Source: Rhodocyclales bacterium (GTDB taxonomy: Bacteria > Pseudomonadota > Gammaproteobacteria > Burkholderiales > Rhodocyclaceae). Taken from it: 64,000 nucleotides of DNA. A model generated the notes under the pieces. The model did not search any database. It was not told where the DNA came from and worked only from the letters and a program-made list of their open reading frames with translations. Location: NCBI GenBank assembly GCA_028292505.1, contig JAQGMF010000003.1:62001-126000 (forward strand), in the 5' to 3' direction. Each line of letters begins with the position of its first letter. Positions within the stretch are counted from its first letter, which is position 1. Both the position numbers and the translations under genes were made by a program. Positions 1 through 64,000 of this stretch are shown piece after piece.

Positions 1-1
1 C

Positions 2-748
2 CTGCCCTATATCGGGCCGCGCGCCGCGATCGAATGGCAGCGCCTGCTCGGCTCCGGCAGCGGCTCGCTGGGCATGCGCATCAATGAGCATGGCCGCGAG
101 ATCACGGCCTGGATCTTTTCTCACGTCGGCAGTCTTGGCTCGGTACTGATGCACTTTGCGGTGGCCATCTGCGTGGCGTCCTTGCTCTTCATTCATGGTG
201 AGCGTGCGGCACGCTTCGTGCGGCGCCTGGCGCTGCGTCTGGCGGGCGAGCGCGCTGATGCACTCGTGATGATGGCGGGGCGCTCGGTGAGCGGCGTTGC
301 CATGGCAATTGTCGGCACCGCCATCGTGCAGTCTTTCATCGGCGGACTCAGCTTGTTCATCACCGGCGTACCTTATGCCGCTGTCCTGACCTCGCTGATG
401 TTGATGCTGTGTCTAGCGCAGGTCGGGTCCGCACCCATTCTCGTGCCCGCGGTGATCTGGATGTTCTGGCAAGGTCATACCTGGCAGGCTGTCGTGCTCA
501 TCGTTTTTACGTTGATCGGCGGCACGCTCGATCACATCCTGCGGCCCATGCTCATCAAGCGCGGCGCGAACATGCCTTTCCTGCTCAGCCTGGTCGGCAG
601 CATCGGCGGTTTGCTCGGCTTCGGCCTGCTGGGCCTGTTCATCGGGCCGGTAATCCTGGCAATCACGCACGCCGTGGTGACGGCCTGGGTGGACGATCAT
701 TTCGCGCTTGCCGACGTCGATCAGAACTCCAGCGACGCGGATAGATAG
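2..748 (+). CDS. AI-2E family transporter / PerM-like permease (5' truncated)
   Basis: The reading frame is open from the first bases of the window, so the N-terminus lies upstream. The visible 248 residues are very hydrophobic, with several membrane spans separated by short loops. They include an Arg-rich cytoplasmic stretch after the first span and a GGLLGFGLLGLFIGPVILA segment near the end, typical of the C-terminal half of AI-2E exporter (UPF0118/PerM) proteins. The role of this family is export of small molecules or ions across the inner membrane; the substrate cannot be told from sequence. The stop codon lies 28 bp inside the 3' end of the convergent receptor gene. The family call rests on overall character and the GLFIGPVxLA-type motif. 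Confidence 0.8.
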   Translation: MPYIGPRAAIEWQRLLGSGSGSLGMRINEHGREITAWIFSHVGSLGSVLMHFAVAICVASLLFIHGERAARFVRRLALRLAGERADALVMMAGRSVSGVAMAIVGTAIVQSFIGGLSLFITGVPYAAVLTSLMLMLCLAQVGSAPILVPAVIWMFWQGHTWQAVVLIVFTLIGGTLDHILRPMLIKRGANMPFLLSLVGSIGGLLGFGLLGLFIGPVILAITHAVVTAWVDDHFALADVDQNSSDADR

Positions 749-2775
749 ACCATGCGAGATGCATAGTTGGCCGGCGTGTTGTCGCCGAGCACGGCGAGGT
801 AAGTTTGCTCGGATCTATCGGGCATTTCCTGATGGCGCTCGCCAAGATTGATGGCATTCAGCGATATCTCGAGCTTTTTCCCCTGCTCAAGCCGGGTGTG
901 CCATGCCAGGCGCATGTCGATGGTCGTATAGGGTTTGGCCGTGTACTGAACGATTGGTACGAAGCCGTCGCTGCCCGATAGCGGACCCATGCGCACCATA
1001 CTAAGGACGCTGGACCACGCGCCGTTCCACTGTTGCAGCCAGGTAAGACTTGCTGTGTAAGGCGCTATGCGGTCTTCGATGCCGGGGTCCTGCGCGTGGC
1101 GCGCGATGAGCGTATGACTGAACAGGATTTCGGTGCCAGCCCTCGGTTTGGCTTTGATCTGGTATTCGACGCCACGCAGGGTGACGGGGTGCTGCAGGTT
1201 CATGTACTGGAATGAACCGATGTATGGCGTGAGCACTGCGGTCGAAGGGACTTGTGTCAATACCGTGTAGTTCGTGATGCGTTCGTTGAAGAGGCGCACG
1301 TCGAGGCTGCTTTGCATCGGTTTGAAGCGTCCGAGATAGCCCACTTCCATGCTGTCGATGCGCGCCTGTTTCAGGTCGGGATTCGGCTGGTTGGGGTAGA
1401 CCAATAGCGTGCCCGTTGCCGGATCGTATGAGCGCACATCGCCATATTTCTGGAAGGTCAGTAGTTGCTGCCAGGCGCGCGAAAAGCCTGTGCGCAGGCT
1501 ATGGTTGGCATTGATTTGCGTATTGAGGAAAACGCGTGGTGCGATGTGCGTGGGTTCGCCGCTGTAGTGCTCTACCGAGATGCCCAGATTCAGCTGCCAA
1601 TTGCGCGACAGATGCTCGTCGAGATTGACGAAGGTGCGGAACAGCTTCTCGGCGGGTGGGTTGCCGCCACTGTACAAGAAAGGTGCATCGATCTCGTCAC
1701 GGCGAGCTTCCGCGCCCCACACAAGCTGACGATGCTCGGTGGAAATGCGGTGCTGGCCTTCGATGTGATTGCGCACGCTGCGCCGATTGCGATCAAGTGA
1801 GGGTTGTGACGGCCCAAATGGATAGCCAGCGGGCAAATTGGCCGTCCAGCCATCTGTCAGATGTTCGCGATTGTGATAGTAATTCAGCAAGGTCTCTTCA
1901 TTGGCGCTCGCTGCATGCGTCCAGGTCAGATGCACGGCCTGCGTGCTGCTCGAAGACTTGCGTTCGGGATTATTGTCGAACAAAGACTTGCTGTAGCCCT
2001 CGTCCTTGCGCGCGGCGCTCTGGCTCAGATGCATCGTCAGTTCGTCAGCGTTCGACAGGCGCCAGTCCGTACGTGTCGCCAGCGTCTCAACCCGGCGCGC
2101 ATCGTTGAGATTGTAAAAACCATCGTCGTTATGCGCGATCGCTGTGATGCGCATGCTGACCGCCCCGTAACGGGTATAGGTCATGGCATCCAGATCGCGT
2201 ATGCCTGGGCTGCCAACACTGGTGCGGATCAGGTTGATGGGCTCCTGCAAGGTGTGCCGCGTGATGATATTGATGGCGCCCATGAACGCATTGGCACCAT
2301 AGGTGACGGCGTTCGGCCCGCGGACGATTTCAATGCGATCTATCTCGTCGATGTTCAAAGGCAGGGCGCCCCAGTCCACGCCACCGAACGAGCTCGGCGA
2401 GTAAATCGAGCGGCCGTCAATGAGCACCTGCAACTCGGAAGGGAAGGTGCCTCCCAGGCCGTGATAGGTCACCCAGTAGTTGTTGCCACGCTCCTGCCCG
2501 ACCTGCATGCCGGGCACCAGTCGGAAGATGCGCGCCAGATCGCGATAGCCTGTCGCACGGATGAAGTCTCCGTCGATGACGGTGACGGCACCCGGTGCTT
2601 CGTTGAGCGGCTGCGGCATGCGCGAAGCACTCAGCACCACGGGCAGATCGCTGAGATACGTATTCTCCGGGGCGGCGTGAGGGGCATTTGCGACGAGCAG
2701 CAGTATGCATGCGAGCGTCATGGTGCGCCCGCTATTCAGCCTCGCGCCGATTGGCAGATTCAGCGCAATGCGCAT
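721..2775 (-). CDS. TonB-dependent outer-membrane receptor
   Basis: A 684-residue protein with a signal peptide (hydrophobic run at about residues 19-34, cleavage near AHA/APHAA). A plug domain follows at roughly 45-170, with the usual PGAVTVIDGDFI, LVPGMQVG, VLIDGRSIY and IDRIEIVRGPNAVTYGANA motifs. The rest is a long beta-barrel ending in an aromatic Phe, as expected for BAM-assembled porins. It would take up an iron chelate, cobalamin or similar ligand using TonB energy. The ligand is not identifiable, although the plug resembles the BtuB/colicin-I receptor class. A possible Fur site about 100 bp upstream favours iron. The start could alternatively be the Met at residue 19 (position 2721); neither has a strong ribosome binding site. 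Its 3' end overlaps the AI-2E gene by 28 bp. Confidence 0.9.
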   Translation of the reverse strand: MRIALNLPIGARLNSGRTMTLACILLLVANAPHAAPENTYLSDLPVVLSASRMPQPLNEAPGAVTVIDGDFIRATGYRDLARIFRLVPGMQVGQERGNNYWVTYHGLGGTFPSELQVLIDGRSIYSPSSFGGVDWGALPLNIDEIDRIEIVRGPNAVTYGANAFMGAINIITRHTLQEPINLIRTSVGSPGIRDLDAMTYTRYGAVSMRITAIAHNDDGFYNLNDARRVETLATRTDWRLSNADELTMHLSQSAARKDEGYSKSLFDNNPERKSSSSTQAVHLTWTHAASANEETLLNYYHNREHLTDGWTANLPAGYPFGPSQPSLDRNRRSVRNHIEGQHRISTEHRQLVWGAEARRDEIDAPFLYSGGNPPAEKLFRTFVNLDEHLSRNWQLNLGISVEHYSGEPTHIAPRVFLNTQINANHSLRTGFSRAWQQLLTFQKYGDVRSYDPATGTLLVYPNQPNPDLKQARIDSMEVGYLGRFKPMQSSLDVRLFNERITNYTVLTQVPSTAVLTPYIGSFQYMNLQHPVTLRGVEYQIKAKPRAGTEILFSHTLIARHAQDPGIEDRIAPYTASLTWLQQWNGAWSSVLSMVRMGPLSGSDGFVPIVQYTAKPYTTIDMRLAWHTRLEQGKKLEISLNAINLGERHQEMPDRSEQTYLAVLGDNTPANYASRMVYLSASLEF

Positions 2776-2873
2776 TTGACCCGGGAGTCGGCAAGTGTAT
2801 GACTTGGATGCGTCATTGATGCAGGGAAAGTCATTGTTAAAAAGTGATACGCGAAAAGCACCGTTTCCGGGTT

Positions 2874-2896
2874 GATTTTATCAAATCGTTCTTATC
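2874..2896 (-). promoter_or_regulatory. Possible Fur-box-like site upstream of the TonB receptor
   Basis: Read on the minus strand this segment is GATAAGAACGATTTGATAAA followed by ATC. It resembles the GATAAT-type hexamer array recognised by Fur and shares GAACGATT and TGATAA with the clearer site in front of feoA (23432-23453). It sits about 100 bp upstream of the receptor start. It also overlaps the 3' end of the doubtful small reading frame on the same strand, so one of the two interpretations may be fortuitous. Confidence 0.4.
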
Positions 2897-3117
2897 GGGA
2901 TCTCCCCACGCCACTGCATGATAACTGCCTGGGAGTATTCCGCCGCAATCAAGTTAATGACATTGTCAGACTTCTTGCCGACTTGCCAGATGTCGTGCGA
3001 GGTCGCCAACAGGACCATGACCTGAGACAAGAGCACCTCATGTTTCGACGCAAAAAGACGGCTGCGCACGCCGGCATCAACGATCCGTTTGAATTGGGGT
3101 CCCGCATTCGATAGCAT
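2881..3117 (-). CDS. Possible small protein, 78 residues, function unknown
   Basis: The 390 bp between the receptor and the next plus-strand gene hold one minus-strand frame that reads like protein. It begins MLSNAGPQFKRIVDAG, continues through amphipathic and hydrophobic stretches (LLSQVMVLLATSHDIWQVG, DNVINLIAAEYSQAV) and ends EIPIRTI. Its codons favour G/C in third positions like the neighbouring genes. It would be read toward the receptor and ends about 105 bp before it. I recognise no family. Evidence against it: no obvious ribosome binding site, no known motif and an overlap with the Fur-like site. Apart from this frame and the presumed receptor promoter I see nothing in the gap. Confidence 0.3.
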   Translation of the reverse strand: MLSNAGPQFKRIVDAGVRSRLFASKHEVLLSQVMVLLATSHDIWQVGKKSDNVINLIAAEYSQAVIMQWRGEIPIRTI

Positions 3118-3165
3118 TGCTGTCCTGTCTACTTTCCCCGACAGAGCTTCCGGACCCTTTTCCTT

Positions 3166-3954
3166 ATGCAGCAAGCTCCATTGGCGCCGCGCGCCGCGCG
3201 CAAGCCTGTCGTTCTCAAAGTGCCCGCATCCCAGGCATTTAGCTGGCTGGGTAGCGGCTGGAACCTTTTTGTCGGACAGCCGCTGCAATGGGCGTTGATG
3301 GCGTTGGCCGTATTCATCATCATGGCCATCGTTTCCACCGTGCTGGTGCCGCTGCCCATTATCGGCCCGATGGCGGCGCCGGTGCTGTTCGTGCTGCTCA
3401 CCGGCGGCATGTTGTCGGGCGCCGCGCGCCAAGCAAGAGGCGAGACCTTGCGATTCGAGTACCTGTTCGATGGATTCCGCCTGCATGGTGGCAGCCTCGC
3501 ACTGGTCGGCGTGCTGTTTAGTATTCCGCTGGTGCTGATGCTGCTCGTGGTGCAACTCGCGCTTGTCGGTGGCTTGCTGGCCGGCGTGCTCGGTGCGGTG
3601 CTGGGCAGCGCGCTGAGCAGTCTGTTGAGCATGGCGACGGCCTTCGTGTCGGTGCTGGTGACAGGTCTTGGCGTGTCAGTGTTCATTTATCTCCTGATGA
3701 TTCTGACGCTGGTCTGCGCGCCGGCGCTGATCATCTATCGCGGCCTGCCGCCGCTCGAAGCGATGGGGCTGTCGCTCAAAGCGAGTCTGCGCAATCTTGG
3801 CGCCATTCTGGTATTCGGTCTGCTCATGTACGTGCTGTTTGCCGTCGCCCTCATTCCTGCGGGCCTTGGGGTGCTGATCTTCATCCCGGTGAGCATCGGC
3901 GCGCTGCGGCAAGCCTATCTGGACATGTTCGGCGACGCCGTACACGGAGCCTGA
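3166..3954 (+). CDS. BPSS1780-family polytopic membrane protein
   Basis: A 262-residue integral membrane protein with an N-terminal cytoplasmic segment (KVPASQAFSWLGSGWNLF) followed by about five or six hydrophobic spans and an amphipathic GLPPLEAMGLSLKASLRN loop before the last span. This layout is typical of the BPSS1780 family (DUF2189-like small membrane proteins) common in betaproteobacteria; the biochemical role is unknown. The next gene, 2 bp downstream, encodes a protein of the same general design, so the pair probably arose by tandem duplication and is co-transcribed, perhaps with nadD. The family name rests on recognition of the overall pattern and the WxxGWxLF opening. Confidence 0.65.
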   Translation: MQQAPLAPRAARKPVVLKVPASQAFSWLGSGWNLFVGQPLQWALMALAVFIIMAIVSTVLVPLPIIGPMAAPVLFVLLTGGMLSGAARQARGETLRFEYLFDGFRLHGGSLALVGVLFSIPLVLMLLVVQLALVGGLLAGVLGAVLGSALSSLLSMATAFVSVLVTGLGVSVFIYLLMILTLVCAPALIIYRGLPPLEAMGLSLKASLRNLGAILVFGLLMYVLFAVALIPAGLGVLIFIPVSIGALRQAYLDMFGDAVHGA

Positions 3955-3956
3955 GC

Positions 3957-4793
3957 ATGCAGGCAAATCGTTTGCCCGCGGCGCGCGGCTGGTACTGGTT
4001 CGTCGGCGGCCTGCGCTTGTGGCAGCGCAGTCCCGGCATCATCGGCCTGGCCGCGATGCTCACCTTCGTGTTGTCTGCGATTCTCGGCAGCGTGCCCTGG
4101 CTGGGTTCCCTATTGATCTGCCTGATCGGCCCCTGTCTGGATGTTTTTCTATTACGCGTTTGTCATATTGTCGATCTCGGTCGCAGACCAGCGTTGCGCG
4201 ATTTCTCCAGTGACCTGACCAGCAATTTGGTGAGCAGCGCGCGGCCGCGTCTGATCGGGCTGCTGGTGCTCGGTGGCGTGACCTTCATTGGCCTGATGCT
4301 CAGCAAGCTGGTGATGAACCTGATTGGTGGCGACGCCATGACGCAGTTGGCGGCGGCCAGCGCGTCGCTCGATGCGGCTGTCGCAGCGTCCGCGCCTGCG
4401 GCATCGCGTGCGGCCGCAGCGCAGATGAGCTTGGCGCCGAATGTGCTCTTGGCGCTGATCTTCAATCTCGCCGGCATTTTCGTGCTGAGCATCGTCATGT
4501 GGATTGCGCCGGCGCTGACCGCTTTTGCCGGCGTGCCGCCCGTCAAGTCCCTGGTTTTCAGCGTCGTCGCCTGCTGGCGCAACAAGGCGGCGTTCATGGT
4601 CTTCGGTCTGTCGCTGGCCTGCCTGTCGATTCCCATGAGTCTGCTCATGATGCTCGGTGGCATGGGGCAGACGCTGGTTGTGATGGTGCTGTTCGGCGTA
4701 CTGATGCCTGCCTGCTTCGCCAGCAATTACCTCAGCGTGACGGATATCTTCGGGCCGTTGCCATTGCCTTCCTCGCTGCGCAATGCAAACTGA
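3957..4793 (+). CDS. Polytopic membrane protein, second member of the tandem pair
   Basis: A 278-residue membrane protein opening with ARGWYWFVGGLRLWQRSPG. This is equivalent to the SWLGSGWNLF opening of the gene immediately upstream, and five or six hydrophobic segments follow. An Ala-rich loop (residues about 135-160) is inserted between spans. The layout and position suggest a diverged paralogue of the preceding BPSS1780-type protein. It overlaps the start of nadD by 11 bp, so the two are likely translated together. No enzymatic motif is visible and no function can be assigned. Confidence 0.6.
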   Translation: MQANRLPAARGWYWFVGGLRLWQRSPGIIGLAAMLTFVLSAILGSVPWLGSLLICLIGPCLDVFLLRVCHIVDLGRRPALRDFSSDLTSNLVSSARPRLIGLLVLGGVTFIGLMLSKLVMNLIGGDAMTQLAAASASLDAAVAASAPAASRAAAAQMSLAPNVLLALIFNLAGIFVLSIVMWIAPALTAFAGVPPVKSLVFSVVACWRNKAAFMVFGLSLACLSIPMSLLMMLGGMGQTLVVMVLFGVLMPACFASNYLSVTDIFGPLPLPSSLRNAN

Positions 4794-5481
4794 CGAGCCT
4801 TCTTCGAGCGCGCCGCTGGGCACGCCTTTGGGTATTCTTGGCGGCACTTTCGACCCGATCCACGTGGCGCACCTGCGCCTGGCCCAGGAGGCGCTGGAGG
4901 CCTGCGCGCTCGGTTCGGTGCGCTTCATTCCGGCGGGCCGCCCGATGCATCGCCATCAACCCGGCGCCTCGGCAGCGGATCGGCTGGAGATGGTGCGCTT
5001 GGCACTGAGCGGGTACACGCAGTTCGAGCTGGATGAAAGCGAGGTGCTCAGCGAGCAACCCAGCTATACCGTGCCGACCCTCGAACGGCTGCGCTTGAAT
5101 TACGGTGCGCAGCGACCCCTGGTGCTGCTGCTCGGTGCCGATGCCTTTCTCGGCCTGTCGCGCTGGCATCGCTGGCGCGAGCTGTTTGCTTTGGCCCACA
5201 TCGCGGTGGCAACGCGGCCGGGGCATGTGATCGAATTCACGGGGACGCGCACAAACATGGGCGCACAAAGCGAGCTGGCCAATGAATTCCAGACACGCTA
5301 TACGCATTCGGCAAATGCGCTCTCGGCCAGTCCAGCCGGGCGTATCAGCCATTTCGCGATGACTCCGCTCGAGATCTCCGCGACCGCGATCCGCGCCCAG
5401 CTGGCGGCAGGTACTAGCCCGCGCTTCTTGGTGCCTGACAAGGTTCTCGACTATATTCAAGCTCACAGGCTCTATTTTTAA
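4783..5481 (+). CDS. nadD: Nicotinate-nucleotide adenylyltransferase
   Basis: This enzyme transfers AMP from ATP to nicotinate mononucleotide to form deamido-NAD, a step of NAD synthesis in the cytoplasm. The nucleotidyltransferase signature GGTFDPIHVAHL occurs at residues 20-31, and the family's second conserved region (SATAIRAQLAAG) lies near the C-terminus. The 232-residue length is normal, with about 15 extra residues before the conserved core. The ATG overlaps the end of the upstream membrane-protein gene by 11 bp. Downstream rsfS, rlmH and maf form the usual proteobacterial neighbourhood. Confidence 0.97.
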   Translation: MQTDEPSSSAPLGTPLGILGGTFDPIHVAHLRLAQEALEACALGSVRFIPAGRPMHRHQPGASAADRLEMVRLALSGYTQFELDESEVLSEQPSYTVPTLERLRLNYGAQRPLVLLLGADAFLGLSRWHRWRELFALAHIAVATRPGHVIEFTGTRTNMGAQSELANEFQTRYTHSANALSASPAGRISHFAMTPLEISATAIRAQLAAGTSPRFLVPDKVLDYIQAHRLYF

Positions 5482-5543
5482 GCGCACGAAGCCTATTCGC
5501 GCGCTTCCCAGCAACCTTCGAAATCAGGAAACCCGATCTCCGC

Positions 5544-5945
5544 ATGGATACTCGCAAGCTGCAGAAAATCGTTGTCGACGCCCTTGAAGACATCAAGGCC
5601 AAGGACATCGAAGTCATCAATGTCACCAAACTCACCTCCCTTTTCGATCGCGTTGTGATCGCCAGTGGCGACTCCAACCGGCAGACGCGTGCGCTCGCGC
5701 GCCACGTGCAGGAGAAGGTCAAGGAAGCCGGCGGCGAAATCATCAGTATCGAAGGCGAGCAGACCGGCGAATGGGTATTGGTCGATGCCGGCGATGTTGT
5801 CGTGCACATCATGCAACCGGCCGTACGCAGCTACTACAACCTCGAAGAGCTGTGGATCGCTACGCCAGCGGCGCGGCGCAAGCTGATGGCCGAGCACGAG
5901 GCCGAGTCGCAAGCGGGCACGCGTACCGCTTCGCGCGCGGCGTAA
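5544..5945 (+). CDS. rsfS: Ribosome silencing factor RsfS
   Basis: A 133-residue protein of the Iojap/RsfS family, which binds ribosomal protein uL14 on the large subunit and blocks joining with the small subunit during starvation. Family features are visible along its length: VVDALEDIKAKDIEVINV at the start, FDRVVIASGDSNRQTRALA in the middle, and WVLVDAGDVVVHIM plus YYNLEELW near the end. The tail ends in an Ala/Thr/Arg-rich extension of about 20 residues. It sits 62 bp after nadD and 18 bp before rlmH, the standard order in this lineage. Confidence 0.96.
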   Translation: MDTRKLQKIVVDALEDIKAKDIEVINVTKLTSLFDRVVIASGDSNRQTRALARHVQEKVKEAGGEIISIEGEQTGEWVLVDAGDVVVHIMQPAVRSYYNLEELWIATPAARRKLMAEHEAESQAGTRTASRAA

Positions 5946-5963
5946 AGTTGCGCCGCTAGCAAG

Positions 5964-6434
5964 TTGAAACTTGTCATTGCGGCCGTTGGCACGCGTATGC
6001 CGGAATGGGTCGAGACCGGTTTTTTGGAATATGCCAAACGATTTCCACGGGATTGTCCGCTAACGTTGATCGAAGTGCGTGCCGAACCGCGCACCACCGG
6101 CAAAACACCCGCTGCCATGATGGAACTGGAAGCTGCCCGCCTGCGTCAGGCGGTTCCTGCGCGCAGTCACCTCGTGGTACTCGATGAGCATGGCGAGGAC
6201 ATGACGTCACGCCGTCTCGCCGAGCGTCTGCAGAAGTGGCAGGACAGCGGTGAAGATGTGGCCTTTGTCATCGGTGGTCCGGATGGTCTGGCGCCAGCGT
6301 TCAAACAAAGTGCGCACGAGGCGATGCGCCTCTCCAGTCTCACCTTGCCGCACGCCATGGTGCGTGTCATGCTCGCGGAAGCGCTTTACCGCGCGTGGAG
6401 TCTGCTCAACAACCATCCTTACCACCGTGACTGA
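5964..6434 (+). CDS. rlmH: 23S rRNA (pseudouridine1915-N3)-methyltransferase RlmH
   Basis: RlmH is a SPOUT methyltransferase that methylates pseudouridine 1915 in helix 69 of 23S rRNA. The 156-residue length is canonical. Conserved stretches are visible: [20 protein letters not shown] at the start, [15 protein letters not shown], the SAM-binding FVIGGPDGL, and the C-terminal knot [21 protein letters not shown]. Translation must begin at a TTG codon, because the conserved N-terminus starts exactly there and no ATG is available in frame. It lies between rsfS and maf. Confidence 0.96.
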
Positions 6435-6439
6435 CGACC

Positions 6440-7063
6440 ATGCCTGCCGACCTTTCTCTGCCGCGCATCTACCTGGCATCTACCAGCCCGCGGCGCCGCG
6501 AATTGTTGCACCAGATCGGCATCGATTTCGACACGTTATTTTTCCGCGCGCCACCGCGTGACGATGACGACGTCTCCGAGGCCATCGTCGGTAGCGAGAC
6601 CGCCGAAGAATATGTCCGCCGCGTCGCTGCAGCCAAGGCCGAAGGCGCCATGCGCCGCATCGTGTGGCGCAAGCTGCGTCGTCAGGCGGTCCTGTCTGCC
6701 GATACCACCCTCGAACTCGACGGTGAAATCATCGGCAAGCCGGACGATGCGCAACATGCCATGCAGATATTACGGCGTCTTGCCGGATGCGAGCACCGCG
6801 TCTTGACGGCAGTCGCGCTGGCCGACGACAGCTTTCTCACGCAGCGCCTGTCAGTCAGCACAGTGCGCATGCGCGAAATCTCGGACGAAGAAATCGCTGC
6901 CTACGTCGAGAGCGGCGAGCCCTTCGGCAAGGCCGGCGCCTATGGCATCCAGGGGCGCGCAGCGGCATTCATTTCGGAGATCCATGGCTCGTATTCCGGC
7001 ATCATGGGGCTGCCGCTTTTCGAGACAGCCGAGTTGCTGCGCGAGTTTAGTCAAAACGCATAA
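6440..7063 (+). CDS. maf: Maf-family nucleoside triphosphate pyrophosphatase
   Basis: Maf proteins hydrolyse non-canonical or excess nucleoside triphosphates to monophosphates, limiting their incorporation into nucleic acid. The family signature LASTSPRRRELLHQIG begins around residue 12. SADTTLELDGEIIGKP and the FGKAGAYGIQGRAAAFI motif follow. The 207-residue length is typical. The S/TxxR and KxGxYG-type residues fit the YhdE (dTTP/UTP) subgroup, but substrate preference is an inference. It starts 5 bp after rlmH and ends 14 bp from the convergent VanZ-like gene, with no obvious terminator between them. Confidence 0.95.
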   Translation: MPADLSLPRIYLASTSPRRRELLHQIGIDFDTLFFRAPPRDDDDVSEAIVGSETAEEYVRRVAAAKAEGAMRRIVWRKLRRQAVLSADTTLELDGEIIGKPDDAQHAMQILRRLAGCEHRVLTAVALADDSFLTQRLSVSTVRMREISDEEIAAYVESGEPFGKAGAYGIQGRAAAFISEIHGSYSGIMGLPLFETAELLREFSQNA

Positions 7064-7077
7064 ATAGGAAGCGACCC

Positions 7078-8133
7078 CTACCGTCGTGAAACGATGGCCG
7101 CGTTCGCCGACAGATAGATCAGCGCAAGAAAGGGCCAGAGAAAATCGGCCAAGCGCGTGAGCCCATGGAAGTTGAGAAAATGGTTCTCGTGGATCAGCCG
7201 CATCGACGCCAGCTCGAATGGGTTTTCCGGCGCGATATTGACCAGTGCCGTGCACAGCAACAGTGCCACGCAGGCCAGGCTGTGCTGCAGCCAACCCGGC
7301 AATTGCCAGGCGACCACCAGCACGGTGAGCCCGATCATCAGGCCGCGTAACGCGCCTGGTGTGGCCCATTGCCAAGGTTCGGGTGGTATGATGAAGACAT
7401 AATCCGCCAGCGAGCGCCAGGCCAGTCCGCCGATCAGTACCAGTGCCACCAGCTTGCCGTCGGGTTCGCGCATGCAGCGCTTCACCAGCAGCCCCAGGAT
7501 CAGCACGTTCATGGAAACGATCAGGGTTTCGATGAGTACGAAGCGCCGCGCCGAAAACATGATGGCCGCCGGCAGATCGAAGAGCGGACGCATATCGCCG
7601 GTGCCAAATAGCGTGCTGGTCGGTTCGAGCTGCGCCAGCCACCACAGTGCCACCAGGATCATGCCGATCTCGCCGATGTGACCGGGCAGGATGCGCCGGC
7701 GCCGCCAGCGGTCGAGAAAGCCGCCGTAGTCGAAAATATTGCTCCAACGCAGGCCGCCGAGAGCGCCGATGAAGCCGCCGATGGTATTGGTGGCCAAGTC
7801 CACGTTCGACGCGACGCGCGTCGGCAGATAGTTCTGCGTGAATTCCAGCGAGCCGCTCAACAAGGCACACAACAAGGTCGTTGCGATCAGCACGGCGCGC
7901 TTGTTGGTGCCGCGCCAGAAAGATGACGAAAGCATAAATCCGAGTGGCACAAAACCGAGCGCATTGAGCCACAGATCGTCGAACGTGAAGTAGCGAGGCC
8001 AGGGCGCCGTCAGGAAGGCGAAGGGACTGACGCCGGCATCGCGCCAGCCGGAGAATGGATACAGACAGGCGTAGGCCGTCAGCAACGCATAGGCGAGGGC
8101 CAGGTAACGAGGTAGCCGACGCTCATGGTGCAT
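7078..8133 (-). CDS. VanZ-like membrane protein
   Basis: A 351-residue membrane protein. The N-terminal half matches the VanZ-like domain. It begins with a first span (LALAYALLTAYACLYPFSGWRD), the DDLWLNALGFVPLGFML motif, a second pair of spans, and the conserved SLEFTQNYLPTRVASNVDLATNTIGG helix-loop-helix. The C-terminal half adds four or so further spans that are not part of the core domain. VanZ proteins are associated with glycopeptide tolerance or cell-envelope functions in some bacteria, but most members have no assigned role. It lies 22 bp after the symporter gene on the same strand and is probably co-transcribed with it. Confidence 0.85.
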   Translation of the reverse strand: MHHERRLPRYLALAYALLTAYACLYPFSGWRDAGVSPFAFLTAPWPRYFTFDDLWLNALGFVPLGFMLSSSFWRGTNKRAVLIATTLLCALLSGSLEFTQNYLPTRVASNVDLATNTIGGFIGALGGLRWSNIFDYGGFLDRWRRRRILPGHIGEIGMILVALWWLAQLEPTSTLFGTGDMRPLFDLPAAIMFSARRFVLIETLIVSMNVLILGLLVKRCMREPDGKLVALVLIGGLAWRSLADYVFIIPPEPWQWATPGALRGLMIGLTVLVVAWQLPGWLQHSLACVALLLCTALVNIAPENPFELASMRLIHENHFLNFHGLTRLADFLWPFLALIYLSANAAIVSRR

Positions 8134-8155
8134 ATCGGCTACGAATATGTCAGCT

Positions 8156-9682
8156 TCATACGCCGCCGTGATGACCGCTGACGGCTGGACTCACATGTGC
8201 CAGCGGGCGTTCGCCTTCGTGATGGGGGATATGACCGCTCGGTGGTTGCGGGATGGGTGGGGTGCGCACCAGTTGTGGCGACAGCGAGAAGACGATGAAG
8301 CTCACCAGCGACACAAGGAAGCCGACGAAGTGCGGCAGCCATACCTGTGTCCAGTCGGGGTTGAAGAATTCGAGTGGAATCCAGGTTGCCAGGCCCAGCA
8401 TCATCGACATCACGGCGCCCTGTGTCGTGGCACGCTTCCAGTACACGCCGAACACCAGTGGCACGAAGGCGGCTACCAGCGTGACCTTGTAGGCATTCTC
8501 CACCAGACCATAAATCGACAGCTTCGAATGCATGGCGATATAGGTCACGCACGCGGTGAATACCAACACGACAGCCTGCATGCTGCGCAGGAAGAATTTG
8601 TCGGTGAGGTGTGGCTTCCAGGCCTTCAGGATGGGACGCAGAAGATTTTCCGAGAAGGTGACCGACGGTGCCAGCAGCGTTGCCGAAGCGCAGCTCTTGA
8701 TGGCGGAAAGCAAGGCGCCGAAGAACATGATCTGCGCGAACAGTGGCGCCTTTTCCAGCACCAGTTTCGGCAGGATCAATTGCGTGTCGGCATTGATGTA
8801 CTTGCTGACGATTTCCGGCGCGATCAGCACCGCGCAATAGGCCAGGAACATCGGGATAAAGGCAAACACGAAGTACAGCGAGCCGCCGAGTACCGAAGCC
8901 CATACGGCGATTTTTTCCGTGGCCGACGACTGCACGCGCTGGAACACGTCCTGCTGCGGAATCGAACCCAGCATCATGGTGATCCAGGTACCGACAAACA
9001 TGACGATTGCATCGAGTTTGAACTCGGGCCAGAACTGGAATTTGCCGGCTGCCTGCGCGTGCGCGATGACGTGGCCGACGCCACCGGCCTTGCCGCCCAC
9101 GTCCCAGCCGATGTAGAGCAAGCCTATGACAATGACAATCATCTGGATGAAGTCGGTAATGGCGACCGACCACATGCCGCCGAACAGCGTGTAGATCAGC
9201 ACCGAGCCGGCGCCGAGCATCATGCCCAAGTTCTGCGACACGGCGCCGTCCGACAGTACGAAGAACACCAGGCCGAGCGCCTTGATTTGCGCGGCGACCC
9301 AGCCGAGGTAGGAGACGACTATGCAGACGGTGGTGACGAGTTCCACTGTGCGGCCGAAGCGCGCCTTGTAGTAGTCGCCTATCGTCATAAGGTTGAGACG
9401 GTAGAGCGGCTTGGCGAAGAATAAACCGACAAGGATCAGGCACAACGAGGCGCCGAAGGGGTCGGCCACCACGCCATGCAAACCCTCGTTAAGGAAGGTG
9501 GCGGGAATGCCCAGCACCGTCTCCGAGCCGAACCATGTGGCAAACACGGTGGCGGTGACTACATGGAAAGGCAGGGCGCGACCGGCGACGGCATAGTCGC
9601 TGGTGTTGTGCACGCGCATCGCCGCATACAGGCCGATGCCGATCGAGATAAGCCAATAGACGATGACGAAACTGAGCAACAT
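8156..9682 (-). CDS. Sodium:solute symporter (SSS family)
   Basis: A 508-residue secondary transporter with about 13 hydrophobic segments. Family hallmarks are visible: SDYAVAGRALPFHVVTATVFATWFGSE near the N-terminus, TIGDYYKARFGR, and QQDVFQRVQSSATEKIA in the middle. SSS proteins couple sodium entry to uptake of sugars, amino acids, carboxylates or urea. The substrate is not evident here and the neighbours (VanZ-like protein, small membrane protein) give no clue. The ATG has a good purine-rich ribosome binding site (GGGGGAG about 10 bases upstream). The C-terminus is a short His-rich tail. Confidence 0.92.
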   Translation of the reverse strand: MLLSFVIVYWLISIGIGLYAAMRVHNTSDYAVAGRALPFHVVTATVFATWFGSETVLGIPATFLNEGLHGVVADPFGASLCLILVGLFFAKPLYRLNLMTIGDYYKARFGRTVELVTTVCIVVSYLGWVAAQIKALGLVFFVLSDGAVSQNLGMMLGAGSVLIYTLFGGMWSVAITDFIQMIVIVIGLLYIGWDVGGKAGGVGHVIAHAQAAGKFQFWPEFKLDAIVMFVGTWITMMLGSIPQQDVFQRVQSSATEKIAVWASVLGGSLYFVFAFIPMFLAYCAVLIAPEIVSKYINADTQLILPKLVLEKAPLFAQIMFFGALLSAIKSCASATLLAPSVTFSENLLRPILKAWKPHLTDKFFLRSMQAVVLVFTACVTYIAMHSKLSIYGLVENAYKVTLVAAFVPLVFGVYWKRATTQGAVMSMMLGLATWIPLEFFNPDWTQVWLPHFVGFLVSLVSFIVFSLSPQLVRTPPIPQPPSGHIPHHEGERPLAHVSPAVSGHHGGV

Positions 9683-9763
9683 GGCGAAAACTCCCCCGCG
9701 GATTTCAGGCTTTGCCTAGCCTTGGAATGCTGCGGATTATAACCACGGCCGGCGTCTCGGCAA

Positions 9764-10246
9764 TCATGTGTGCGTTGCGCGCGCGGCGGTCGCTGCGAGC
9801 TTCTGTATTTCGCTGACAAAGTCCGGGTCCTCTCCGTGCAGCAAGGCGGGCAGGGCGTTGCGGAAGTCTTCGCGCTCGCACCATTCGTGCATGAAGTCTT
9901 CCCACGATTTCCACATGCGCAACTGCTTGCGATCCATGCGCTCCTCGTACACCAACAGGTAGGCGCGCTCGAACAGGCTGATGAGGATGGAATACAGTGC
10001 CAGACGTCGATCGATCTGCTCGTCGGTGAGTTCGGCGGCGACGCTGCTGCGCAACTTCAGATCCGAGTTCTGCAGCACTAACTCCATGAAACGTGAATAA
10101 TCGTCGGCGAGCTTGAGATAGATTTCCTCTTCCTCGTTGGCGCGCTCGCGCCTCTGCTCGAAGATGAATACGGCGATGGCAAACGGCAATGCGACCACGG
10201 TGACGAGGTAACTCGCCAGTTCCATCCAGTCCTTGAATTCATTCAT
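9764..10246 (-). CDS. Small membrane-anchored protein of unknown function
   Basis: A 160-residue protein with one N-terminal transmembrane helix (SYLVTVVALPFAIAVFIFE, about residues 12-30). A charged, helical cytoplasmic part follows: ERANEEEEIYLKLADDYSRFMEL, then a Trp-rich region with MWKSWEDFMHEWCERE. The charged residues directly after the helix favour a cytoplasmic C-terminal domain. It resembles single-span proteins found beside transporters, but I cannot name a family with confidence. It lies between the chemotaxis receptor and the symporter, all on the minus strand, with an 81-bp gap to the symporter. Confidence 0.75.
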   Translation of the reverse strand: MNEFKDWMELASYLVTVVALPFAIAVFIFEQRRERANEEEEIYLKLADDYSRFMELVLQNSDLKLRSSVAAELTDEQIDRRLALYSILISLFERAYLLVYEERMDRKQLRMWKSWEDFMHEWCEREDFRNALPALLHGEDPDFVSEIQKLAATAARATHT

Positions 10247-10305
10247 CGCTACCCGTCCTCATGATGCTGCGCGGGCATAGTATCCATCATGCAGCGCTGC
10301 GGCGC

Positions 10306-11925
10306 TCAGAGTCGGTAACTGGCGACGACCTTCTGCAAGGTGTTGGCAAGTGCATCGAGTTCGCGTGCGGACTGAGCACTTTCACTGGCGGCCGCCGTGC
10401 CTTCTTCGGCCATCTGGGCGATGCGCTCGACCTGTTGGGCGATGCTGGTGCTGGCGGCGCTTTGTTCGCGGATCGCGTGCGTAATTTCGCTGACCATGTC
10501 GACCGCGCTCTCGCTGCTCTCGCCGATCTGGCGAATGGCGGTATTCGCTTCGGCCGCGCGCGCGACGCCGGCCGAGACGCGCACGACGGCGTGCTCCATG
10601 CTTTCCACCGCGTTGCGTGCGCTATTGCGCACGGTGTCGACCATGGCGGAAATCTCGTGGGTGGATGCGGCCGTGCGCTCGGCGAGCTTGCGCACTTCGT
10701 CGGCAACCACGGCAAAGCCGCGACCCTGTTCGCCGGCTCGCGCTGCTTCGATGGCCGCATTGAGCGCCAGCAGATTGGTCTGGTCGGCCACTTCGCGGAT
10801 CACCGCGACCACCGACGAAATGCGATCGCTTTGCGCTTCTAGTTCGCGGATGCGATCAGAAGCGGCATGCACGGTTTCGGCGATATCGTTGATGTCATTG
10901 ACGGTCTGACCGATCACCTGCGCGCCGGCCTCGGCCAGTTGGCCCGAGCGGGTCGACTGCGTATTGGCTTCGTGCGCGCGTTCGCCGACATGCGTGATGC
11001 TGACGGTCAGCTCCTCGATCGAAGCGGCCATGTTCGACGCCGATGCGCTTTGCTGATCGGATGCGCGCGCCACCTGGTCGGATGACACCGCCATATGCGT
11101 CGAGGCCTCCGAGAGCTGCTGCGCACCGCGCGCAATCGTCTTCAGATTGTTTTGCAGCTTGTCGACCAGACGGTTGAGTAAGCCGGTCATTATGCCGATT
11201 TCATCTTCGCTATGAATCGAGGCGCGCGCCGTGAAATCCTGACGTGTCTCGATGCAGACGATCAATTCCTGCATGCTGCTCAGCGCTTTGCGAATACTGC
11301 GTGTGATCAGCAGACCCAGCAGAGTGACCATGATCAGCCCCACCGCGATGAAGGCCAGACTCAGGCCTCGCGCGGTGTGAGCGAAACTGCTGGAGGACTC
11401 CTCTTCGCGTTTGGTAAGTTCGGAGTTGTATTGCACATGCGCATTGAGTGCTGCGGCAAGTTTTTCGGCCAGCGGCGTCAGGTCTGACTGAATCAATGCA
11501 CGAGTACTTTCCTGATTGCCGCTTGTCGACAGACCAATCGCTCTGGTCACACCGGCACGATAGGCCAGCATTTCCAGCTTGTCGTCGTTCAGCATCTGCT
11601 TGTCTTTGTCGTCATCGAGCAGCGCCTCGTAGTTCTTGGTCAAGCGTTCGAACTGACGTCGGCTGTCGGTGATTTTGCTTTCGATATCGTTCTTGGCCGA
11701 ATCGCTGGAGGTGAGCGCAAGCATCAACACATTGATGCGCATGTCATCAACTGCCTTGCTCATCTGCTCCAGCGTGGTGATCGAAGGAATCGTATTGACG
11801 TTGGCATTGATGAGAGCCCGCTCCAGGCGCGAGGCGCCTACCAAGCCGGCAATGCCTACGACCAGAAGCGCGACAGCTGAACCGACGACCATGAGCGTCA
11901 GTCGCTGAGAGATGGAGAGTTGCAT
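10306..11925 (-). CDS. Methyl-accepting chemotaxis protein
   Basis: An inner-membrane chemoreceptor of 539 residues. Domains in order: first transmembrane helix (residues 7-28), a periplasmic four-helix-bundle sensor (about 30-185), a second helix (about 187-208), HAMP, then a coiled cytoplasmic signalling domain. The signalling tip contains [42 protein letters not shown], quoted here by its flanks [16 protein letters not shown] and [17 protein letters not shown]; these contact CheA and CheW. I chose the Met at 11925 because it starts the conserved hydrophobic N-terminus and follows a GGGG-type ribosome binding site; a longer frame reaches 12009. No CheR-docking pentapeptide is seen at the C-terminus (VVASYRL). 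The ligand is unknown. Confidence 0.95.
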
Positions 11926-12014
11926 CGAAAAGCCCCTGTTAAATTCCTTGTGCCAACAGGGGTTAACGAACTTTCGTGCTGTGACTTGAGCGTGAAACCT
12001 TATGGGCACAGACC

Positions 12015-12956
12015 TTAAAGGCCGGGGTCGCTGCCGCCACCGGCCAGGGCCGCATCCACGATGGCTCGCGACAGATGCGGCGCGAATAATTCGATGAAGG
12101 CATAGGCATAACCCCGCAGCCAGGCATTGCGCGGCAGGCCGATGCGCGTGGTGGAGGATTCGAAGAGGTGCGAGGCGTCGGCAATGGCGAGCCCACGGTC
12201 AATCATCGGATCGAAAGCCATGCTCGCAATGATGCCGATACCCAGACCCATGCTGACGTAGGTCTTGATCACATCCGAGTCGAGCGCGGTCAGGACCACG
12301 TTCGGCTTCAGCCCGCGGCCGAGAAAGGCCTTGTTGATCAGACTGCGGCCGGTGAAGGCAGAGTCGTAAGTGATGATGGGGAATTGCGCGATGGCTTCCA
12401 GCGACAGCGGCTGACTGCGCAAGATCGGGTGATCGGGGCGCGCCACCACGCTGCGGTTCCACTGCACGCAAGGCAGCATCACGAGGTCCGGGCTGTCGGC
12501 AATTGCTTCCGTCGCAATGGCGATATCGGCCTGTCCGCGTAGCACCATCTCGCAATTCTGCGTCGGGTTGCCCTGGTGTAGATGTAATTGCACCTTGGGA
12601 TAGCGCCGCACGAACTCACCCACCACCTTCGGCAGCGCATAACGAGCCTGGGTATGGGTCGTCGCAATGGTCAGCGTACCGACTTCCTCATTCTGGAATT
12701 CCTCACCCACCGCGCGCAGATTATCCGCCTCGCGCAGCATGCGTTCTGCGATGGCAATGACCTGCCTGCCGGGCTCTGTGATTTCGGTAAGTCGCTTGCC
12801 ATGACGAACGAATATTTCGATGCCCAGTTCCTCTTCAAGCAGCTTGATCTGCTTGGAGACACCGGGTTGCGAAGTGAATAGCGCATCCGCAGCCTCAGAG
12901 ATCGAGAGCTTGCGCTTGGCGACTTCGAGCACGTAGCGGAGTTGTTGGAGGTTCAT
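12015..12956 (-). CDS. cysB: LysR-family regulator of sulfur assimilation, CysB/Cbl type
   Basis: A 313-residue LysR regulator. The N-terminal winged helix-turn-helix reads [19 protein letters not shown] then [21 protein letters not shown], the hallmark of the CysB/Cbl branch. The C-terminal periplasmic-binding-type effector domain follows, with [17 protein letters not shown] and [14 protein letters not shown]. CysB activates cysteine-biosynthesis genes in response to N-acetylserine or O-acetylserine. It is divergent from the sulfate-assimilation operon starting at 13244, which it probably controls. The start at 12956 is fixed by the conserved MNLQQLRY opening; a longer frame to 13130 carries unrelated sequence. 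It could be Cbl rather than CysB in strict orthology. Confidence 0.93.
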
Positions 12957-13243
12957 GTGGGTCTTGGAATGCGCAAAGTCCAATACTTCGTTATTCCGGC
13001 ACGAGATAGCGTTTCGAGGTAAAGGCCTCGGCTTGTCGAGCGAGCGGACCTCAGGCAAGGCGGCCCGTGCAGAGCAGTGCATACGCACGGCGAGCGTGCC
13101 AACGCAGCATGAGGGTCGCGCAGCCGGCAAGACGAGGTCTTTATATTACTTTTTCTTCTATTGGTGTGAATGAAACAGGGGGTTGGGGATGAAAAGCTGC
13201 GCGTTATGATCCAACCTCCCCGAATCCCTATAGATCGCACCCG
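12957..13243. promoter_or_regulatory. Divergent regulatory region between cysB and the sulfite exporter gene
   Basis: These 287 bp separate the divergent cysB and TauE/SafE genes and should contain both promoters and CysB operator sites. An AT-rich patch lies at about 13138-13165, just upstream of the sulfur genes. A short inverted repeat GCACG-5nt-CGTGC lies at 13085-13099. I cannot assign -35/-10 boxes or CysB half-sites with confidence, and no credible reading frame is present. Confidence 0.4.
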
Positions 13244-14026
13244 ATGAACTGGATCTACCCTATTGCCGGTTTTGCTGTGGGCGCCATTGTCGGTCTGACC
13301 GGCGTGGGCGGTGGCTCGCTCATGACGCCGCTGCTGGTGCTGCTGTTTGGCATCAATCCTTCCGTCGCCGTCGGCACCGATCTGCTCTATGCCTCCATTA
13401 CCAAGGCAGGCGGCACGCTGGCGCACAGTCTCAAGGGCACCGTCGATTGGGCCATTACCCGCAATTTGGCGATGGGTTCATTGCCTGCAGCTGCGCTGAC
13501 ACTGTGGCTGGTGCACGCGTACTTTCCCGGCGGTCTGGGAGGGGCTTCGAAGCTGATTTCATTCGCGCTGGGTATCGCGTTGTTGCTGACCGCGCTGTCG
13601 CTGTTGCTGCGCAAGAAATTGCAGGCTTTGGCGCAGAAGCACGCGCCTTCCAGGCCCAATGCGCGCCGCACTTTCTGGCTTACGTTGTTGACCGGAGCCG
13701 TCCTCGGCGCGCTGGTGTCGATCTCATCCGTCGGCGCAGGTGCGTTGGGCGTGACAGCATTGTTTTTCCTGTACCCTGCGCTGCCCGCGCACCGCATCGT
13801 CGGCTCGGACATTGCGCATGCCGTGCCGCTCACGCTGGTTGCGGGCCTGGGCCACTGGTGGCTGGGCAGCGTCAATTGGGCTTTGCTGGGCAGCCTCTTG
13901 ATAGGTTCGCTGCCGGGTATCTGGATTGGTAGTCATATTGGGGCACGAGTGCCCGAAAAGGTATTGCGCCCCATCCTGGCAGGCATGCTTGTGCTGATCG
14001 GCACGAAACTGATTGCCGCCAGCTGA
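13244..14026 (+). CDS. TauE/SafE-family sulfite/sulfonate exporter
   Basis: A 260-residue membrane protein with eight hydrophobic segments. Both half-repeats of the TauE/SafE family are visible: GFAVGAIVGLTGVGGGSLMTPLL at the N-terminus and GAVLGALVSISSVGAGALGV after the central loop. VGTDLLYASITK and VGSDIAHAVPL lie at equivalent places. The family moves organosulfur compounds, sulfite or related anions across the inner membrane. Its position 37 bp ahead of sulfite reductase suggests it protects against sulfite build-up or imports a sulfur source. Expression under CysB from the 13.0-13.2 kb region is likely. Confidence 0.93.
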   Translation: MNWIYPIAGFAVGAIVGLTGVGGGSLMTPLLVLLFGINPSVAVGTDLLYASITKAGGTLAHSLKGTVDWAITRNLAMGSLPAAALTLWLVHAYFPGGLGGASKLISFALGIALLLTALSLLLRKKLQALAQKHAPSRPNARRTFWLTLLTGAVLGALVSISSVGAGALGVTALFFLYPALPAHRIVGSDIAHAVPLTLVAGLGHWWLGSVNWALLGSLLIGSLPGIWIGSHIGARVPEKVLRPILAGMLVLIGTKLIAAS

Positions 14027-14063
14027 CTCAAAAGAGAATCAAAAGGATCATTAAGGATTCGCC

Positions 14064-15761
14064 ATGTACAAATACGACGAATATGACACACGCATTGTTC
14101 GAGAGCGCGTTGCGCAGTATCGCGACCAGACGCACCGTTATCTCGCTGGCGATTTGAGCGACGACGAATTCCGTCCGCTGCGCCTGCAGAACGGTCTCTA
14201 CATCCAGCGTCATGCGCCGATGCTGCGTGTAGCGATCCCCTACGGCCTGCTCGGATCGAACCAGCTGCGCAAGCTAGCCCACATCGCGCGCGAATACGAT
14301 CGTGGCTATGCGCACTTCTCGACGCGCCAGAATGTGCAATACAACTGGCCCGAACTGCCGCGCGTGCCGGACATTCTTGCGGAGCTGGCCAGCGTTGAGA
14401 TGCACGCCATCCAGACCTCGGGTAATTGCATCCGCAACATCACCACTGACCAGTTTGCCGGTGTGGCGCCGGACGAGGTCGTGGACCCGCGCCCGCTCGC
14501 CGAGATACTGCGCCAATGGAGCACTTTCCATCCGGAGTTCGCGCTGCTGCCGCGCAAGTTCAAGATCGCTGTCAGCGGCACCACGAATGACCGTGCCGTC
14601 GTGCAGATGCATGACATTGGCCTGGAGTTCTATCGTGACGCCGCGAATGACGCATCCAGCCAGCTTCTCATCAAGGTATGGGTGGGCGGCGGCCTGGGGC
14701 GCACACCGATTCTCGGCGAGGTCATCAACGCAGCGCTGCCCTGGCAACACGCTTTGACGTACTGCGAAGCCATCCTGCGCACCTACAATCGCTGGGGCCG
14801 CCGCGACAATTCGTACAAGGCGCGCATCAAGATTCTGGTGAAGGCACTGGGCATCGAAGAATTCCGTCGCCAAGTGGATGCTGAATGGGTACATCACAAG
14901 GATGGCGCCAACACGATCACACAGGCTGAGCTGACGCGCGTCGCCCAGCACTTCGACGCGCCTGCCTACGAGACGCTGGCCGATGGCGATGCCGGCTTTA
15001 CGGACAAGCTGGCGACCGACAAGGCTTTCGCCAACTGGGTGAAGCGCTGCGTGCATGCCCACAAGGTGTCGGGCTATCGCGCCGTGACCTTGTCGCTCAA
15101 ACCCACAGGCATTGCACCGGGCGATGCCACGGCCGAGCAGATGGACATCGTCGCCAACTTTGCCGATCAATACAGTTTCAGCGAAGTGCGCGTGTCGCAC
15201 GAGCAGAACCTGATCCTCGCCGACGTCAAGCTCGCCGATCTGTATGTGCTGTGGCAGACCGCGCGCGCAGCCGGACTGGCGACGCCGAACATCGGTCTCA
15301 TCACCGACATCATCTGCTGCCCGGGCGGCGACTTCTGCTCGCTGGCAAATGCCAAAAGCATACCGATTGCAGAGGCCATCCAGCGCCAGTTCGATGACCT
15401 CGATTATCAACATGACATTGGCGAAATGGAGATCAATATTTCTGGCTGCATGAACGCCTGCGGTCACCACCACGTCGGCCACATCGGCGTACTCGGCGTC
15501 GACAAGGATGGCTCGGAGTGGTACCAGATCAGCATCGGTGGCAAGCAGGGCAATGATGCGAGCCTCGGCAGCGTCATCGGCCCGTCGTTCGCGGCGGATG
15601 AAGTGGCGGGCGTGGTGCAGCGCCTGATCGATGTGTACGTCGAGAATCGCACGCAGGAAGAGCGCTTCATCGATACGGTCCGCCGCCTTGGCGTGGCGCC
15701 GTTCAAGACGCGCGTGTATGCGGATCGCCAGCCGGCCAGGAAGGAAGTGGCAAATGTCTGA
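14064..15761 (+). CDS. cysI: Assimilatory sulfite reductase (siroheme/4Fe-4S; nitrite/sulfite reductase family)
   Basis: This enzyme reduces sulfite to sulfide with six electrons. The 565-residue protein has the duplicated nitrite/sulfite reductase fold: ferredoxin-like half-domains at both ends of each repeat, with RQNVQYNWPELP and SGNCIRNITTD in the first. The siroheme/4Fe-4S ligands are Cys419-X5-Cys425 (CPGGDFC) and Cys462-X3-Cys466 (CMNAC). There is no cysJ flavoprotein in the operon, so electrons probably come from ferredoxin or another donor. The next gene, DUF934, regularly accompanies this type. Sulfite rather than nitrite is inferred from the flanking cysH, cysD and cysN. Confidence 0.94.
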   Translation: MYKYDEYDTRIVRERVAQYRDQTHRYLAGDLSDDEFRPLRLQNGLYIQRHAPMLRVAIPYGLLGSNQLRKLAHIAREYDRGYAHFSTRQNVQYNWPELPRVPDILAELASVEMHAIQTSGNCIRNITTDQFAGVAPDEVVDPRPLAEILRQWSTFHPEFALLPRKFKIAVSGTTNDRAVVQMHDIGLEFYRDAANDASSQLLIKVWVGGGLGRTPILGEVINAALPWQHALTYCEAILRTYNRWGRRDNSYKARIKILVKALGIEEFRRQVDAEWVHHKDGANTITQAELTRVAQHFDAPAYETLADGDAGFTDKLATDKAFANWVKRCVHAHKVSGYRAVTLSLKPTGIAPGDATAEQMDIVANFADQYSFSEVRVSHEQNLILADVKLADLYVLWQTARAAGLATPNIGLITDIICCPGGDFCSLANAKSIPIAEAIQRQFDDLDYQHDIGEMEINISGCMNACGHHHVGHIGVLGVDKDGSEWYQISIGGKQGNDASLGSVIGPSFAADEVAGVVQRLIDVYVENRTQEERFIDTVRRLGVAPFKTRVYADRQPARKEVANV

Positions 15762-16380
15762 TACGAAAAATCTGATCGGCAAAGATGGCGACAGCGTGGC
15801 TCACCTCGTCGACTTCGATACCTGGCAGATCGTGCGTCTGCCAACTGTGCAGGAAGAGGTGAAGAAGCAGGCCGGCAAGGTCGTGCAGTTCAAGCTGACC
15901 AATGCAGAGAGCGCCACGGCCGAACAGGTTGCCGGCACGCAGGTGCCTGAAGGTAAGGTGTTGCTGCCGCTGTCGGTATGGCTGGCGCGCAAGACCGAGT
16001 TCGCGGCACGTGTGACTGCGGGCGAAATCGGCGTGTGGCTGGAAGCGCACGAGCTGGTCGAAACGCTGTTCGAGAGCCAGCCCGATCTCAATGTGTTCCC
16101 GGTGATCGGCGTGTACATCGAGCGCTTCCCCGATGGTCGTGCCTATTCGACGGCGTCGCTGCTGCGCACACGCTTTGGTTTCCGCAAGGAACTGCGCGCT
16201 TTCGGCGACGTGCTGCGCGATCAGTTGTTCTTCCTGAATCGTTGCGGTTTCTCTTCCTTTGAAATTCGTGCCGATCGCTCCGCCGAAGATGCCTTGGCTG
16301 CGTTCAAGGATTTCAGCGAGCCTTACCAGGCCGCCGTGGTCGTCGATCAGCCATTATGGCGTCGTCATGCAAGGGTCTGA
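15754..16380 (+). CDS. DUF934 family protein, sulfite reductase accessory
   Basis: A 208-residue soluble protein of the DUF934 family. Conserved stretches include LPLSVWLARK, GVWLEAHE, FPVIGVYIERFPDGRAYSTASLLR and FGDVLRDQLFFLNRCGFSSFEIR. Members lie beside ferredoxin-type sulfite or nitrite reductases in many proteobacteria and are thought to assist electron delivery or assembly; the mechanism is not established. The ATG at 15754 overlaps the end of cysI by 8 bp, and the stop lies 1 bp before cysH, so the three genes should be translated as a unit. Confidence 0.92.
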   Translation: MSDTKNLIGKDGDSVAHLVDFDTWQIVRLPTVQEEVKKQAGKVVQFKLTNAESATAEQVAGTQVPEGKVLLPLSVWLARKTEFAARVTAGEIGVWLEAHELVETLFESQPDLNVFPVIGVYIERFPDGRAYSTASLLRTRFGFRKELRAFGDVLRDQLFFLNRCGFSSFEIRADRSAEDALAAFKDFSEPYQAAVVVDQPLWRRHARV

Positions 16381-16381
16381 G

Positions 16382-17152
16382 ATGGAACAGACGGTTTCCT
16401 TTCTGCCTTCGCGCAAAGTCAGCAATCCGGCCACCCACCCGGAGCTGACCGACGTATTGCGCGCCAGTGTTGCCGTCAAGCGCGCCAATGCGCTGGAGCT
16501 GTTGCACGCCATTGCGGAGCGGCACGATGCTGCTTCGGCTGCCGTCACCTTCGCCAATAGTTTCGGTGCCGAAGACATGGTGATCACCGACATCATCATG
16601 ACGGAGCATCTGCCCATCGAGATTTTCTCGCTCGATACAGGTCGCCTGCCGGGGGAAACTTACACGCTGATCAGTGAAGTCGAACAGCGTTATGACACGC
16701 GGCTGAAGATCTACTTTCCCGAGAGCAGCACGGTCGAAGCCTACGTGCGCAGCCACGGCATCAACGCCTTCTACAACTCTGTCGAGTTGCGCAAGGCTTG
16801 CTGTGGTATGCGTAAGGTCGAGCCGCTGCGTCGCGCGCTGGCGGGCAAGAAAGCCTGGATCACCGGCATGCGTGCTGCGCAAAGCGCCACGCGTACCGAA
16901 CTGCCGGTGCACGAATTCGATGAGGCCCACGGCCTGGACAAGTACAATCCGCTTGCCGACTGGAGCGAGCAGGAGGTGTGGGCCTATATCCGCATCCACG
17001 GCGTGCCCTACAACACGCTGCACGATCAGTTCTACCCCAGCATCGGCTGCGCGCCCTGCACGCGTTCGATTGCTGTCGGCGAGGATGTTCGTGCCGGCCG
17101 CTGGTGGTGGGAGAATCCCGAGTCGAAAGAATGCGGATTGCATGTGAAGTAA
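16382..17152 (+). CDS. cysH: Adenylyl-sulfate (APS) reductase, 4Fe-4S type
   Basis: This enzyme reduces adenylyl sulfate to sulfite using thioredoxin. The 256-residue protein has the PAPS/APS-reductase ATP-sulfurylase-like fold: TFANSFGAEDMVITD, FSLDTGRLPGETY. The Cys140-Cys141 pair and Cys223-X2-Cys226 (CAPC) are the 4Fe-4S ligands that mark APS-using bacterial enzymes rather than the cluster-free E. coli PAPS type. The catalytic cysteine is Cys251 in the C-terminal ECGLH. The start at 16382 follows an AAGGG ribosome binding site that overlaps the DUF934 stop; an in-frame ATG 15 bp upstream is less likely. Absence of a cysC gene nearby fits direct use of APS. Confidence 0.95.
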   Translation: MEQTVSFLPSRKVSNPATHPELTDVLRASVAVKRANALELLHAIAERHDAASAAVTFANSFGAEDMVITDIIMTEHLPIEIFSLDTGRLPGETYTLISEVEQRYDTRLKIYFPESSTVEAYVRSHGINAFYNSVELRKACCGMRKVEPLRRALAGKKAWITGMRAAQSATRTELPVHEFDEAHGLDKYNPLADWSEQEVWAYIRIHGVPYNTLHDQFYPSIGCAPCTRSIAVGEDVRAGRWWWENPESKECGLHVK

Positions 17153-17189
17153 ACCGTGCTGCGCGATGCGACACAGCTGATGAAATAAA

Positions 17190-18104
17190 ATGACAACCCT
17201 GACTAAACAAACTCTGTCTCACCTCGACTGGCTCGAAGCCGAGGCCATCCACATCATGCGCGAGGTGGCCGGCCAGTGCGAACGCCCGGTGCTGCTGTTC
17301 TCGGGCGGTAAAGATTCCGTCTGCATGTTGCGTGTTGCGGAAAAGGCTTTCCGGCCCGGCAAGTTTCCATTTCCGCTGATGCACATCGACACCGGCCACA
17401 ACTATCAGGAAGTCATCGACTTCCGCGACAAACGCGCGGCCGAACTTGGCGAGCGCCTGATCGTGCGCTCGCTGGCAGACTCGATGAAGCGCGGTACGGT
17501 GGTATTGAAATCGCCGGACGAGCCGCGCAACAAGCATCAGTCGGTGACCCTGCTCGAAGCGATTGCCGAGTTTGAATTCGACTGCTGCATTGGCGGTGCG
17601 CGTCGCGACGAGGAGAAGGCGCGCGCCAAGGAACGTGTCATGAGTTTTCGCGACGAGTTCGGCCAGTGGGACCCGAAGAATCAGCGCCCTGAGCTGTGGA
17701 ACCTGTACAACGCCCGCACGCATCGGGGCGAGAACATCCGCGCCTTTCCGATCAGCAACTGGACGGAGATGGACGTGTGGCAATACATCGAGCGCGAGAA
17801 GCTCGAACTGCCGAGCATCTATTTCGCGCACCATCGTCCCATCGTGCGTCGCAGCGGTTCGATCGTGCCGGTCACTTCCGTGACACCCGCACGCAGCGGC
17901 GAAGAGATCGTCGACATGCTGGTGCGCTTCCGCACGGTTGGCGACATCACCTGCACGGCGCCAGTCGAATCCGATGCCGACACGGTGAGCAAGATCGTAT
18001 TGGAAACGGCGACAACGACAATCACCGAACGCGGCGCCACGCGTCTGGACGACCAGACATCCGACGCCTCGATGGAACAGCGCAAGAAGGAAGGATATTT
18101 TTGA
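17190..18104 (+). CDS. cysD: Sulfate adenylyltransferase subunit 2
   Basis: This is the small, catalytic subunit of ATP sulfurylase, which forms adenylyl sulfate from ATP and sulfate, driven by GTP hydrolysis in CysN. The 304-residue length is standard. The PP-loop SGGKDSVCMLRVAEKAF lies near residues 35-51; further family sequences are FPLMHIDTGHNY, CIGGARRDEEKARAKER and FPISNWTEMDVWQYI. It follows cysH by 37 bp. The gap to cysN is unusual: it contains one arm of a heptanucleotide inverted repeat. Confidence 0.97.
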   Translation: MTTLTKQTLSHLDWLEAEAIHIMREVAGQCERPVLLFSGGKDSVCMLRVAEKAFRPGKFPFPLMHIDTGHNYQEVIDFRDKRAAELGERLIVRSLADSMKRGTVVLKSPDEPRNKHQSVTLLEAIAEFEFDCCIGGARRDEEKARAKERVMSFRDEFGQWDPKNQRPELWNLYNARTHRGENIRAFPISNWTEMDVWQYIEREKLELPSIYFAHHRPIVRRSGSIVPVTSVTPARSGEEIVDMLVRFRTVGDITCTAPVESDADTVSKIVLETATTTITERGATRLDDQTSDASMEQRKKEGYF

Positions 18105-18227
18105 GTGAGGAGTCAGGAGGGATGAGTGAGGAGTACCCCCTCGCACACCTCCAACGCCATGCCCGCTTAACAAACCTATTGCTAAATCAAAATGAATACT
18201 CCTGACTCATCCCTCCTTACTCCTCAC
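18105..18227. repeat. Inverted pair of heptanucleotide (GTGAGGA-type) repeat arrays spanning the cysD-cysN junction
   Basis: The left arm (18105-18135) is four tandem heptamers, GTGAGGA GTCAGGA GGGATGA GTGAGGA, plus GTA. The right arm (18197-18227) is the same kind of array in opposite orientation. Reverse-complemented it matches the left arm at 29 of 31 positions, with a 61-nt spacer. The RNA could form a stem of about 31 bp. The cysN start codon (18192) lies in the spacer next to the stem, and the right arm is cysN codons 2-12. No T-run follows, so this is not a normal terminator. A 27-codon frame (18122-18205, starting MSEEYPLAHL) begins just after GGAGG in the left arm and overlaps the cysN start, so it might act as a leader. 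Confidence 0.85.
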
Positions 18228-19496
18228 GTAACAGACAATGGTCTGTTACGGTTCATGACCTGCGGCAGCGTCGATGACGGCAAGAGTACGTTGATCGGCC
18301 GCCTGCTGTTCGACACCAAGACCATTCTCGCCGACACGCTGACGCAGATCGAAAAGACTTCGAAGAAGCGCGGCATGGCAGCGGTCGACCTGTCCTTGCT
18401 CACCGATGGGTTGCAGGCGGAGCGCGAGCAAGGCATCACTATTGATGTGGCATATCGTTACTTCTCGACCGGTACACGCAAGTACATCATTGCCGACGCG
18501 CCGGGCCACGAGCAGTACACGCGCAACATGGTCACGGCGGCGTCCACGGCCAATCTCGCCATCATTCTCGTCGATGCGCGCAAGGGCGTTCTGACACAAA
18601 CCCGTCGTCATAGTTATCTGGCGCATCTGGTTGGCATTCCGCATCGCGTGGTGGCCATCAACAAGATGGATCTGGTCGACTACAGCCAGGAAACTTTCGA
18701 TCGTATCTGCGGCGAATACCGTGCCTTCGCCGAGAAGATGGGGCTCATCCCCGAGGGCGGCGATCTGCGCTTCATCCCGATGTCGGCGCTCAACGGCGAC
18801 AACATCGTGGACCGCACCGAAGCCATGTCCTGGTACAAGGGGCCGACCCTGCTTGAAGTGCTGGAGGCCGCGCCACCCGCACACACCGAGCATGCTGAGC
18901 CGTTCCGCTTCCCGGTGCAATTCGTATGCCGTCCGCAGGATTCGGCCAATCCCGATCTGCATGACTATCGCGGCTTCATGGGCCGCGTCGAGTCCGGTTC
19001 CATCAAGGTGGGTGACGAAGTGACGGTGCTGCCGTCCGGACGCACCAGTCGTATCAAGGCCGTGGAGCTGGGCGGCGAGCCGATTGCCGAAGGCATCACG
19101 GAACAATCCCTCACCTTGCTGCTGGAGGATGAAGTCGACATCTCGCGCGGCGACATGATCGTCAAATCGGCCGAGGTGCCGGAGGCGCGCAAGGAGATCG
19201 AGGCGATGATCTGCTGGTTGTCCGAGACACCGCTGTCGCCGGCTCGTACCTACTCGATCCGCCACACGACGCGCACCAGCAAGGCAAAACTCAATGGCAT
19301 CGCCTACCGCATGGATGTGAACTCGCTGGAGCGTGGCGACGCCACGCAACTGGCAATGAACGATATCGCGCGGGTGAATCTGAAGCTGGCACAGCCGGTG
19401 TTTGCGGACCCGTACACGCGGAATCGCGCCACCGGCGCCTTCATCGTTATCGATGATTCGACCAACAATACGGTCGGCGCCGGAATGATCCTCTGA
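18192..19496 (+). CDS. cysN: Sulfate adenylyltransferase subunit 1 (GTPase)
   Basis: This is the GTPase subunit of ATP sulfurylase; GTP hydrolysis here drives adenylyl sulfate formation in CysD. The 434-residue protein has the translation-factor GTPase motifs: P-loop GSVDDGKS at about 28-35, DAPGHEQYTRNM (G3) and NKMDLVDY (G4), then two beta-barrel domains. No CysC kinase domain is fused at the C-terminus. The first dozen codons (NTPDSSLLTPHV) come from a heptanucleotide repeat array and are not conserved family sequence. There is no clear ribosome binding site before the ATG, so coupling to upstream translation or structural control is plausible. Confidence 0.96.
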   Translation: MNTPDSSLLTPHVTDNGLLRFMTCGSVDDGKSTLIGRLLFDTKTILADTLTQIEKTSKKRGMAAVDLSLLTDGLQAEREQGITIDVAYRYFSTGTRKYIIADAPGHEQYTRNMVTAASTANLAIILVDARKGVLTQTRRHSYLAHLVGIPHRVVAINKMDLVDYSQETFDRICGEYRAFAEKMGLIPEGGDLRFIPMSALNGDNIVDRTEAMSWYKGPTLLEVLEAAPPAHTEHAEPFRFPVQFVCRPQDSANPDLHDYRGFMGRVESGSIKVGDEVTVLPSGRTSRIKAVELGGEPIAEGITEQSLTLLLEDEVDISRGDMIVKSAEVPEARKEIEAMICWLSETPLSPARTYSIRHTTRTSKAKLNGIAYRMDVNSLERGDATQLAMNDIARVNLKLAQPVFADPYTRNRATGAFIVIDDSTNNTVGAGMIL

Positions 19497-19618
19497 TCGA
19501 CAAAGGGCAGCTACGGCGGTCCTTTGGTTTATAGTGCATGCCGCTTGCGATTTTCGGGCGCTCAAAGACGTGCCCTGAAGCAGTGTTTGATCCCAATATC
19601 CTCAATCCAAGGAAAACC

Positions 19619-20320
19619 ATGAAAAAGACATTCATTGCCGTGGTCTGCGCGTTGAGCGCGTTTGCCAGTTCCGCGGCAGACATGACCGACGAACAAAAGA
19701 CGGTTTACGCGATCGGCGCCATCATGGGCAAACAGGTCTCCGTCTTCAACCTTTCCCCCGCTGAACTGGAGCTGGTCAAGAAGGGTTTGAGCGATTCGGT
19801 GAAGGGCGGCAAGCTGACCATCGAACTCGAAACCTATGGCCCCAAGGTGCAGGAACTGGCCAACAAGCGCATGGCTGCTACAAGCGCCAAGCAGGCCGTT
19901 GCCGGCAAGGCGTTTGCCGAGAAAGCCGCCAAGGAAACCGGCGCGGTGAAGACTGCTTCGGGCCTGATTTACATTTCGCTCAAGGATGGCACGGGCCCGA
20001 GCCCGACCGCGAATGACACTGTCAAGGTGCATTATCGCGGCACGCTGATCGACGGCACCGAGTTCGATAGCTCCTACAAACGCGGCGAGCCGATCGAGTT
20101 TCCGCTCTCTGGCGTGATCAAGTGTTGGGGCGAGGGCGTGCAGAAGATGAAGGTCGGCGGCAAGGCGCGCCTGGTGTGCCCACCAGCGATCGCTTATGGC
20201 CCGCAGGGCGCTGGCAATGCGATCCCGCCGAATGCCACGCTGAACTTTGAAGTCGAGTTGTTGGGCGTCAAGCCGCCGGCACCCCCGGCAGCCGCATCCG
20301 AGCCGGCGCCGAAGAAATAA
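19619..20320 (+). CDS. FKBP-type peptidyl-prolyl cis-trans isomerase (Mip/FkpA-like), exported
   Basis: A 233-residue protein with a typical signal peptide (MKKTFIAVVCALSAFASSAA, cleaved before DMTDEQ). An N-terminal helical dimerisation region follows (about 22-105). The C-terminal FKBP domain (about 115-220) contains VKVHYRGTLIDGTEFDSSYKRG, GWGEG-like CWGEGVQKMKVGGKARL and IPPNATLNFEVELL. A Pro/Ala-rich tail ends in KK. It should catalyse prolyl isomerisation in the periplasm. The start at 19619 has an AAGGA site 5 bases upstream and begins the signal peptide; an upstream in-frame ATG at 19538 would give non-signal sequence. A strong palindromic terminator follows. Confidence 0.94.
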   Translation: MKKTFIAVVCALSAFASSAADMTDEQKTVYAIGAIMGKQVSVFNLSPAELELVKKGLSDSVKGGKLTIELETYGPKVQELANKRMAATSAKQAVAGKAFAEKAAKETGAVKTASGLIYISLKDGTGPSPTANDTVKVHYRGTLIDGTEFDSSYKRGEPIEFPLSGVIKCWGEGVQKMKVGGKARLVCPPAIAYGPQGAGNAIPPNATLNFEVELLGVKPPAPPAAASEPAPKK

Positions 20321-20329
20321 TCGCGCGCT

Positions 20330-20373
20330 GCCCAGCAAAAAGGCCACCGCATGCGGTGGCCTTTTTGCTGGGC
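20330..20373. terminator. Perfect 44-bp palindrome, bidirectional Rho-independent terminator
   Basis: The 44 bases are exactly self-complementary. The outer stem GCCCAGC is followed by AAAAAGGCCACCGC and the mirror-image GCGGTGGCCTTTTT and GCTGGGC. The A5/T5 runs beside the GC-rich inner stem supply a U-tract in either direction. It lies 10 bp after the FKBP gene and 10 bp before the 3' end of the convergent minus-strand gene, so it can end transcription from both sides. Confidence 0.92.
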
Positions 20374-20382
20374 CCATTCGCC

Positions 20383-20904
20383 TCAGCGGCGAGGATGGCG
20401 TGTGCCGTTCTTGAGTGTCGGGTGGCGTGTGTGAAAATCGATCCACACAACGTCTGCGTCAGCGGCATCTGCGGCGCGATGCCTGTCGTCTGCGACGCGC
20501 GCCGCAACGAAGAGCCGACCGAGCATGGTCTGACGCCAGGATTCGCCGCCATATATTGCGTAGAAGCGCGTCTTGTCGAGCTGCGCTGCTTGCAACAAAG
20601 GTATAGCTTCGCGTGGCGGCAGACCCAGTACCGAAGCCAGTGTCAGACGATTGATGACTTCCGTGTCGAGTGCCGTGTAGAAGGCCAGCGTCTGTTGTTC
20701 GCTGAGCGAATGATAGTGATGAAACCAGCCGTCACGTTGCGATAGCAGGTAGTCGGTTTCCGGCTTCGACAACCAATAAAGATTCCACGCCTGGGTGTCG
20801 CCGTGCTCTTGCATGATGCGAAAGACACAGCGCTGTGTGCCGGGAATGGCGTAATGCTCCGGTGTCAGCGGAGCGTACATCGAGATGCCGTGCCAGGTAG
20901 TCAT
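20383..20904 (-). CDS. Hypothetical protein, about 173 residues
   Basis: A soluble-looking protein with no signal peptide or membrane span. Visible features are a Tyr/Trp-rich N-terminal half (TWHGISMYAPLTPEHYAI, WNLYWLSKPETDYLLSQRDGWFHHYHSLSE) and a helical middle (ALDTEVINRLTLASVLGLPP). The C-terminal region is basic and Ala/Asp-rich. I do not recognise a family. The start is uncertain: 20904 (MTTWHG) is preferred over an ATG at 20946 because neither has a strong ribosome binding site and the shorter form begins nearer the dense protein-like sequence. It converges on the FKBP gene and lies 136 bp downstream of the feo operon. Confidence 0.65.
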   Translation of the reverse strand: MTTWHGISMYAPLTPEHYAIPGTQRCVFRIMQEHGDTQAWNLYWLSKPETDYLLSQRDGWFHHYHSLSEQQTLAFYTALDTEVINRLTLASVLGLPPREAIPLLQAAQLDKTRFYAIYGGESWRQTMLGRLFVAARVADDRHRAADAADADVVWIDFHTRHPTLKNGTRHPRR

Positions 20905-21039
20905 GATACCGATCCACTCAGCGCCAGCGCGAAATGCGCCGTACATAAGTGTCTTATCGGACGTTCAGCGCGTGGCTTGAGCAAGCGCGAGCGCTTTTCT
21001 GTGTCTGCCGACGGTCGGAGCTCGCGAATCGCGACGGTT

Positions 21040-21282
21040 TCAGTGTTCGGCTTTGTAGATGTGAATCGGTTTTTCCCGCGATGCCTCGGCGCTGCCACAA
21101 GAGCCGCAGCTACCGCACCCGCCATCGCCGCCATCGCTGTCATGGCAAGCGCCTCCGGCTGCTTTGCCCCCGAAGCGCGCCCACAGCTTCGGTGCATGTT
21201 TGCGCAGCACGACGATGGCGCTGACCAGCACAATCAGCGCGACGATCAGTGGCTCTGCCAAGGCGTAAAGTGAGTGGCTCAT
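21040..21282 (-). CDS. Small Cys/Gly-rich membrane protein in the feo operon (DUF6587-like)
   Basis: An 80-residue protein with one N-terminal transmembrane helix (about residues 8-28, ALAEPLIVALIVLVSAIVVL). A basic segment follows, then a Gly/Cys-rich run with C-H-D-S-D and CGSCGSCGS, and a short charged tail. The cysteine cluster could bind iron or an iron-sulfur cluster. Its ATG overlaps the feoB stop by 4 bp (ATGA), so it is translationally coupled to feoB and probably works with it. It occupies the place of FeoC but has no winged-helix sequence. The DUF6587 label is from recognition of the pattern and is tentative. Confidence 0.75.
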   Translation of the reverse strand: MSHSLYALAEPLIVALIVLVSAIVVLRKHAPKLWARFGGKAAGGACHDSDGGDGGCGSCGSCGSAEASREKPIHIYKAEH

Positions 21283-23123
21283 GACAGTAGCGCACCGACA
21301 CGGAAAGCGATGAAAGCGGCAATCCAGGCGAGCGCAAAGAGATATGCCAGGGAGATACCGACCATGCGCCAGGAGCCGGTTTCGCGGCGGATCACGGCAA
21401 GCGTGGATAGGCACTGCGGTGCGTAGATGTACCAGGCGATCAGGGCCAGGCCGGTGCCGAGCGACCATTGTGCTGCGATCAGGGGCGCCAGCTGCGCGGC
21501 CGCCGCATCCTGCCCGCCGCCAATGGCATAGACGGTCGCCAGACCGCTCACCGCGACTTCACGTGCCGCCAGACCGGGGATCAGCGCCACGCAGATCTGC
21601 CAGTTGAAGCCAATCGGTGCAAATGCTATTTGCATGGCGCGACCGATGTGCCCGGCGAAGCTGTATTCGATGGCGGTGCCATGCCAGTCCGCAGGGGGCG
21701 TGGGAAAACTCGCCAGGAACCATAGCAGCACCGACAGCGCCAGAATGATGCCGCCGACGCGCTTGATGAAGATCGAGGCGCGCTCGGCCAGACCAATGAG
21801 CACATCACGCGGATTCGGCAGACGCCACGACGGCAGTTCCATCAGCAGCGCGGCATCGCCATGACCGCTGCCGAAGCGTTTGACGATCCAGGCGACGGCC
21901 AGTGCCGACAATATGCCAATGAGATACAGCCCGAACAGTACCAGACCTTGCAGACCGATCAGGCCGAGCACCTTGCGGTTGGGTACGAAGGCGCCGATCA
22001 ACAGCGCATAGACCGGCAGACGCGCCGAGCAGGTCATCAACGGCGCGACCATGATGGTCAGTAATCGATCGCGCGGATGCTGGATGCTGCGCGTGGCCAT
22101 GATGCCTGGGATGGCACAGGCGAAGCTCGATAACAGCGGAATGAAGGCACGCCCCGACAGACCCGAAGCGAGCATGAAACGATCGAGCAAGAACGCGGCG
22201 CGCGGCAGATAGCCTGATTCTTCAAGGCACAGAATGAACAGGAACAGCAGCAGGATCTGTGGCAGGAATACCAGCACGCTGCCGGTGCCCGCGATGATGC
22301 CGTCGACCAGCAGACTGCGCAGTATGCCCGCGGGCAGATGCGCGCTGAAAAAATTGCCCGTTGCCGTCACACCGGCTTCGATGGCGTCCTGGAAGGGCGC
22401 TGCCCAGCTGAACACAGCCTGGAACATCAGGAACATGACAACGGCAAGTATGAGCATGCCTGCCACCGGATGCAGCACCCAGCGGTCCAGCGCATCGTCG
22501 ATTTCAGCCGTGCGCCGCGGCACGCTGACTGCTGCATCGAGCAGCGCTTGCACGGCGGCATGCAGATCGGCTTCGGGTGGCAACGCAGTCGGCGGCGCCG
22601 GCAATTTTTCGTCCAGCGCGTCGAGCAGGGCGCCGGCGCCGTTCTTGCGAATGGCGATGGTTTCCACCACCGGCATGCCGAGTAGGGTTTGCAGTTTTTC
22701 GCGCTCAATGCGGATGCCACGGCGCTCCGCCGCATCCATCATGTTCAGCGAGACCAGCATCGGCAGGCCGAGCTGGGCCAGTTCCAACACGAAGCGCAGA
22801 TGCAGACGCAGATTGGTGGCATCCACTACGCATACCAGTAGGTCAGGGCGCTGTTCGTCGGTCCGTTTGCCGAGACACACATCGCGCGTGATGGCTTCGT
22901 CCGGGCTGGCCGCATTCAAGCTGTATGCGCCGGGCAGGTCGAGGACGCGTACCAGGCGACCGGATGGCAGCCGCAATGCGCCTTCCTTGCGCTCGACGGT
23001 GACACCCGCGTAATTGGCGACTTTCTGACGACTGCCGGTCAAACGATTGAACAGCGCCGTCTTGCCGCAATTCGGATTGCCGACCAGGGCAATATGCAGG
23101 GACGAACTGGCAGCGTTATTCAT
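21279..23123 (-). CDS. feoB: Ferrous iron transporter FeoB
   Basis: FeoB imports Fe(II) across the inner membrane. The 614-residue protein has the N-terminal G domain with G1 GNPNCGKT at about 15-22, the VANYAGVTVERKEG switch region and DLPGAYSL (G3). A GTPase-associated helical region follows, then a polytopic core containing the two Gate motifs (SFACAIPGIMATR, PLMTCSARLPVYALLI). It is shorter than the 773-residue E. coli protein, with less sequence at the C-terminus. It lies 51 bp after feoA and overlaps the small Cys-rich gene by 4 bp. A Fur-box-like site precedes the operon. Confidence 0.97.
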   Translation of the reverse strand: MNNAASSSLHIALVGNPNCGKTALFNRLTGSRQKVANYAGVTVERKEGALRLPSGRLVRVLDLPGAYSLNAASPDEAITRDVCLGKRTDEQRPDLLVCVVDATNLRLHLRFVLELAQLGLPMLVSLNMMDAAERRGIRIEREKLQTLLGMPVVETIAIRKNGAGALLDALDEKLPAPPTALPPEADLHAAVQALLDAAVSVPRRTAEIDDALDRWVLHPVAGMLILAVVMFLMFQAVFSWAAPFQDAIEAGVTATGNFFSAHLPAGILRSLLVDGIIAGTGSVLVFLPQILLLFLFILCLEESGYLPRAAFLLDRFMLASGLSGRAFIPLLSSFACAIPGIMATRSIQHPRDRLLTIMVAPLMTCSARLPVYALLIGAFVPNRKVLGLIGLQGLVLFGLYLIGILSALAVAWIVKRFGSGHGDAALLMELPSWRLPNPRDVLIGLAERASIFIKRVGGIILALSVLLWFLASFPTPPADWHGTAIEYSFAGHIGRAMQIAFAPIGFNWQICVALIPGLAAREVAVSGLATVYAIGGGQDAAAAQLAPLIAAQWSLGTGLALIAWYIYAPQCLSTLAVIRRETGSWRMVGISLAYLFALAWIAAFIAFRVGALLS

Positions 23124-23174
23124 TGCTGAGAAAGAAAGCGATGGCGATCACCGCACTGGCGTGATCGGACAAAT

Positions 23175-23417
23175 TCAAACGCCTTGCAGGGAGACGCGCA
23201 CCCGCGCGGCTTCACTGCGGCGCAGGGCAAAGCGTGTGAAACCGACCTGGACTGCGATGGTGTCGGCGCCCAGCGGGCCGAACGCCACCACGCTGACAGG
23301 TTCGCCGCGCACGAAGCCAAGTTCGCGCAGACGTTGCGCGATGGCATCGGTGGCGTGGATCGATTCAACAGCTTCGACGATTGCGCGGGTTCCGCGCTTG
23401 AGCAGGGATAAGTTCAT
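23175..23417 (-). CDS. feoA: Ferrous iron transport protein FeoA
   Basis: An 80-residue SH3-like cytoplasmic protein required for FeoB activity. Family pattern: an ATDAIAQRLRELGFVRGEPVSV motif early, VVAFGPLGADTIAVQVG in the middle, and FALRRSEAARVRV at the end. It is the first gene of feoA-feoB-small Cys-rich protein. A Fur-box-like sequence lies 15-36 bp upstream of the start codon. Confidence 0.94.
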   Translation of the reverse strand: MNLSLLKRGTRAIVEAVESIHATDAIAQRLRELGFVRGEPVSVVAFGPLGADTIAVQVGFTRFALRRSEAARVRVSLQGV

Positions 23418-23431
23418 GGAGATAGATTATC

Positions 23432-23453
23432 AAAATACGAATCGTTCTCATTT
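23432..23453 (-). promoter_or_regulatory. Fur-box-like operator of the feo operon
   Basis: On the minus strand the segment reads AATGAGAACGATTCGTATTT followed by TG. It is a good match to the GATAAT/ATTATC inverted array recognised by Fur (core GAGAACGATTCGTA). It lies 15-36 bp upstream of the feoA start, where bound Fur would block transcription when iron is sufficient. Confidence 0.7.
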
Positions 23454-23661
23454 ATATACCCTATCTTTTGGGCAGACAAGTGCCTGTAACAAGGTGTTTG
23501 AGCTAGATCATTGAACTCGTCACGCACGGGCAAGAACTGCAGCGCATTTTCCCATGCGGCAAGAAGACACGCTTCTGGTCTTTTATTGGCAATGTCGGCA
23601 TAAGGAATGCGGTTAAAATCAGCGGGTAAAATCGGCCGCAAACCCGCTTGAAGGATGTTGC

Positions 23662-24312
23662 ATGGATTTCGAACAAGCCCGCTTCAATATGATCGAGCAA
23701 CAGATTCGCCCTTGGGACGTGCTCGACCCCGACGTGCTGAATGTCCTGCGTACGGTTAAGCGCGAGCTGTTCGTTCTGGCAGAACACCAGGCGCTGGCGT
23801 TCTGTGAAGTGCAACTACCTATCGGCGGTGGCCAGACCATGCTGGAGCCGAAGATCGAAGCCAAGGCCCTGCAAGCCGTTGCCGTTCGCCCTGGGGACAG
23901 CATTCTGGAAATCGGCACGGGGTCGGGTTACATGGCTGCTTTGCTGGCAGCGCGCGGCGAATGGGTGCGGTCGCTGGAAATCGAGCCGCAGTTGGCCAAG
24001 TTTGCAGCCGACAATCTGGCGCGCAACAACGTCGACAATGTGATCGTCGAAGAAGGCGATGGCGCTGCCGGATGGATGGTGCGGGCGCCTTATGACGTCA
24101 TCATGGTTTCGGGGGCTGTGCGTGAAGTGCCGCAGGCCTTGTTTGACCAACTCAAGGTTGGTGGTCGCATGTTCGTGTTCGTTGGTTGTGCACCTGTCAT
24201 GAAAGGCCAATTGATACAGAATCTCGGCGACGGACAATTCCGCACCAGCACCGTCTTCGAAACCTTGGTGCCATGCCTGCACATCGCGCAGGCGGCGAGC
24301 TTTGCTTTTTGA
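23662..24312 (+). CDS. pcm: Protein-L-isoaspartate O-methyltransferase family protein
   Basis: A 216-residue class I methyltransferase that would repair isoaspartyl residues in damaged proteins using SAM. Family features are FNMIEQQIRPWDVLD at the start, LPIGGGQTMLEPKIEAKALQ, SAM motif I ILEIGTGSGY at 81-90, and the acidic motif SLEIEP. It belongs to the short proteobacterial form often found upstream of rhodanese and tolC genes. Because that form diverges from E. coli Pcm, repair activity is inferred. The ATG follows a GAAGGA ribosome binding site. Confidence 0.88.
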   Translation: MDFEQARFNMIEQQIRPWDVLDPDVLNVLRTVKRELFVLAEHQALAFCEVQLPIGGGQTMLEPKIEAKALQAVAVRPGDSILEIGTGSGYMAALLAARGEWVRSLEIEPQLAKFAADNLARNNVDNVIVEEGDGAAGWMVRAPYDVIMVSGAVREVPQALFDQLKVGGRMFVFVGCAPVMKGQLIQNLGDGQFRTSTVFETLVPCLHIAQAASFAF

Positions 24313-24326
24313 TTGATGCAAATGTA

Positions 24327-24653
24327 ATGGTGGAACAGATCAAGGCAACGGACTTGGCAAATTGGCTGCAGCATGACAGTCGCGCCAAGCCATTATTGCT
24401 CGATGTGCGCGAGCCTTGGGAGTTTGCCCATTGCGCGATCGCAGGCGCGGTGTCGATGCCGATGGGTGGCGTGCCGAGCCGCGTCGAGGAACTCGATGCC
24501 GAACGCGAGATCGTCTGTATCTGCCATCACGGTATGCGCAGTCAGCAGGTGGCAATGTTTCTTGCTTCGCGCGGATTCGAACGGGTATTCAATCTTGTCG
24601 GTGGTGTGCACGCGTGGGCGCAGCAGGCTGATCCGAATATGCCAACGTACTGA
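24327..24653 (+). CDS. Rhodanese-like sulfurtransferase
   Basis: A 108-residue single-domain rhodanese. LLLDVREPWEFAHCAIAGAVSMPMG is the substrate-cage region, and the active-site loop CHHGMRSQQVAMFL carries the catalytic Cys at about residue 71. RVFNLVGGVHAWA closes the domain. It would transfer sulfane sulfur to thiol acceptors in the cytoplasm. It lies 14 bp after pcm and about 100 bp before tolC, a conserved betaproteobacterial arrangement whose purpose is unknown. The start at 24327 is the last ATG before the conserved domain; a longer frame exists upstream but overlaps pcm. Confidence 0.92.
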   Translation: MVEQIKATDLANWLQHDSRAKPLLLDVREPWEFAHCAIAGAVSMPMGGVPSRVEELDAEREIVCICHHGMRSQQVAMFLASRGFERVFNLVGGVHAWAQQADPNMPTY

Positions 24654-24757
24654 CAGGGCGATGGCATAGAACGGCAATGGAATGGGGCGCGAGCAGATCG
24701 CACCAGCGTCGATAACAAACTAAAAGCGAATCGCAAGCTTCCGGGAACTGACAATTC

Positions 24758-26065
24758 ATGAAACGTATTGCCTATCTTGTTCTGGCCGCTTGTGCGGTCG
24801 CCAATGTACATGCCGCCGATTTGCTGGAGATTTACCGTGATGCCTTGAGCAGCGATTCGCAATTCAGCAGCGCACGCGCGCAGCTCGAAGCGGGCAAGGA
24901 AAAGGGCCCGCAGGGCACCGCGAACATCCTGCCTGTCGTGAATCTGACCGGCAGCGCGACCTACACCCATACGGACGCAATCTTACCGAGCGAGCGCGAC
25001 TATAACTACAACACCAACACCTATCAGTTGCAGCTGACGCAGCCGCTATTCCGCGTGCAGAACTGGATTAGCTATAAAGAGGGCGGGCTGCAGGTGGGTG
25101 TGGCGCAGGCGCAGTTCCTGACGGCGCGCAACGACCTGGCCTTGCGCGCCGCGCAGACTTATTTCGACGTGCTTTATGCCGAAGAAGTACTGGCTTCGGT
25201 GCAGGCGCTCAAGTCGGCCGCTAGCGAGCAGCTGCAGTTGTCCAAGAAAAGCTTCCAGGTCGGTACGGTGACCATCACCGATGTGAACGAAGCCCAATCC
25301 AAATATGACCTCGCTGCCGCGCAGGAAATTGCCGCTCAAAGCGATCTGGAAGTGAAGCGCGCGGCGTTGAGCCTGTTGTCGGGCAAGGCCCCACAAAGCC
25401 TGTCGCGACTGACGCCAGGCGTGCAGATTGCGCCGCCCTTGCCGGCCAATATCGACGATTGGGTTAGCTCAGCCGAAAAGAATAATCCTGCCGTACAGGC
25501 GCAGCAGCTTACGCTGGAAATCGCCAAGCGCGACGTGCAGAAGGCGCAGGCGGGACACTTGCCGACCGTCGACGTAGTGGCGACCTACGGCAATTCCCAC
25601 GCCGGCAACGGCACGAATTCCACGCCTTCCTTGTCGCGTAGCAATGCCATTGGCTTACAGTTGCAATTACCCATCTATGCTGGCGGCGCTATTCAGTCCA
25701 AGGTACGCGAAAGCATCGCCTTGTCGGACAAGGCCGAGGCCGACCTGGAGACACAAAAGCGCACTGCCAGTCAGGCCGCGCGTCAGGCCTTCGTAGGCGT
25801 GACCAGCGGCATCGCCCAGGTGCGCGGCTACGAAGCGGCGGTGCTATCGGGCAAGAGCGCGGTGGATTCCAACAAGCTCGGTTACGAGGTTGGCGTGCGT
25901 ATCAATATCGACGTACTCAATGCCGAGAGCACACTTGCCGATACGCAGCAGAAACTGGCTAAAGCACGCTATGACACGCTCATTTCCCAGCTCAAGCTCA
26001 AGGCCTCGGTCGGCACCATCGAAACCGAAGACATCGCGCAGATCAACGCGCTGCTTGCCAAGTAA
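24758..26065 (+). CDS. tolC: TolC-family outer-membrane efflux/secretion protein
   Basis: A 435-residue outer-membrane channel with signal peptide MKRIAYLVLAACAVANVHA. The TolC internal repeat is visible: LLEIYRDALSSDSQFSSARAQLEA in the first half, with long helical stretches (LRAAQTYFDVLYAEEVL, LSKKSFQVGTVTITDVNEAQ). The second copy begins around residue 245 (NNPAVQAQQLTLEIAKRDVQ) and ends in GYEVGVRINIDVLNAESTLADTQQ. It forms the trimeric tunnel for type I secretion and RND/MFS efflux. No pump genes are adjacent, as is usual for a shared TolC. It converges on waaA with 26 bp between; a weak AGGGT/ACCCT hairpin (26076-26093) may end transcription. Confidence 0.95.
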   Translation: MKRIAYLVLAACAVANVHAADLLEIYRDALSSDSQFSSARAQLEAGKEKGPQGTANILPVVNLTGSATYTHTDAILPSERDYNYNTNTYQLQLTQPLFRVQNWISYKEGGLQVGVAQAQFLTARNDLALRAAQTYFDVLYAEEVLASVQALKSAASEQLQLSKKSFQVGTVTITDVNEAQSKYDLAAAQEIAAQSDLEVKRAALSLLSGKAPQSLSRLTPGVQIAPPLPANIDDWVSSAEKNNPAVQAQQLTLEIAKRDVQKAQAGHLPTVDVVATYGNSHAGNGTNSTPSLSRSNAIGLQLQLPIYAGGAIQSKVRESIALSDKAEADLETQKRTASQAARQAFVGVTSGIAQVRGYEAAVLSGKSAVDSNKLGYEVGVRINIDVLNAESTLADTQQKLAKARYDTLISQLKLKASVGTIETEDIAQINALLAK

Positions 26066-26091
26066 GGGTTTCGACAGGGTACGAACACACC

Positions 26092-27360
26092 CTAGTGGTC
26101 GAGCACTTCGCGTATCAATTTCATCAGTCGTGCGGTAGCGCCACCGTGCAGTTTGTAAAACGCCAGCCCGGCGTGGCTCATCGCATTGCGTCGCTGTGTA
26201 TCTTTGAGTAAGGCAAGGGCCGCCTGCATGCCCGTTTCCACATCGGCGCAGCGCGAGGCCGCGCCCGCTTCGATGGCTTTCTCGGCCGCATCGGCGAAGT
26301 TGAAACTATGCGGCCCGATCATCACCGGCACGCCGGCCGCGCAGGATTCGATGAGGTTCTGACTGCCGAAGGGCAACCAGCTGCCGCCGATCAGCGATAC
26401 ATCCGCCATGGCGTAATACGCGCCCATCTCGCCCATGCTGTCGCCGAGCCAGACGCGTGTCGCAGCATCGACGCTCGCCTGATCGCTGCGGCGTTGCAGC
26501 GGCAATCCGGCGCGTTGAATCAGTTCTGCCACGGCGTCGAAACGCTGGGGATGACGTGGCACGAGCACCAGCAACACGTTGCTCGGCGCCTGTGCACGAA
26601 ATGCGTCCAGCAGCAAGGCTTCTTCGCCTTCACGGGTACTGGCGGCGAGCACGACAAGGCGATTTTCAGTCAGGGATTTGAATGTCATGCCGCGTTCGTG
26701 CAGTGCAGCCGAAACGCCAACGTCATATTTTATATTGCCGGTGACGCATACCGTGCGCGCGCCCGCTTCGCCGGCCAGTGCACGCAGGCGCGTGGCATCA
26801 TCTTCGCTCTGCGCAGCAATCACATTGAAGCCGGCAAAGGCGCGCCGCGCGAGTCCGCCGAGCCGCGCATAACCAGCGGCCGAACGTGCCGACAGGCGCG
26901 CGTTCACGAGCATCATCGGTATGCCCATGGAATGGGCTGCGTGCATCAGATTGGGCCACACCTCCGTCTCCATGACGATGCCGCAGACGGGCTGCACCGT
27001 TTTCAAAAAGCGCCGCATCAGCCATGGCACGTCATAAGGCAACCAGGCCTGCTGGACACGCGGCTCCTCGCCGAACAGTTCATGTCCCGTTGCGCGCCCC
27101 GTGGGCGTCATGTGTGTGAGCAAGATGTGATGCCGTGGATAGGCGTCGAGTAGTGCCTTGAGTAGCGGCTGGGCGCCACGCGTCTCGCCCACCGATACCG
27201 CGTGCAGCCAGATGCAGGGTGCGGACGGTGTCGGCAGGCGCGCGAAGCGTTCGCGTAGATGATGCAGGTACTCCGGCTGGCGCCGCGCGCGCCACGCCAG
27301 ACGTACCAGCACGAGCGGCATGCCCAGCGACCACAGCAGCGTATAGAGCGCGCGTTTCAT
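26092..27360 (-). CDS. waaA: 3-deoxy-D-manno-octulosonic acid (Kdo) transferase
   Basis: A GT30 glycosyltransferase that adds Kdo from CMP-Kdo to lipid IVA at the inner membrane, starting the lipopolysaccharide core. The 422-residue length is standard. It has an N-terminal hydrophobic anchor (LYTLLWSLGMPLVLVRLAW), WLHAVSVGETRGAQPLL, PYDVPWLMRRFL, METEVWPNLMHA, VTGNIKYDV and FGSQNLIESCAAGVPVMIGPH. The start at 27360 overlaps the end of waaC by 4 bp (ATGA) and begins the conserved anchor. Confidence 0.96.
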   Translation of the reverse strand: MKRALYTLLWSLGMPLVLVRLAWRARRQPEYLHHLRERFARLPTPSAPCIWLHAVSVGETRGAQPLLKALLDAYPRHHILLTHMTPTGRATGHELFGEEPRVQQAWLPYDVPWLMRRFLKTVQPVCGIVMETEVWPNLMHAAHSMGIPMMLVNARLSARSAAGYARLGGLARRAFAGFNVIAAQSEDDATRLRALAGEAGARTVCVTGNIKYDVGVSAALHERGMTFKSLTENRLVVLAASTREGEEALLLDAFRAQAPSNVLLVLVPRHPQRFDAVAELIQRAGLPLQRRSDQASVDAATRVWLGDSMGEMGAYYAMADVSLIGGSWLPFGSQNLIESCAAGVPVMIGPHSFNFADAAEKAIEAGAASRCADVETGMQAALALLKDTQRRNAMSHAGLAFYKLHGGATARLMKLIREVLDH

Positions 27361-28337
27361 GCGGGTTCGCTCGCGGGCCTTGCCGCAAGATACGGAGCCA
27401 GTGCCCCCAATACCGTCTCGGGCACGGGAATTTGCGCGATGCCGCCAAGGTTGATGGCGCTCGGCCCGGCATGCACACCGGTCAGTGTCGGGTCGGTCGA
27501 CACCGCCAGCGCCACCACGGGTCGATCGAGCGCGGCGGCAAGATGCGTCAATCCCGTATCCACGCCCACGATGCATTGCGCAGCCTGCATGACAACGGCA
27601 AGTTCGGTGAGACGTGCGGGCGGCGCTACGATGGCATCCGGTATCGCTGCGGCGATCCGCTCGGCACGCGTTCGTTCGGCAGCGTTGCCCGCTGGCAGGA
27701 TGCAGCGCAGACCACGTTCGTGCAAGGCCATGCCGAGGTCAATCCAATGTGTTTCCGGCCAGAGTTTGTCGTCGCGGCTGGTGGCGGTGAGCAACACGGC
27801 AAACGGGCCGGCGGGCGCCCACTGCGGCGTGGTGTCTGCCGCGTGAATGCCGTAGCGTAGCGGCAGGTCCTGCGTGTATTCGCAAGCTGCCGCAGCCAGC
27901 CAGCGATTGCGCTCCACGGCGTGGGCATTGCGCGGCACGACATAGCGGCAATCGTAGGCCAGCGCCGCGAGCGGTTCGCGGATCACTTCACGCGCATAGC
28001 CGCAGCGCAGACCCTGTGCGACGCGGCTGATCAGCGCACTCTTGACCAGGCCTTGCGTGTCGATGACAAAGTCATAATAGGTCTCGCGCAATGCTGAGGC
28101 TGCCGTTCGCATTTCCCGCCAGGTCGCAGCTTGACCTAGCTGCTTGCGCCAGCGCCGGATGGCAACGGGGATGACGCGGCGTACGCCAGGATGCAGGCGT
28201 GGAATTTCTGCGAAACTTTCTTCCACCGCCCAATCGATCGCCAGGCGTGGCCACACCCGCAGCAGGTCGCTGACCACAGGCAGATTGTGAATGACATCGC
28301 CCATGGACGAGGTTTTGACCAACAGGACTGATCGCAT
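27357..28337 (-). CDS. waaC: Lipopolysaccharide heptosyltransferase I
   Basis: A GT9 enzyme that adds the first heptose to Kdo2-lipid A. The 326-residue protein has the GT9 pattern: MRSVLLVKTSSMGDVIHNLPVVSDL at the N-terminus, the IDTQGLVKSALISR region, LLTATSRDDKLWPETHW near the domain junction, and VGVDTGLTHLAAALDRPVVAL in the C-terminal domain. The start at 28337 matches the conserved MRSVLLVK opening; a frame extending to 28631 overlaps the next plus-strand gene and is not used. It is operonic with waaA. Confidence 0.95.
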   Translation of the reverse strand: MRSVLLVKTSSMGDVIHNLPVVSDLLRVWPRLAIDWAVEESFAEIPRLHPGVRRVIPVAIRRWRKQLGQAATWREMRTAASALRETYYDFVIDTQGLVKSALISRVAQGLRCGYAREVIREPLAALAYDCRYVVPRNAHAVERNRWLAAAACEYTQDLPLRYGIHAADTTPQWAPAGPFAVLLTATSRDDKLWPETHWIDLGMALHERGLRCILPAGNAAERTRAERIAAAIPDAIVAPPARLTELAVVMQAAQCIVGVDTGLTHLAAALDRPVVALAVSTDPTLTGVHAGPSAINLGGIAQIPVPETVLGALAPYLAARPASEPA

Positions 28338-28416
28338 GCGGGCTGGGTTGCTTGGGCTGGCGTAGAATGGCGGACCGCGAATTATATCGCCCCATTCAGT
28401 CTGATTTCGCCCGAAG

Positions 28417-29184
28417 ATGGCCGCCGACCGCCAAGCTCTTTCCGCCGTACTGATCACGCTCGATTGCGTCCGCAGCCTACGTCCGACGCTGGAGTCGCTC
28501 GCATTCTGCGACGAAATCATCGTGGTCGATTCGGGCAGCACCGACGGGACCAGCGAACTCGCGACGAGCCTGGGGGCGCGTGTCATTACTGAGTCGTGGC
28601 GCGGGTTCGGCCCACAGAAGCAATTCGCCATCGATCAGGCGGGCAACGACTGGGTGCTATGCGTGGACTCCGACGAGATCGTTTCGGAGACCCTGCGCCT
28701 GAGTATCGAAGCCGCGCTGATCGCACCGGCCTACAAAGCTTACGAGTTCCCGCGCTGCAACCGTTTCCTCGGACGCTACCTGCGGCACGGCGAGGGCTAT
28801 CCGGACTTGTCCCTGCGGCTGTTCCATCGCAAGCATGCACGCTGGTCCGACGATGTCGTGCACGAAAAAGTCATCACGCTCGATGTCGTGGGCCAGCTTA
28901 AGGGCGACCTGCTGCATCACTCCGAAGAAAACATAGAGTCCTATCTCGCCAAGCAGAACCGCTATACGACACTTGCGGCGGATGCCATGCTGGCCGAGGG
29001 CGTGGAAGTTTCATTCAGCAAACTGTTCCTGAGCCCAGGATTCCGCTTCATCAAGTTCTATGTGCTACGCGGCGGTTGGATGGATGGGCTGCCGGGCCTG
29101 ATCCATATTCTTATCGGCTGCTTCAACAGTTTTGCAAAGTATGCCAAGCACTTCGAATTGGTGCGACGAGGCCAAGAATCATGA
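28417..29184 (+). CDS. Family 2 glycosyltransferase, LPS-core WaaE-like
   Basis: A 255-residue GT2 enzyme. The N-terminal GT-A fold shows [33 protein letters not shown] and the metal-binding DSDE ([11 protein letters not shown]). [17 protein letters not shown] and VHEKV follow, as in the WaaE/KdtX lipopolysaccharide beta-1,4-glucosyltransferases. A hydrophobic C-terminal segment ([21 protein letters not shown]) probably associates with the membrane. It is divergent from waaC with 79 bp between, and may finish the core or belong to the following polysaccharide operon. It ends 56 bp before gmd. Confidence 0.88.
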
Positions 29185-29240
29185 CTGCGAGTACAATCGC
29201 TGCCTTGCCAGGTAGCTCACCTCATGTGCGGATAGCCAAC

Positions 29241-30359
29241 ATGATCCCGAAAGTCGCGCTCATCACCGGTGTCACCGGCCAGGACGGTGCTTATCTTGCC
29301 GAGTTCCTTCTCAAGAAGGGCTATGTTGTGCATGGCATCAAGCGGCGCAGTTCGCTGTTCAACACCGACCGCATTGATCATCTGTACCAGGATCCGCACG
29401 TCGACCAGCGCAACTTTGTCTTGCACTATGGTGACCTGACCGACTCCACCAACCTCACGCGCATAATTCAGAAGGTCCAGCCCGACGAGATCTACAACCT
29501 CGCGGCGCAGTCGCATGTCGCCGTTTCCTTCGAAGAGCCCGAATACACGGCCAATGCTGATGGCATAGGGGCGTTGCGCATCCTAGAAGCCATGCGCATT
29601 CTCGGCCTTGAAAAGAAGGCGCGTTTTTATCAGGCCTCTACTTCTGAGCTTTATGGGCTCGTTCAGGAAACGCCGCAAAAGGAAACCACGCCCTTCTATC
29701 CGCGCAGTCCCTACGCTGTAGCCAAGCTTTATGCCTACTGGATTACCGTGAACTATCGCGAGGCTTACGGTATGTACGCCTGCAATGGCATCCTCTTCAA
29801 TCATGAAAGCCCGGTGCGCGGCGAAACCTTCGTTACGCGCAAGATCACCCGCGCGATCGCCCGCATTGCGCTCGGTCTGCAAGACTGCTTGTACTTGGGC
29901 AACATGAGTGCCCTGCGCGACTGGGGCCACGCCCGGGACTATGTCGAAATGCAATGGCTCATGCTGCAACAAGACAAGGCGGATGACTTTGTCATTGCTA
30001 CCGGCGTGCAATACAGCGTGCGCCAGTTCGTTCAGTTCGCTGCGGAGGAGCTTGGCATCACCATCCGTTTTGAAGGAGAAGGCGAACGCGAGGTTGGCGT
30101 CGTTGCCAGTCTCACCGGTGACAAAGCGCGCTGCAAAGTGGGCGACGTTATCGTCAAGGTCGATCCGCGCTATTTCCGCCCGACAGAAGTTGAAACACTA
30201 CTGGGCGACCCCAGCAAGGCACGGGAAAAGCTGGGTTGGACACCTGCGACGAGCTTGCAGGAGCTCGTAAAGGAAATGATCGTGTGCGACTACACTTCAG
30301 CTCAGCGTGACGAGTTGGTCAAGACGGCTGGTTTCCAAGCCTACGATTATCACGAATAA
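29241..30359 (+). CDS. gmd: GDP-mannose 4,6-dehydratase
   Basis: This enzyme converts GDP-D-mannose to GDP-4-keto-6-deoxymannose, the precursor of GDP-L-fucose. The 372-residue protein is an extended SDR with the [19 protein letters not shown] nucleotide-binding loop, the HGIKRRSS motif specific to Gmd, the Ser-Thr-Tyr-Lys catalytic set (STSELYG and PYAVAKLYA), and [17 protein letters not shown]. The start at 29241 gives the normal Gmd N-terminus; an ATG at 29181 overlapping the preceding gene (ATGA) would add 20 residues. The next gene, fcl, completes the pathway. Confidence 0.96.
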
Positions 30360-30377
30360 GTTGCACCGCCCCAAGTC

Positions 30378-31364
30378 ATGAACAAGCAATCCCCTATCTA
30401 CGTGGCCGGACATCGGGGACTGGTGGGGTCCGCTCTCGTCCGTAACCTCGAAGCGGCGGGCTATACCGATATCCTCGAACGTACACATGCGGAGCTAGAC
30501 CTGACAGACGCTGCGGCAACCCACGCATTTTTTGAAGAACACAAACCACAATACGTCTTTCTTGCCGCTGCGAAAGTCGGGGGTATCGTCGCCAACAATA
30601 CCTATCCGGCAGAGTTCATTCGGGACAATCTGGTTATCCAGACGAACGTCATCCACAGTGCCTGGCAGCATTCAGTCAAGCGGCTACTGTTCTTGGGTTC
30701 CAGCTGCATCTATCCCAAGTTTGCACCGCAGCCCATGAAAGAAGAGCATCTCCTTACCGGTCCGCTGGAACCGACAAACCGTCCTTACGCACTGGCCAAG
30801 ATTGCCGGTATAGAAATGTGCTGGAGCTATAACCGTCAGTACGGCACGCAGTATCTCGCCGTCATGCCGACCAACCTTTACGGCCCGGGCGACAACTACC
30901 ATCCCGAAAACAGCCATGTCATCCCGGCCTTGCTGCGCAAATTCCATGAAGCAAAACAGAGCGGAACTCCCAGCGTCACGGTGTGGGGCAGTGGCACACC
31001 GCGTCGCGAATTTCTCTATAGCGACGACATGGCAGAGGCATGCATTCATTTAATGAATTTGCAGGCTGCGGAATATGAAACGCTGCTGGGCAGCGACGAA
31101 TCAAGAAGCGGGCGTTTTGAGCCTCCGCTGATCAACATCGGCGTTGGCGAAGACGTGACTATTCGCGAATTGGCACGAATCGTTTGCGATGTCGTGGGTT
31201 ACGGGGGCGGTATTGCGTTCGACACGAGCAAGCCCGATGGAACGCCACGCAAACTGCTGAATGTCGACAGACTCCATTCGACCGGATGGTCAGCGGCAAC
31301 GTCGTTGCACGACGGGATTGCTCTGGCTTATGCGGACATGGTGCGTAAGGCTGGCATCACGTGA
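30378..31364 (+). CDS. fcl: GDP-L-fucose synthase
   Basis: Fcl (WcaG) is the 3,5-epimerase/4-reductase that turns GDP-4-keto-6-deoxymannose into GDP-L-fucose. The 328-residue protein has [18 protein letters not shown] at the N-terminus, [19 protein letters not shown], the catalytic [25 protein letters not shown] with the YxxxK pair, and [21 protein letters not shown]. It lies 18 bp after gmd and overlaps the fucosyltransferase gene by 4 bp, so the three form a fucose unit. Confidence 0.96.
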
Positions 31365-32242
31365 GTCAGGTAATCGTGGCCCTCAAGGGTGGCCTCGGCA
31401 ATCAGTTGTTCGAGTACGCGGCTGGCTTAGCCCTGGCCTCGCGCCGCGGTGCTGAACTCGTCCTTGATGTATCCAGTTTTTCCGACCCCCGTGCGAGACA
31501 TTTTGCGTTGGGGCCGTTCGAGTTACCAGAACGAATCCAGCAGCGAGCTTTTCGTTTCTGGTCGCGTGGTGGATTCTGCGACGCTGTATTACGTCGACTA
31601 AGTCGCAGGTTTGGCTGGACTCGTGGTGGCGTGCCAGTGCATTACGAAAACTCTTCGCGCGGCTTTGACGACTCGGTACTTACCCTCGAAGCACCGATAT
31701 TGCTGGATGGGTATTTTCAGTCCGAGCAGTATTTCTGTGACTATGCTGCCTTGCTGCGGGAGCGTCTTTCGGTGCCGCGACATTTGCACGAGGCTTCTCG
31801 ACAACTGATGCACCTGATACGCGCTTGCGACGCAATATGCATCCATGTTCGTCGTGGCGACTATATTAGTAATCCGGTGGCCAATCAGTTCCACGGTTTG
31901 TGCGGGATGGACTATTATCGGCGCGGCGTCGAATTGGTGGCTGAGAAACTCGGCGCGCCACACTGCTTCGTATTTTCCGATGACCCGCAGTGGGTCCGCG
32001 AGAACATGAGTTTGCCGTTTCCCACGACTGTAGTGGACATCAACGGTGAAGATCAGGCCCACCAGGATCTCTGGTTGATGGCGGCATGTCGTAGGTTCGT
32101 GATTGCCAATAGTTCCTTGAGCTGGTGGGGCGCTTGGCTCAGTTCGCACATCGACAAGCAGGTCGTGGCGCCGAAGCAGTGGTTCAAGGGTTCGACACAG
32201 GATACGAGCGAGCTCGTTCCGGCGGATTGGATTCGTGTCTAG
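31361..32242 (+). CDS. GT11-family alpha-1,2-fucosyltransferase
   Basis: A 293-residue glycosyltransferase that probably transfers L-fucose from GDP-fucose in an alpha-1,2 linkage. The GT11 signature is clear: [17 protein letters not shown] at the start, the GDP-binding [12 protein letters not shown] (HxRRxD motif), [14 protein letters not shown] and [12 protein letters not shown]. The GTG start overlaps the fcl stop by 4 bp. The fucose acceptor is unknown. Linkage type is inferred from the family. Confidence 0.93.
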
Positions 32243-32266
32243 GTGATGATCTTATAAGGGTATGAG

Positions 32267-33034
32267 ATGAAGGCCGTCATTCTTGCAGGCGGTTTTGGAA
32301 CTCGGATCAGCGAGGAGTCGCATCTGAAACCGAAACCAATGATCGAGATCGGTAGCAAACCGATTCTCTGGCATGTCATGAAGATATATTCTCACTATGG
32401 CATCAATGACTTTGTCATTTGCTTGGGTTACAAGGGTTACGTCATCAAGGAGTACTTCGCCAATTATTTTCTTCACATGTCGGACGTAAGTTTCGACATG
32501 GCGAACAACCGCATGGAAGTGCACCAGAATTTTGCTGAACCCTGGCGCGTGACCTTGATCGATACCGGCCCCGACACGTTGACGGGCGGGCGTCTGAAAC
32601 GTGTGCGTAGTTACCTGGACGATGAACCATTCTGTTTCACTTACGGCGATGGCGTTGCGGACGTGGATATCGCAGCACAGGTAGCGTTTCACAAACAGCA
32701 TGGCAAGCGCGCGACCGTTACCGCAATTCAGCCGCCGGGGCGCTATGGCGCGTTGAATCTTGACGGAAGCTCGGTCAGAAGTTTCCAGGAAAAACCGGCA
32801 GGTGATGGAGCCTGGATCAATGGTGGTTTTTTTGTGCTTGATCCAGCAGTCATCGACTATATCGAAGGCGATGCGACCAGTTGGGAGGCCACTCCGCTAT
32901 CGCGTCTCGCCGAGGAAGGTCAATTGGAGGCTTACTATCATCACGGTTTCTGGCAGGCGATGGACACACTTCGCGACAAGAATCAACTCGAAGAATTGTG
33001 GCGGACAGACCCGCCCTGGAAGGTATGGGCGTGA
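32267..33034 (+). CDS. rfbF: Glucose-1-phosphate cytidylyltransferase
   Basis: This enzyme forms CDP-glucose from CTP and glucose-1-phosphate. The 255-residue protein shows [29 protein letters not shown], the nucleotide-binding loop of the RfbF group, then [22 protein letters not shown], the [14 protein letters not shown] region and [10 protein letters not shown]. All are specific to RfbF rather than RmlA. It starts a new segment of the locus (24 bp after the fucosyltransferase gene) and overlaps rfbG. CDP-glucose feeds 6-deoxy and dideoxy sugars. Confidence 0.96.
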
Positions 33035-34110
33035 CGGATTTTTCGGGCGCATATCGCGGCCGTCGGGTGCTCGTCACGGGCCATACCGGCTTCAAGGGAA
33101 GCTGGTTGGCATTGTGGCTTACCGAGTTGGGGGCTACGGTAGCAGGTTTGTCTTTGCCGCCGGAGCCGGGCCCAAATCACTGGGACTTGCTTGCGCTGGA
33201 TATCGCGGACAATCGTTACGATGTTCGGGATTTTTCGGCGGTATTACGTTGCGTGCAGGACTTTCAGCCTGAAATCGTTTTTCATCTGGCTGCACAGCCC
33301 CTCGTGCGACGCTCGTATCGCGATCCGCTGGAAACGTGGTCATCCAACGTGATGGGTACTGCCAACGTCCTCGAAGCATGCCGTAAGACCGATTCAATAC
33401 AGGCTGTGGTAGTGATCACGACTGACAAGGTCTATCGCAACAACGAGTGGCCTTGGGGTTATCGGGAAGAGGATCGTCTTGGCGGTCATGATCCCTATGC
33501 TGCTTCGAAAGCGGCAGCAGAGATTGTCGTGGATAGTTATCGCAAGGCCTTTTTTGCCGAGCGAGCGGCTCCGATTTTGCTTGCATCGGCAAGGGCTGGC
33601 AATGTCATTGCGGGTGGGGACTGGTCGGAAGATCGCTTGATTCCAGATCTGGTACGAGCATTGCACGCAGCGCAGTCTTTGGAAATTCGGTCCCCCGCTT
33701 CTACGCGACCGTGGCAACACGTTCTTGATTGCCTGAGTGGTTACCTGCAATTGGGACAACGGCTCTTGCAGGGCGAAGAGTGCTTTGCGGAGGCCTGGAA
33801 TTTTGGTCCTGCTGAGAGTGATAACCGCAGCGTTGCCGACATTCTTTCCTTGATGCAGAAAAGCTGGCCGGAGTTGGTTTGGCGACACGGCACAAGCGCG
33901 GCCGTGCATGAAGCCCGATTGTTGTATCTGGACAGTGCCAAGGCGCGCAGTGCTCTTGCATGGCATCCCGTATGGCCGCTTGAGACGGCTCTACATCACA
34001 CGGCAGACTGGTATCGCACACACGGTCGGGATGGCAGCGTGATCAGCCGCCAGCAACTTGCTGCGTACATTGTTGATGCGAAAGCCGCAGCAGTGAGTTG
34101 GGTAAACTAA
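33031..34110 (+). CDS. rfbG: CDP-glucose 4,6-dehydratase
   Basis: This extended SDR converts CDP-glucose to CDP-4-keto-6-deoxyglucose. The 359-residue protein has [46 protein letters not shown] and [23 protein letters not shown], all diagnostic of RfbG, with [11 protein letters not shown] carrying the YxxxK pair. The start is most likely the GTG at 33031 (GTGA overlap with rfbF; GGAAGG seven bases upstream). The ATG at 33025 lies almost on top of that ribosome binding site. No rfbH (3-dehydratase) follows, so the product need not become a 3,6-dideoxyhexose. Confidence 0.95.
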
Positions 34111-34661
34111 TGGAGATCGTGGCTACTCGCCTTGCCGGTGTGTTTGTCATAGGCACAACGCTGCGCGCCGATCATCGCGGGTCTTTCGGCCGTTTTTTTT
34201 GCGAACAGGAATTGGCTCCTGTCTTGCAAGGAAGATGTATCGTTCAGATCAATTTTTCGCGAACAAGCATGCCAGGAGCAATCCGCGGTATCCATTTCCA
34301 GCGCCCGCCACATGCGGAGATGAAACTGGTTCGCTGCATTCGCGGGCGGGTGCGCGATGTGGCCGTAGACCTGCGTGCGGAGTCGTCTACTTTTCTGCAG
34401 TGGCATGCAGAAGAGCTGAGTGCGGAAAGCGCGCGCATGCTGGTAATTCCAGAAGGCTGTGCGCATGGCTTTCAGGCTTTGGAGCCGGATAGCGAATTAC
34501 TCTATCTGCATACCGCCGCCTATGCCCCCGATGCTGAAGGGGGGGTCATGTTCGACGATCCGGCGCTGAATCTGGATTGGCCCCTGCCGGTAGCGGACAT
34601 ATCGCAACGCGACCTTTCCCACCCACTGATTACTCATGGTTTTTCAGGAATTGTTTTATGA
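34110..34661 (+). CDS. dTDP-4-dehydrorhamnose 3,5-epimerase-family protein
   Basis: A 183-residue cupin of the RfbC/RmlC family. LRADHRGSFGRFFCEQEL, INFSRTSMPGAIRGIHFQRPPHAEMKLVRC and IPEGCAHGFQAL show the conserved catalytic His (in RGIHFQ) and partner residues. It overlaps rfbG by 1 bp and the next methyltransferase gene by 4 bp, so it probably epimerises the CDP-4-keto-6-deoxyglucose made by RfbG. However, no other rfbC-like gene is seen near rfbB-rfbD-rfbA 14 kb downstream, so it could also serve dTDP-rhamnose synthesis. The two roles cannot be separated from sequence. Confidence 0.85.
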   Translation: MEIVATRLAGVFVIGTTLRADHRGSFGRFFCEQELAPVLQGRCIVQINFSRTSMPGAIRGIHFQRPPHAEMKLVRCIRGRVRDVAVDLRAESSTFLQWHAEELSAESARMLVIPEGCAHGFQALEPDSELLYLHTAAYAPDAEGGVMFDDPALNLDWPLPVADISQRDLSHPLITHGFSGIVL

Positions 34662-35884
34662 AATGCAGGCATTGCGGCACTGGGCTGGCAGAAGTTTTCC
34701 TGGATCTGGGTACGGCTCCGCCGTCGAACGCCTATCTGGCAGAACTCGAGTTGGCGGCGCCAGAGCAGTACTTTCCACTCAGGCTCCAAACCTGTACTCA
34801 ATGCTGGTTGGTGCAGACCGAGGACTATGCGCGGGCCGATGAGCTTTTCAGTCGCGATTACGCTTACTTTTCGTCCGTATCGACGAGTTGGCTTGAGCAT
34901 GCGGCAAAATATGTCAATGGCATTTCCGGACGCCTTGGATTGAATGCCGGAAGTTTTGTCATCGAACTGGCATCCAATGATGGTTATCTACTCAAGAACT
35001 TCGTTGCTGCAGGTGTGCCGTGTCTGGGTATCGAGCCGACAGACAGTACTGCTGATGCTGCTGAAGCGTTGGGCGTGCCGGTCTTGCGGGAATTTTTCGG
35101 GGAAGCGTTGGGTGAGAGTCTTGCGCGACAAGGCAAGCAAGCCGATCTCGTGATCGGTAACAACGTGTACGCGCATGTGCCAGATATCAATGATTTCACG
35201 GCAGGCATCAAGGCAGTCCTCAAACCAGGTGGCACTGTCACGCTGGAATTTCCACATCTCAGGCAACTTATCGAACATACACAATTCGACACCGTTTACC
35301 ACGAGCACTTTTCTTATCTGTCGCTGTATGCGGTAAGCAGGATTTTCGCCGCGAGCGGGTTGCGTGTCTTTGACGTCGATGAATTACCCACCCATGGTGG
35401 CAGTCTGCGAGTTTATGGCTGTCATGATGATGACATGCGCCGCACCGCAGATAGCGTAGGCAGGGTGCTCGGCGCGGAAGAAAGTGCGGGGTTGCGTAGC
35501 GCCCAGACTTATCGTGCTTTCCAGGCGAAGGCCGAAGCGGTCAAGGATGGCTTGCTGGCGTTTCTCATCGAGCAGAAGCGCGTTGGCAAGCGTGTTGCGG
35601 CTTATGGTGCCGCAGCCAAGGGCAACACCCTGCTGAACTTTGCCGGGGTGCGTCCCGATCTGCTGCCGTATGTGTGCGATGCGGCACCATCCAAACAGGG
35701 GAGGTACATGCCGGGTAGTCGCATTCCCATCTTGTCTCCGGATGTGCTACGTGAACGAAAACCGGATGTCATATTGATTCTGCCTTGGAACATCGCCGCC
35801 GAAGTGATGAGCAGCCATGCTTACATACGCGAATGGGGTGGTGAATTTGTTGTCGCAGTGCCACGCCTGGTGACGCTCAAATGA
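34658..35884 (+). CDS. NDP-sugar C-methyltransferase, TylCIII/NovU-type
   Basis: A 408-residue SAM-dependent methyltransferase with the three-part architecture of sugar C-methyltransferases. The N-terminal putative zinc-binding domain has MKCRHCGTG and CTQC pairs. The class I methyltransferase core has FVIELASNDGYLL at about 100-112 and the EFPHLRQLIEHTQFDTVYHEHFSYLS stretch with a YHEH motif. The C-terminal domain contains YGAAAKGNTLLN and KQGRYMPGSRIPI. It should add a methyl group to a carbon next to the keto group of the 4-keto sugar, most often C-3. ATGA overlaps on both sides couple it to the CDP-sugar genes. Confidence 0.9.
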   Translation: MKCRHCGTGLAEVFLDLGTAPPSNAYLAELELAAPEQYFPLRLQTCTQCWLVQTEDYARADELFSRDYAYFSSVSTSWLEHAAKYVNGISGRLGLNAGSFVIELASNDGYLLKNFVAAGVPCLGIEPTDSTADAAEALGVPVLREFFGEALGESLARQGKQADLVIGNNVYAHVPDINDFTAGIKAVLKPGGTVTLEFPHLRQLIEHTQFDTVYHEHFSYLSLYAVSRIFAASGLRVFDVDELPTHGGSLRVYGCHDDDMRRTADSVGRVLGAEESAGLRSAQTYRAFQAKAEAVKDGLLAFLIEQKRVGKRVAAYGAAAKGNTLLNFAGVRPDLLPYVCDAAPSKQGRYMPGSRIPILSPDVLRERKPDVILILPWNIAAEVMSSHAYIREWGGEFVVAVPRLVTLK

Positions 35885-36729
35885 AAGTGCTGGTTACGGG
35901 CGCGACGGGGTTTGTCGGACGTCATTTGACAGCTAGCTTGTTGGCGCACGGCCATCAGGTCACCACCGTCGCACGCGACGAAAGCAAGGCACGTAGCATG
36001 CCGTGGTTTTCTCGAGTCCAGTTTCTCGCGACGGATCTGCATGCGACGCTGCCGCATGCCCAGATCGAAGCGTTCAGTCAGCACGACGCACTGGTGCATC
36101 TCGCTTGGCCCGGATTGCCAAACTACAAATCACTGTTTCACATCGACCAAAATCTGCCTGCTGATTTTAGATTCATCAGGACACTGGTCGAAGCGGGCTT
36201 GCCACAGGTGTTGGTGACCGGTACCTGCTTCGAATACGGCATGCAGAGTGGTTGCCTCGACGAGGCCTTGCAGACACGGCCGGGGAATCCATATGCCTTG
36301 GCCAAGGACGGTTTGCGCAGGCATCTGCAAGCCCTGCAACAGGTCAAACCGTTTCGCCTGCAATGGGCGCGTCTGTTCTACATGTTTGGCAAGGGACAAA
36401 ACCCCAACAGTCTGCTTGCTCAACTGGATCGGGCAATTGAAGCTGGCGACGAGGAATTCCGGATGTCGGGCGGCGAGCAACTGCGTGATTTCCTGCCGGT
36501 AAGTGAAGTCGCGGAGCGGCTTGCCGAATTGGTATGCAATACGGATGTGGAAGGTATCTTCAATATCTGCAGCGGTGAGCCCATTTCTGTAAGGCGTTTG
36601 GTCGAACAGCATATTGCCGAGCGCGGCGCGAATATCCGGCCCATATTGGGTCATTATCCCTATCCCGATTACGAACCTATGGCGTTCTGGGGCGATTCAC
36701 ACAAATTCATGAGTCTGAGGAAGCAATGA
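35881..36729 (+). CDS. NAD(P)-dependent epimerase/dehydratase (probable sugar 4-ketoreductase)
   Basis: A 282-residue short-chain dehydrogenase of the extended type. MKVLVTGATGFVGRHLTASLLAHGH is the dinucleotide loop, LVTGTCFEYG carries the catalytic Thr region, and NPYALAKDGLRRHL contains the YxxxK pair. Its position directly after the dehydratase, epimerase and C-methyltransferase genes, with ATGA overlaps, suggests that it reduces the C-4 keto group in the last step of the CDP-activated branched sugar. The specific reaction is inferred from context. Confidence 0.85.
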   Translation: MKVLVTGATGFVGRHLTASLLAHGHQVTTVARDESKARSMPWFSRVQFLATDLHATLPHAQIEAFSQHDALVHLAWPGLPNYKSLFHIDQNLPADFRFIRTLVEAGLPQVLVTGTCFEYGMQSGCLDEALQTRPGNPYALAKDGLRRHLQALQQVKPFRLQWARLFYMFGKGQNPNSLLAQLDRAIEAGDEEFRMSGGEQLRDFLPVSEVAERLAELVCNTDVEGIFNICSGEPISVRRLVEQHIAERGANIRPILGHYPYPDYEPMAFWGDSHKFMSLRKQ

Positions 36730-37514
36730 TGCAAAACATTAACAAGGCGCAGGCCCATTTCGAAGAATGTCGCGAGCGCATTGCCGATTATCCTGGCGCC
36801 GAGATTGAGATGGCCGCAAAGGAGTTCGTACGTGCCAGCACGCAACCAAAGTATTCATACAATTTCAACTGGTTGTCACGCCCTATCATTCAGTACCCTC
36901 AGGACATCGTGGGCATGCAGGAACTGATCTGGAGCGTTCGCCCTGATCTCATCATCGAAACTGGTATTGCGCATGGCGGCTCTTTGATCATGAGCGCTTC
37001 AATATTGGCGCTCATCGATTATTGTGAGGCCGTCGAGAAAGGGGTGCCGCTGGACCCGAAAGCCTGCAAACGCCGAGTACTGGGTCTCGATATCGACATT
37101 CGCCCGCACAATCGCGCAGCCATTGAGGCGCATCCGATGTCACATCGTATAGACATGATGCAAGGCTCCTCTGTTGCTCCGGATGTGGTGGCGAAGGTAC
37201 GCGAATACGCCAAGGACTATCAGCGCATCTTAGTGTGTCTTGATTCTAACCATACGCACGAGCATGTGCTGGAAGAACTCAAGGCCTACGCAGATCTGAC
37301 TGCTGTGGGCAGCTATTGCGTCGTATTTGATACGCTGGTGGAGGACTTGCCGGATGACATGTATCCGGATCGTCCTTGGGGTGTGGGTAACAACCCAAAG
37401 ACCGCTGTCTTTGAATTTCTCAAGACGCACGACGAGTTCGTTATCGATAAGGAAATAGAAAATAAACTCCTGATCACGGTCGCCCCCGATGGCTTCCTGA
37501 AGCGCGTGGCTTGA
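36726..37514 (+). CDS. CmcI/cephalosporin-hydroxylase-family methyltransferase
   Basis: A 262-residue protein of the family named after the cephalosporin hydroxylase subunit CmcI, whose members include rhamnosyl O-methyltransferases. NFNWLSRPIIQYPQDIVGMQELIW, LIIETGIAHGGSLIMSASIL (SAM-binding), VLGLDIDIRPHNRAAIEAH, LDSNHTHEHVLEELKAYADL and SYCVVFDTLVEDLP are visible. Asp/His residues in these segments would bind Mg. In this setting it most likely O-methylates a sugar. Two consecutive ATG codons (36726, 36729) allow a start overlapping the preceding stop. Confidence 0.88.
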   Translation: MMQNINKAQAHFEECRERIADYPGAEIEMAAKEFVRASTQPKYSYNFNWLSRPIIQYPQDIVGMQELIWSVRPDLIIETGIAHGGSLIMSASILALIDYCEAVEKGVPLDPKACKRRVLGLDIDIRPHNRAAIEAHPMSHRIDMMQGSSVAPDVVAKVREYAKDYQRILVCLDSNHTHEHVLEELKAYADLTAVGSYCVVFDTLVEDLPDDMYPDRPWGVGNNPKTAVFEFLKTHDEFVIDKEIENKLLITVAPDGFLKRVA

Positions 37515-38386
37515 GTCGTTCTGTGCCGTCCATTCCGCAGGAGCTCGTCAGCATAGGACTGCCGGTTTACAACGGGGAGCGCTATCTCGCGACGGCACTC
37601 GAATGCCTTTTGAGCCAGACGTGGAATAACCTCGAAGTTGTCATATCAGATAACGCCTCCACTGATCGTACGCAAGACATCTGCCAGGCCGCCGCAGCGG
37701 CCGACAGCAGAGTACGTTACGTGCGGCAGGGCGCCAATCTTGGTGCGATGGGTAATTTCCAGTTCGTGCTTGAAGAGGCAAAGGGCCAGTATTTCATGTG
37801 GGCAGCTTGCGACGACTGTTGGGATGCCGACTGGATTGACGAGCTCATGCACAGCTTGACGTCGCGTGCCGATGCAATTGCTGCGTATGGGCGTTTGCAG
37901 CATATTGATCCGTCTGGCATGCCGATGAAACATCCTGCCAATGCGGCGACCTTCTCATACGATGGAGGCGTGCTTGCGAGGCGTCTGAAGTATTTTCTCC
38001 AATTTGAAGGTAACGGCAAGGCCAACCCGATTTACGCCGTATTCAGGCGCGAAGCCTTGAGAGGCTTGATGCTTCGTGATTATCCTTATGATTACCTGAT
38101 TGTTTTTGATCTATTGCGCAAAGGGCCTTTTCTCTCGGTGCCGCAAGTTGCCTTGTATAAACGTATCCATGCCACAAGCGAAGGCGCTGCGGTTCTGTTT
38201 GGCGCCGGGCTCGCGGCCGTATTGCAGCAACTCGCGCAGCCAGTTCCTATGACTCTGTTGAAGGGGTACCTTTTCCGGGCCAACTGTCTCGAACAAGCAG
38301 TCATGCTACTGACGATGCCACTCAAATTAATCCTTGCTCTGGCGTTTCGTGGCTCTCGTTTCATGCGAGCCCGGATGGATGGCTAG
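37511..38386 (+). CDS. Family 2 glycosyltransferase
   Basis: A 291-residue GT2 enzyme. VSIGLPVYNGERYLATALECLLSQ, VVISDNASTDRTQDIC and the acidic AACDDCWDADWI (in the DxD position) define the GT-A catalytic half. The C-terminal third is hydrophobic and probably membrane-associated (LLTMPLKLILALAFRGS). It starts at a TTG overlapping the CmcI-like stop (TTGA) or at a GTG 12 bp later; no ATG is available near the conserved start. Donor and acceptor are unknown. Confidence 0.88.
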   Translation: MSRSVPSIPQELVSIGLPVYNGERYLATALECLLSQTWNNLEVVISDNASTDRTQDICQAAAAADSRVRYVRQGANLGAMGNFQFVLEEAKGQYFMWAACDDCWDADWIDELMHSLTSRADAIAAYGRLQHIDPSGMPMKHPANAATFSYDGGVLARRLKYFLQFEGNGKANPIYAVFRREALRGLMLRDYPYDYLIVFDLLRKGPFLSVPQVALYKRIHATSEGAAVLFGAGLAAVLQQLAQPVPMTLLKGYLFRANCLEQAVMLLTMPLKLILALAFRGSRFMRARMDG

Positions 38387-38389
38387 GCA

Positions 38390-39928
38390 GTGATTGCCCG
38401 CAACCTCCTGGCGAACGCTCTGGGCAGCGTCTGGACAGCACTGGCAAGCTTTATCTTTGTTCCAGTTTATTTGCATTACATCGGAGCAGAGGGCTATGGG
38501 TTAATTGGTTTTTTTGCGGTATTGACCAGTTTTGTCTCGATTCTGGATGGGGGTATCAGCGCGCTGGTATCGCGCGAGCTTGCTCCGCTCGCAGCCAATC
38601 CAACGCGAGAGGAGCGCAATGCCGCTGTTGAGTTAGTCCGTAGCCTGCAGGCCCTGCTTTGGAGCCTCTCCGTATTAGTTGCTGGAGCTTTGTGGCTTCT
38701 TGCGCCGTGGCTGGCGGAGCACTGGCTGAAGCCTAAGGCGGTCACCGTCGTTGAAGCGACAACAGCACTTCGCTGGATGAGCGTGGCCTTCCTGATGCAG
38801 TGGCCGAGTTCGTTGTGTGGTGGATGCCTGATCGCGCTGCAGCGACAAGTGAGGCTGAACTACCTCAACAGCGCGATTGCTACTCTTCGTTTTGGAGGAG
38901 CTGCGCTGGTTCTCTGGTTGATTTCGCCGGAGTTGGAGGCTTTCTTCATCTGGCAAGCAATCGCGTCAGCTATGGCGGTCATCGCTCTTTCGCTAAGTGT
39001 ACGGCAGGCTTTGTACGTTCAGGATGCAGATCTACAGAAAATCTCATGGTCTTTGAATCGACTACGGATGTCAGGTCGTTTCGCTTTCGGAGTGGCGGGC
39101 ATCAACTTTCTCGCTATGATCCTGGGGCAACTGGACAAGGTGCTTCTGTCTGCCATGTTGCCGCTTGAGGCATTCGGCATTTATACGCTTGCATCGACAA
39201 TGGCCGCCTTGATCTACAAATTTTCTTCTCCCATTTACAACGCCGTATATCCAGTTTTTGTCATATTGGCAAAAAGTCATGACGTTGCATCATTGGCGAT
39301 CATATTCAGAAAAAGCTCGCAGCTGACAGCGCTGGCCATGACACCGGTAGCTATGGTGATCGCTTGTTTTTCAAAGGAAATTCTGTATTTCTGGACACAA
39401 AACTCGCAGACAGCTGAACATGGACATTGGGTTCTCACTGCACTGGCTCTTGGCGCTTTGCTGGGCGCTACCGTCTGGCTGCCATACGGATTGCAATTGG
39501 CGCATCAATGGGTTCGTTTGACTTTACGTCTGAACGTGGCTTGTGTAACCATCGTTGGCCCACTCCTCTACCTGCTGACATTGCACTTTGGTGTTGTTGG
39601 CGCGGCAGCTGGCTGGCTGCTTTTCAATTTCGCATATGTTCAGATAAGTGGCGTTGTTTCCTTGCTTCGGTTGCTGCCTGGCGAATTATTGGTCTGGTAC
39701 TGGCGCGTGCTGTGTTTGCCGTTGCTAGTGTCGTATATTGTTTGCGGGGGTTTTGCCCTGATACTTCCGGACGGCCACAACAAAATTCCAGGGATATGGC
39801 TTGTTCCCGAATTGGCGCTTGTCTGGCTCATTTCTTCTGGTTTGACCTTCATGGTGTTGCCGGAAATCAAAGCGGACGTCATGGGTCGTTTGTCGAAATA
39901 TTTCGCGGAGCCGAGACAGGGAATATGA
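38390..39928 (+). CDS. wzx: Polysaccharide flippase, Wzx-type (MOP superfamily)
   Basis: A 512-residue membrane protein with about 12-14 hydrophobic segments. The N-terminus NLLANALGSVWTALASFIFVPVYLHYIGAEGYGLIGFF and the following SILDGGISALVSRELAPLA loop are typical of the polysaccharide-biosynthesis (MOP) family. Wzx proteins move undecaprenyl-linked repeat units to the periplasmic face. Translation starts at a GTG at 38390, 3 bp after the glycosyltransferase stop. No polymerase (Wzy) gene was recognised in the window. Confidence 0.9.
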   Translation: MIARNLLANALGSVWTALASFIFVPVYLHYIGAEGYGLIGFFAVLTSFVSILDGGISALVSRELAPLAANPTREERNAAVELVRSLQALLWSLSVLVAGALWLLAPWLAEHWLKPKAVTVVEATTALRWMSVAFLMQWPSSLCGGCLIALQRQVRLNYLNSAIATLRFGGAALVLWLISPELEAFFIWQAIASAMAVIALSLSVRQALYVQDADLQKISWSLNRLRMSGRFAFGVAGINFLAMILGQLDKVLLSAMLPLEAFGIYTLASTMAALIYKFSSPIYNAVYPVFVILAKSHDVASLAIIFRKSSQLTALAMTPVAMVIACFSKEILYFWTQNSQTAEHGHWVLTALALGALLGATVWLPYGLQLAHQWVRLTLRLNVACVTIVGPLLYLLTLHFGVVGAAAGWLLFNFAYVQISGVVSLLRLLPGELLVWYWRVLCLPLLVSYIVCGGFALILPDGHNKIPGIWLVPELALVWLISSGLTFMVLPEIKADVMGRLSKYFAEPRQGI

Positions 39929-39972
39929 CGTGTGCTTTGCCGAGAGCTGTTTGCAATTTCATAAGGTAATTT

Positions 39973-40782
39973 ATGTCGTTGAAGAACGGACCACGAAGAG
40001 TGTTCAATGCTTTGCCCTACCCGCTGCAGCGCATTCTTGCGCTTCTCGCAGGCCGTGCCGAAATAACGAGCTTCAACCCTTCATATCATCAGGATTGGCT
40101 GGCAACCAATCATTGGGGGGCATACACTGCCGACGCCAAGTTTCAGCTAGCTTATAAAAATGCTGTTCGCATGGGGTTGGCGGTTGATCCAAAAATAGAA
40201 TGGCGTGCTCACGTTGCGTGCTGGGCCGCAAGCAACGGTGCGAAGCTCGGTGGTGCATTTGTGGAGTGCGGTGTGAATCGCGGTTTTCTATCTCGAATCA
40301 TTCTGGATTATCTCGATACCACGCCCCCTTCAGCTTTCTACCTGCTCGATACGTTTGAAGGGTTTTCTGAGGCATATCTGAGTGAGACCGAAGCTGCGCG
40401 GCTGAAGCAATGGCAGCATGAGTCGGGACGGTCCGGGCCATGGCAGCGCGGTATGTACGATCAATGCTACGAAGACGCTGTCAAGACATTTGCCGATCAT
40501 CAACAAGTGCGCATCATCCGCGGAGCGGTGCCAGAAACGCTGCCGCTGGTTGATGCTGACCGAATTGCCTATCTGTCCCTCGACATGAATTGCGCGGCTC
40601 CAGAAATCGCCGCACTCGAATATTTCTGGCCTAAGTTGGTGCCGGGTGCATACGTTGTTGTTGATGACTATGGTTGGTTGGGACACGAGGAACAACGGGA
40701 TGCATACGATGCCTGGGCGACGAGGAATAGCGTGCCGCTACTGAGTTTGCCAACGGGGCAATGTTTGTTCGTCAAATGTTGA
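39973..40782 (+). CDS. TylF/MycF-like O-methyltransferase
   Basis: A 269-residue SAM-dependent methyltransferase of the macrocin O-methyltransferase family. GGAFVECGVNRGFLSRIILDYL (SAM site), FYLLDTFEGFSEAYL, IAYLSLDMNCAAPEIAALEYFWPKL and GAYVVVDDYGWLGHEEQ show the Asp residues that bind Mg and the catalytic region. It probably methylates a sugar hydroxyl on the polysaccharide or its precursor. It sits between the flippase and an epimerase gene, with 44 and 52 bp gaps. Confidence 0.9.
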   Translation: MSLKNGPRRVFNALPYPLQRILALLAGRAEITSFNPSYHQDWLATNHWGAYTADAKFQLAYKNAVRMGLAVDPKIEWRAHVACWAASNGAKLGGAFVECGVNRGFLSRIILDYLDTTPPSAFYLLDTFEGFSEAYLSETEAARLKQWQHESGRSGPWQRGMYDQCYEDAVKTFADHQQVRIIRGAVPETLPLVDADRIAYLSLDMNCAAPEIAALEYFWPKLVPGAYVVVDDYGWLGHEEQRDAYDAWATRNSVPLLSLPTGQCLFVKC

Positions 40783-40834
40783 TCGGGCAATGGGCCGGGT
40801 GTGAATCATTGAGTGCGGAAAGTCCAGGTCAGAC

Positions 40835-41788
40835 ATGAAACGTTGTCTGTTGATTGGTGGGGCTGGGTTCATAGGGACGGCAGTAGTGCAAGCCTTGCTT
40901 GTCGAAGGCTCGCGCCATGTGCTGGTTCTCGGCCGAAGCGTCAATCCCGTACGAGAGTTGCCGGCAGGCGTCGACTACGTTTGTGCTCCGCCTGAGCGCT
41001 CGCACGAAGTGCTGATGAGGGTATTGCCAAGCTGCGATGAAGTTATCGATATGGCATATGCTTCGGTGCCGAAGACTAGCTTTGAGGACCCGGTGCACGA
41101 TGTCCTGGTCAATTTGCCGTTTTCGGTGGACCTGCTCAAACTTGCTAGTGAGCATGCACTAAGCCGATTTGTTTTCGTGTCTTCGGGCGGAACTGTATAT
41201 GGCAATCCGCTCTATCTGCCAATTGATGAACAGCACCCGACCAATCCTGTTTCCCCATACGGCATTACCAAGCTTGCGCTGGAAAAATATGGTCAGATGT
41301 ATCAACGTCTGGCGAGTTTGCCGTTCATGGTTGTGCGTCCTGGAAATCCCTATGGGCCAGGACAATCTGGAAATCTCGGGCAGGGATTTGTGGCCACGGC
41401 AATCCAGTCGGCTTTGCAACGACAGCCGCTGACGGTGTTCGGTGAACGCGGGACAGTGCGTGACTACATTCACGTCGATGATCTGGCGCGGGCTATCGTT
41501 GCGGTCTTGCTGCATGGACGGACAGGTGACGTCTATAACGCGGGCACCGGGCAGGGCAACGACAACGTCATGTTGCTTGATCGACTGCGCCCTCTGGCTG
41601 CAGCGGATGGCCTTGCGTTGGAAGTTCACCACCAGCCTGCGCGCCCTTTCGATGTTGCTGCCAATGTATTAAGTGTGGCCAAATTGACATACGACACGGG
41701 TTGGCGTCCTCGTATCGATATCGATGAAGGATTGGTGGCAACCTGGTCTGCCGCGAAAGTGGTAGCAGACTGGAAGAGCGAGGCTTAA
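40835..41788 (+). CDS. NAD-dependent epimerase/dehydratase, GalE-like
   Basis: A 317-residue extended SDR: MKRCLLIGGAGFIGTAVVQALL, the catalytic FVSSGGTVYGNP and SPYGITKLALEKY (YxxxK), then RPGNPYGPGQ and RDYIHVDDLARAIV. The pattern fits UDP-hexose C-4 epimerases or their relatives. Its N-terminal third is shorter and more diverged than in GalE. The substrate is unknown. It is followed directly (no gap) by a GT2 gene starting at GTG. Confidence 0.85.
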   Translation: MKRCLLIGGAGFIGTAVVQALLVEGSRHVLVLGRSVNPVRELPAGVDYVCAPPERSHEVLMRVLPSCDEVIDMAYASVPKTSFEDPVHDVLVNLPFSVDLLKLASEHALSRFVFVSSGGTVYGNPLYLPIDEQHPTNPVSPYGITKLALEKYGQMYQRLASLPFMVVRPGNPYGPGQSGNLGQGFVATAIQSALQRQPLTVFGERGTVRDYIHVDDLARAIVAVLLHGRTGDVYNAGTGQGNDNVMLLDRLRPLAAADGLALEVHHQPARPFDVAANVLSVAKLTYDTGWRPRIDIDEGLVATWSAAKVVADWKSEA

Positions 41789-42649
41789 GTGATCCCTCGC
41801 ATCTCCATTGCCATGCCGATATACAACGCCGGACGATTCTTGCGCCCGGCGTTGAAATCCCTACTCATACAGACCGTCACTGACTGGGAACTGCTTCTCA
41901 TTGATGATGGCTCTACCGACAATGCACTTGAAACAGTAACCGACTTGCTGGCGGACAACCGTATTCATGTAACGCGTGACGGTCGCAACAAGGGTTTGGC
42001 AGCACGGCTGAACGAAGCAATTGATACAGCCCGTGGTGATTTCATTGCACGGATGGATCAAGACGACATCTCCTATCCGGAACGATTTGCCAAGCAACTA
42101 GCAGCCTTGCAAACTGACCCACAACTAGATCTGATAGCTTGTCGCTGCCTGCGCATTGCCGACGACAATCAACCTGTAGGCGTTATCCCATTCGTACAAT
42201 CCCATGCCGAGCTATGTGCCATGTCGTGGCGCGGTATCCATCTGGCGCATCCCGCGTGGATGGGGCGTGCGGCATGGTTTCGCAAGCATCGATATGCGCA
42301 GCCGGGGCCGTATTTCTGCGAAGATCAGGAGTTGCTATTAAGGGCTGCTCACTGCAGTACGTATGCTGCAATTCCCGAAGTGTTGTTTGCCTACCGGGTT
42401 CGTGACAGCCTTCTCTGGCGGAAGACCCTGCGGACACGCCGTGCCATGCTGTCGCTCCAGATCCGACATTTTGTTGGTCATATCGAATTCGGTTATGCCG
42501 CGCTGGCCATCATGGCGTTCGGCGTAAATTGTTTGCGCGATGCAATTGCAGCAACACTGCGTCTTCCGCCGCATGCGAATGGTGCGGGCGCTGAAATGGA
42601 TACGCTTGCCAAGCAATTTGCGATCGTGCGTGATTCCGTATCAACGTGA
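41789..42649 (+). CDS. Family 2 glycosyltransferase
   Basis: A 286-residue GT2 enzyme with ISIAMPIYNAGRFLRPALKSLLIQ, LLIDDGSTDNALE, and FIARMDQDDISYPERFAKQ providing the metal-binding DxD. ACRCLRIADDNQPVGVIPF and HLAHPAWMGRAAWFRKHRY follow, as in amylovoran/galactan-type GT2 enzymes. The GTG start directly follows the epimerase stop and the stop overlaps the next gene by 4 bp. The linkage formed is unknown. Confidence 0.9.
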   Translation: MIPRISIAMPIYNAGRFLRPALKSLLIQTVTDWELLLIDDGSTDNALETVTDLLADNRIHVTRDGRNKGLAARLNEAIDTARGDFIARMDQDDISYPERFAKQLAALQTDPQLDLIACRCLRIADDNQPVGVIPFVQSHAELCAMSWRGIHLAHPAWMGRAAWFRKHRYAQPGPYFCEDQELLLRAAHCSTYAAIPEVLFAYRVRDSLLWRKTLRTRRAMLSLQIRHFVGHIEFGYAALAIMAFGVNCLRDAIAATLRLPPHANGAGAEMDTLAKQFAIVRDSVST

Positions 42650-43815
42650 CGGAAACTTTCCCCTCCTTGCCTCGCCGAAAACTTGCAGTGGTTGTGTCAA
42701 GCGATATGACAATCAAAGCATTTCTACTGCGCCACCTGCGCAAGTTAGGTGATCAGTTCGATCTCACAGTTATCGCCAACACAGGAGATATGGATCTGCT
42801 AGTGCGGGAGGGGATCAACGCGCAGTTGCGCATTGTCAGCATCGTCCGCCCCATTCGGCCGTGGACGGACATGCGGGCGCTTGTTGCGCTTGTAGCAAAC
42901 TTTGCCTGTGGGCGCTTTCGCGGGATCATTTCGATAACGCCCAAAGCGGGCTTGCTGTCTATGCTGGCAGCATTCATCGCGCGGGTTCCCGTGCGCATCC
43001 ACATTTTCACCGGACAGGTTTGGGCCACCCGCTCGGGCTTTGCACGCATTCTGCTCAAGTCGATTGACCGTCTTATGGCAGGCTTGGCTACACATGTGCT
43101 TGTCGACGGCGAACCACAGCGACAATTTCTGATTGTTGAAGGTGTGCTACGTGCCGACAAGTCTTTGGTGTTGGGAAGCGGGTCGCTCAGTGGAGTGGAC
43201 TCCCTGCGGTTTAGACCCGATCCGCAAACGCGTGCGGCGATTCGTGGAACCTTGGCTGTGCCAGAAGAAGCCCTGTTGTTCCTATATGTGGGCCGACTCA
43301 ATCATGACAAAGGAATTATCGATCTCGCGCAAGCTTTTGCCCGTCTTGCACATTCGTCGTCATCTGCTCATCTGTTGATAGTCGGTCCCGACGAGACGGA
43401 AATGCGCTCGCAAGTGCAGGCTGTTTGTGCGGAAGTCTGTGATCAATTGCATTTCGTCGGTTACACCGATACGCCCGAGCGTTATATGGCAGCGGCAGAT
43501 GTGTTTTGCCTTCCCAGCTATCGAGAGGGATTTCCCACGTCCGTACTCGAAGCAGCAGCAAGCGGCATTCCAACCATCGCTTCACGCATATATGGCATTG
43601 TCGAAGCGGTACTCGATGGAAGTACGGGCGTGTTGCACGCGCCTGGCGATGTAGAAGAGATTCTGGCTTGTATGCAACTCATGCTTGAATCGAGCTCGCA
43701 GCGCATGGTTCTCGGCAACAATGCGCTCAAGAGAGCGTTGAATCAATTTTCGGCCGAGGAAGTTACTAACCGATTGGCCGAATACGTGCTGGCTAGCCTG
43801 GATCAGAGCTTATGA
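42646..43815 (+). CDS. Family 4 glycosyltransferase (GT-B fold)
   Basis: A 389-residue GT4 enzyme. The N-terminal acceptor domain has SITPKAGLLSMLAAFIARVPVRIH, often seen in enzymes acting on polyprenyl-linked amino sugars. The C-terminal donor domain has LFLYVGRLNHDKGIIDLAQAFA, HFVGYTDTPERYMAAADVFCLPSYREGFPTSVLEAAASG with the catalytic E-x7-E. It starts at GTG with a 4-bp overlap and overlaps the sugar transferase by 4 bp. By position beside PglC/PglD/PglE-like genes it may add the second sugar, like PglA; this is inference. Confidence 0.92.
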   Translation: MTETFPSLPRRKLAVVVSSDMTIKAFLLRHLRKLGDQFDLTVIANTGDMDLLVREGINAQLRIVSIVRPIRPWTDMRALVALVANFACGRFRGIISITPKAGLLSMLAAFIARVPVRIHIFTGQVWATRSGFARILLKSIDRLMAGLATHVLVDGEPQRQFLIVEGVLRADKSLVLGSGSLSGVDSLRFRPDPQTRAAIRGTLAVPEEALLFLYVGRLNHDKGIIDLAQAFARLAHSSSSAHLLIVGPDETEMRSQVQAVCAEVCDQLHFVGYTDTPERYMAAADVFCLPSYREGFPTSVLEAAASGIPTIASRIYGIVEAVLDGSTGVLHAPGDVEEILACMQLMLESSSQRMVLGNNALKRALNQFSAEEVTNRLAEYVLASLDQSL

Positions 43816-44414
43816 AACGCGCATACGATTTCCTGATGGCGCTGCTTATGCTGATTCTGGCGTTACCTCTGTTGCTGCTGCTCGCGGTTCTAATCCGCGT
43901 GCGTTTGGGCTCACCCGTGTTTTTTCGACAGCTGCGCCCAGGGCTGCACGGCAAGTCTTTTATGCTATGCAAATTTCGGTCGATGAGTGATGCGCGCAAC
44001 GAGCAAGGTGAGCTGCTGCCTGACGATATTCGTTTAGGGGCATTTGGAGCGCGCTTGCGAAGTCTGAGCCTCGACGAGCTTCCGCAGTTGTGGAATGTGC
44101 TGAAGGGCGACATGAGTCTGGTCGGTCCACGCCCGTTGCTGATGCAATACCTTGCGCGTTACTCTTCGCGTCAGGCGCGACGGCACGAAGTGCGGCCCGG
44201 CATTACCGGTTGGGCGCAGGTGAATGGCAGAAATGCGCTTTCGTGGGAAGAACGTCTGGAGCTGGACGTGTGGTACGTCGACAATCGCTCTTTTCTACTG
44301 GATATCAAGATTCTTGTGATGACCGCGCGTGGAATTTTTTGCGATAAAGGTGTCAGCGCCAAGGGGCACGTGACCATGCCGGAATTTACTGGCAGCACGC
44401 AGGAGAAGCCATGA
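43812..44414 (+). CDS. Undecaprenyl-phosphate sugar phosphotransferase, PglC-like
   Basis: A 200-residue monotopic phosphoglycosyltransferase. The N-terminal re-entrant hydrophobic helix (YDFLMALLMLILALPLLLLLAVLI) is followed by SPVFFRQLRPGLHGKSFMLCKFRSM, the catalytic SLDELPQLWNVLKGDMSLVGPRPL (Asp-Glu dyad) and RPGITGWAQVNGRN. It would move a sugar phosphate from a UDP-sugar, probably a diacetamido-trideoxyhexose, onto undecaprenyl phosphate and begin a repeat unit. It is coupled by ATGA overlaps to the GT4 upstream and the acetyltransferase downstream. Confidence 0.95.
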   Translation: MKRAYDFLMALLMLILALPLLLLLAVLIRVRLGSPVFFRQLRPGLHGKSFMLCKFRSMSDARNEQGELLPDDIRLGAFGARLRSLSLDELPQLWNVLKGDMSLVGPRPLLMQYLARYSSRQARRHEVRPGITGWAQVNGRNALSWEERLELDVWYVDNRSFLLDIKILVMTARGIFCDKGVSAKGHVTMPEFTGSTQEKP

Positions 44415-45073
44415 AGGATCTTGTAATCGTGGGTGTTGGCGGGCACGGACGGGAACTTCTGCAATGCGTTGCGGCCATCAATGCGTATGCGTCGCTTTGG
44501 AATGTATTGGGCTTCGTAGATGACAACATCGAATCAAAGCAGGTCGGAGGCCATCCCGTGCTGGGTACGACAGCCTGGCTGAAAGGGCGCGATTGCAGCG
44601 TAGTTGTCGCGATCGGTGCGTCTGCTATGCGCCGTAAAGTCGTGCACTCTCTGGAAAAGATAGGCGTGCGGCGCTTTGCCACGCTGGTACATCCTTCGGC
44701 GCAAATCGGGACCGATGTCATTGTCGGCGATGGTTCGATGATCAGCGCTGGCGCCGTCTTGACGACCAATGTCACAGTCGGTAGGCACGTTATTGTCAAC
44801 ACGGCTGCCATCGTCTCGCATGACTGTCGCTTGGCGGACTTCGCGACATTAGCACCGAATGTTTGTCTGTGTGGTGCAGTACGGTTGGAGGAAGGTGTTG
44901 AACTGGGGGCATCCAGTACTCTGGTGCCGGGAGTCCTTGTAGGTGCGTGGTCACTCGTGGGCGCCGGCGCCACCGTAATTGGTAATGTGCCGCCAAATGA
45001 AACAGTTGCTGGCGTGCCCGCACGCACCATTTGTGCACGAGCGGCGGGATGGCAGGATGAGAATGACGAATGA
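44411..45073 (+). CDS. PglD/NeuD-like sugar O/N-acyltransferase
   Basis: A 220-residue acetyltransferase. The N-terminal Rossmann-like domain (DLVIVGVGGHGRELLQCV) binds the UDP-sugar. The C-terminal left-handed beta helix of hexapeptide repeats (IGTDVIVGDGSMISAGAVLTTN, HVIVNTAAIVSHDCRLADF) binds acetyl-CoA, with the catalytic His in VSHDC. PglD acetylates UDP-4-amino-sugars, which fits the aminotransferase gene that overlaps downstream. The UDP-GlcNAc 4,6-dehydratase (PglF) needed for bacillosamine is not seen in the window. Confidence 0.92.
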   Translation: MKDLVIVGVGGHGRELLQCVAAINAYASLWNVLGFVDDNIESKQVGGHPVLGTTAWLKGRDCSVVVAIGASAMRRKVVHSLEKIGVRRFATLVHPSAQIGTDVIVGDGSMISAGAVLTTNVTVGRHVIVNTAAIVSHDCRLADFATLAPNVCLCGAVRLEEGVELGASSTLVPGVLVGAWSLVGAGATVIGNVPPNETVAGVPARTICARAAGWQDENDE

Positions 45074-46265
45074 ATTAACTGCAGATGCCGTGCGGCATGC
45101 ATTGTCGGCACCTTGGCCTTTCTATGACGAAGAGCAGGTTGCTGCTGTGGCGGCGGTGCTGCGTTCTGGCAAAGTCAACTACTGGACCGGCGAAGAGGGG
45201 CGTTTGTTCGAGCGCGAGTACGCCGATTATCTCGGCCGCCGCCATGCAATTGCCGTGGCTAATGGCACGGTGGCGTTGGAGTTGGCGCTTCATGCGTTTG
45301 GCATAGGTGCTGGTGACGAAGTGATTGTACCGAGCCGGACCTATATTGCTTCGGCTAGTTGCGCAGTCATGTGTGGCGCGGTTCCGGTGGTTGCCGATGT
45401 CGACCGCGACAGCCAGTGCATGACAGCTGCCAGTATCGAGGCTGTGCTCACACCCCGCACCCGTGCCATCGTGGCCGTACATCTTGCAGGATGGCCGTGC
45501 GACATGGACGCAATCATGGCACTGTCAGTAGAGCATGGCTTGGTCGTGATCGAAGATTGCGCACAGGCCCATGGTGCTTTCTACAAAGGCCGTCCTGTTG
45601 GTGCGTTTGGTCATGCTGCGGCTTTCTCTTTTTGCCAGGACAAAGTCATGACCACGGGCGGCGAAGGTGGCTTGCTTGCCATGGATGATGAAAACGTATG
45701 GAAATGCGCTTGGTCCTTCAAGGATATAGGCCGCAGTTTCGACGCGGTCTATCGTCGTGAGCATGTACCCGGCTTTCGCTGGTTGACCGAGTCGTTCGGT
45801 ACCAATTGGCGCATGACAGAGATGCAAGCTGTATTGGGCAGAATTCAACTGCGCCGTCTTCCTGAATGGAGTGCGCGCCGGCGTGCAAATGCGGAAACGC
45901 TGAGAACGGCACTTGCCAACACGCCCGGTCTACGAATTCCCGCACCCTTCGTGCATATGCAACATGCATGGTATAAATTCTATGCGTTCATTGAACCGGC
46001 TGCCCTAAAGCACAATTGGTCGAGAGACCGTATCATGCAAGAGGTTGAAAGCTCGGGCGTGCCTTGCTCGGTGGGGTCCTGCGGTGAAATCTATCGCGAG
46101 AAAGCTTTTACTGACAGAGGCTGGCAGCCGGCGCAGCCGCTTCCCACCGCTGTCGAGCTGGCGGTAACAAGTCTGTGTTTTCTGATTCATCCCACTCTGG
46201 GTGCTGCAGCCATGCATGAAACCGCTGCCGTATTGCATCGGGTGCTGTGTGAGGCGACGCGGTAG
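45063..46265 (+). CDS. DegT/DnrJ/EryC1/StrS sugar aminotransferase, PglE-like
   Basis: A 400-residue PLP-dependent aminotransferase that would convert a 4-keto (or 3-keto) NDP-sugar to the amino sugar using glutamate. GRRHAIAVANGTVALELALHAFG, EVIVPSRTYIASA, VIEDCAQAHGAF and FSFCQDKVMTTGGEGGLL are the family signatures, with the PLP-binding lysine at residue 194. The ATG at 45063 is preferred (AGGA a few bases upstream) over one at 45057; both overlap the acetyltransferase gene. Confidence 0.93.
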   Translation: MTNELTADAVRHALSAPWPFYDEEQVAAVAAVLRSGKVNYWTGEEGRLFEREYADYLGRRHAIAVANGTVALELALHAFGIGAGDEVIVPSRTYIASASCAVMCGAVPVVADVDRDSQCMTAASIEAVLTPRTRAIVAVHLAGWPCDMDAIMALSVEHGLVVIEDCAQAHGAFYKGRPVGAFGHAAAFSFCQDKVMTTGGEGGLLAMDDENVWKCAWSFKDIGRSFDAVYRREHVPGFRWLTESFGTNWRMTEMQAVLGRIQLRRLPEWSARRRANAETLRTALANTPGLRIPAPFVHMQHAWYKFYAFIEPAALKHNWSRDRIMQEVESSGVPCSVGSCGEIYREKAFTDRGWQPAQPLPTAVELAVTSLCFLIHPTLGAAAMHETAAVLHRVLCEATR

Positions 46266-46304
46266 GCCCAGTTAGAAGTTTGCAAGGGAAACGGTCAAAC
46301 TGTC

Positions 46305-47363
46305 ATGTCGATCGAACAAATAATTGTGCTGCTAGTTAGTTTCCTGATTTCCTGGGCGGGCTCTGCTGTAATGCGTCGTTACGCATTGTCACGCGCGATG
46401 CTCGATATGCCAAATGCAAGAAGTTCTCATGTGGTTCCGACACCGCGTGGCGGCGGTGTGGCTTTCGTCTTCAGTTTTCTTGCCGGATTATTGATATTGG
46501 ATTTTCTGGACAATTCCGAACTTTCTTTCAATTTCGCGTTGGCCGTCGGCGGCTTCATTGTTGCGCTGACAGGCTTTCTAGATGATCGTGGGCATCTGAC
46601 GATTCTCGTCAAACTTTTTTGGCACTTTGTCGCCGCCGTAATAGCTTTGGCTGCTTTGAGCGGGCAGGTGATCCCTTTGGTGGATGTCGAGCATGTGCAC
46701 TGGAGGACCTTCGGATATATCTTGGGTGTGATTGTGCTTGTGTGGAGTATCAATCTTTATAACTTCATGGACGGAATTGACGGACTGGCAATATCGGAGG
46801 CAATTTTCTTGGCCCTGGCCGGCGCGTTGATGATCCGGATCGCTGGCGGAAGGGAGATTGAGGCACTCCTATTGGCAGCGGTCTGCACGGGATTTGCTTT
46901 TCTCAACTGGCCGCCCGCAAAGCTATTCATGGGAGACGCTGGTAGTGGCTTCTTGGGGTTGATTTACGCTGTCATTGCGTTGCATGCCATGTTTACACTG
47001 CAGACAACCCTATGGCCCTGGTTGATTCTGCCCGGTGTGTTCGTCGTCGATGCGACTTTTACCTTACTTCGTCGAATGTTGACCAAGCAACGCTGGTACG
47101 AAGCGCATTGCAGCCATGCTTATCAGCGTGCGGCAAAGCGTTTTCGCAGTCATCGACGGGTCACTGTTACGGTGGTACTGATCAACCTTTTCTGGCTCCT
47201 TCCGCTTGCAGGCGCCGCACAGTTGCGGCCTGCTGAAGGGCCGTTCTATCTATTGGTTGCTTGGGCACCACTATTTTTTTTGGAAGTTTATTTTCGAGCT
47301 GGGGACATCCCGGCAAACTCCTCCAAAGCGGAAATCCGCCCCGAGGCCGAACCGCAGGTATAA
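46305..47363 (+). CDS. Polytopic sugar-1-phosphate transferase, WbpL/WecA-like
   Basis: A 352-residue membrane enzyme of the MraY/WecA superfamily with about ten spans. SRAMLDMPNARSSHVVPTPRGGG, the metal-binding VGGFIVALTGFLDDRGHL, NLYNFMDGIDGLA (about residue 150) and KLFMGDAGSGFLG are diagnostic. It would transfer a HexNAc-1-phosphate or FucNAc-1-phosphate to undecaprenyl phosphate. It is the second initiating transferase of the locus, structurally unrelated to the monotopic one at 43812, and may start a different glycan or use a different sugar. Confidence 0.93.
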   Translation: MSIEQIIVLLVSFLISWAGSAVMRRYALSRAMLDMPNARSSHVVPTPRGGGVAFVFSFLAGLLILDFLDNSELSFNFALAVGGFIVALTGFLDDRGHLTILVKLFWHFVAAVIALAALSGQVIPLVDVEHVHWRTFGYILGVIVLVWSINLYNFMDGIDGLAISEAIFLALAGALMIRIAGGREIEALLLAAVCTGFAFLNWPPAKLFMGDAGSGFLGLIYAVIALHAMFTLQTTLWPWLILPGVFVVDATFTLLRRMLTKQRWYEAHCSHAYQRAAKRFRSHRRVTVTVVLINLFWLLPLAGAAQLRPAEGPFYLLVAWAPLFFLEVYFRAGDIPANSSKAEIRPEAEPQV

Positions 47364-47424
47364 GCACAGTCGATGCGATATAGTATTTCGCATTCCCGTA
47401 GGCTGAAGAGACAAAAGAAATTCC

Positions 47425-48432
47425 ATGAAGATACTTGTCACCGGCGCAGCCGGATTTATTGGCATGCATGTTTGCGAGCGCCTGCTCGCCCGTGGTGACA
47501 TTGTTGTGGGAGTCGACAACCTTAACGATTACTACAGTCCTCAACTCAAGCACGATCGCCTCCAACATCTGGAGCCTTGCCCCTCTTTCCGTTTTGTAAA
47601 ACGTGATCTGGCTGATCGTGAGGGCATGACATCTCTGTTTGAGGCAGAGCGTTTTGATCGGGTCGTTCACCTTGCTGCGCAGGCCGGTGTGCGTTACTCG
47701 ATCCAAAATCCGCATGCATATGTGGACAGCAATCTTGTCGGATTCATCAATATTCTCGAAGGTTGCAGACACAACAAGATTCAACATCTGGTGTATGCCT
47801 CGAGCTCGAGCGTTTACGGTGGCAACGCGAAGATGCCTTTCTCCGAAGCAGACAGCGTTGATCACCCTGTCAGTCTTTATGCGGCCACCAAAAAAGCCAA
47901 TGAATTGATGGCGCATACCTACAGTCATCTATACGGCTTGCCTACCACGGGTTTGCGTTTCTTCACGGTGTATGGACCTTGGGGGCGTCCCGATATGGCG
48001 CCATTTCTCTTTACGAGCGCCATTCTTGAGGGGCGCACGATTGACGTCTTCAATCATGGCAGGATGAAGCGCGACTTCACCTACATCGATGACATTGTCG
48101 AAGGCGTGTTGCGCGTGTTAGATCGCCCCGCCGAACCAGACCGTGACTTCGATCCCCTGCAACCCAATGCAGGCCGTTCCCAAGCGCCGTATCGGGTATT
48201 CAACATCGGCAACAATGATTCGATCGACTTGATGGATTTCATTGAGGCGATTGAGGATGCCGTTGGCATTGCGGCGATGAAAAATTTCCTGCCCATGCAG
48301 GACGGGGATGTTCCTGCGACTTACGCTGACACGCAGGCCCTCAAGGAGTGGACAGGATTTTCGCCATCAACGGACATCAAAGATGGAGTGTCCCGCTTTG
48401 TGGCCTGGTACCGTGAATATTATGCTTTATGA
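47425..48432 (+). CDS. UDP-glucuronate 4-epimerase-like protein
   Basis: A 335-residue extended [73 protein letters not shown] and [16 protein letters not shown] place it with the UDP-glucuronate 4-epimerases (LspL/WbiI/Gla type), and [15 protein letters not shown] carries the YxxxK pair. The product would be UDP-galacturonate. It sits between the polytopic transferase and rfbB. The 159-bp gap downstream contains only a doubtful 57-codon frame. Confidence 0.93.
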
Positions 48433-48591
48433 ATTTCTGCTTGCGAACGGCGTTGCTCGAGGGAGCTTTGCCGCAAAGCATGTCATACCGAAATACCGGA
48501 CGCATGGCGTTGAAGCTGTTTTAGGCACCATGGGATCGCGTCACGCTACTGATCTGCGCCTGGCAGTGCTCCTCTGCGGACAGGCAACACA

Positions 48592-49665
48592 ATGACCATT
48601 CTCGTGACAGGCGGGGCGGGTTTCATTGGCGCAAACTTTGTGCTCGACTGGATCGAGAATGTCGGCGAACCAGTAGTGAATGTCGACGCGCTGACCTACG
48701 CTGGCAATCTCCGGACACTCATGTCGCTGGACTGCGATCCGCGACACATATTCGTGCACGGCGATATTTGCGATGGTGCTCTGCTTGGCTCTCTGATGGT
48801 TCGTCACAAGCCGCGCGCAGTTGTGCATTTTGCCGCGGAGAGCCATGTCGATCGCTCAATTCATGGGCCGGCAGAATTTATTCGTACCAACGTGACCGGC
48901 ACTTTCTCGTTGCTGGAATCGGCTCGCGCCTACTGGCAAGGTCTCGATGCGATTTCGAAGGAGAAATTCCGTTTCCACCACGTGAGTACGGATGAAGTCT
49001 ACGGCTCACTGCTTTCCGGCGAACCCCCATTTGCCGAGACCCGCGTTTACGAGCCAAACAGCCCTTATTCGGCGAGCAAGGCTGCTTCGGATCATCTGGT
49101 ACGCGCATGGCATCACACTTACGGGCTGCCAACCACCATCAGCAATTGCTCCAACAATTACGGGCCCTATCACTTCCCCGAAAAGCTGATTCCGCTCATG
49201 ATCATCAATGCGCTTGCGGGCAAGCCCTTGCCGGTTTACGGCGATGGACAACAGATTCGGGATTGGCTCTATGTTGCCGATCATTGCAGCGCCATTCGTG
49301 CGGTGCTCGCCGAGGGTAAGGTCGGCGAGGTGTATAACGTCGGGGGCTGGAATGAGAAGCCTAATCTCGATATCGTAAATACGATATGTGCCTTGCTTGA
49401 TGAGCTGCGGCCCGATGCAGCAGGCTCATACTCTCGTCTCATCACGTATGTGCAAGACCGACCGGGCCACGATCGTCGTTACGCTATCGATGCGCGCAAG
49501 ATCGAGCGCGAACTGGGCTGGCGACCGGCCGAAACATTTGAAACCGGCATCCACAAAACCGTGCGGTGGTACCTCGACAATCAGGAGTGGGTAGATAACG
49601 TGCAAAGCGGGGCCTATCGGGATTGGATGGCAAAGAACTACGCAGATCGCACGGCCCCGCCATGA
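48592..49665 (+). CDS. rfbB: dTDP-glucose 4,6-dehydratase
   Basis: This enzyme converts dTDP-glucose to dTDP-4-keto-6-deoxyglucose. The 357-residue protein shows [57 protein letters not shown] with the catalytic Thr-Asp-Glu, [14 protein letters not shown], and [18 protein letters not shown]. It overlaps rfbD by 4 bp. With rfbD and rfbA it supplies dTDP-L-rhamnose if an rfbC-type epimerase is available. Confidence 0.97.
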
Positions 49666-50549
49666 AGATATTGTTGCTGGGTAAAAACGGACAAGTAGGC
49701 TGGGAGCTGCAACGCTCCCTCGCGCCGCTAGGCGAGCTCGTCGCTCTGGATGCTGACAGTACCGACTTCTGTGGCGACTTCACCGATCCTGCAGGTCTGG
49801 CGCAAACGATACACGTGGTGCAACCGAATGTCATAGTCAACGCGGCGGCCTACACTGCTGTTGATCAAGCCGAAGGCCAGCCTGATATCGCTCACGCCAT
49901 CAATACGTATGCTCCTGGAGTGCTTGCCGAAGTGTCCCATAAGCTCGGCATTCTGCTTGTGCATTACTCTACCGACTATGTATTCGATGGCAGTGGCAAT
50001 ACGCCGTGGCGAGAAAGCGATTGCACCGGCCCGCTCAGCGTCTATGGCCGTACCAAACTCGAAGGCGAACAACGCATCGCAGCGACTGCTTGTCGTCATC
50101 TTATTTTTCGCACGAGTTGGGTTTACGGCGCTCGCGGCAGCAATTTCGCCAAAACCATTCTGCGCCTGGCAGGTGAGCGGGAAACATTGGACGTCATTGA
50201 CGATCAGATAGGCGCACCGACGGGGGCTGAGTTTCTCGCCGATGTGACTGCGCATGCCATCCGCATGTCATATAATCGCACCGATATCTCAGGAACTTTT
50301 CATTGTGCTGCCGCGGGCGAAACCTCTTGGTACGAATACGCGCAATTCGTTGTTGCGCGCGCGCGCGCATCGGGTCATCCTTTGAAGTTGAAGACCGTTA
50401 ACGCGATAAGTTCTGCAGCCTATCGCAGTGCCGCACACAGACCCCTTAATTCGCGTCTGAACACGCATCATTTTTCCGAAACGTTTGATCTGCAAGTGCA
50501 CCCATGGCAGAACGGGGTTGCACGTCTGATTGACGAACTTCTGGGCTAG
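49662..50549 (+). CDS. rfbD: dTDP-4-dehydrorhamnose reductase
   Basis: This enzyme reduces dTDP-4-keto-L-rhamnose to dTDP-L-rhamnose. The 295-residue protein has [69 protein letters not shown] (YxxxK) and [13 protein letters not shown], the standard RmlD pattern. It starts within the rfbB stop (ATGA) and ends 9 bp before rfbA. Confidence 0.97.
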
Positions 50550-50558
50550 GCAGTCATC

Positions 50559-51446
50559 ATGAACTCATCGACACGCAAAGGCATCATTCTGGCTGGTGGC
50601 TCGGGCACAAGGCTTCATCCCGTCACGCTTGCTGTTTCAAAACAGCTTTTGCCGGTGTATGACAAACCAATGATTTATTATCCGCTCAGCGTGCTTTTGC
50701 TGGCGGGGGTGCGCGAGATATTGATCATATCCACACCCGAGGACACGCCACGATTTCGGCAATTACTGGGCGACGGCAGCGCCTGGGGTATCAAGCTTGA
50801 ATATGCCGTTCAGCCGCGCCCGGATGGATTGGCGCAGGCATTTACGATAGGCGCGGATTTTCTGCAAGGAGGGCCTTCCGTCCTTGTACTCGGAGACAAT
50901 ATATTTTATGGCACCGAGTTGATGTCGAGGCTGCGTATCGCCGCGGCACGTGAAGCGGGGGCGACAGTTTTTGCATATCCCGTGAAAGATCCCGAGCGCT
51001 ATGGCGTGATCGAGTTCGATAGCGACGGTAGGGCCATCAGCATCGAAGAAAAGCCCGCTGCGCCACGCAGCCGGAATGCGGTGACTGGCCTGTATTTCTA
51101 CGATGCGCAGGTAGTTGCGATCGCGCGAGACCTCAAGCCTTCAGCGCGTGGCGAACTCGAGATTACCGATGTCAATCGCGCCTATCTGGAGCGGGGGCAA
51201 CTCAATGTACAATTGATGGGGCGGGGCGATGCTTGGTTGGATACAGGCACCCATGATAGCCTCATAGAGGCGAGTCAGTTCATCCAGACTTTGGAGAAGC
51301 GCCAGGGGCTCAAGATATGTAGCCCGGAAGAAATATGCTGGCGGAATGGATGGATCGGAAACTCCCAGTTGGAAGAGCTTGCCAGGCCTTTGCGAAAGAG
51401 CGGATATGGAGAATATTTGTTGGGTTTGATGAGAGAGCGTGGGTGA
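50559..51446 (+). CDS. rfbA: Glucose-1-phosphate thymidylyltransferase
   Basis: This enzyme forms dTDP-glucose from dTTP and glucose-1-phosphate. The 295-residue protein has [64 protein letters not shown] and [19 protein letters not shown], diagnostic of RmlA. It ends the rfbB-rfbD-rfbA unit. No rfbC follows; the next gene starts a different module after a 74-bp gap. Confidence 0.97.
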
Positions 51447-51520
51447 CCGTATTGCAGATTGCGGCTATTCCGCGTTTGCACTGCGTAACTTGCTGTTAGT
51501 CATTTTTACTTGTGAAAATC

Positions 51521-52462
51521 ATGAAAATTCTCGTAACAGGTGGTTGCGGTTATAAAGGGCATGTGTTGGTGCCAAAGTTGCTGAACAAGGGCTATGAAGT
51601 CATAGCGTTTGATACACAGTGGTTCGGCAACTATCATGAACCGCATGAGAATCTGCAAGTCGTCAAGGGCGATGTGCGCAACATAGAATCGATTCCGCTG
51701 GCGGGGGTTGACTGCATAATTCATTTGTCATCGATCGCCAATGATCCGTGCGGCGATCTCAACCCTCAGCTCACCTGGGAAGTCAGTGCGCTGGCAACGA
51801 TGCAACTGGCTGACAAGGCCAAGCGTTTGGGCATAAAGCACTTCATCTTCGCTTCTTCAGGCAGCGTCTATGGTGTCAAGGATGAGCCACAGGTTACGGA
51901 AGAGCTTGAACTCAAGCCCATATCCGAATACAACAAGACCAAGATGGTTTCTGAGCGGGTGCTGCTCAGCTATGGCGATGACATGACCGTACAGATCGTG
52001 CGGCCTGCGACGGTGTGCGGGCTTTCTCCTCGCATGCGTCTGGATGTATCGGTGAACATGCTGACAATGCAGGCCTTGTCGAAGGGGCGCATTACAGTAT
52101 TCGGTGGCGCGCAAACCCGCCCCAACATTCATATCGACGACATTACCGATCTCTATCTCTTCCTGATTGAGCACCCCCAAGTCACAGGTATCTACAATGC
52201 CGGCTTCGAAAATATATCCATCCTGGATATCGCCAACATTGTCACCAGGTATATTCCTGTCGATGTCATCGTCACCGAATCAAACGATCCACGTTCGTAC
52301 CGGGTCAATTCCGACAAGTTGCTTGCCACCGGCTTCCGGCCGAAAAAGTCCGTCGACGATGCCGTGCGCGAGATCATTGAGAGATTCCGTACGGGCTCCT
52401 TGAAGGACGAAGACCGTTTTTACAATCTCAAATGGATGCAGCAGACTGTGCTTGCCGCGTGA
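51521..52462 (+). CDS. NAD-dependent epimerase/dehydratase, first gene of the unassigned sugar module
   Basis: A 313-residue extended SDR: MKILVTGGCGYKGHVLVPKLLNKGY, HLSSIANDPCGDLNP, FASSGSVYGVKDEP and SEYNKTKMVSERVLL with the YxxxK pair, then RPATVCGLSPRMRLDVSVNML. The CGYKG variant of the glycine loop and the ANDPCGD motif are typical of a subgroup found in polysaccharide clusters beside sugar-phosphate isomerase genes. Substrate unknown. The ATG at 51521 is chosen over a GTG 9 bp upstream because it begins the conserved strand. It ends 17 bp before the SIS gene. Confidence 0.85.
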   Translation: MKILVTGGCGYKGHVLVPKLLNKGYEVIAFDTQWFGNYHEPHENLQVVKGDVRNIESIPLAGVDCIIHLSSIANDPCGDLNPQLTWEVSALATMQLADKAKRLGIKHFIFASSGSVYGVKDEPQVTEELELKPISEYNKTKMVSERVLLSYGDDMTVQIVRPATVCGLSPRMRLDVSVNMLTMQALSKGRITVFGGAQTRPNIHIDDITDLYLFLIEHPQVTGIYNAGFENISILDIANIVTRYIPVDVIVTESNDPRSYRVNSDKLLATGFRPKKSVDDAVREIIERFRTGSLKDEDRFYNLKWMQQTVLAA

Positions 52463-52479
52463 GGAAAACAGGAGTGAGC

Positions 52480-53064
52480 ATGGGGTCCAATGAAATTTTT
52501 TCCGGTTATGCTGATCGCCTGTCTACCGTGCTTGCCACAGCCAACTGGTCGCCGGTCGAGGCACTTGCGCTAGAGATGCAGCGTTGTTGGGTAACCGGCG
52601 CCAGGGTATTCCTGTGCGGCAACGGTGGTAGTGCCGGCAATGCGATTCATCTCGCAAACGATTTCTTGTATGGCATCGCCAAGCGTACCGGTGGTGGTTT
52701 GCGCGTCTCTGCACTTTCAGCCAATCCCGCTGTCCTGACGTGTCTCGCCAACGACGTCGGATACGAGCATATCTATTCCGAACAACTTGCCGTGCAAGCC
52801 TCTGCGGGCGATTTGCTCATCGTGTTGTCGGGTAGCGGCAATTCACCCAATATTTTGGCTGTGCTTGAGCAGGCAAGGAAGATGAGCGTGAAGTCGTGCG
52901 CCATTCTTGGCTATTCGGGCGGCAAGAGCAAAGCGCTTGCTGATATCCCCATACATTTCGCGGTGGATGACATGCAGATATCCGAAGATTTGCAACTTGT
53001 TGTCGGCCATATGCTCATGCAATGGCTTCACGCAAATCGACCCCAGTCCAATCAAGAGAGCTGA
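52480..53064 (+). CDS. SIS-domain sugar-phosphate isomerase, GmhA-like
   Basis: A 194-residue SIS protein resembling sedoheptulose-7-phosphate isomerase. RVFLCGNGGSAGNAIHLANDF and LLIVLSGSGNSPNILAVLEQA bind the phosphosugar, and EHIYSEQL and the C-terminal SEDLQLVVGHMLMQWL match the GmhA fold. It could isomerise sedoheptulose-7-phosphate or another ketose phosphate. A transketolase-like pair 1 kb downstream could make its substrate. The ATG at 52480 has GGAG six bases upstream. Confidence 0.88.
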   Translation: MGSNEIFSGYADRLSTVLATANWSPVEALALEMQRCWVTGARVFLCGNGGSAGNAIHLANDFLYGIAKRTGGGLRVSALSANPAVLTCLANDVGYEHIYSEQLAVQASAGDLLIVLSGSGNSPNILAVLEQARKMSVKSCAILGYSGGKSKALADIPIHFAVDDMQISEDLQLVVGHMLMQWLHANRPQSNQES

Positions 53065-53069
53065 CCCGG

Positions 53070-54056
53070 ATGCAAACCGTATTTGTTGTAGGCAGCAATT
53101 CTTTTTCCGGCGCCAGCTTCATCGATTTCTTGCTGGATCAGGGCCTGAATGTTATTGGAACCAGCCGTTCTGCTGAAACGATTCCCGCCTTGCTGCCATA
53201 CAAGTGGCGAGACCATTCGAATTTCAGCTTTCATCAGCTGGACCTGAACAACGATTTGCCCGCCATTACTGGATTGCTGAAGGACGTGCGTCCGGAATAT
53301 GTGGTGAACTTCGCGGCGCAGAGCATGGTGGGTGAAAGTTGGCAACATCCGGGAGACTGGTTTATGACCAACGCGGTCTCGACCATAAAGTTCCACGATG
53401 AATTGCGCAAACTGGATTTTCTCAAGCGTTATGTGCACGTATCTACGCCCGAGGTCTACGGAAGTTGTTCTGGTTTCGTGAATGAGGACTTTCCGTTCAA
53501 TCCAAGCACACCCTACGCGGTTTCTCGCGCTGCGGCGGATATGAGTTTGCGTACCTTCCGTGCCGCTTATAATTTTCCGGTTGTTACGACACGTGCGGCG
53601 AACGTCTATGGCCCTGGTCAGCAGTTGTACCGCATCATTCCCCGTACCATCCTGTTCATCATGCTTGGACGCAAACTCCAGTTACATGGTGGAGGTTCAT
53701 CGACGCGCTCATTCATTCACATGCGCGACGTATCGGAAGCGACATGGAAAATCGCGCAGCATGGTCGCGATGGCGATACTTACCACATCTCGACGGACGA
53801 GGTGATCTCCATTCGTGATCTCGTGGCGAAAATATGTTCGCGTCTGGAGGTCAATTTCGATGACCATGTCGAAGTGGTTGGCGAGCGACTCGGCAAGGAT
53901 TCTGCGTATCATCTTGATAGCAGCAAGTTGCGTAAAGAGCTTGATTGGCGTGACCATATTTCCCTGGATCAAGGTATTGACGCCTGTGTGCAATGGGTTC
54001 GCCAGAACTTCGATGCGCTAAAGAACCACCCCTACGACTACATTCACAAATCCTGA
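53070..54056 (+). CDS. NDP-sugar 4,6-dehydratase-like SDR
   Basis: A 328-residue extended SDR. TVFVVGSNSFSGASFIDFLLDQG is the dinucleotide loop, NFAAQSMVGESWQHPGDWFMTN, HVSTPEVYGSC and TPYAVSRAAADMSL (YxxxR instead of YxxxK) follow, then TRAANVYGPGQQLYRIIPR. The Thr-Pro-Glu in place of Thr-Asp-Glu and the Arg at the usual lysine position set it apart from RfbB or Gmd. It may be a dehydratase, epimerase or decarboxylase with changed chemistry. It starts 5 bp after the SIS gene and ends 2 bp before the transketolase gene. Confidence 0.8.
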   Translation: MQTVFVVGSNSFSGASFIDFLLDQGLNVIGTSRSAETIPALLPYKWRDHSNFSFHQLDLNNDLPAITGLLKDVRPEYVVNFAAQSMVGESWQHPGDWFMTNAVSTIKFHDELRKLDFLKRYVHVSTPEVYGSCSGFVNEDFPFNPSTPYAVSRAAADMSLRTFRAAYNFPVVTTRAANVYGPGQQLYRIIPRTILFIMLGRKLQLHGGGSSTRSFIHMRDVSEATWKIAQHGRDGDTYHISTDEVISIRDLVAKICSRLEVNFDDHVEVVGERLGKDSAYHLDSSKLRKELDWRDHISLDQGIDACVQWVRQNFDALKNHPYDYIHKS

Positions 54057-54058
54057 CT

Positions 54059-54883
54059 ATGGCTGATATCGCTGCGCTTGAAGGGCGTGCCCGCGTATTG
54101 AGAGCGCGCATTATTGAAACCTCATCACGCACAGGTACGCCTCACTTGGGCTCGTGCCTGTCGTGCGTGGACATTCTTACCGCGCTTTACTTCGAGGTAC
54201 TGCGCGTTGACATTCAGAACCCGCGCGCAATTGAGCGCGACCGTTTCATTCTGAGCAAGGGGCACGGAGCCCCGGCCCTGTTCCAGGTGCTCGCCATGCG
54301 TGGCTTCTATCCGGAAGCATGGTTGGACAACTACGGCGTAGACGGTGGCGTTTTCGCGGAGCACCCGCCGACGCCGGATCACCTGGCTGGCATCGAAGCA
54401 GCCACGGGCTCGCTGGGCCACGGCTTGCCGATCGGTCTGGGAATGGCGCTTGCGGCACGCGTGCAGCAACAGCGCTACAAAGTCTATGCGGTCCTCAGCG
54501 ACGGCGAGTGCAATGAAGGATCAGTCTGGGAGTCGGCGATGCTTGCTGCTTCACAGAAAGTCAGTGACCTCTGCGTCGTCGTTGACTTCAACAAATGGCA
54601 GGCTACCGGACGCAGCGAAGAAGTGCTCGCACTGGCTCCCTTGGCAGAGAAGTGGCGTGCATTTGGCTGGAATGCAGTCGAGGTGGACGGACACGACATG
54701 AACGCCTTGCTCGATGCTTTTGCAAGGTTCGCCTTGGGGGGCGAGCGCCCCACCGCAATCATTGCGCATACCGTCAAAGGCAAGGGCGTTTCCTTCATGG
54801 AAGATGATAACAATTGGCACTACCGCATTCCCACGGCGGAAGAGGTCGCAAAGGCCAAGATTGAGCTGGGAGTCGCAGCATGA
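54059..54883 (+). CDS. Transketolase-like protein, N-terminal (ThDP-binding) subunit
   Basis: A 274-residue half-transketolase. SSRTGTPHLGSCLSCVDILTALYF, FILSKGHGAPALFQVLAMRGFYPE, TGSLGHGLPIGLGMALA and VLSDGECNEGSVWESAMLA contain the thiamine-diphosphate/Mg motif (GDGE-like SDGE plus downstream Asn in DFNKWQATG). The pyrimidine-binding half is encoded by the next gene, with a 4-bp ATGA overlap, so they form a split enzyme. Such enzymes transfer two-carbon ketol units. In a sugar cluster this may build a ketose phosphate or branch a sugar chain. Confidence 0.92.
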   Translation: MADIAALEGRARVLRARIIETSSRTGTPHLGSCLSCVDILTALYFEVLRVDIQNPRAIERDRFILSKGHGAPALFQVLAMRGFYPEAWLDNYGVDGGVFAEHPPTPDHLAGIEAATGSLGHGLPIGLGMALAARVQQQRYKVYAVLSDGECNEGSVWESAMLAASQKVSDLCVVVDFNKWQATGRSEEVLALAPLAEKWRAFGWNAVEVDGHDMNALLDAFARFALGGERPTAIIAHTVKGKGVSFMEDDNNWHYRIPTAEEVAKAKIELGVAA

Positions 54884-55800
54884 GAAACGCCTTTGCAGAC
54901 GAAGTAACCAAACTGGCGAGTCAGGATGCCCGTGTCATCATGCTGTCCGGCGACATAGGCAACAAGCTCTTCGACAATTTCAAGAAGGTCGATGAGCGTC
55001 GTTTTTACAATTGTGGTGTGGCCGAAGCCAACATGATGGGCGTTGCCGCGGGCATGGCACTCTCCGGTCTGCGCCCCGTCGTATATACGATCACGCCTTT
55101 TACAACGACGCGATGCTTCGAGCAGATCCGCGTTGACGCTTGTTACCATCATGTACCTGTTACGATCGTTGGCACGGGTTCTGGCTTGTCTTACGCGGAG
55201 CTTGGACCGACGCATCACTCGCTGGAAGATCTGGCAATCCTGCGCACGCTTCCTGGCATGAGTGTTCTCGCTCCCTGTGATGCGAACGAGTTGCGTGCCT
55301 GCATGCGTGCAGCCTTGAAGCAAGACGGGCCGGTCTATATCCGTATCGGCAAGAAGGGCGAAGCCGTTGTGTTCAACGAGGTTCCTGCGCTGACGATTGG
55401 CAAAGTGGCCATCGTTCGCCCCGGCTCGGACGTGGCCTTGCTATGCGCCGGTACCCTGATGGCGGAAACCCTTGAAGCGGCTACTCAGCTAAATGCACAG
55501 GGCATATCAACGGAAGTGGTGAGCATGCATTCGATCAAGCCGCTGGACGTCGACTATCTGGCAGCCGCTGCAACGCGATTCAAGCTTATTGCCACCATCG
55601 AAGAGCATGGCCTCATCGGTGGGCTTGGCAGTGCGGTGGCCGAATGGCGGTCACGTGTCAATGCGCCGGTTCGTCAGCTTGCTTTTGGCACGCCGGATGA
55701 ATTTATGCATGAAGTCGGCTCCCAGGAATATGCCAGACGCAAATACGGGCTCACGGCGGGCGATATGGCGACGGCCGTCGTTAATGCGCTCAAGGGATAG
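54880..55800 (+). CDS. Transketolase-like protein, C-terminal (pyrimidine-binding) subunit
   Basis: A 306-residue protein with the pyrimidine-binding and C-terminal domains of transketolase. MLSGDIGNKLFDNFKK, FYNCGVAEANMMGVAAGMALSG (with the catalytic Glu of GVAEANM), PTHHSLEDLAILRTLPGMSV and GPVYIRIGK, then ALLCAGTLMAETLEAA and EEHGLIGGLGSAVAEW. It completes the active site with the preceding subunit. The pair is separate from any housekeeping transketolase and probably specific to the polysaccharide. Confidence 0.92.
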   Translation: MRNAFADEVTKLASQDARVIMLSGDIGNKLFDNFKKVDERRFYNCGVAEANMMGVAAGMALSGLRPVVYTITPFTTTRCFEQIRVDACYHHVPVTIVGTGSGLSYAELGPTHHSLEDLAILRTLPGMSVLAPCDANELRACMRAALKQDGPVYIRIGKKGEAVVFNEVPALTIGKVAIVRPGSDVALLCAGTLMAETLEAATQLNAQGISTEVVSMHSIKPLDVDYLAAAATRFKLIATIEEHGLIGGLGSAVAEWRSRVNAPVRQLAFGTPDEFMHEVGSQEYARRKYGLTAGDMATAVVNALKG

Positions 55801-55806
55801 ACTCCG

Positions 55807-56421
55807 ATGCGTATCGGTCTGGACTTTGACAATACCATTGTCAGTTACGACGCCCTGTTTCACAAAGTAGCACTCGAACAAGGCGTCGTACCGCAAGAAA
55901 CTGCAGTCAACAAACTGGCTGTGCGCGACCATTTGCGCGCAGTCGGCAAGGAAGATGTCTGGACGGCAATGCAGGGCTATGTATACGGTGCCCGCATGGA
56001 CGAAGCACAAGCCTATCCCGGGCTTCATGAAGCGCTACGTGCGGCCCTCGACGTTGGTCACACTTTATGCATCGTCAGCCACAAGACGCGACATCCTTTT
56101 CTTGGCCCGCAATACGATTTGCATGCCGCAGCACGCAGCTGGATTGAGCGGCATTTATTGTCGGGGAAGGACCCGCTTGTCGACGAATCTGCAATTTTCT
56201 TCGAGCTGACCAAGCCTGAAAAGATTGCGCGTATTGCGGCACTCGAATGTGATGTATTCGTGGACGATCTGCCAGAGATACTGCTGGCGGATGGTTTCCT
56301 GCCTACAACCCGTCGTCTGCTTTTCGATCCCGAGGCGCACCACACTGCCACGCTGCCGGCGGATATCGATAGCATGCAGTGCTGGCCGCACTTCGGCGGT
56401 TGGCTTCGTACGTTGCAATGA
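55807..56421 (+). CDS. HAD-superfamily hydrolase, probable sugar phosphatase
   Basis: A 204-residue HAD protein. MRIGLDFDNTIVSYDALF carries the nucleophile Asp6 and acid/base Asp8, CIVSHKTRH contains the motif II Ser/Lys region, and DVFVDDLPEILL supplies the motif IV acidic pair. A helical cap with KEDVWTAMQGYVYGARM lies between motifs I and II. It could dephosphorylate a sugar phosphate made by the transketolase/isomerase pair, analogous to GmhB. It overlaps the kinase gene by 4 bp. Confidence 0.85.
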   Translation: MRIGLDFDNTIVSYDALFHKVALEQGVVPQETAVNKLAVRDHLRAVGKEDVWTAMQGYVYGARMDEAQAYPGLHEALRAALDVGHTLCIVSHKTRHPFLGPQYDLHAAARSWIERHLLSGKDPLVDESAIFFELTKPEKIARIAALECDVFVDDLPEILLADGFLPTTRRLLFDPEAHHTATLPADIDSMQCWPHFGGWLRTLQ

Positions 56422-57449
56422 ATCTTCCGAATATCGCCGCACTGCTCGAGCGCGCTGGGCAATCGACCGATGTGCGCGAAATCCGGATGCTCGCCAACGG
56501 CGGTAACAATCGCACATGGTTTGTTGCGACCGCCAGCGAACGCTATGTCGTCAAGCAATACTTCCGGCATGTCGATGACAAACGTGATCGCCTGCGGGCG
56601 GAATTCGACTTCACGTGTTATGCCAATAGCATATTTCCTGACGCCGTACCGCAGCCAATTGCTCAGGACGCGCTCGAAGGTTTGGCGGTCTACCGTTTCA
56701 TTCCGGGTGAAGTCTTGAGTCCTGGACAAATTGCCCAGCCGGAACTGGACGCTGCGGCGCATTTCTTCCGCGTCATCAATGGTCCACAACGCATGCAAGC
56801 GGCGCAAAGTTTGCCTGAAGCATCCGAAGCTTGTTTTGCCTTGAGCGACCATCTTGCGCTGGTAGGGCAGCGCATCGTGCGTTTGCGAGAAGGCGCGCTT
56901 GATCCTGATTTCGACATGGAAGCCGCTGAATTTCTCGACAATCTGTCGCGGCGCTGGCATGCCTTGGAAGCAGAGGTCGTGGATGCTGCTCAAGACGCAG
57001 GATTGGCTATCAGCGAAGCATTACCGCAAGAGCAACGTTGCGTATCGCCATCAGACTTCGGTTTCCACAACGCGCTGCGTGATAGCAAGGGGACGATACG
57101 TTTTCTCGACTTCGAATATGCAGGCTGGGACGATCCTGCAAAAATGACAGGCGACTTTTTTGCTCAGCTTGCTGTACCAGTTCCTGGCGCGTACTTTGAT
57201 GAATTCGTGAGTGCTACGCTGATGCACTTTCCGGACGCGAGTGCTTTGTGCATGCGCGCGGCACTCCTGCGGCCGGTCTATCAAATCAAGTGGTGTTGCA
57301 TTGCCCTGAACGTATTTCTGCCTGTGCATATGGCCAGACGAAAATTCGCCAATCCGTCGCTGGACGAATCTGCGCTCAAACGCCAGCAACTTGCCAAGGC
57401 ACAAACCCTTTTCCAATCACTCGTACCGATCTCCTATGGCATACATTGA
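56418..57449 (+). CDS. Aminoglycoside-phosphotransferase-like kinase (probable sugar kinase)
   Basis: A 343-residue protein with the APH/choline-kinase fold. RMLANGGNNRTWFVA and YVVKQYFRH (ATP-binding Lys), LAVYRFIPGEVLSPGQ (hinge), and the catalytic-loop equivalent SPSDFGFHNALRD with IRFLDFEYAGWDDPAKM (metal-binding Asp). The usual His of the HGD catalytic motif is replaced (PSD), as in some sugar kinases of surface-glycan clusters, while Asp and Asn are kept. It would phosphorylate a sugar or alcohol in the module. ATGA overlap with the HAD gene. Confidence 0.82.
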   Translation: MNLPNIAALLERAGQSTDVREIRMLANGGNNRTWFVATASERYVVKQYFRHVDDKRDRLRAEFDFTCYANSIFPDAVPQPIAQDALEGLAVYRFIPGEVLSPGQIAQPELDAAAHFFRVINGPQRMQAAQSLPEASEACFALSDHLALVGQRIVRLREGALDPDFDMEAAEFLDNLSRRWHALEAEVVDAAQDAGLAISEALPQEQRCVSPSDFGFHNALRDSKGTIRFLDFEYAGWDDPAKMTGDFFAQLAVPVPGAYFDEFVSATLMHFPDASALCMRAALLRPVYQIKWCCIALNVFLPVHMARRKFANPSLDESALKRQQLAKAQTLFQSLVPISYGIH

Positions 57450-58107
57450 TCTCATGTCCGTGATTCACAAAAGCACCACGCGCGACTATCTCGCCCGTGT
57501 CAATGATCCCGACTACCCCAAGGCGAAGGCTGCTTTGTTGGCAAAACAGTGGGGGTTCGACTATTGGGATGGCGATCGCAAAATATGCTACGGCGGCTAT
57601 CGCTACATGGAAGGCCGTTGGGAAAAAGTAGCGCGGGCCATGGTGGAGCAGTACGGCATCAAACCGGGGGACCGAATTCTGGACGTGGGTTGCGGCAAAG
57701 GTTTCCTGCTCTATGACTTTACCAAGGTCGTGCCCGACCTGGAAATTCATGGCATCGATATCTCCGAGTATGCGATCGCCAATGCGAAAGAAGAGGTTCG
57801 GGATCGGTTACAGCTTGGAAACGCGACATCGCTGCCTTTTCCTGACGGTCACTTCGACTTTGTCTTCTCGATCACCACGCTGCACAACCTGCATTGCTAT
57901 GACCTGGACAAGGCCTTGCGCGAAATCGAACGCGTAGGGAAGAAGGACAAGTACATTTGCGTAGAGTCTTATCGTACCGAGGAAGAGAAAGCCAACTTGC
58001 TGTATTGGCAAGTCACTTGCGAAGCGTTCAATACGCCCGAAGAATGGGACTGGTGGTTCAAGCATACTGGTTATACCGGGGATCATTCCCTTATCTATTT
58101 CGAATGA
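57436..58107 (+). CDS. Class I SAM-dependent methyltransferase
   Basis: A 223-residue methyltransferase. SAM motif I is DRILDVGCGKGFLLYDF (ILDVGCGKG at 81-89), with GIDISEYAI as the acidic motif II and FSITTLHNLHCYDLDKALREIERVGK further on. The N-terminus (HKSTTRDYLARVNDPDYPK, GFDYWDGDRKICYGGYRY) is shared by a subgroup seen in polysaccharide clusters. The start at 57436 overlaps the kinase gene by 14 bp; an ATG at 57454 is an alternative. Target unknown. Confidence 0.87.
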   Translation: MAYIDLMSVIHKSTTRDYLARVNDPDYPKAKAALLAKQWGFDYWDGDRKICYGGYRYMEGRWEKVARAMVEQYGIKPGDRILDVGCGKGFLLYDFTKVVPDLEIHGIDISEYAIANAKEEVRDRLQLGNATSLPFPDGHFDFVFSITTLHNLHCYDLDKALREIERVGKKDKYICVESYRTEEEKANLLYWQVTCEAFNTPEEWDWWFKHTGYTGDHSLIYFE

Positions 58108-58115
58108 GGTAAGCC

Positions 58116-59165
58116 GTGGCTATTCCAAGAAAAATGAAAGCGGCCATCCTGGTTGAACAGCGCAAACCGCTGGTCGTGGATGATATCGAACTTCCTGAAA
58201 CGCTCGAGGTCGGCCAAGTGCTCGTCAAGGTGCACTTCAGCGGCATATGCGGCTCTCAGATTGGTGAAATTGACGGCGCAAAGGGCGAGGACAAATTTTT
58301 GCCACACTTGCTTGGCCATGAAGCTTCCGGCACGGTCATGGAGATTGGCCCGGGTGTAAAGCATGTCAAGCCTGGTGATACCGTTGTCATGCATTGGCGC
58401 AAGGGCTTAGGCATCGAAGGCGCGCCGCCGAACTATCGTTGGAAAGGAAATAAGCTCAATGCCGGGTGGATTGCAACGTTCAACGAGTATGCGATTGTCG
58501 CTGAGAACCGTTTGACGGCAATGCCTGAAGGCAGCGATCTGGAAGTTGCAGCGCTGTTCGGTTGTGCTGTGACAACGGGTTTTGGCGTGGTAGAGAATAA
58601 CGCCAAGCTGCGTATCGGTGAATCCGTTGTGGTGTTCGGCGCAGGCGGGGTCGGCCTTAATATCGTGCAGGCCGCGTCCCTGGTTTCAGCTTACCCTGTC
58701 ATCGCGGTAGACCTTTACGATGGCAGGCTTGATTTGGCGCGAAAGATGGGCGCCACGCATCTCATCAATGCGAGCACCGAGGATGCCGAGCAGGCCATTC
58801 GCAGCATCATCGGCGCGCAAGGCTTGGACTGTTTTATCGATAATACGGGCAATCCGAAGATTATCGAGCTCGGCTATGGCATGACGAAGGCGCAGGGGCG
58901 CGTCACACTTGTCGGCGTGCCAAAGAAAGGCAACAATATTTCGATCTATTCTTTGCCGTTGCATTTCGGCAAGCAATTGAGTGGATCACAAGGCGGCGAA
59001 GCCATTCCTCATATGGACATTCCGCGCTACCACCAATTGTTTCAGGCGGGGCGTATCAAGCTACGCGAGTTGATCACTGAGCGCTTTGTGCTTTCAGATA
59101 TCAACAATGCAATTGAAAGCATGCGCTCTGGAAGAGCAAGTGGCAGATGCCTGATAAGATTTTAG
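58116..59165 (+). CDS. Zinc-dependent medium-chain alcohol dehydrogenase
   Basis: A 349-residue MDR enzyme. GICGSQIGEIDG carries the catalytic-zinc Cys and LLGHEASGTVMEIGPGVKHVKPGDTV the conserved His-Glu. VVFGAGGVGLNIVQAASLV is the NAD(P) loop and DLYDGRLDLARKMGATHLI follows. The structural-zinc cysteine cluster of horse-type ADH is absent. It would oxidise or reduce a hydroxyl/keto group of a sugar or of a small donor. GTG start with GAGGTAAG upstream. It closes the module before the large fusion gene. Confidence 0.9.
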   Translation: MAIPRKMKAAILVEQRKPLVVDDIELPETLEVGQVLVKVHFSGICGSQIGEIDGAKGEDKFLPHLLGHEASGTVMEIGPGVKHVKPGDTVVMHWRKGLGIEGAPPNYRWKGNKLNAGWIATFNEYAIVAENRLTAMPEGSDLEVAALFGCAVTTGFGVVENNAKLRIGESVVVFGAGGVGLNIVQAASLVSAYPVIAVDLYDGRLDLARKMGATHLINASTEDAEQAIRSIIGAQGLDCFIDNTGNPKIIELGYGMTKAQGRVTLVGVPKKGNNISIYSLPLHFGKQLSGSQGGEAIPHMDIPRYHQLFQAGRIKLRELITERFVLSDINNAIESMRSGRASGRCLIRF

Positions 59166-59177
59166 ACGGGGTAGATC

Positions 59178-62100
59178 ATGGGAATTTCCTTGCCATTTGC
59201 TGAGCAACACGTGACTGCTAAGGCCGTACTGGAGCGGCCCCAGTCGCTCCTATTTGTTACTTCTCAGCTAAGGCCACGCGAGCTTAAGATGGCGTATGGG
59301 TTGCGTCAGCTTGGTTGGGCCGTTGGCCTTATTTATTATAAGTGGACACCGTTTGATCCTGAGGCTTGTTTTGACTTCGCAATAGAAGCCGAGTCTGCGC
59401 AAAACGCACATGCTATGGCCAAGCAATTAGCTCCCCATATCACCCATGTGTTTTCGGGTGCAATCGATGAATTCGTCATGATGTTCTGTCGGGACAAACC
59501 GTCTCCCGTGGTAATTGATCTTAACGATGTTTTTGCCCCGTCACTATTTGACTATTGCCATGAGAGATTTGAGCCAACACGAGAAGCGCTGGCACTTGCC
59601 GACGGTTTTTGCGCGCGAGACTTGCAGATAAAATCAGCTGAAAAAATAGACAATTTCAAGTTACCTAGGCATCTGGTGTTGTTTCCAGAATACTGCGGGC
59701 ACACGCAACCGATGGTTCGTGAGCGCAAATATCCTGCTGATGAAGTTCATGTCGTTTCTGTAGGAACATTCAGCTTAGAAACCCAAGGAATGTACGACAG
59801 TGGCTATTTAAGGTTGGCTCATCGGCTGATCAATCATGGCATACACCTACACATATTTCCTCATTGGGCTTACCGGCGTGATCATGCAGGAAGTCCACAC
59901 GCCAACTTCGAAAAGGATTTTGCGGATTTTCTAGCCCTTGAAAAACTCTCTTCTTATTTGCATGTACATGAAAGTCTGCCTATAGATGAACTCGCCAAAA
60001 TTTTGCCTGATTATGATTTTGGAATTATTTCAGGAGGCTGTTCAGAGTTTGGCCAAAATCTAAAATTCTATCGCCCTGCGTATTTGGAGGCGTGTTATTC
60101 AGGGCGGATATCCGATTATCTGGAAGCCGGCTTGCCCGTACTCATCAATGATGAAGTGAAATTCGATTTTTGGCTTTTGAAGCGCTATGGCGTCTGCGCC
60201 GACTTGAAGGGTATTCTTAAGCCGGGATTCAAACGAGTTTTGCTGGATTTAAAGCATGATAAAGGCACGAAAGCGGCTATGGGTCGAGCAACTCAGCGGC
60301 TTTCTGTGACTGCCAATAGTCCGAGACTGGCCAAGTTTTATCTGGAAATCTTATCAGAAGGTACTTTAGAGGATAGAAGGGTCGATCCCATTAAGGGAGT
60401 CCCAGAGCATACGCATAATATTGTAGCGCCGAGAAGTTTTAGTATACGTGCTGTAAGCTTGATTCGAAAATGTATAAAATGGTCTTCCCCGCGAGTTGCG
60501 AAGATATTACTCCCTTATAGGGCCAGCCGGTTATTTCAAGTCCGATTGCATAATGCACTTCGCGACATTCAGTCTGCCCAAGCACTGATTGGCGCTTTGA
60601 AGGCAGAGCAGGAGACATTGCTGGTTCAAACTAATTCCCTTGAGTTGGCCAGAAACGCACTTGCCAATGAACTGAGAGGCGGTTATAGCTCAATTGCGCG
60701 GGGTCAGAACACTATTGCCATATTACATTCGGAGTTGGCTGCGGTGGAATTGCGTCGTTTGACGCACGCGAAAGAAATTGAAGCGCTGGAGCAGAACGGA
60801 CTAAAACTCGAACGAAATATGGTCTTGCTGCAACAAGAAAAAGCTCTTCTTGAGCAAGACAATGACGCACTAGAGCAAGCCAAAACTGTTCTTCAACAAG
60901 ACAAGGCCGTCCTTCAACAAGATAACGTCGTCCTTCAACAAGATAAGGCTGTCCTTCAACAAGACAACGTCGTTCTTGAGCAAAACAAGGCCATCTTTGA
61001 GAAAAATATGGCGCTACTTCAGCATGACAAAATCATTCTTGAACAGACAGGAGTCTTGCTTGGGCAAGATATAGTAGTTCTGCGACAAGACAAGGTCACA
61101 CTTGAACAAGACAATGCATTACTTGAACAGGGCAAACACCTTCTTGAAAAAAGTCTGAATGACGCTACCCAGGAAATAGATGCAACACGCAAGGCGGTAA
61201 GCTTGCTTAAAACCGAGGCTCAGGAGCTTGAAAGCAATAAAGCGAAACTGAAACTTCAAATCGGAGAGCTAGAGCAGGAGATAGAGAGTCTTAGGTTGCA
61301 TATAGAGGAGTCGAATGAAGCAAACGACAGCCTCCGTATTGAGCTTGCTATTGCGAACCAGTATGCAGATATGCAACAGTCGAAATTGGCGCAGCTTGAA
61401 CGCGAAAACGTTCTTTTATTGGAGGACGTTCAAGCCGTTAGGACACTTGCAGCCGAAATCATTCGCGATAAAAGAGCGCTGCGTGGGAGCTTGACAGAGC
61501 TGCGGACTACAGTTAGAGATTTATTGGAAGAGAAACAGGCGCTCACGCTGCGTCTCTTGGAGCAGGAGCGGAGGGCTCATATATTAAATAATGAGAAGCT
61601 AATGCTTCAACAAGAGACGCAATGGGGCAAAGCATCAATCAAGGAGGTTGCTGCCGCTCTGAATTGGCAAGAGGTGCTCGATAGCGTGGAACGAACAAAC
61701 GGATTCAATGAACTTGTTCGTATCCTTGGGCTTTTCTCAGGAAGCACAAATGTTGGTGATGCCGCTTCAGCATGTTGGGACGCTTTGGCTGCCAAGAATT
61801 ACGACCAGTTGTTGAATTTTGGTTATGTTAATTTCAAGCGGACAATTGGAAACAACTATTTCAATTTTCTGGTACAAGAAGGCGATCCGCAAATTCAAGC
61901 TGTCGAAAAATTACTTCCACCTGAAGTTCTGCAACACGCTAGCACAATGGCAATTTCAATTGCTCATGACCCCGATTTTCCGACGACCGATCAATTTAGT
62001 TATAGGTATTTCGTGCTATTGCTGTGGGAATATCTCAAGACGATTGATGTTAAGGGATATAGTCAAATTATTGAGGAGCCTTTGGATGGTAACCCCCTTC

Positions 62101-62723
62101 TTGTGCCGGTGAATGGCCGCAACCTGTCACAAGACTTGGCAAATTCTCTAATCGAATACTATTCAATCGATGATGCTGTGTCGTTCGAACATGTTAATTC
62201 CGTATTGGAAATTGGAGGCGGTTATGGTAGGAATGCCTACGTCATTCTTTCCATCAATCCAAATGTGCAAGTCACACTCGTCGACATTCCTCCTGCGTTG
62301 TATATAGCTGAGCGATATTTGTCATCAGTCTTCAAAGAGCGCCGTGTTTTCAAAGCTAGACATTTCTCCAAATACGAGGAAGTAAGAGATGAGATGGAGC
62401 GCGCTTCAATCGTTTTTCTAATGCCACATCAACTTGCGCTCATGCCGGTTGGAAAATTTGATCTTGGCATGAATATTTCTTCATTGCATGAAATGAGTAC
62501 CGAGCAGATTGACTGGTACTTTGGACAGCTCAATCGCCTGACCGCGAAATATTTTTATCACAAGCAATGGAATAGCTCCAGTAACATATTTGATGGAGTG
62601 GTAGTGAATAAAGAAGACTATCCTTATCCGAAAAGCTGGCGGGAAATTTATTCCCGTCCGTGCAGCGTACAGAATGAGTTTTTTGAGGCTTTATATCAGG
62701 TGAGCACAAGTGACGCCCAATAA
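59178..62723 (+). CDS. Giant fusion: glycosyltransferase-like domain - coiled coil - sugar methyltransferase
   Basis: A 1181-residue soluble-looking protein in three parts. Residues 1-430 resemble a GT-B glycosyltransferase: LLFVTSQLRPRELKMAYGLRQLGW, VVIDLNDVFAPSLFDY, and GRISDYLEAGLPVLIND in the donor domain. Residues 456-815 are predicted coiled coil, with 18 consecutive heptads at 537-662 of the type LxQDKxV/LxQDNxV. Residues about 850-1181 look like a sugar O-methyltransferase, with SAM motif VLEIGGGYGRN at 1009-1019 and VTLVDIPPALYIAERYL. There is no signal peptide. The DNA is visibly AT-richer than the preceding genes. The architecture recalls the coiled-coil molecular rulers of O-antigen terminators WbdD and WbbB, so a chain-capping, length-measuring role is possible. 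That is inference; the domain calls themselves are moderately secure. Confidence 0.85.
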   Translation: MGISLPFAEQHVTAKAVLERPQSLLFVTSQLRPRELKMAYGLRQLGWAVGLIYYKWTPFDPEACFDFAIEAESAQNAHAMAKQLAPHITHVFSGAIDEFVMMFCRDKPSPVVIDLNDVFAPSLFDYCHERFEPTREALALADGFCARDLQIKSAEKIDNFKLPRHLVLFPEYCGHTQPMVRERKYPADEVHVVSVGTFSLETQGMYDSGYLRLAHRLINHGIHLHIFPHWAYRRDHAGSPHANFEKDFADFLALEKLSSYLHVHESLPIDELAKILPDYDFGIISGGCSEFGQNLKFYRPAYLEACYSGRISDYLEAGLPVLINDEVKFDFWLLKRYGVCADLKGILKPGFKRVLLDLKHDKGTKAAMGRATQRLSVTANSPRLAKFYLEILSEGTLEDRRVDPIKGVPEHTHNIVAPRSFSIRAVSLIRKCIKWSSPRVAKILLPYRASRLFQVRLHNALRDIQSAQALIGALKAEQETLLVQTNSLELARNALANELRGGYSSIARGQNTIAILHSELAAVELRRLTHAKEIEALEQNGLKLERNMVLLQQEKALLEQDNDALEQAKTVLQQDKAVLQQDNVVLQQDKAVLQQDNVVLEQNKAIFEKNMALLQHDKIILEQTGVLLGQDIVVLRQDKVTLEQDNALLEQGKHLLEKSLNDATQEIDATRKAVSLLKTEAQELESNKAKLKLQIGELEQEIESLRLHIEESNEANDSLRIELAIANQYADMQQSKLAQLERENVLLLEDVQAVRTLAAEIIRDKRALRGSLTELRTTVRDLLEEKQALTLRLLEQERRAHILNNEKLMLQQETQWGKASIKEVAAALNWQEVLDSVERTNGFNELVRILGLFSGSTNVGDAASACWDALAAKNYDQLLNFGYVNFKRTIGNNYFNFLVQEGDPQIQAVEKLLPPEVLQHASTMAISIAHDPDFPTTDQFSYRYFVLLLWEYLKTIDVKGYSQIIEEPLDGNPLLVPVNGRNLSQDLANSLIEYYSIDDAVSFEHVNSVLEIGGGYGRNAYVILSINPNVQVTLVDIPPALYIAERYLSSVFKERRVFKARHFSKYEEVRDEMERASIVFLMPHQLALMPVGKFDLGMNISSLHEMSTEQIDWYFGQLNRLTAKYFYHKQWNSSSNIFDGVVVNKEDYPYPKSWREIYSRPCSVQNEFFEALYQVSTSDAQ
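60786..61163 (+). repeat. In-frame 21-bp (heptad) repeats within the coiled coil, including a duplicated 42-bp unit
   Basis: Eighteen successive 21-bp units encode heptads beginning with Leu (one Phe). The units at 60891-60932 and 60933-60974 are a 42-bp tandem duplication: both encode LQQDKAVLQQDNVV and they differ at 4 of 42 bases, all synonymous (GAC/GAT, GCC/GCT, GAT/GAC, GTC/GTT). Flanking units are progressively more diverged. The array is in frame throughout and could lengthen or shorten the helix in heptad steps by recombination or slippage. It is coding sequence, not a CRISPR or intergenic repeat. Confidence 0.92.
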
Positions 62724-64000
62724 AAATATTGTTGCCATTTATGATTTTGAGCTTTTCCCTTTTGCACTTGGAGATGTGCTGACGTGGAATGTACGCACGG
62801 CGATACGGTGTGAGGAGCTGGGGCGCGAGCATGTCGACATCTATATTTGTGCCGACGAGCGATATCCTGCCGGGGTGCATCAGCGTGGCATTATCAACGC
62901 ACGAAACTTCGACCTGTTTTTCAGTGAGTTGTATGGCGCATTCGGCACGCACCCACGGCTTGGGAATATCCACATTTTCCGCAATCGCGAGGATCTTATC
63001 GAACGGTTGCAAGCACTGGCCGTAGACGACGAGATGTGTGCTGAGGTAGTACGTGACTATCTCGGGGTACTCAACTACCGTGTGCTGGACAGTGTGCAGA
63101 ATAAGGCTCGACGGATCATCTTCAGCCGTTTGCGTGAGAACCGCCTGGTCAGGAAGTTGATGCGGCGTCGCATGCCCGCGCGCGTTAAGACACTTGTGCG
63201 CAATGCCTTTCTTCCGAACGAGGAAGTCATCAATGATTATTTCACCAAATACATATACTCCCACGAAGCCATTAATGCTTTCGCTGAGCGCCAGGGCGGC
63301 ATACCTTTACTGAAGGCATCGCTGGGCTGTGCTCCAGATATCGACGAACTGTTGGCGCACAGATTGGTCGGCAAGAAGATTGTGCCTTTCCACTTGCGTT
63401 TGCGTCGTCTCGACGGTGGATATGGTGGTGAGCACTCTTACTCACGGGATTCGGATTTTCTCGAGTGGTATGACTTCCTTGCTGAGGCTGCCATTCGCCA
63501 CCCGGACGTTGAGTTTGTCGCGCTTGGTCGGTTGCAGGAAAAACCGCTGGAATTGCTACGCCTTCCCAACGTTACTAGCTTGCGCATTTTAGGGCTGGGC
63601 TTGGGGCACGAATTGACACTCATGCTACGGAGCGATCTTTTCATTGGTACCTCTAGTGGTTTCGCGGCATTGGCCAATTTCTCGGCTATTCCCTATTTCA
63701 TTACGCGCATGACTGCGGGGTCGTGCCAGGCTTATGCCATCTCGGAGGGCGCCGATTCGCTCCCATTTGCGCGCTCCGGCCAGACGTTGATCTATGAGCA
63801 GGAAACTTCGGAGCTGCTGATGCGGCTGTTGGAGAGCGGCCTCGGTCGCCGTGGTGCGGTGCCGGTCTGTACTGAGGCGCGGAGCGATCCTCTCACGAGC
63901 GCGGTCGATGTGCGTGCCTGGCTCAATTCGCGTCTGCAGCTAATGAATTCCGCCGCAACAACCTATCGTTTTTTTACCAATGACGGTTACAGACGCAATG
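62710..64000 (+). CDS. Putative glycosyltransferase, 3' end beyond the window
   Basis: An open frame of at least 430 codons runs from a GTG at 62710 to the window end without a stop. It overlaps the fusion gene by 14 bp and has AGGTGAG about six bases before the GTG. The N-terminus (NIVAIYDFELFPFALGDVLTWNVRTAIRCEELG) and a DLFIGTSSGFAALANFSAIPYFI segment near residue 320 suggest a GT-B-like sugar transferase, the latter resembling the donor-site SSG/TSSGF loops of several families. An Arg-rich stretch (about residues 140-175) lies between. I cannot name a family. It returns to GC-richer composition. Confidence 0.65.
   Translation, partial: MTPNKNIVAIYDFELFPFALGDVLTWNVRTAIRCEELGREHVDIYICADERYPAGVHQRGIINARNFDLFFSELYGAFGTHPRLGNIHIFRNREDLIERLQALAVDDEMCAEVVRDYLGVLNYRVLDSVQNKARRIIFSRLRENRLVRKLMRRRMPARVKTLVRNAFLPNEEVINDYFTKYIYSHEAINAFAERQGGIPLLKASLGCAPDIDELLAHRLVGKKIVPFHLRLRRLDGGYGGEHSYSRDSDFLEWYDFLAEAAIRHPDVEFVALGRLQEKPLELLRLPNVTSLRILGLGLGHELTLMLRSDLFIGTSSGFAALANFSAIPYFITRMTAGSCQAYAISEGADSLPFARSGQTLIYEQETSELLMRLLESGLGRRGAVPVCTEARSDPLTSAVDVRAWLNSRLQLMNSAATTYRFFTNDGYRRN

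What the first reader, a model, noticed from the sequence alone, without database searches (positions are those of the whole stretch)
59178..62723. Glycosyltransferase-coiled coil-methyltransferase fusion: candidate molecular-ruler chain terminator
Seen: one 1181-residue frame with a GT-B-like N-terminal region, about 360 residues of coiled coil (456-815) and a C-terminal sugar methyltransferase with a VLEIGGGYGRN motif. Known: in O-antigen systems WbdD (methyltransferase/kinase) and WbbB (Kdo transferase) cap chains and use a coiled coil as a ruler to set length. Inferred: this protein may be a new member of that idea with a glycosyltransferase and a methyl cap on one ruler. The regular heptad part alone (126 residues) would be about 19 nm as a continuous helix. 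No Wzz-type length regulator is visible in the window.
Basis: partly seen in the sequence, partly recalled or inferred. Interest (0 to 1): 0.88.

Follow-up and report, generated by a model that had tools for sequence, protein, structure and literature searches.

The report
Sugar-chain terminator with swappable cap
This gene most likely makes a three-part enzyme that decides how long a bacterial surface sugar chain grows: a membrane-docked sugar transferase, a long rod-like spacer and a methyl-adding cap enzyme at the far tip. A sister species carries the same device a second time with a sulfate-adding enzyme in the cap position, so the caps appear to be exchangeable.

Summary
The 1181-aa frame is intact. 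It has a GT-B-like head of no named family, a basic amphipathic junction (418-461), about 348 Pro-free residues with strong heptad periodicity, and a C-terminal TIGR04371 sugar O-methyltransferase (E=1.8e-35). Just past the window lie wzm and wzt, and Wzt carries a C-terminal cap-binding domain whose best solved match is 2r5o (E. coli O9a-type Wzt). No Wzz maps to this contig. A same-genus MAG, Rhodocyclales RYN_555, has an ortholog with a longer coil (436 residues) and, in tandem, a paralog with the same head, its own coil and a sulfotransferase tail. Between the two methyl rulers, DNA identity rises from 69% (head) to one 82% block from the coil/cap border through the methyltransferase into a broken gene fragment: a recombination scar consistent with cap swapping. 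Most likely this is a chain terminator/ruler for an ABC-exported polysaccharide. Methyltransferase-coil-GT rulers are already known (Klebsiella O7 ORF6), so the principle is not new; the inverted domain order, NanM-type cap, sulfotransferase variant and swapping are. Structure predictions were too poor to test the coil. Length control is inferred, not shown.

The parts
59178..62723 (+). GT-coil-methyltransferase gene (1181 aa), proposed chain terminator/ruler
   Evidence: intact ORF; co-linear ortholog of 1264 aa in MAG RYN_555
59178..60428 (+). N-terminal GT-B-like glycosyltransferase head (residues 1-417)
   Evidence: 63-71% identical in two relatives; distant homologs and Gtf3 match E=4e-8; no named Pfam/NCBIfam family
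60429..60560 (+). basic amphipathic junction (residues 418-461, net charge +10), candidate membrane-docking segment
   Evidence: highest lipid-binding discriminant of the protein; +11 and +8 in the relatives although all other parts are acidic
60561..61604 (+). coiled-coil spacer (residues 462-809, 348 residues, at most about 52 nm if continuous)
   Evidence: no proline, heptad periodicity above all shuffles; 348/436/363 residues in three family members
60891..60992 (+). 21-bp tandem repeat (4.9 copies) = one heptad per unit; a partial second array at 61085-61129
   Evidence: TRF score 127-155; in the relative a different array, 126 bp x 3.1 = six heptads per unit
61605..62720 (+). C-terminal cap module, NanM-type sugar O-methyltransferase (residues 810-1181)
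   Evidence: TIGR04371 E=1.8e-35; 84% identical in the relative
62202..62234 (+). SAM-binding motif I VLEIGGGYGRN (residues 1009-1019)
   Evidence: sequence; invariant in the ortholog
62710..64000 (+). start of a 780-aa gene of unknown family (GT-like by eye), ending beyond the window at G000:C22:127052; followed by wzm (C22:127058-127915) and wzt with Wzt_C (C22:130069-131598)
58116..59165 (+). zinc-dependent dehydrogenase immediately upstream; a fragment of such a gene also precedes the sulfotransferase ruler in the relative
   Evidence: PF00107/PF08240; remnant
46305..51446 (+). WecA-type initiating transferase (46305-47363) and RmlB/RmlD/RmlA-like dTDP-rhamnose genes (48592-51446): supply side of the glycan
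   Evidence: PF00953, PF16363, PF04321, PF00483

Best explanation
The protein is the chain-terminating ruler of an ABC-transporter-dependent polysaccharide, probably an LPS O-antigen, in a Rhodocyclales bacterium. The GT-B head docks at the inner membrane through the basic amphipathic junction and takes part in elongating the lipid-linked glycan. The coil projects the methyltransferase tens of nanometres into the cytoplasm. Only when the growing non-reducing end is long enough to reach the tip is its terminal sugar O-methylated. The cap stops elongation and is read by the C-terminal domain of Wzt, which admits the chain to export. Cap modules are exchanged by recombination at the coil/cap border. 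Shown here: domains, locus, conservation pattern, paralog with a sulfotransferase tail, recombination block. Inferred: membrane docking, oligomeric coil, cap chemistry on the glycan end, length control.
For: Wzm (PF01061) and Wzt with Wzt_C (E=1.1e-20) downstream on the same strand, with the same arrangement in the relative; the Wzt C-terminal domain's best solved match is 2r5o, titled 'Putative ATP binding component of ABC-transporter' (E=1.8e-5), which I know to be the E. coli O9a-type cap-binding domain. TIGR04371 methyltransferase tail; published caps include O-methyl sugars read by Wzt (PMC9445017). A coiled-coil protein is the characteristic marker of this strategy (PMC11231755). Same head with a different end-modifying enzyme in RYN_555. 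Coil identity 31% with large indels against head 72% and tail 84%. Basic amphipathic junction next to the head. Recombination block from the coil end through the cap into a broken gene. No Wzz on this contig.
Against: No experiment. Structure models were low confidence (mean pLDDT 38 and 36), so neither a continuous coil nor SAM geometry is shown, and the monomer model breaks the helix at about 502, 614-628 and 733-743. The GT head has no family with known activity. The methyltransferase could act on an internal sugar. If RYN_555 uses two caps, one Wzt binding domain would have to accept both. The nominal coil (52-65 nm) is 2.5-3 times the roughly 20 nm of WbdD.
Confidence: 0.72

Rival explanations
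1. It is a bifunctional repeat-unit enzyme: the head adds a sugar and the methyltransferase decorates an internal residue; the coil only oligomerises the protein or tethers it to partners, and chain length is set elsewhere.
For: Other methyltransferases in the window look like decoration or sugar-building enzymes (36726-37514 and 39973-40782). Long coils often serve oligomerisation (general knowledge). Domain order is inverted relative to every characterised terminator I could read.
Against: Wzt cap-binding domain in the locus. The coil is far longer than oligomerisation needs and free in sequence, while both ends are kept. The end enzyme is replaced by a sulfotransferase on the same chassis in a paralog.
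Confidence: 0.18
2. The head is itself the terminating enzyme: it adds a special last sugar, which the methyltransferase then marks for Wzt; the coil is a flexible reach rather than a ruler.
For: Terminating glycosyltransferases on coiled coils are known (WbbB and O4 ORF7 Kdo transferases). The head belongs to no known polymerase family.
Against: The basic amphipathic segment puts the head, not the tail, at the membrane side (prediction). [quoted passage not shown]
Confidence: 0.12
3. The glycan is not LPS O-antigen but a capsule-like or other ABC-exported surface glycan; the terminator mechanism is the same, the product differs (not exclusive of the best explanation's mechanism).
For: A second ABC glycan locus with its own Wzt_C lies on the same contig, and an MBOAT acyltransferase follows wzt.
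Against: WecA-type initiator and rhamnose genes upstream; a WaaL/Wzy_C-type protein on the same contig.
Confidence: 0.25

Closest known systems
Klebsiella pneumoniae O7 ORF6 (methyltransferase-kinase, coiled coil, two GT2 modules; PMC11231755)
   Same: Cap methyltransferase and glycosyltransferase at opposite ends of one coiled-coil protein in a wzm/wzt locus with rhamnose genes.
   Different: Opposite domain order; there an added kinase and a binding module and two GT2 polymerase modules; here one GT-B head of no named family and a NanM-type methyltransferase with no recognised kinase.
WbdD of E. coli O9a/O8 (methyltransferase with or without kinase plus coil)
   Same: Methyl cap enzyme on a long coil with an amphipathic membrane segment at the other end; the Wzt C-terminal domain here is homologous to 2r5o, the O9a-type domain (own knowledge).
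   Different: Cap is N-terminal, polymerase WbdA is separate, coil about 20 nm, trimer; WbdD entries were not among the PDB matches of our tail.
WbbB of K. pneumoniae O12 / Raoultella (Kdo transferase, coil, two GTs)
   Same: Polymerisation and termination modules on one polypeptide separated by a coil.
   Different: Kdo transferase cap at the N-terminus, GTs at the C-terminus.
TIGR04371 (NanM) putative sugar O-methyltransferases
   Same: Catalytic tail scores far above the family cut-off.
   Different: The other cut-off hits in 369 class genomes lie in short frames (223-415 aa), not fused to coil and GT.
Gtf3 (GT-B glucosyltransferase; PDB 9hu9, 3qkw)
   Same: Weak but consistent match of the head's second Rossmann half.
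   Different: Only about 90 residues aligned; no close kinship.

Membership tests
Coiled-coil chain terminators of ABC-dependent glycans (WbdD/WbbB/O7-ORF6 kind) | extended coiled coil between the terminating enzyme and the polymerase/membrane end | tested here: inconclusive
   Sequence periodicity and composition strongly met; AlphaFold models too poor to show a continuous coil
Coiled-coil chain terminators of ABC-dependent glycans (WbdD/WbbB/O7-ORF6 kind) | catalytic domain able to modify a sugar at one end of the coil | tested here: met
   TIGR04371 O-methyltransferase by family match; sulfotransferase in the paralog. Activity on the chain end not tested
Coiled-coil chain terminators of ABC-dependent glycans (WbdD/WbbB/O7-ORF6 kind) | Wzm/Wzt in the locus, Wzt with a C-terminal cap-binding domain | tested here: met
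   PF01061, PF00005 and PF14524; 2r5o match
Coiled-coil chain terminators of ABC-dependent glycans (WbdD/WbbB/O7-ORF6 kind) | membrane-associated amphipathic segment at the coil end opposite the cap | tested here: inconclusive
   Sequence prediction only, favourable: residues 418-461, net +10, conserved in three proteins; membrane binding not tested
Coiled-coil chain terminators of ABC-dependent glycans (WbdD/WbbB/O7-ORF6 kind) | coil length sets chain length and the cap stops elongation | not testable with these tools
   Needs mutants and glycan analysis
WbdD proper | N-terminal methyltransferase (with or without kinase) homologous to WbdD | tested here: not met
   Methyltransferase is C-terminal, NanM type, no kinase found; WbdD not among PDB matches of the tail. 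Filed by mechanism, not as a WbdD
TIGR04371 sugar O-methyltransferase | score above curated cut-off | tested here: met
   122.8 bits against 44, over profile positions 114-273 only
GT-B glycosyltransferase | two Rossmann domains and family-level similarity | tested here: inconclusive
   Gtf3 profile match E=4e-8 over the second half; alternating strand/helix order in a low-confidence model

The most novel reading that the evidence does not exclude
A modular terminator system in which one GT-coil chassis is fitted with interchangeable cap enzymes, methyl or sulfate, by recombination at the coil/cap border, while coil length drifts by duplication of heptad-sized DNA repeats. Cap identity and chain length would then evolve independently, and RYN_555 would run two rulers of different length and cap chemistry side by side.
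Probability: 0.4. Interest if true: 0.82.

Novelty: new variant of a known kind. Interest (0 to 1): 0.66.

Why it matters
It extends the molecular-ruler strategy of O-antigen length control to an inverted architecture. It adds a candidate sulfate cap, for which I found no report in the held literature. It also offers natural variants (348, 363 and 436 residue coils; methyl and sulfate caps on related heads) that make 'ruler length sets chain length' and 'Wzt reads the cap' directly testable outside enterics. In-register DNA repeats inside the coil suggest a simple mutational way to change surface-sugar length.

Tried and rejected
AlphaFold of the head (3 rows) and of the full protein (2 rows) gave mean pLDDT 38 and 36. 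I did not run fold searches on them because matches would be meaningless. Pfam and NCBIfam gave nothing for the head. The genome-contig scan for the head found only RYN_555, and 300 order genomes gave none besides its own genome, so no broad phylogeny was possible. The idea that the net coil-length difference is a whole number of heptads was dropped: anchors differ by 88 residues (436-348), not a multiple of 7, although the repeat units themselves are 21 and 126 bp. A simple windowed heptad score did not exceed shuffles of the whole protein; the periodicity claim rests on the spectral test of the coil alone. Literature on sulfotransferase terminators: none found; the Aeromonas salmonicida O-antigen cluster has a separate sulfotransferase gene next to wzt and wbbB with no sulfate found (PMC4483657). 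Coordinate slips: one search was corrected; one search was replaced by a search with the free-standing sulfotransferase, an alignment of three Wzt C-terminal domains, was not repeated.

Full report
What is there. The ORF at 59178-62723 is intact and 1181 residues long. Pfam gives only weak methyltransferase matches, but NCBIfam places residues 971-1130 in TIGR04371, putative sugar O-methyltransferase, at 122.8 bits against a cut-off of 44. The head (1-417) has no family in Pfam or NCBIfam. A three-row profile finds distant proteins in other genomes, most of them matching its second half, and some of these match GT-B Pfam families weakly. A profile including them finds Gtf3, a GT-B enzyme, at E=4e-8. 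The GT-B reading is therefore probable, without a named family or known sugar.

The spacer. Between conserved anchors there are 348 residues without proline, with hydrophobic periodicity of 3.5 above every shuffle. Its most regular part is a 21-bp DNA tandem repeat, one heptad per unit. The ortholog in MAG RYN_555 has 436 residues and a different array, 126 bp or six heptads per unit, 93% matching. Head, coil and tail are 72, 31 and 84% identical between the two orthologs. That is the pattern of a spacer whose sequence is free while its ends are fixed. Both AlphaFold models were poor, so continuity and oligomeric state are not shown. A GG pair near residue 500 and other model breaks leave the effective length open. 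52 nm is an upper bound at 0.1485 nm per residue, against about 20 nm reported for WbdD (PMC5082667).

Orientation. Residues 418-461 carry a net charge of +10 in an otherwise acidic protein and give its highest lipid-binding score. The relatives carry +11 and +8 in the same place, though in the sulfotransferase paralog other segments score higher. In WbdD the membrane-associated amphipathic helix lies at the coil end opposite the cap (PMC11231755). By analogy the head is at the membrane and the methyltransferase at the distal tip. This is inference from sequence.

Locus. The window is G000:C22:62001-126000. Directly downstream lie a 780-aa gene, wzm (PF01061) and wzt with a C-terminal Wzt_C domain. 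The Wzt C-terminal part finds 2r5o as its best solved relative; from general knowledge this is the E. coli O9a-type cap-binding domain. Upstream are a WecA-type transferase and rhamnose genes. The genome's two Wzz proteins are on other contigs. A cap-binding Wzt is expected when export depends on a capped chain (PMC9445017).

The sister species. RYN_555 (Rhodocyclales MAG, contig JAQGMG010000005.1) carries the ortholog (1264 aa) and directly after it a 1074-aa paralog with the same head (about 65% identical), its own 363-residue coil and a sulfotransferase tail (PF00685, E=2.1e-13; PAPS-type motif PKSGSTWL). In the window's own genome a free-standing homolog of that sulfotransferase (48% identical) sits after wzt.

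Recombination. The two methyl rulers align at 68.6% in the head, but a single 82% block runs from ruler nucleotide 2415, the coil/cap border, through the methyltransferase and about 340 bp into the next gene. In RYN_555 that downstream piece is a frameshifted fragment of the 780-type gene. It is closer to the window's gene (84%) than to RYN_555's own intact copy (72.5%), and it is followed by a 106-bp fragment of the dehydrogenase gene and then the sulfotransferase ruler. Synonymous differences fall likewise, from 0.77-1.08 per 60-codon stretch in the head to 0.46-0.64 in the tail, with other genes of the locus at 0.71-0.85. The simplest reading is that the methyl-cap module, with its downstream flank, moved between lineages more recently than the head, with a breakpoint at or near the coil end. 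The two rulers of RYN_555 would be the merged product of a methyl-type and a sulfate-type locus. Shared codon bias or stronger constraint could explain part of the tail signal, but not the 84% identity of the broken fragment.

Mechanism and verdict. I commit to a chain-terminating ruler (0.72): elongation at the membrane, methylation when the end reaches the tip, export on recognition by Wzt. Known relatives by mechanism are WbdD, WbbB and above all Klebsiella O7 ORF6, which already combines methyltransferase, coil and GTs on one chain. The differences are domain order, enzyme families, the sulfotransferase paralog and the evidence for cap exchange. In the genomes sampled the fusion is confined to this genus.

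Noticed in passing
L011:2667-9272 (G000:C22 44667-51272, minus strand): A second ABC glycan locus on the same contig with its own Wzt_C ATPase and an 899-aa GT4 - short coil (about 463-570) - GT2 fusion, possibly another terminator/polymerase arrangement.
   Followed up: partly
L009:4710-7052 and L009:15469-17070: By eye, a similar stretch (GW-P--W...) recurs in a 780-aa GT-like protein with no Pfam family and in a protein encoded next to an MBOAT acyltransferase; both may bind the same glycan.
   Followed up: no
window 51512-58107: Unusual sugar-building set: GmhA-like isomerase, split transketolase N and C subunits, HAD, APH-type kinase, nucleotide-sugar dehydratases and a methyltransferase; suggests a rare ketose-derived or branched sugar.
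   Followed up: partly
window 38390-44414: Wzx-type flippase and a PglC-type initiating transferase: a separate flippase-dependent glycan cluster seems to lie just upstream of the ABC-type one.
   Followed up: partly
L020:7944-8414 (MAG RYN_555): Scar of fused gene fragments (frameshifted start of the 780-type gene, then a dehydrogenase fragment) between the methyl and sulfate rulers.
   Followed up: yes
L009:10069-11598 vs L020 wzt: Wzt ATPase core about 73-80% identical between the two species but the C-terminal half only 24-57%, as if cap recognition had diverged.
   Followed up: partly
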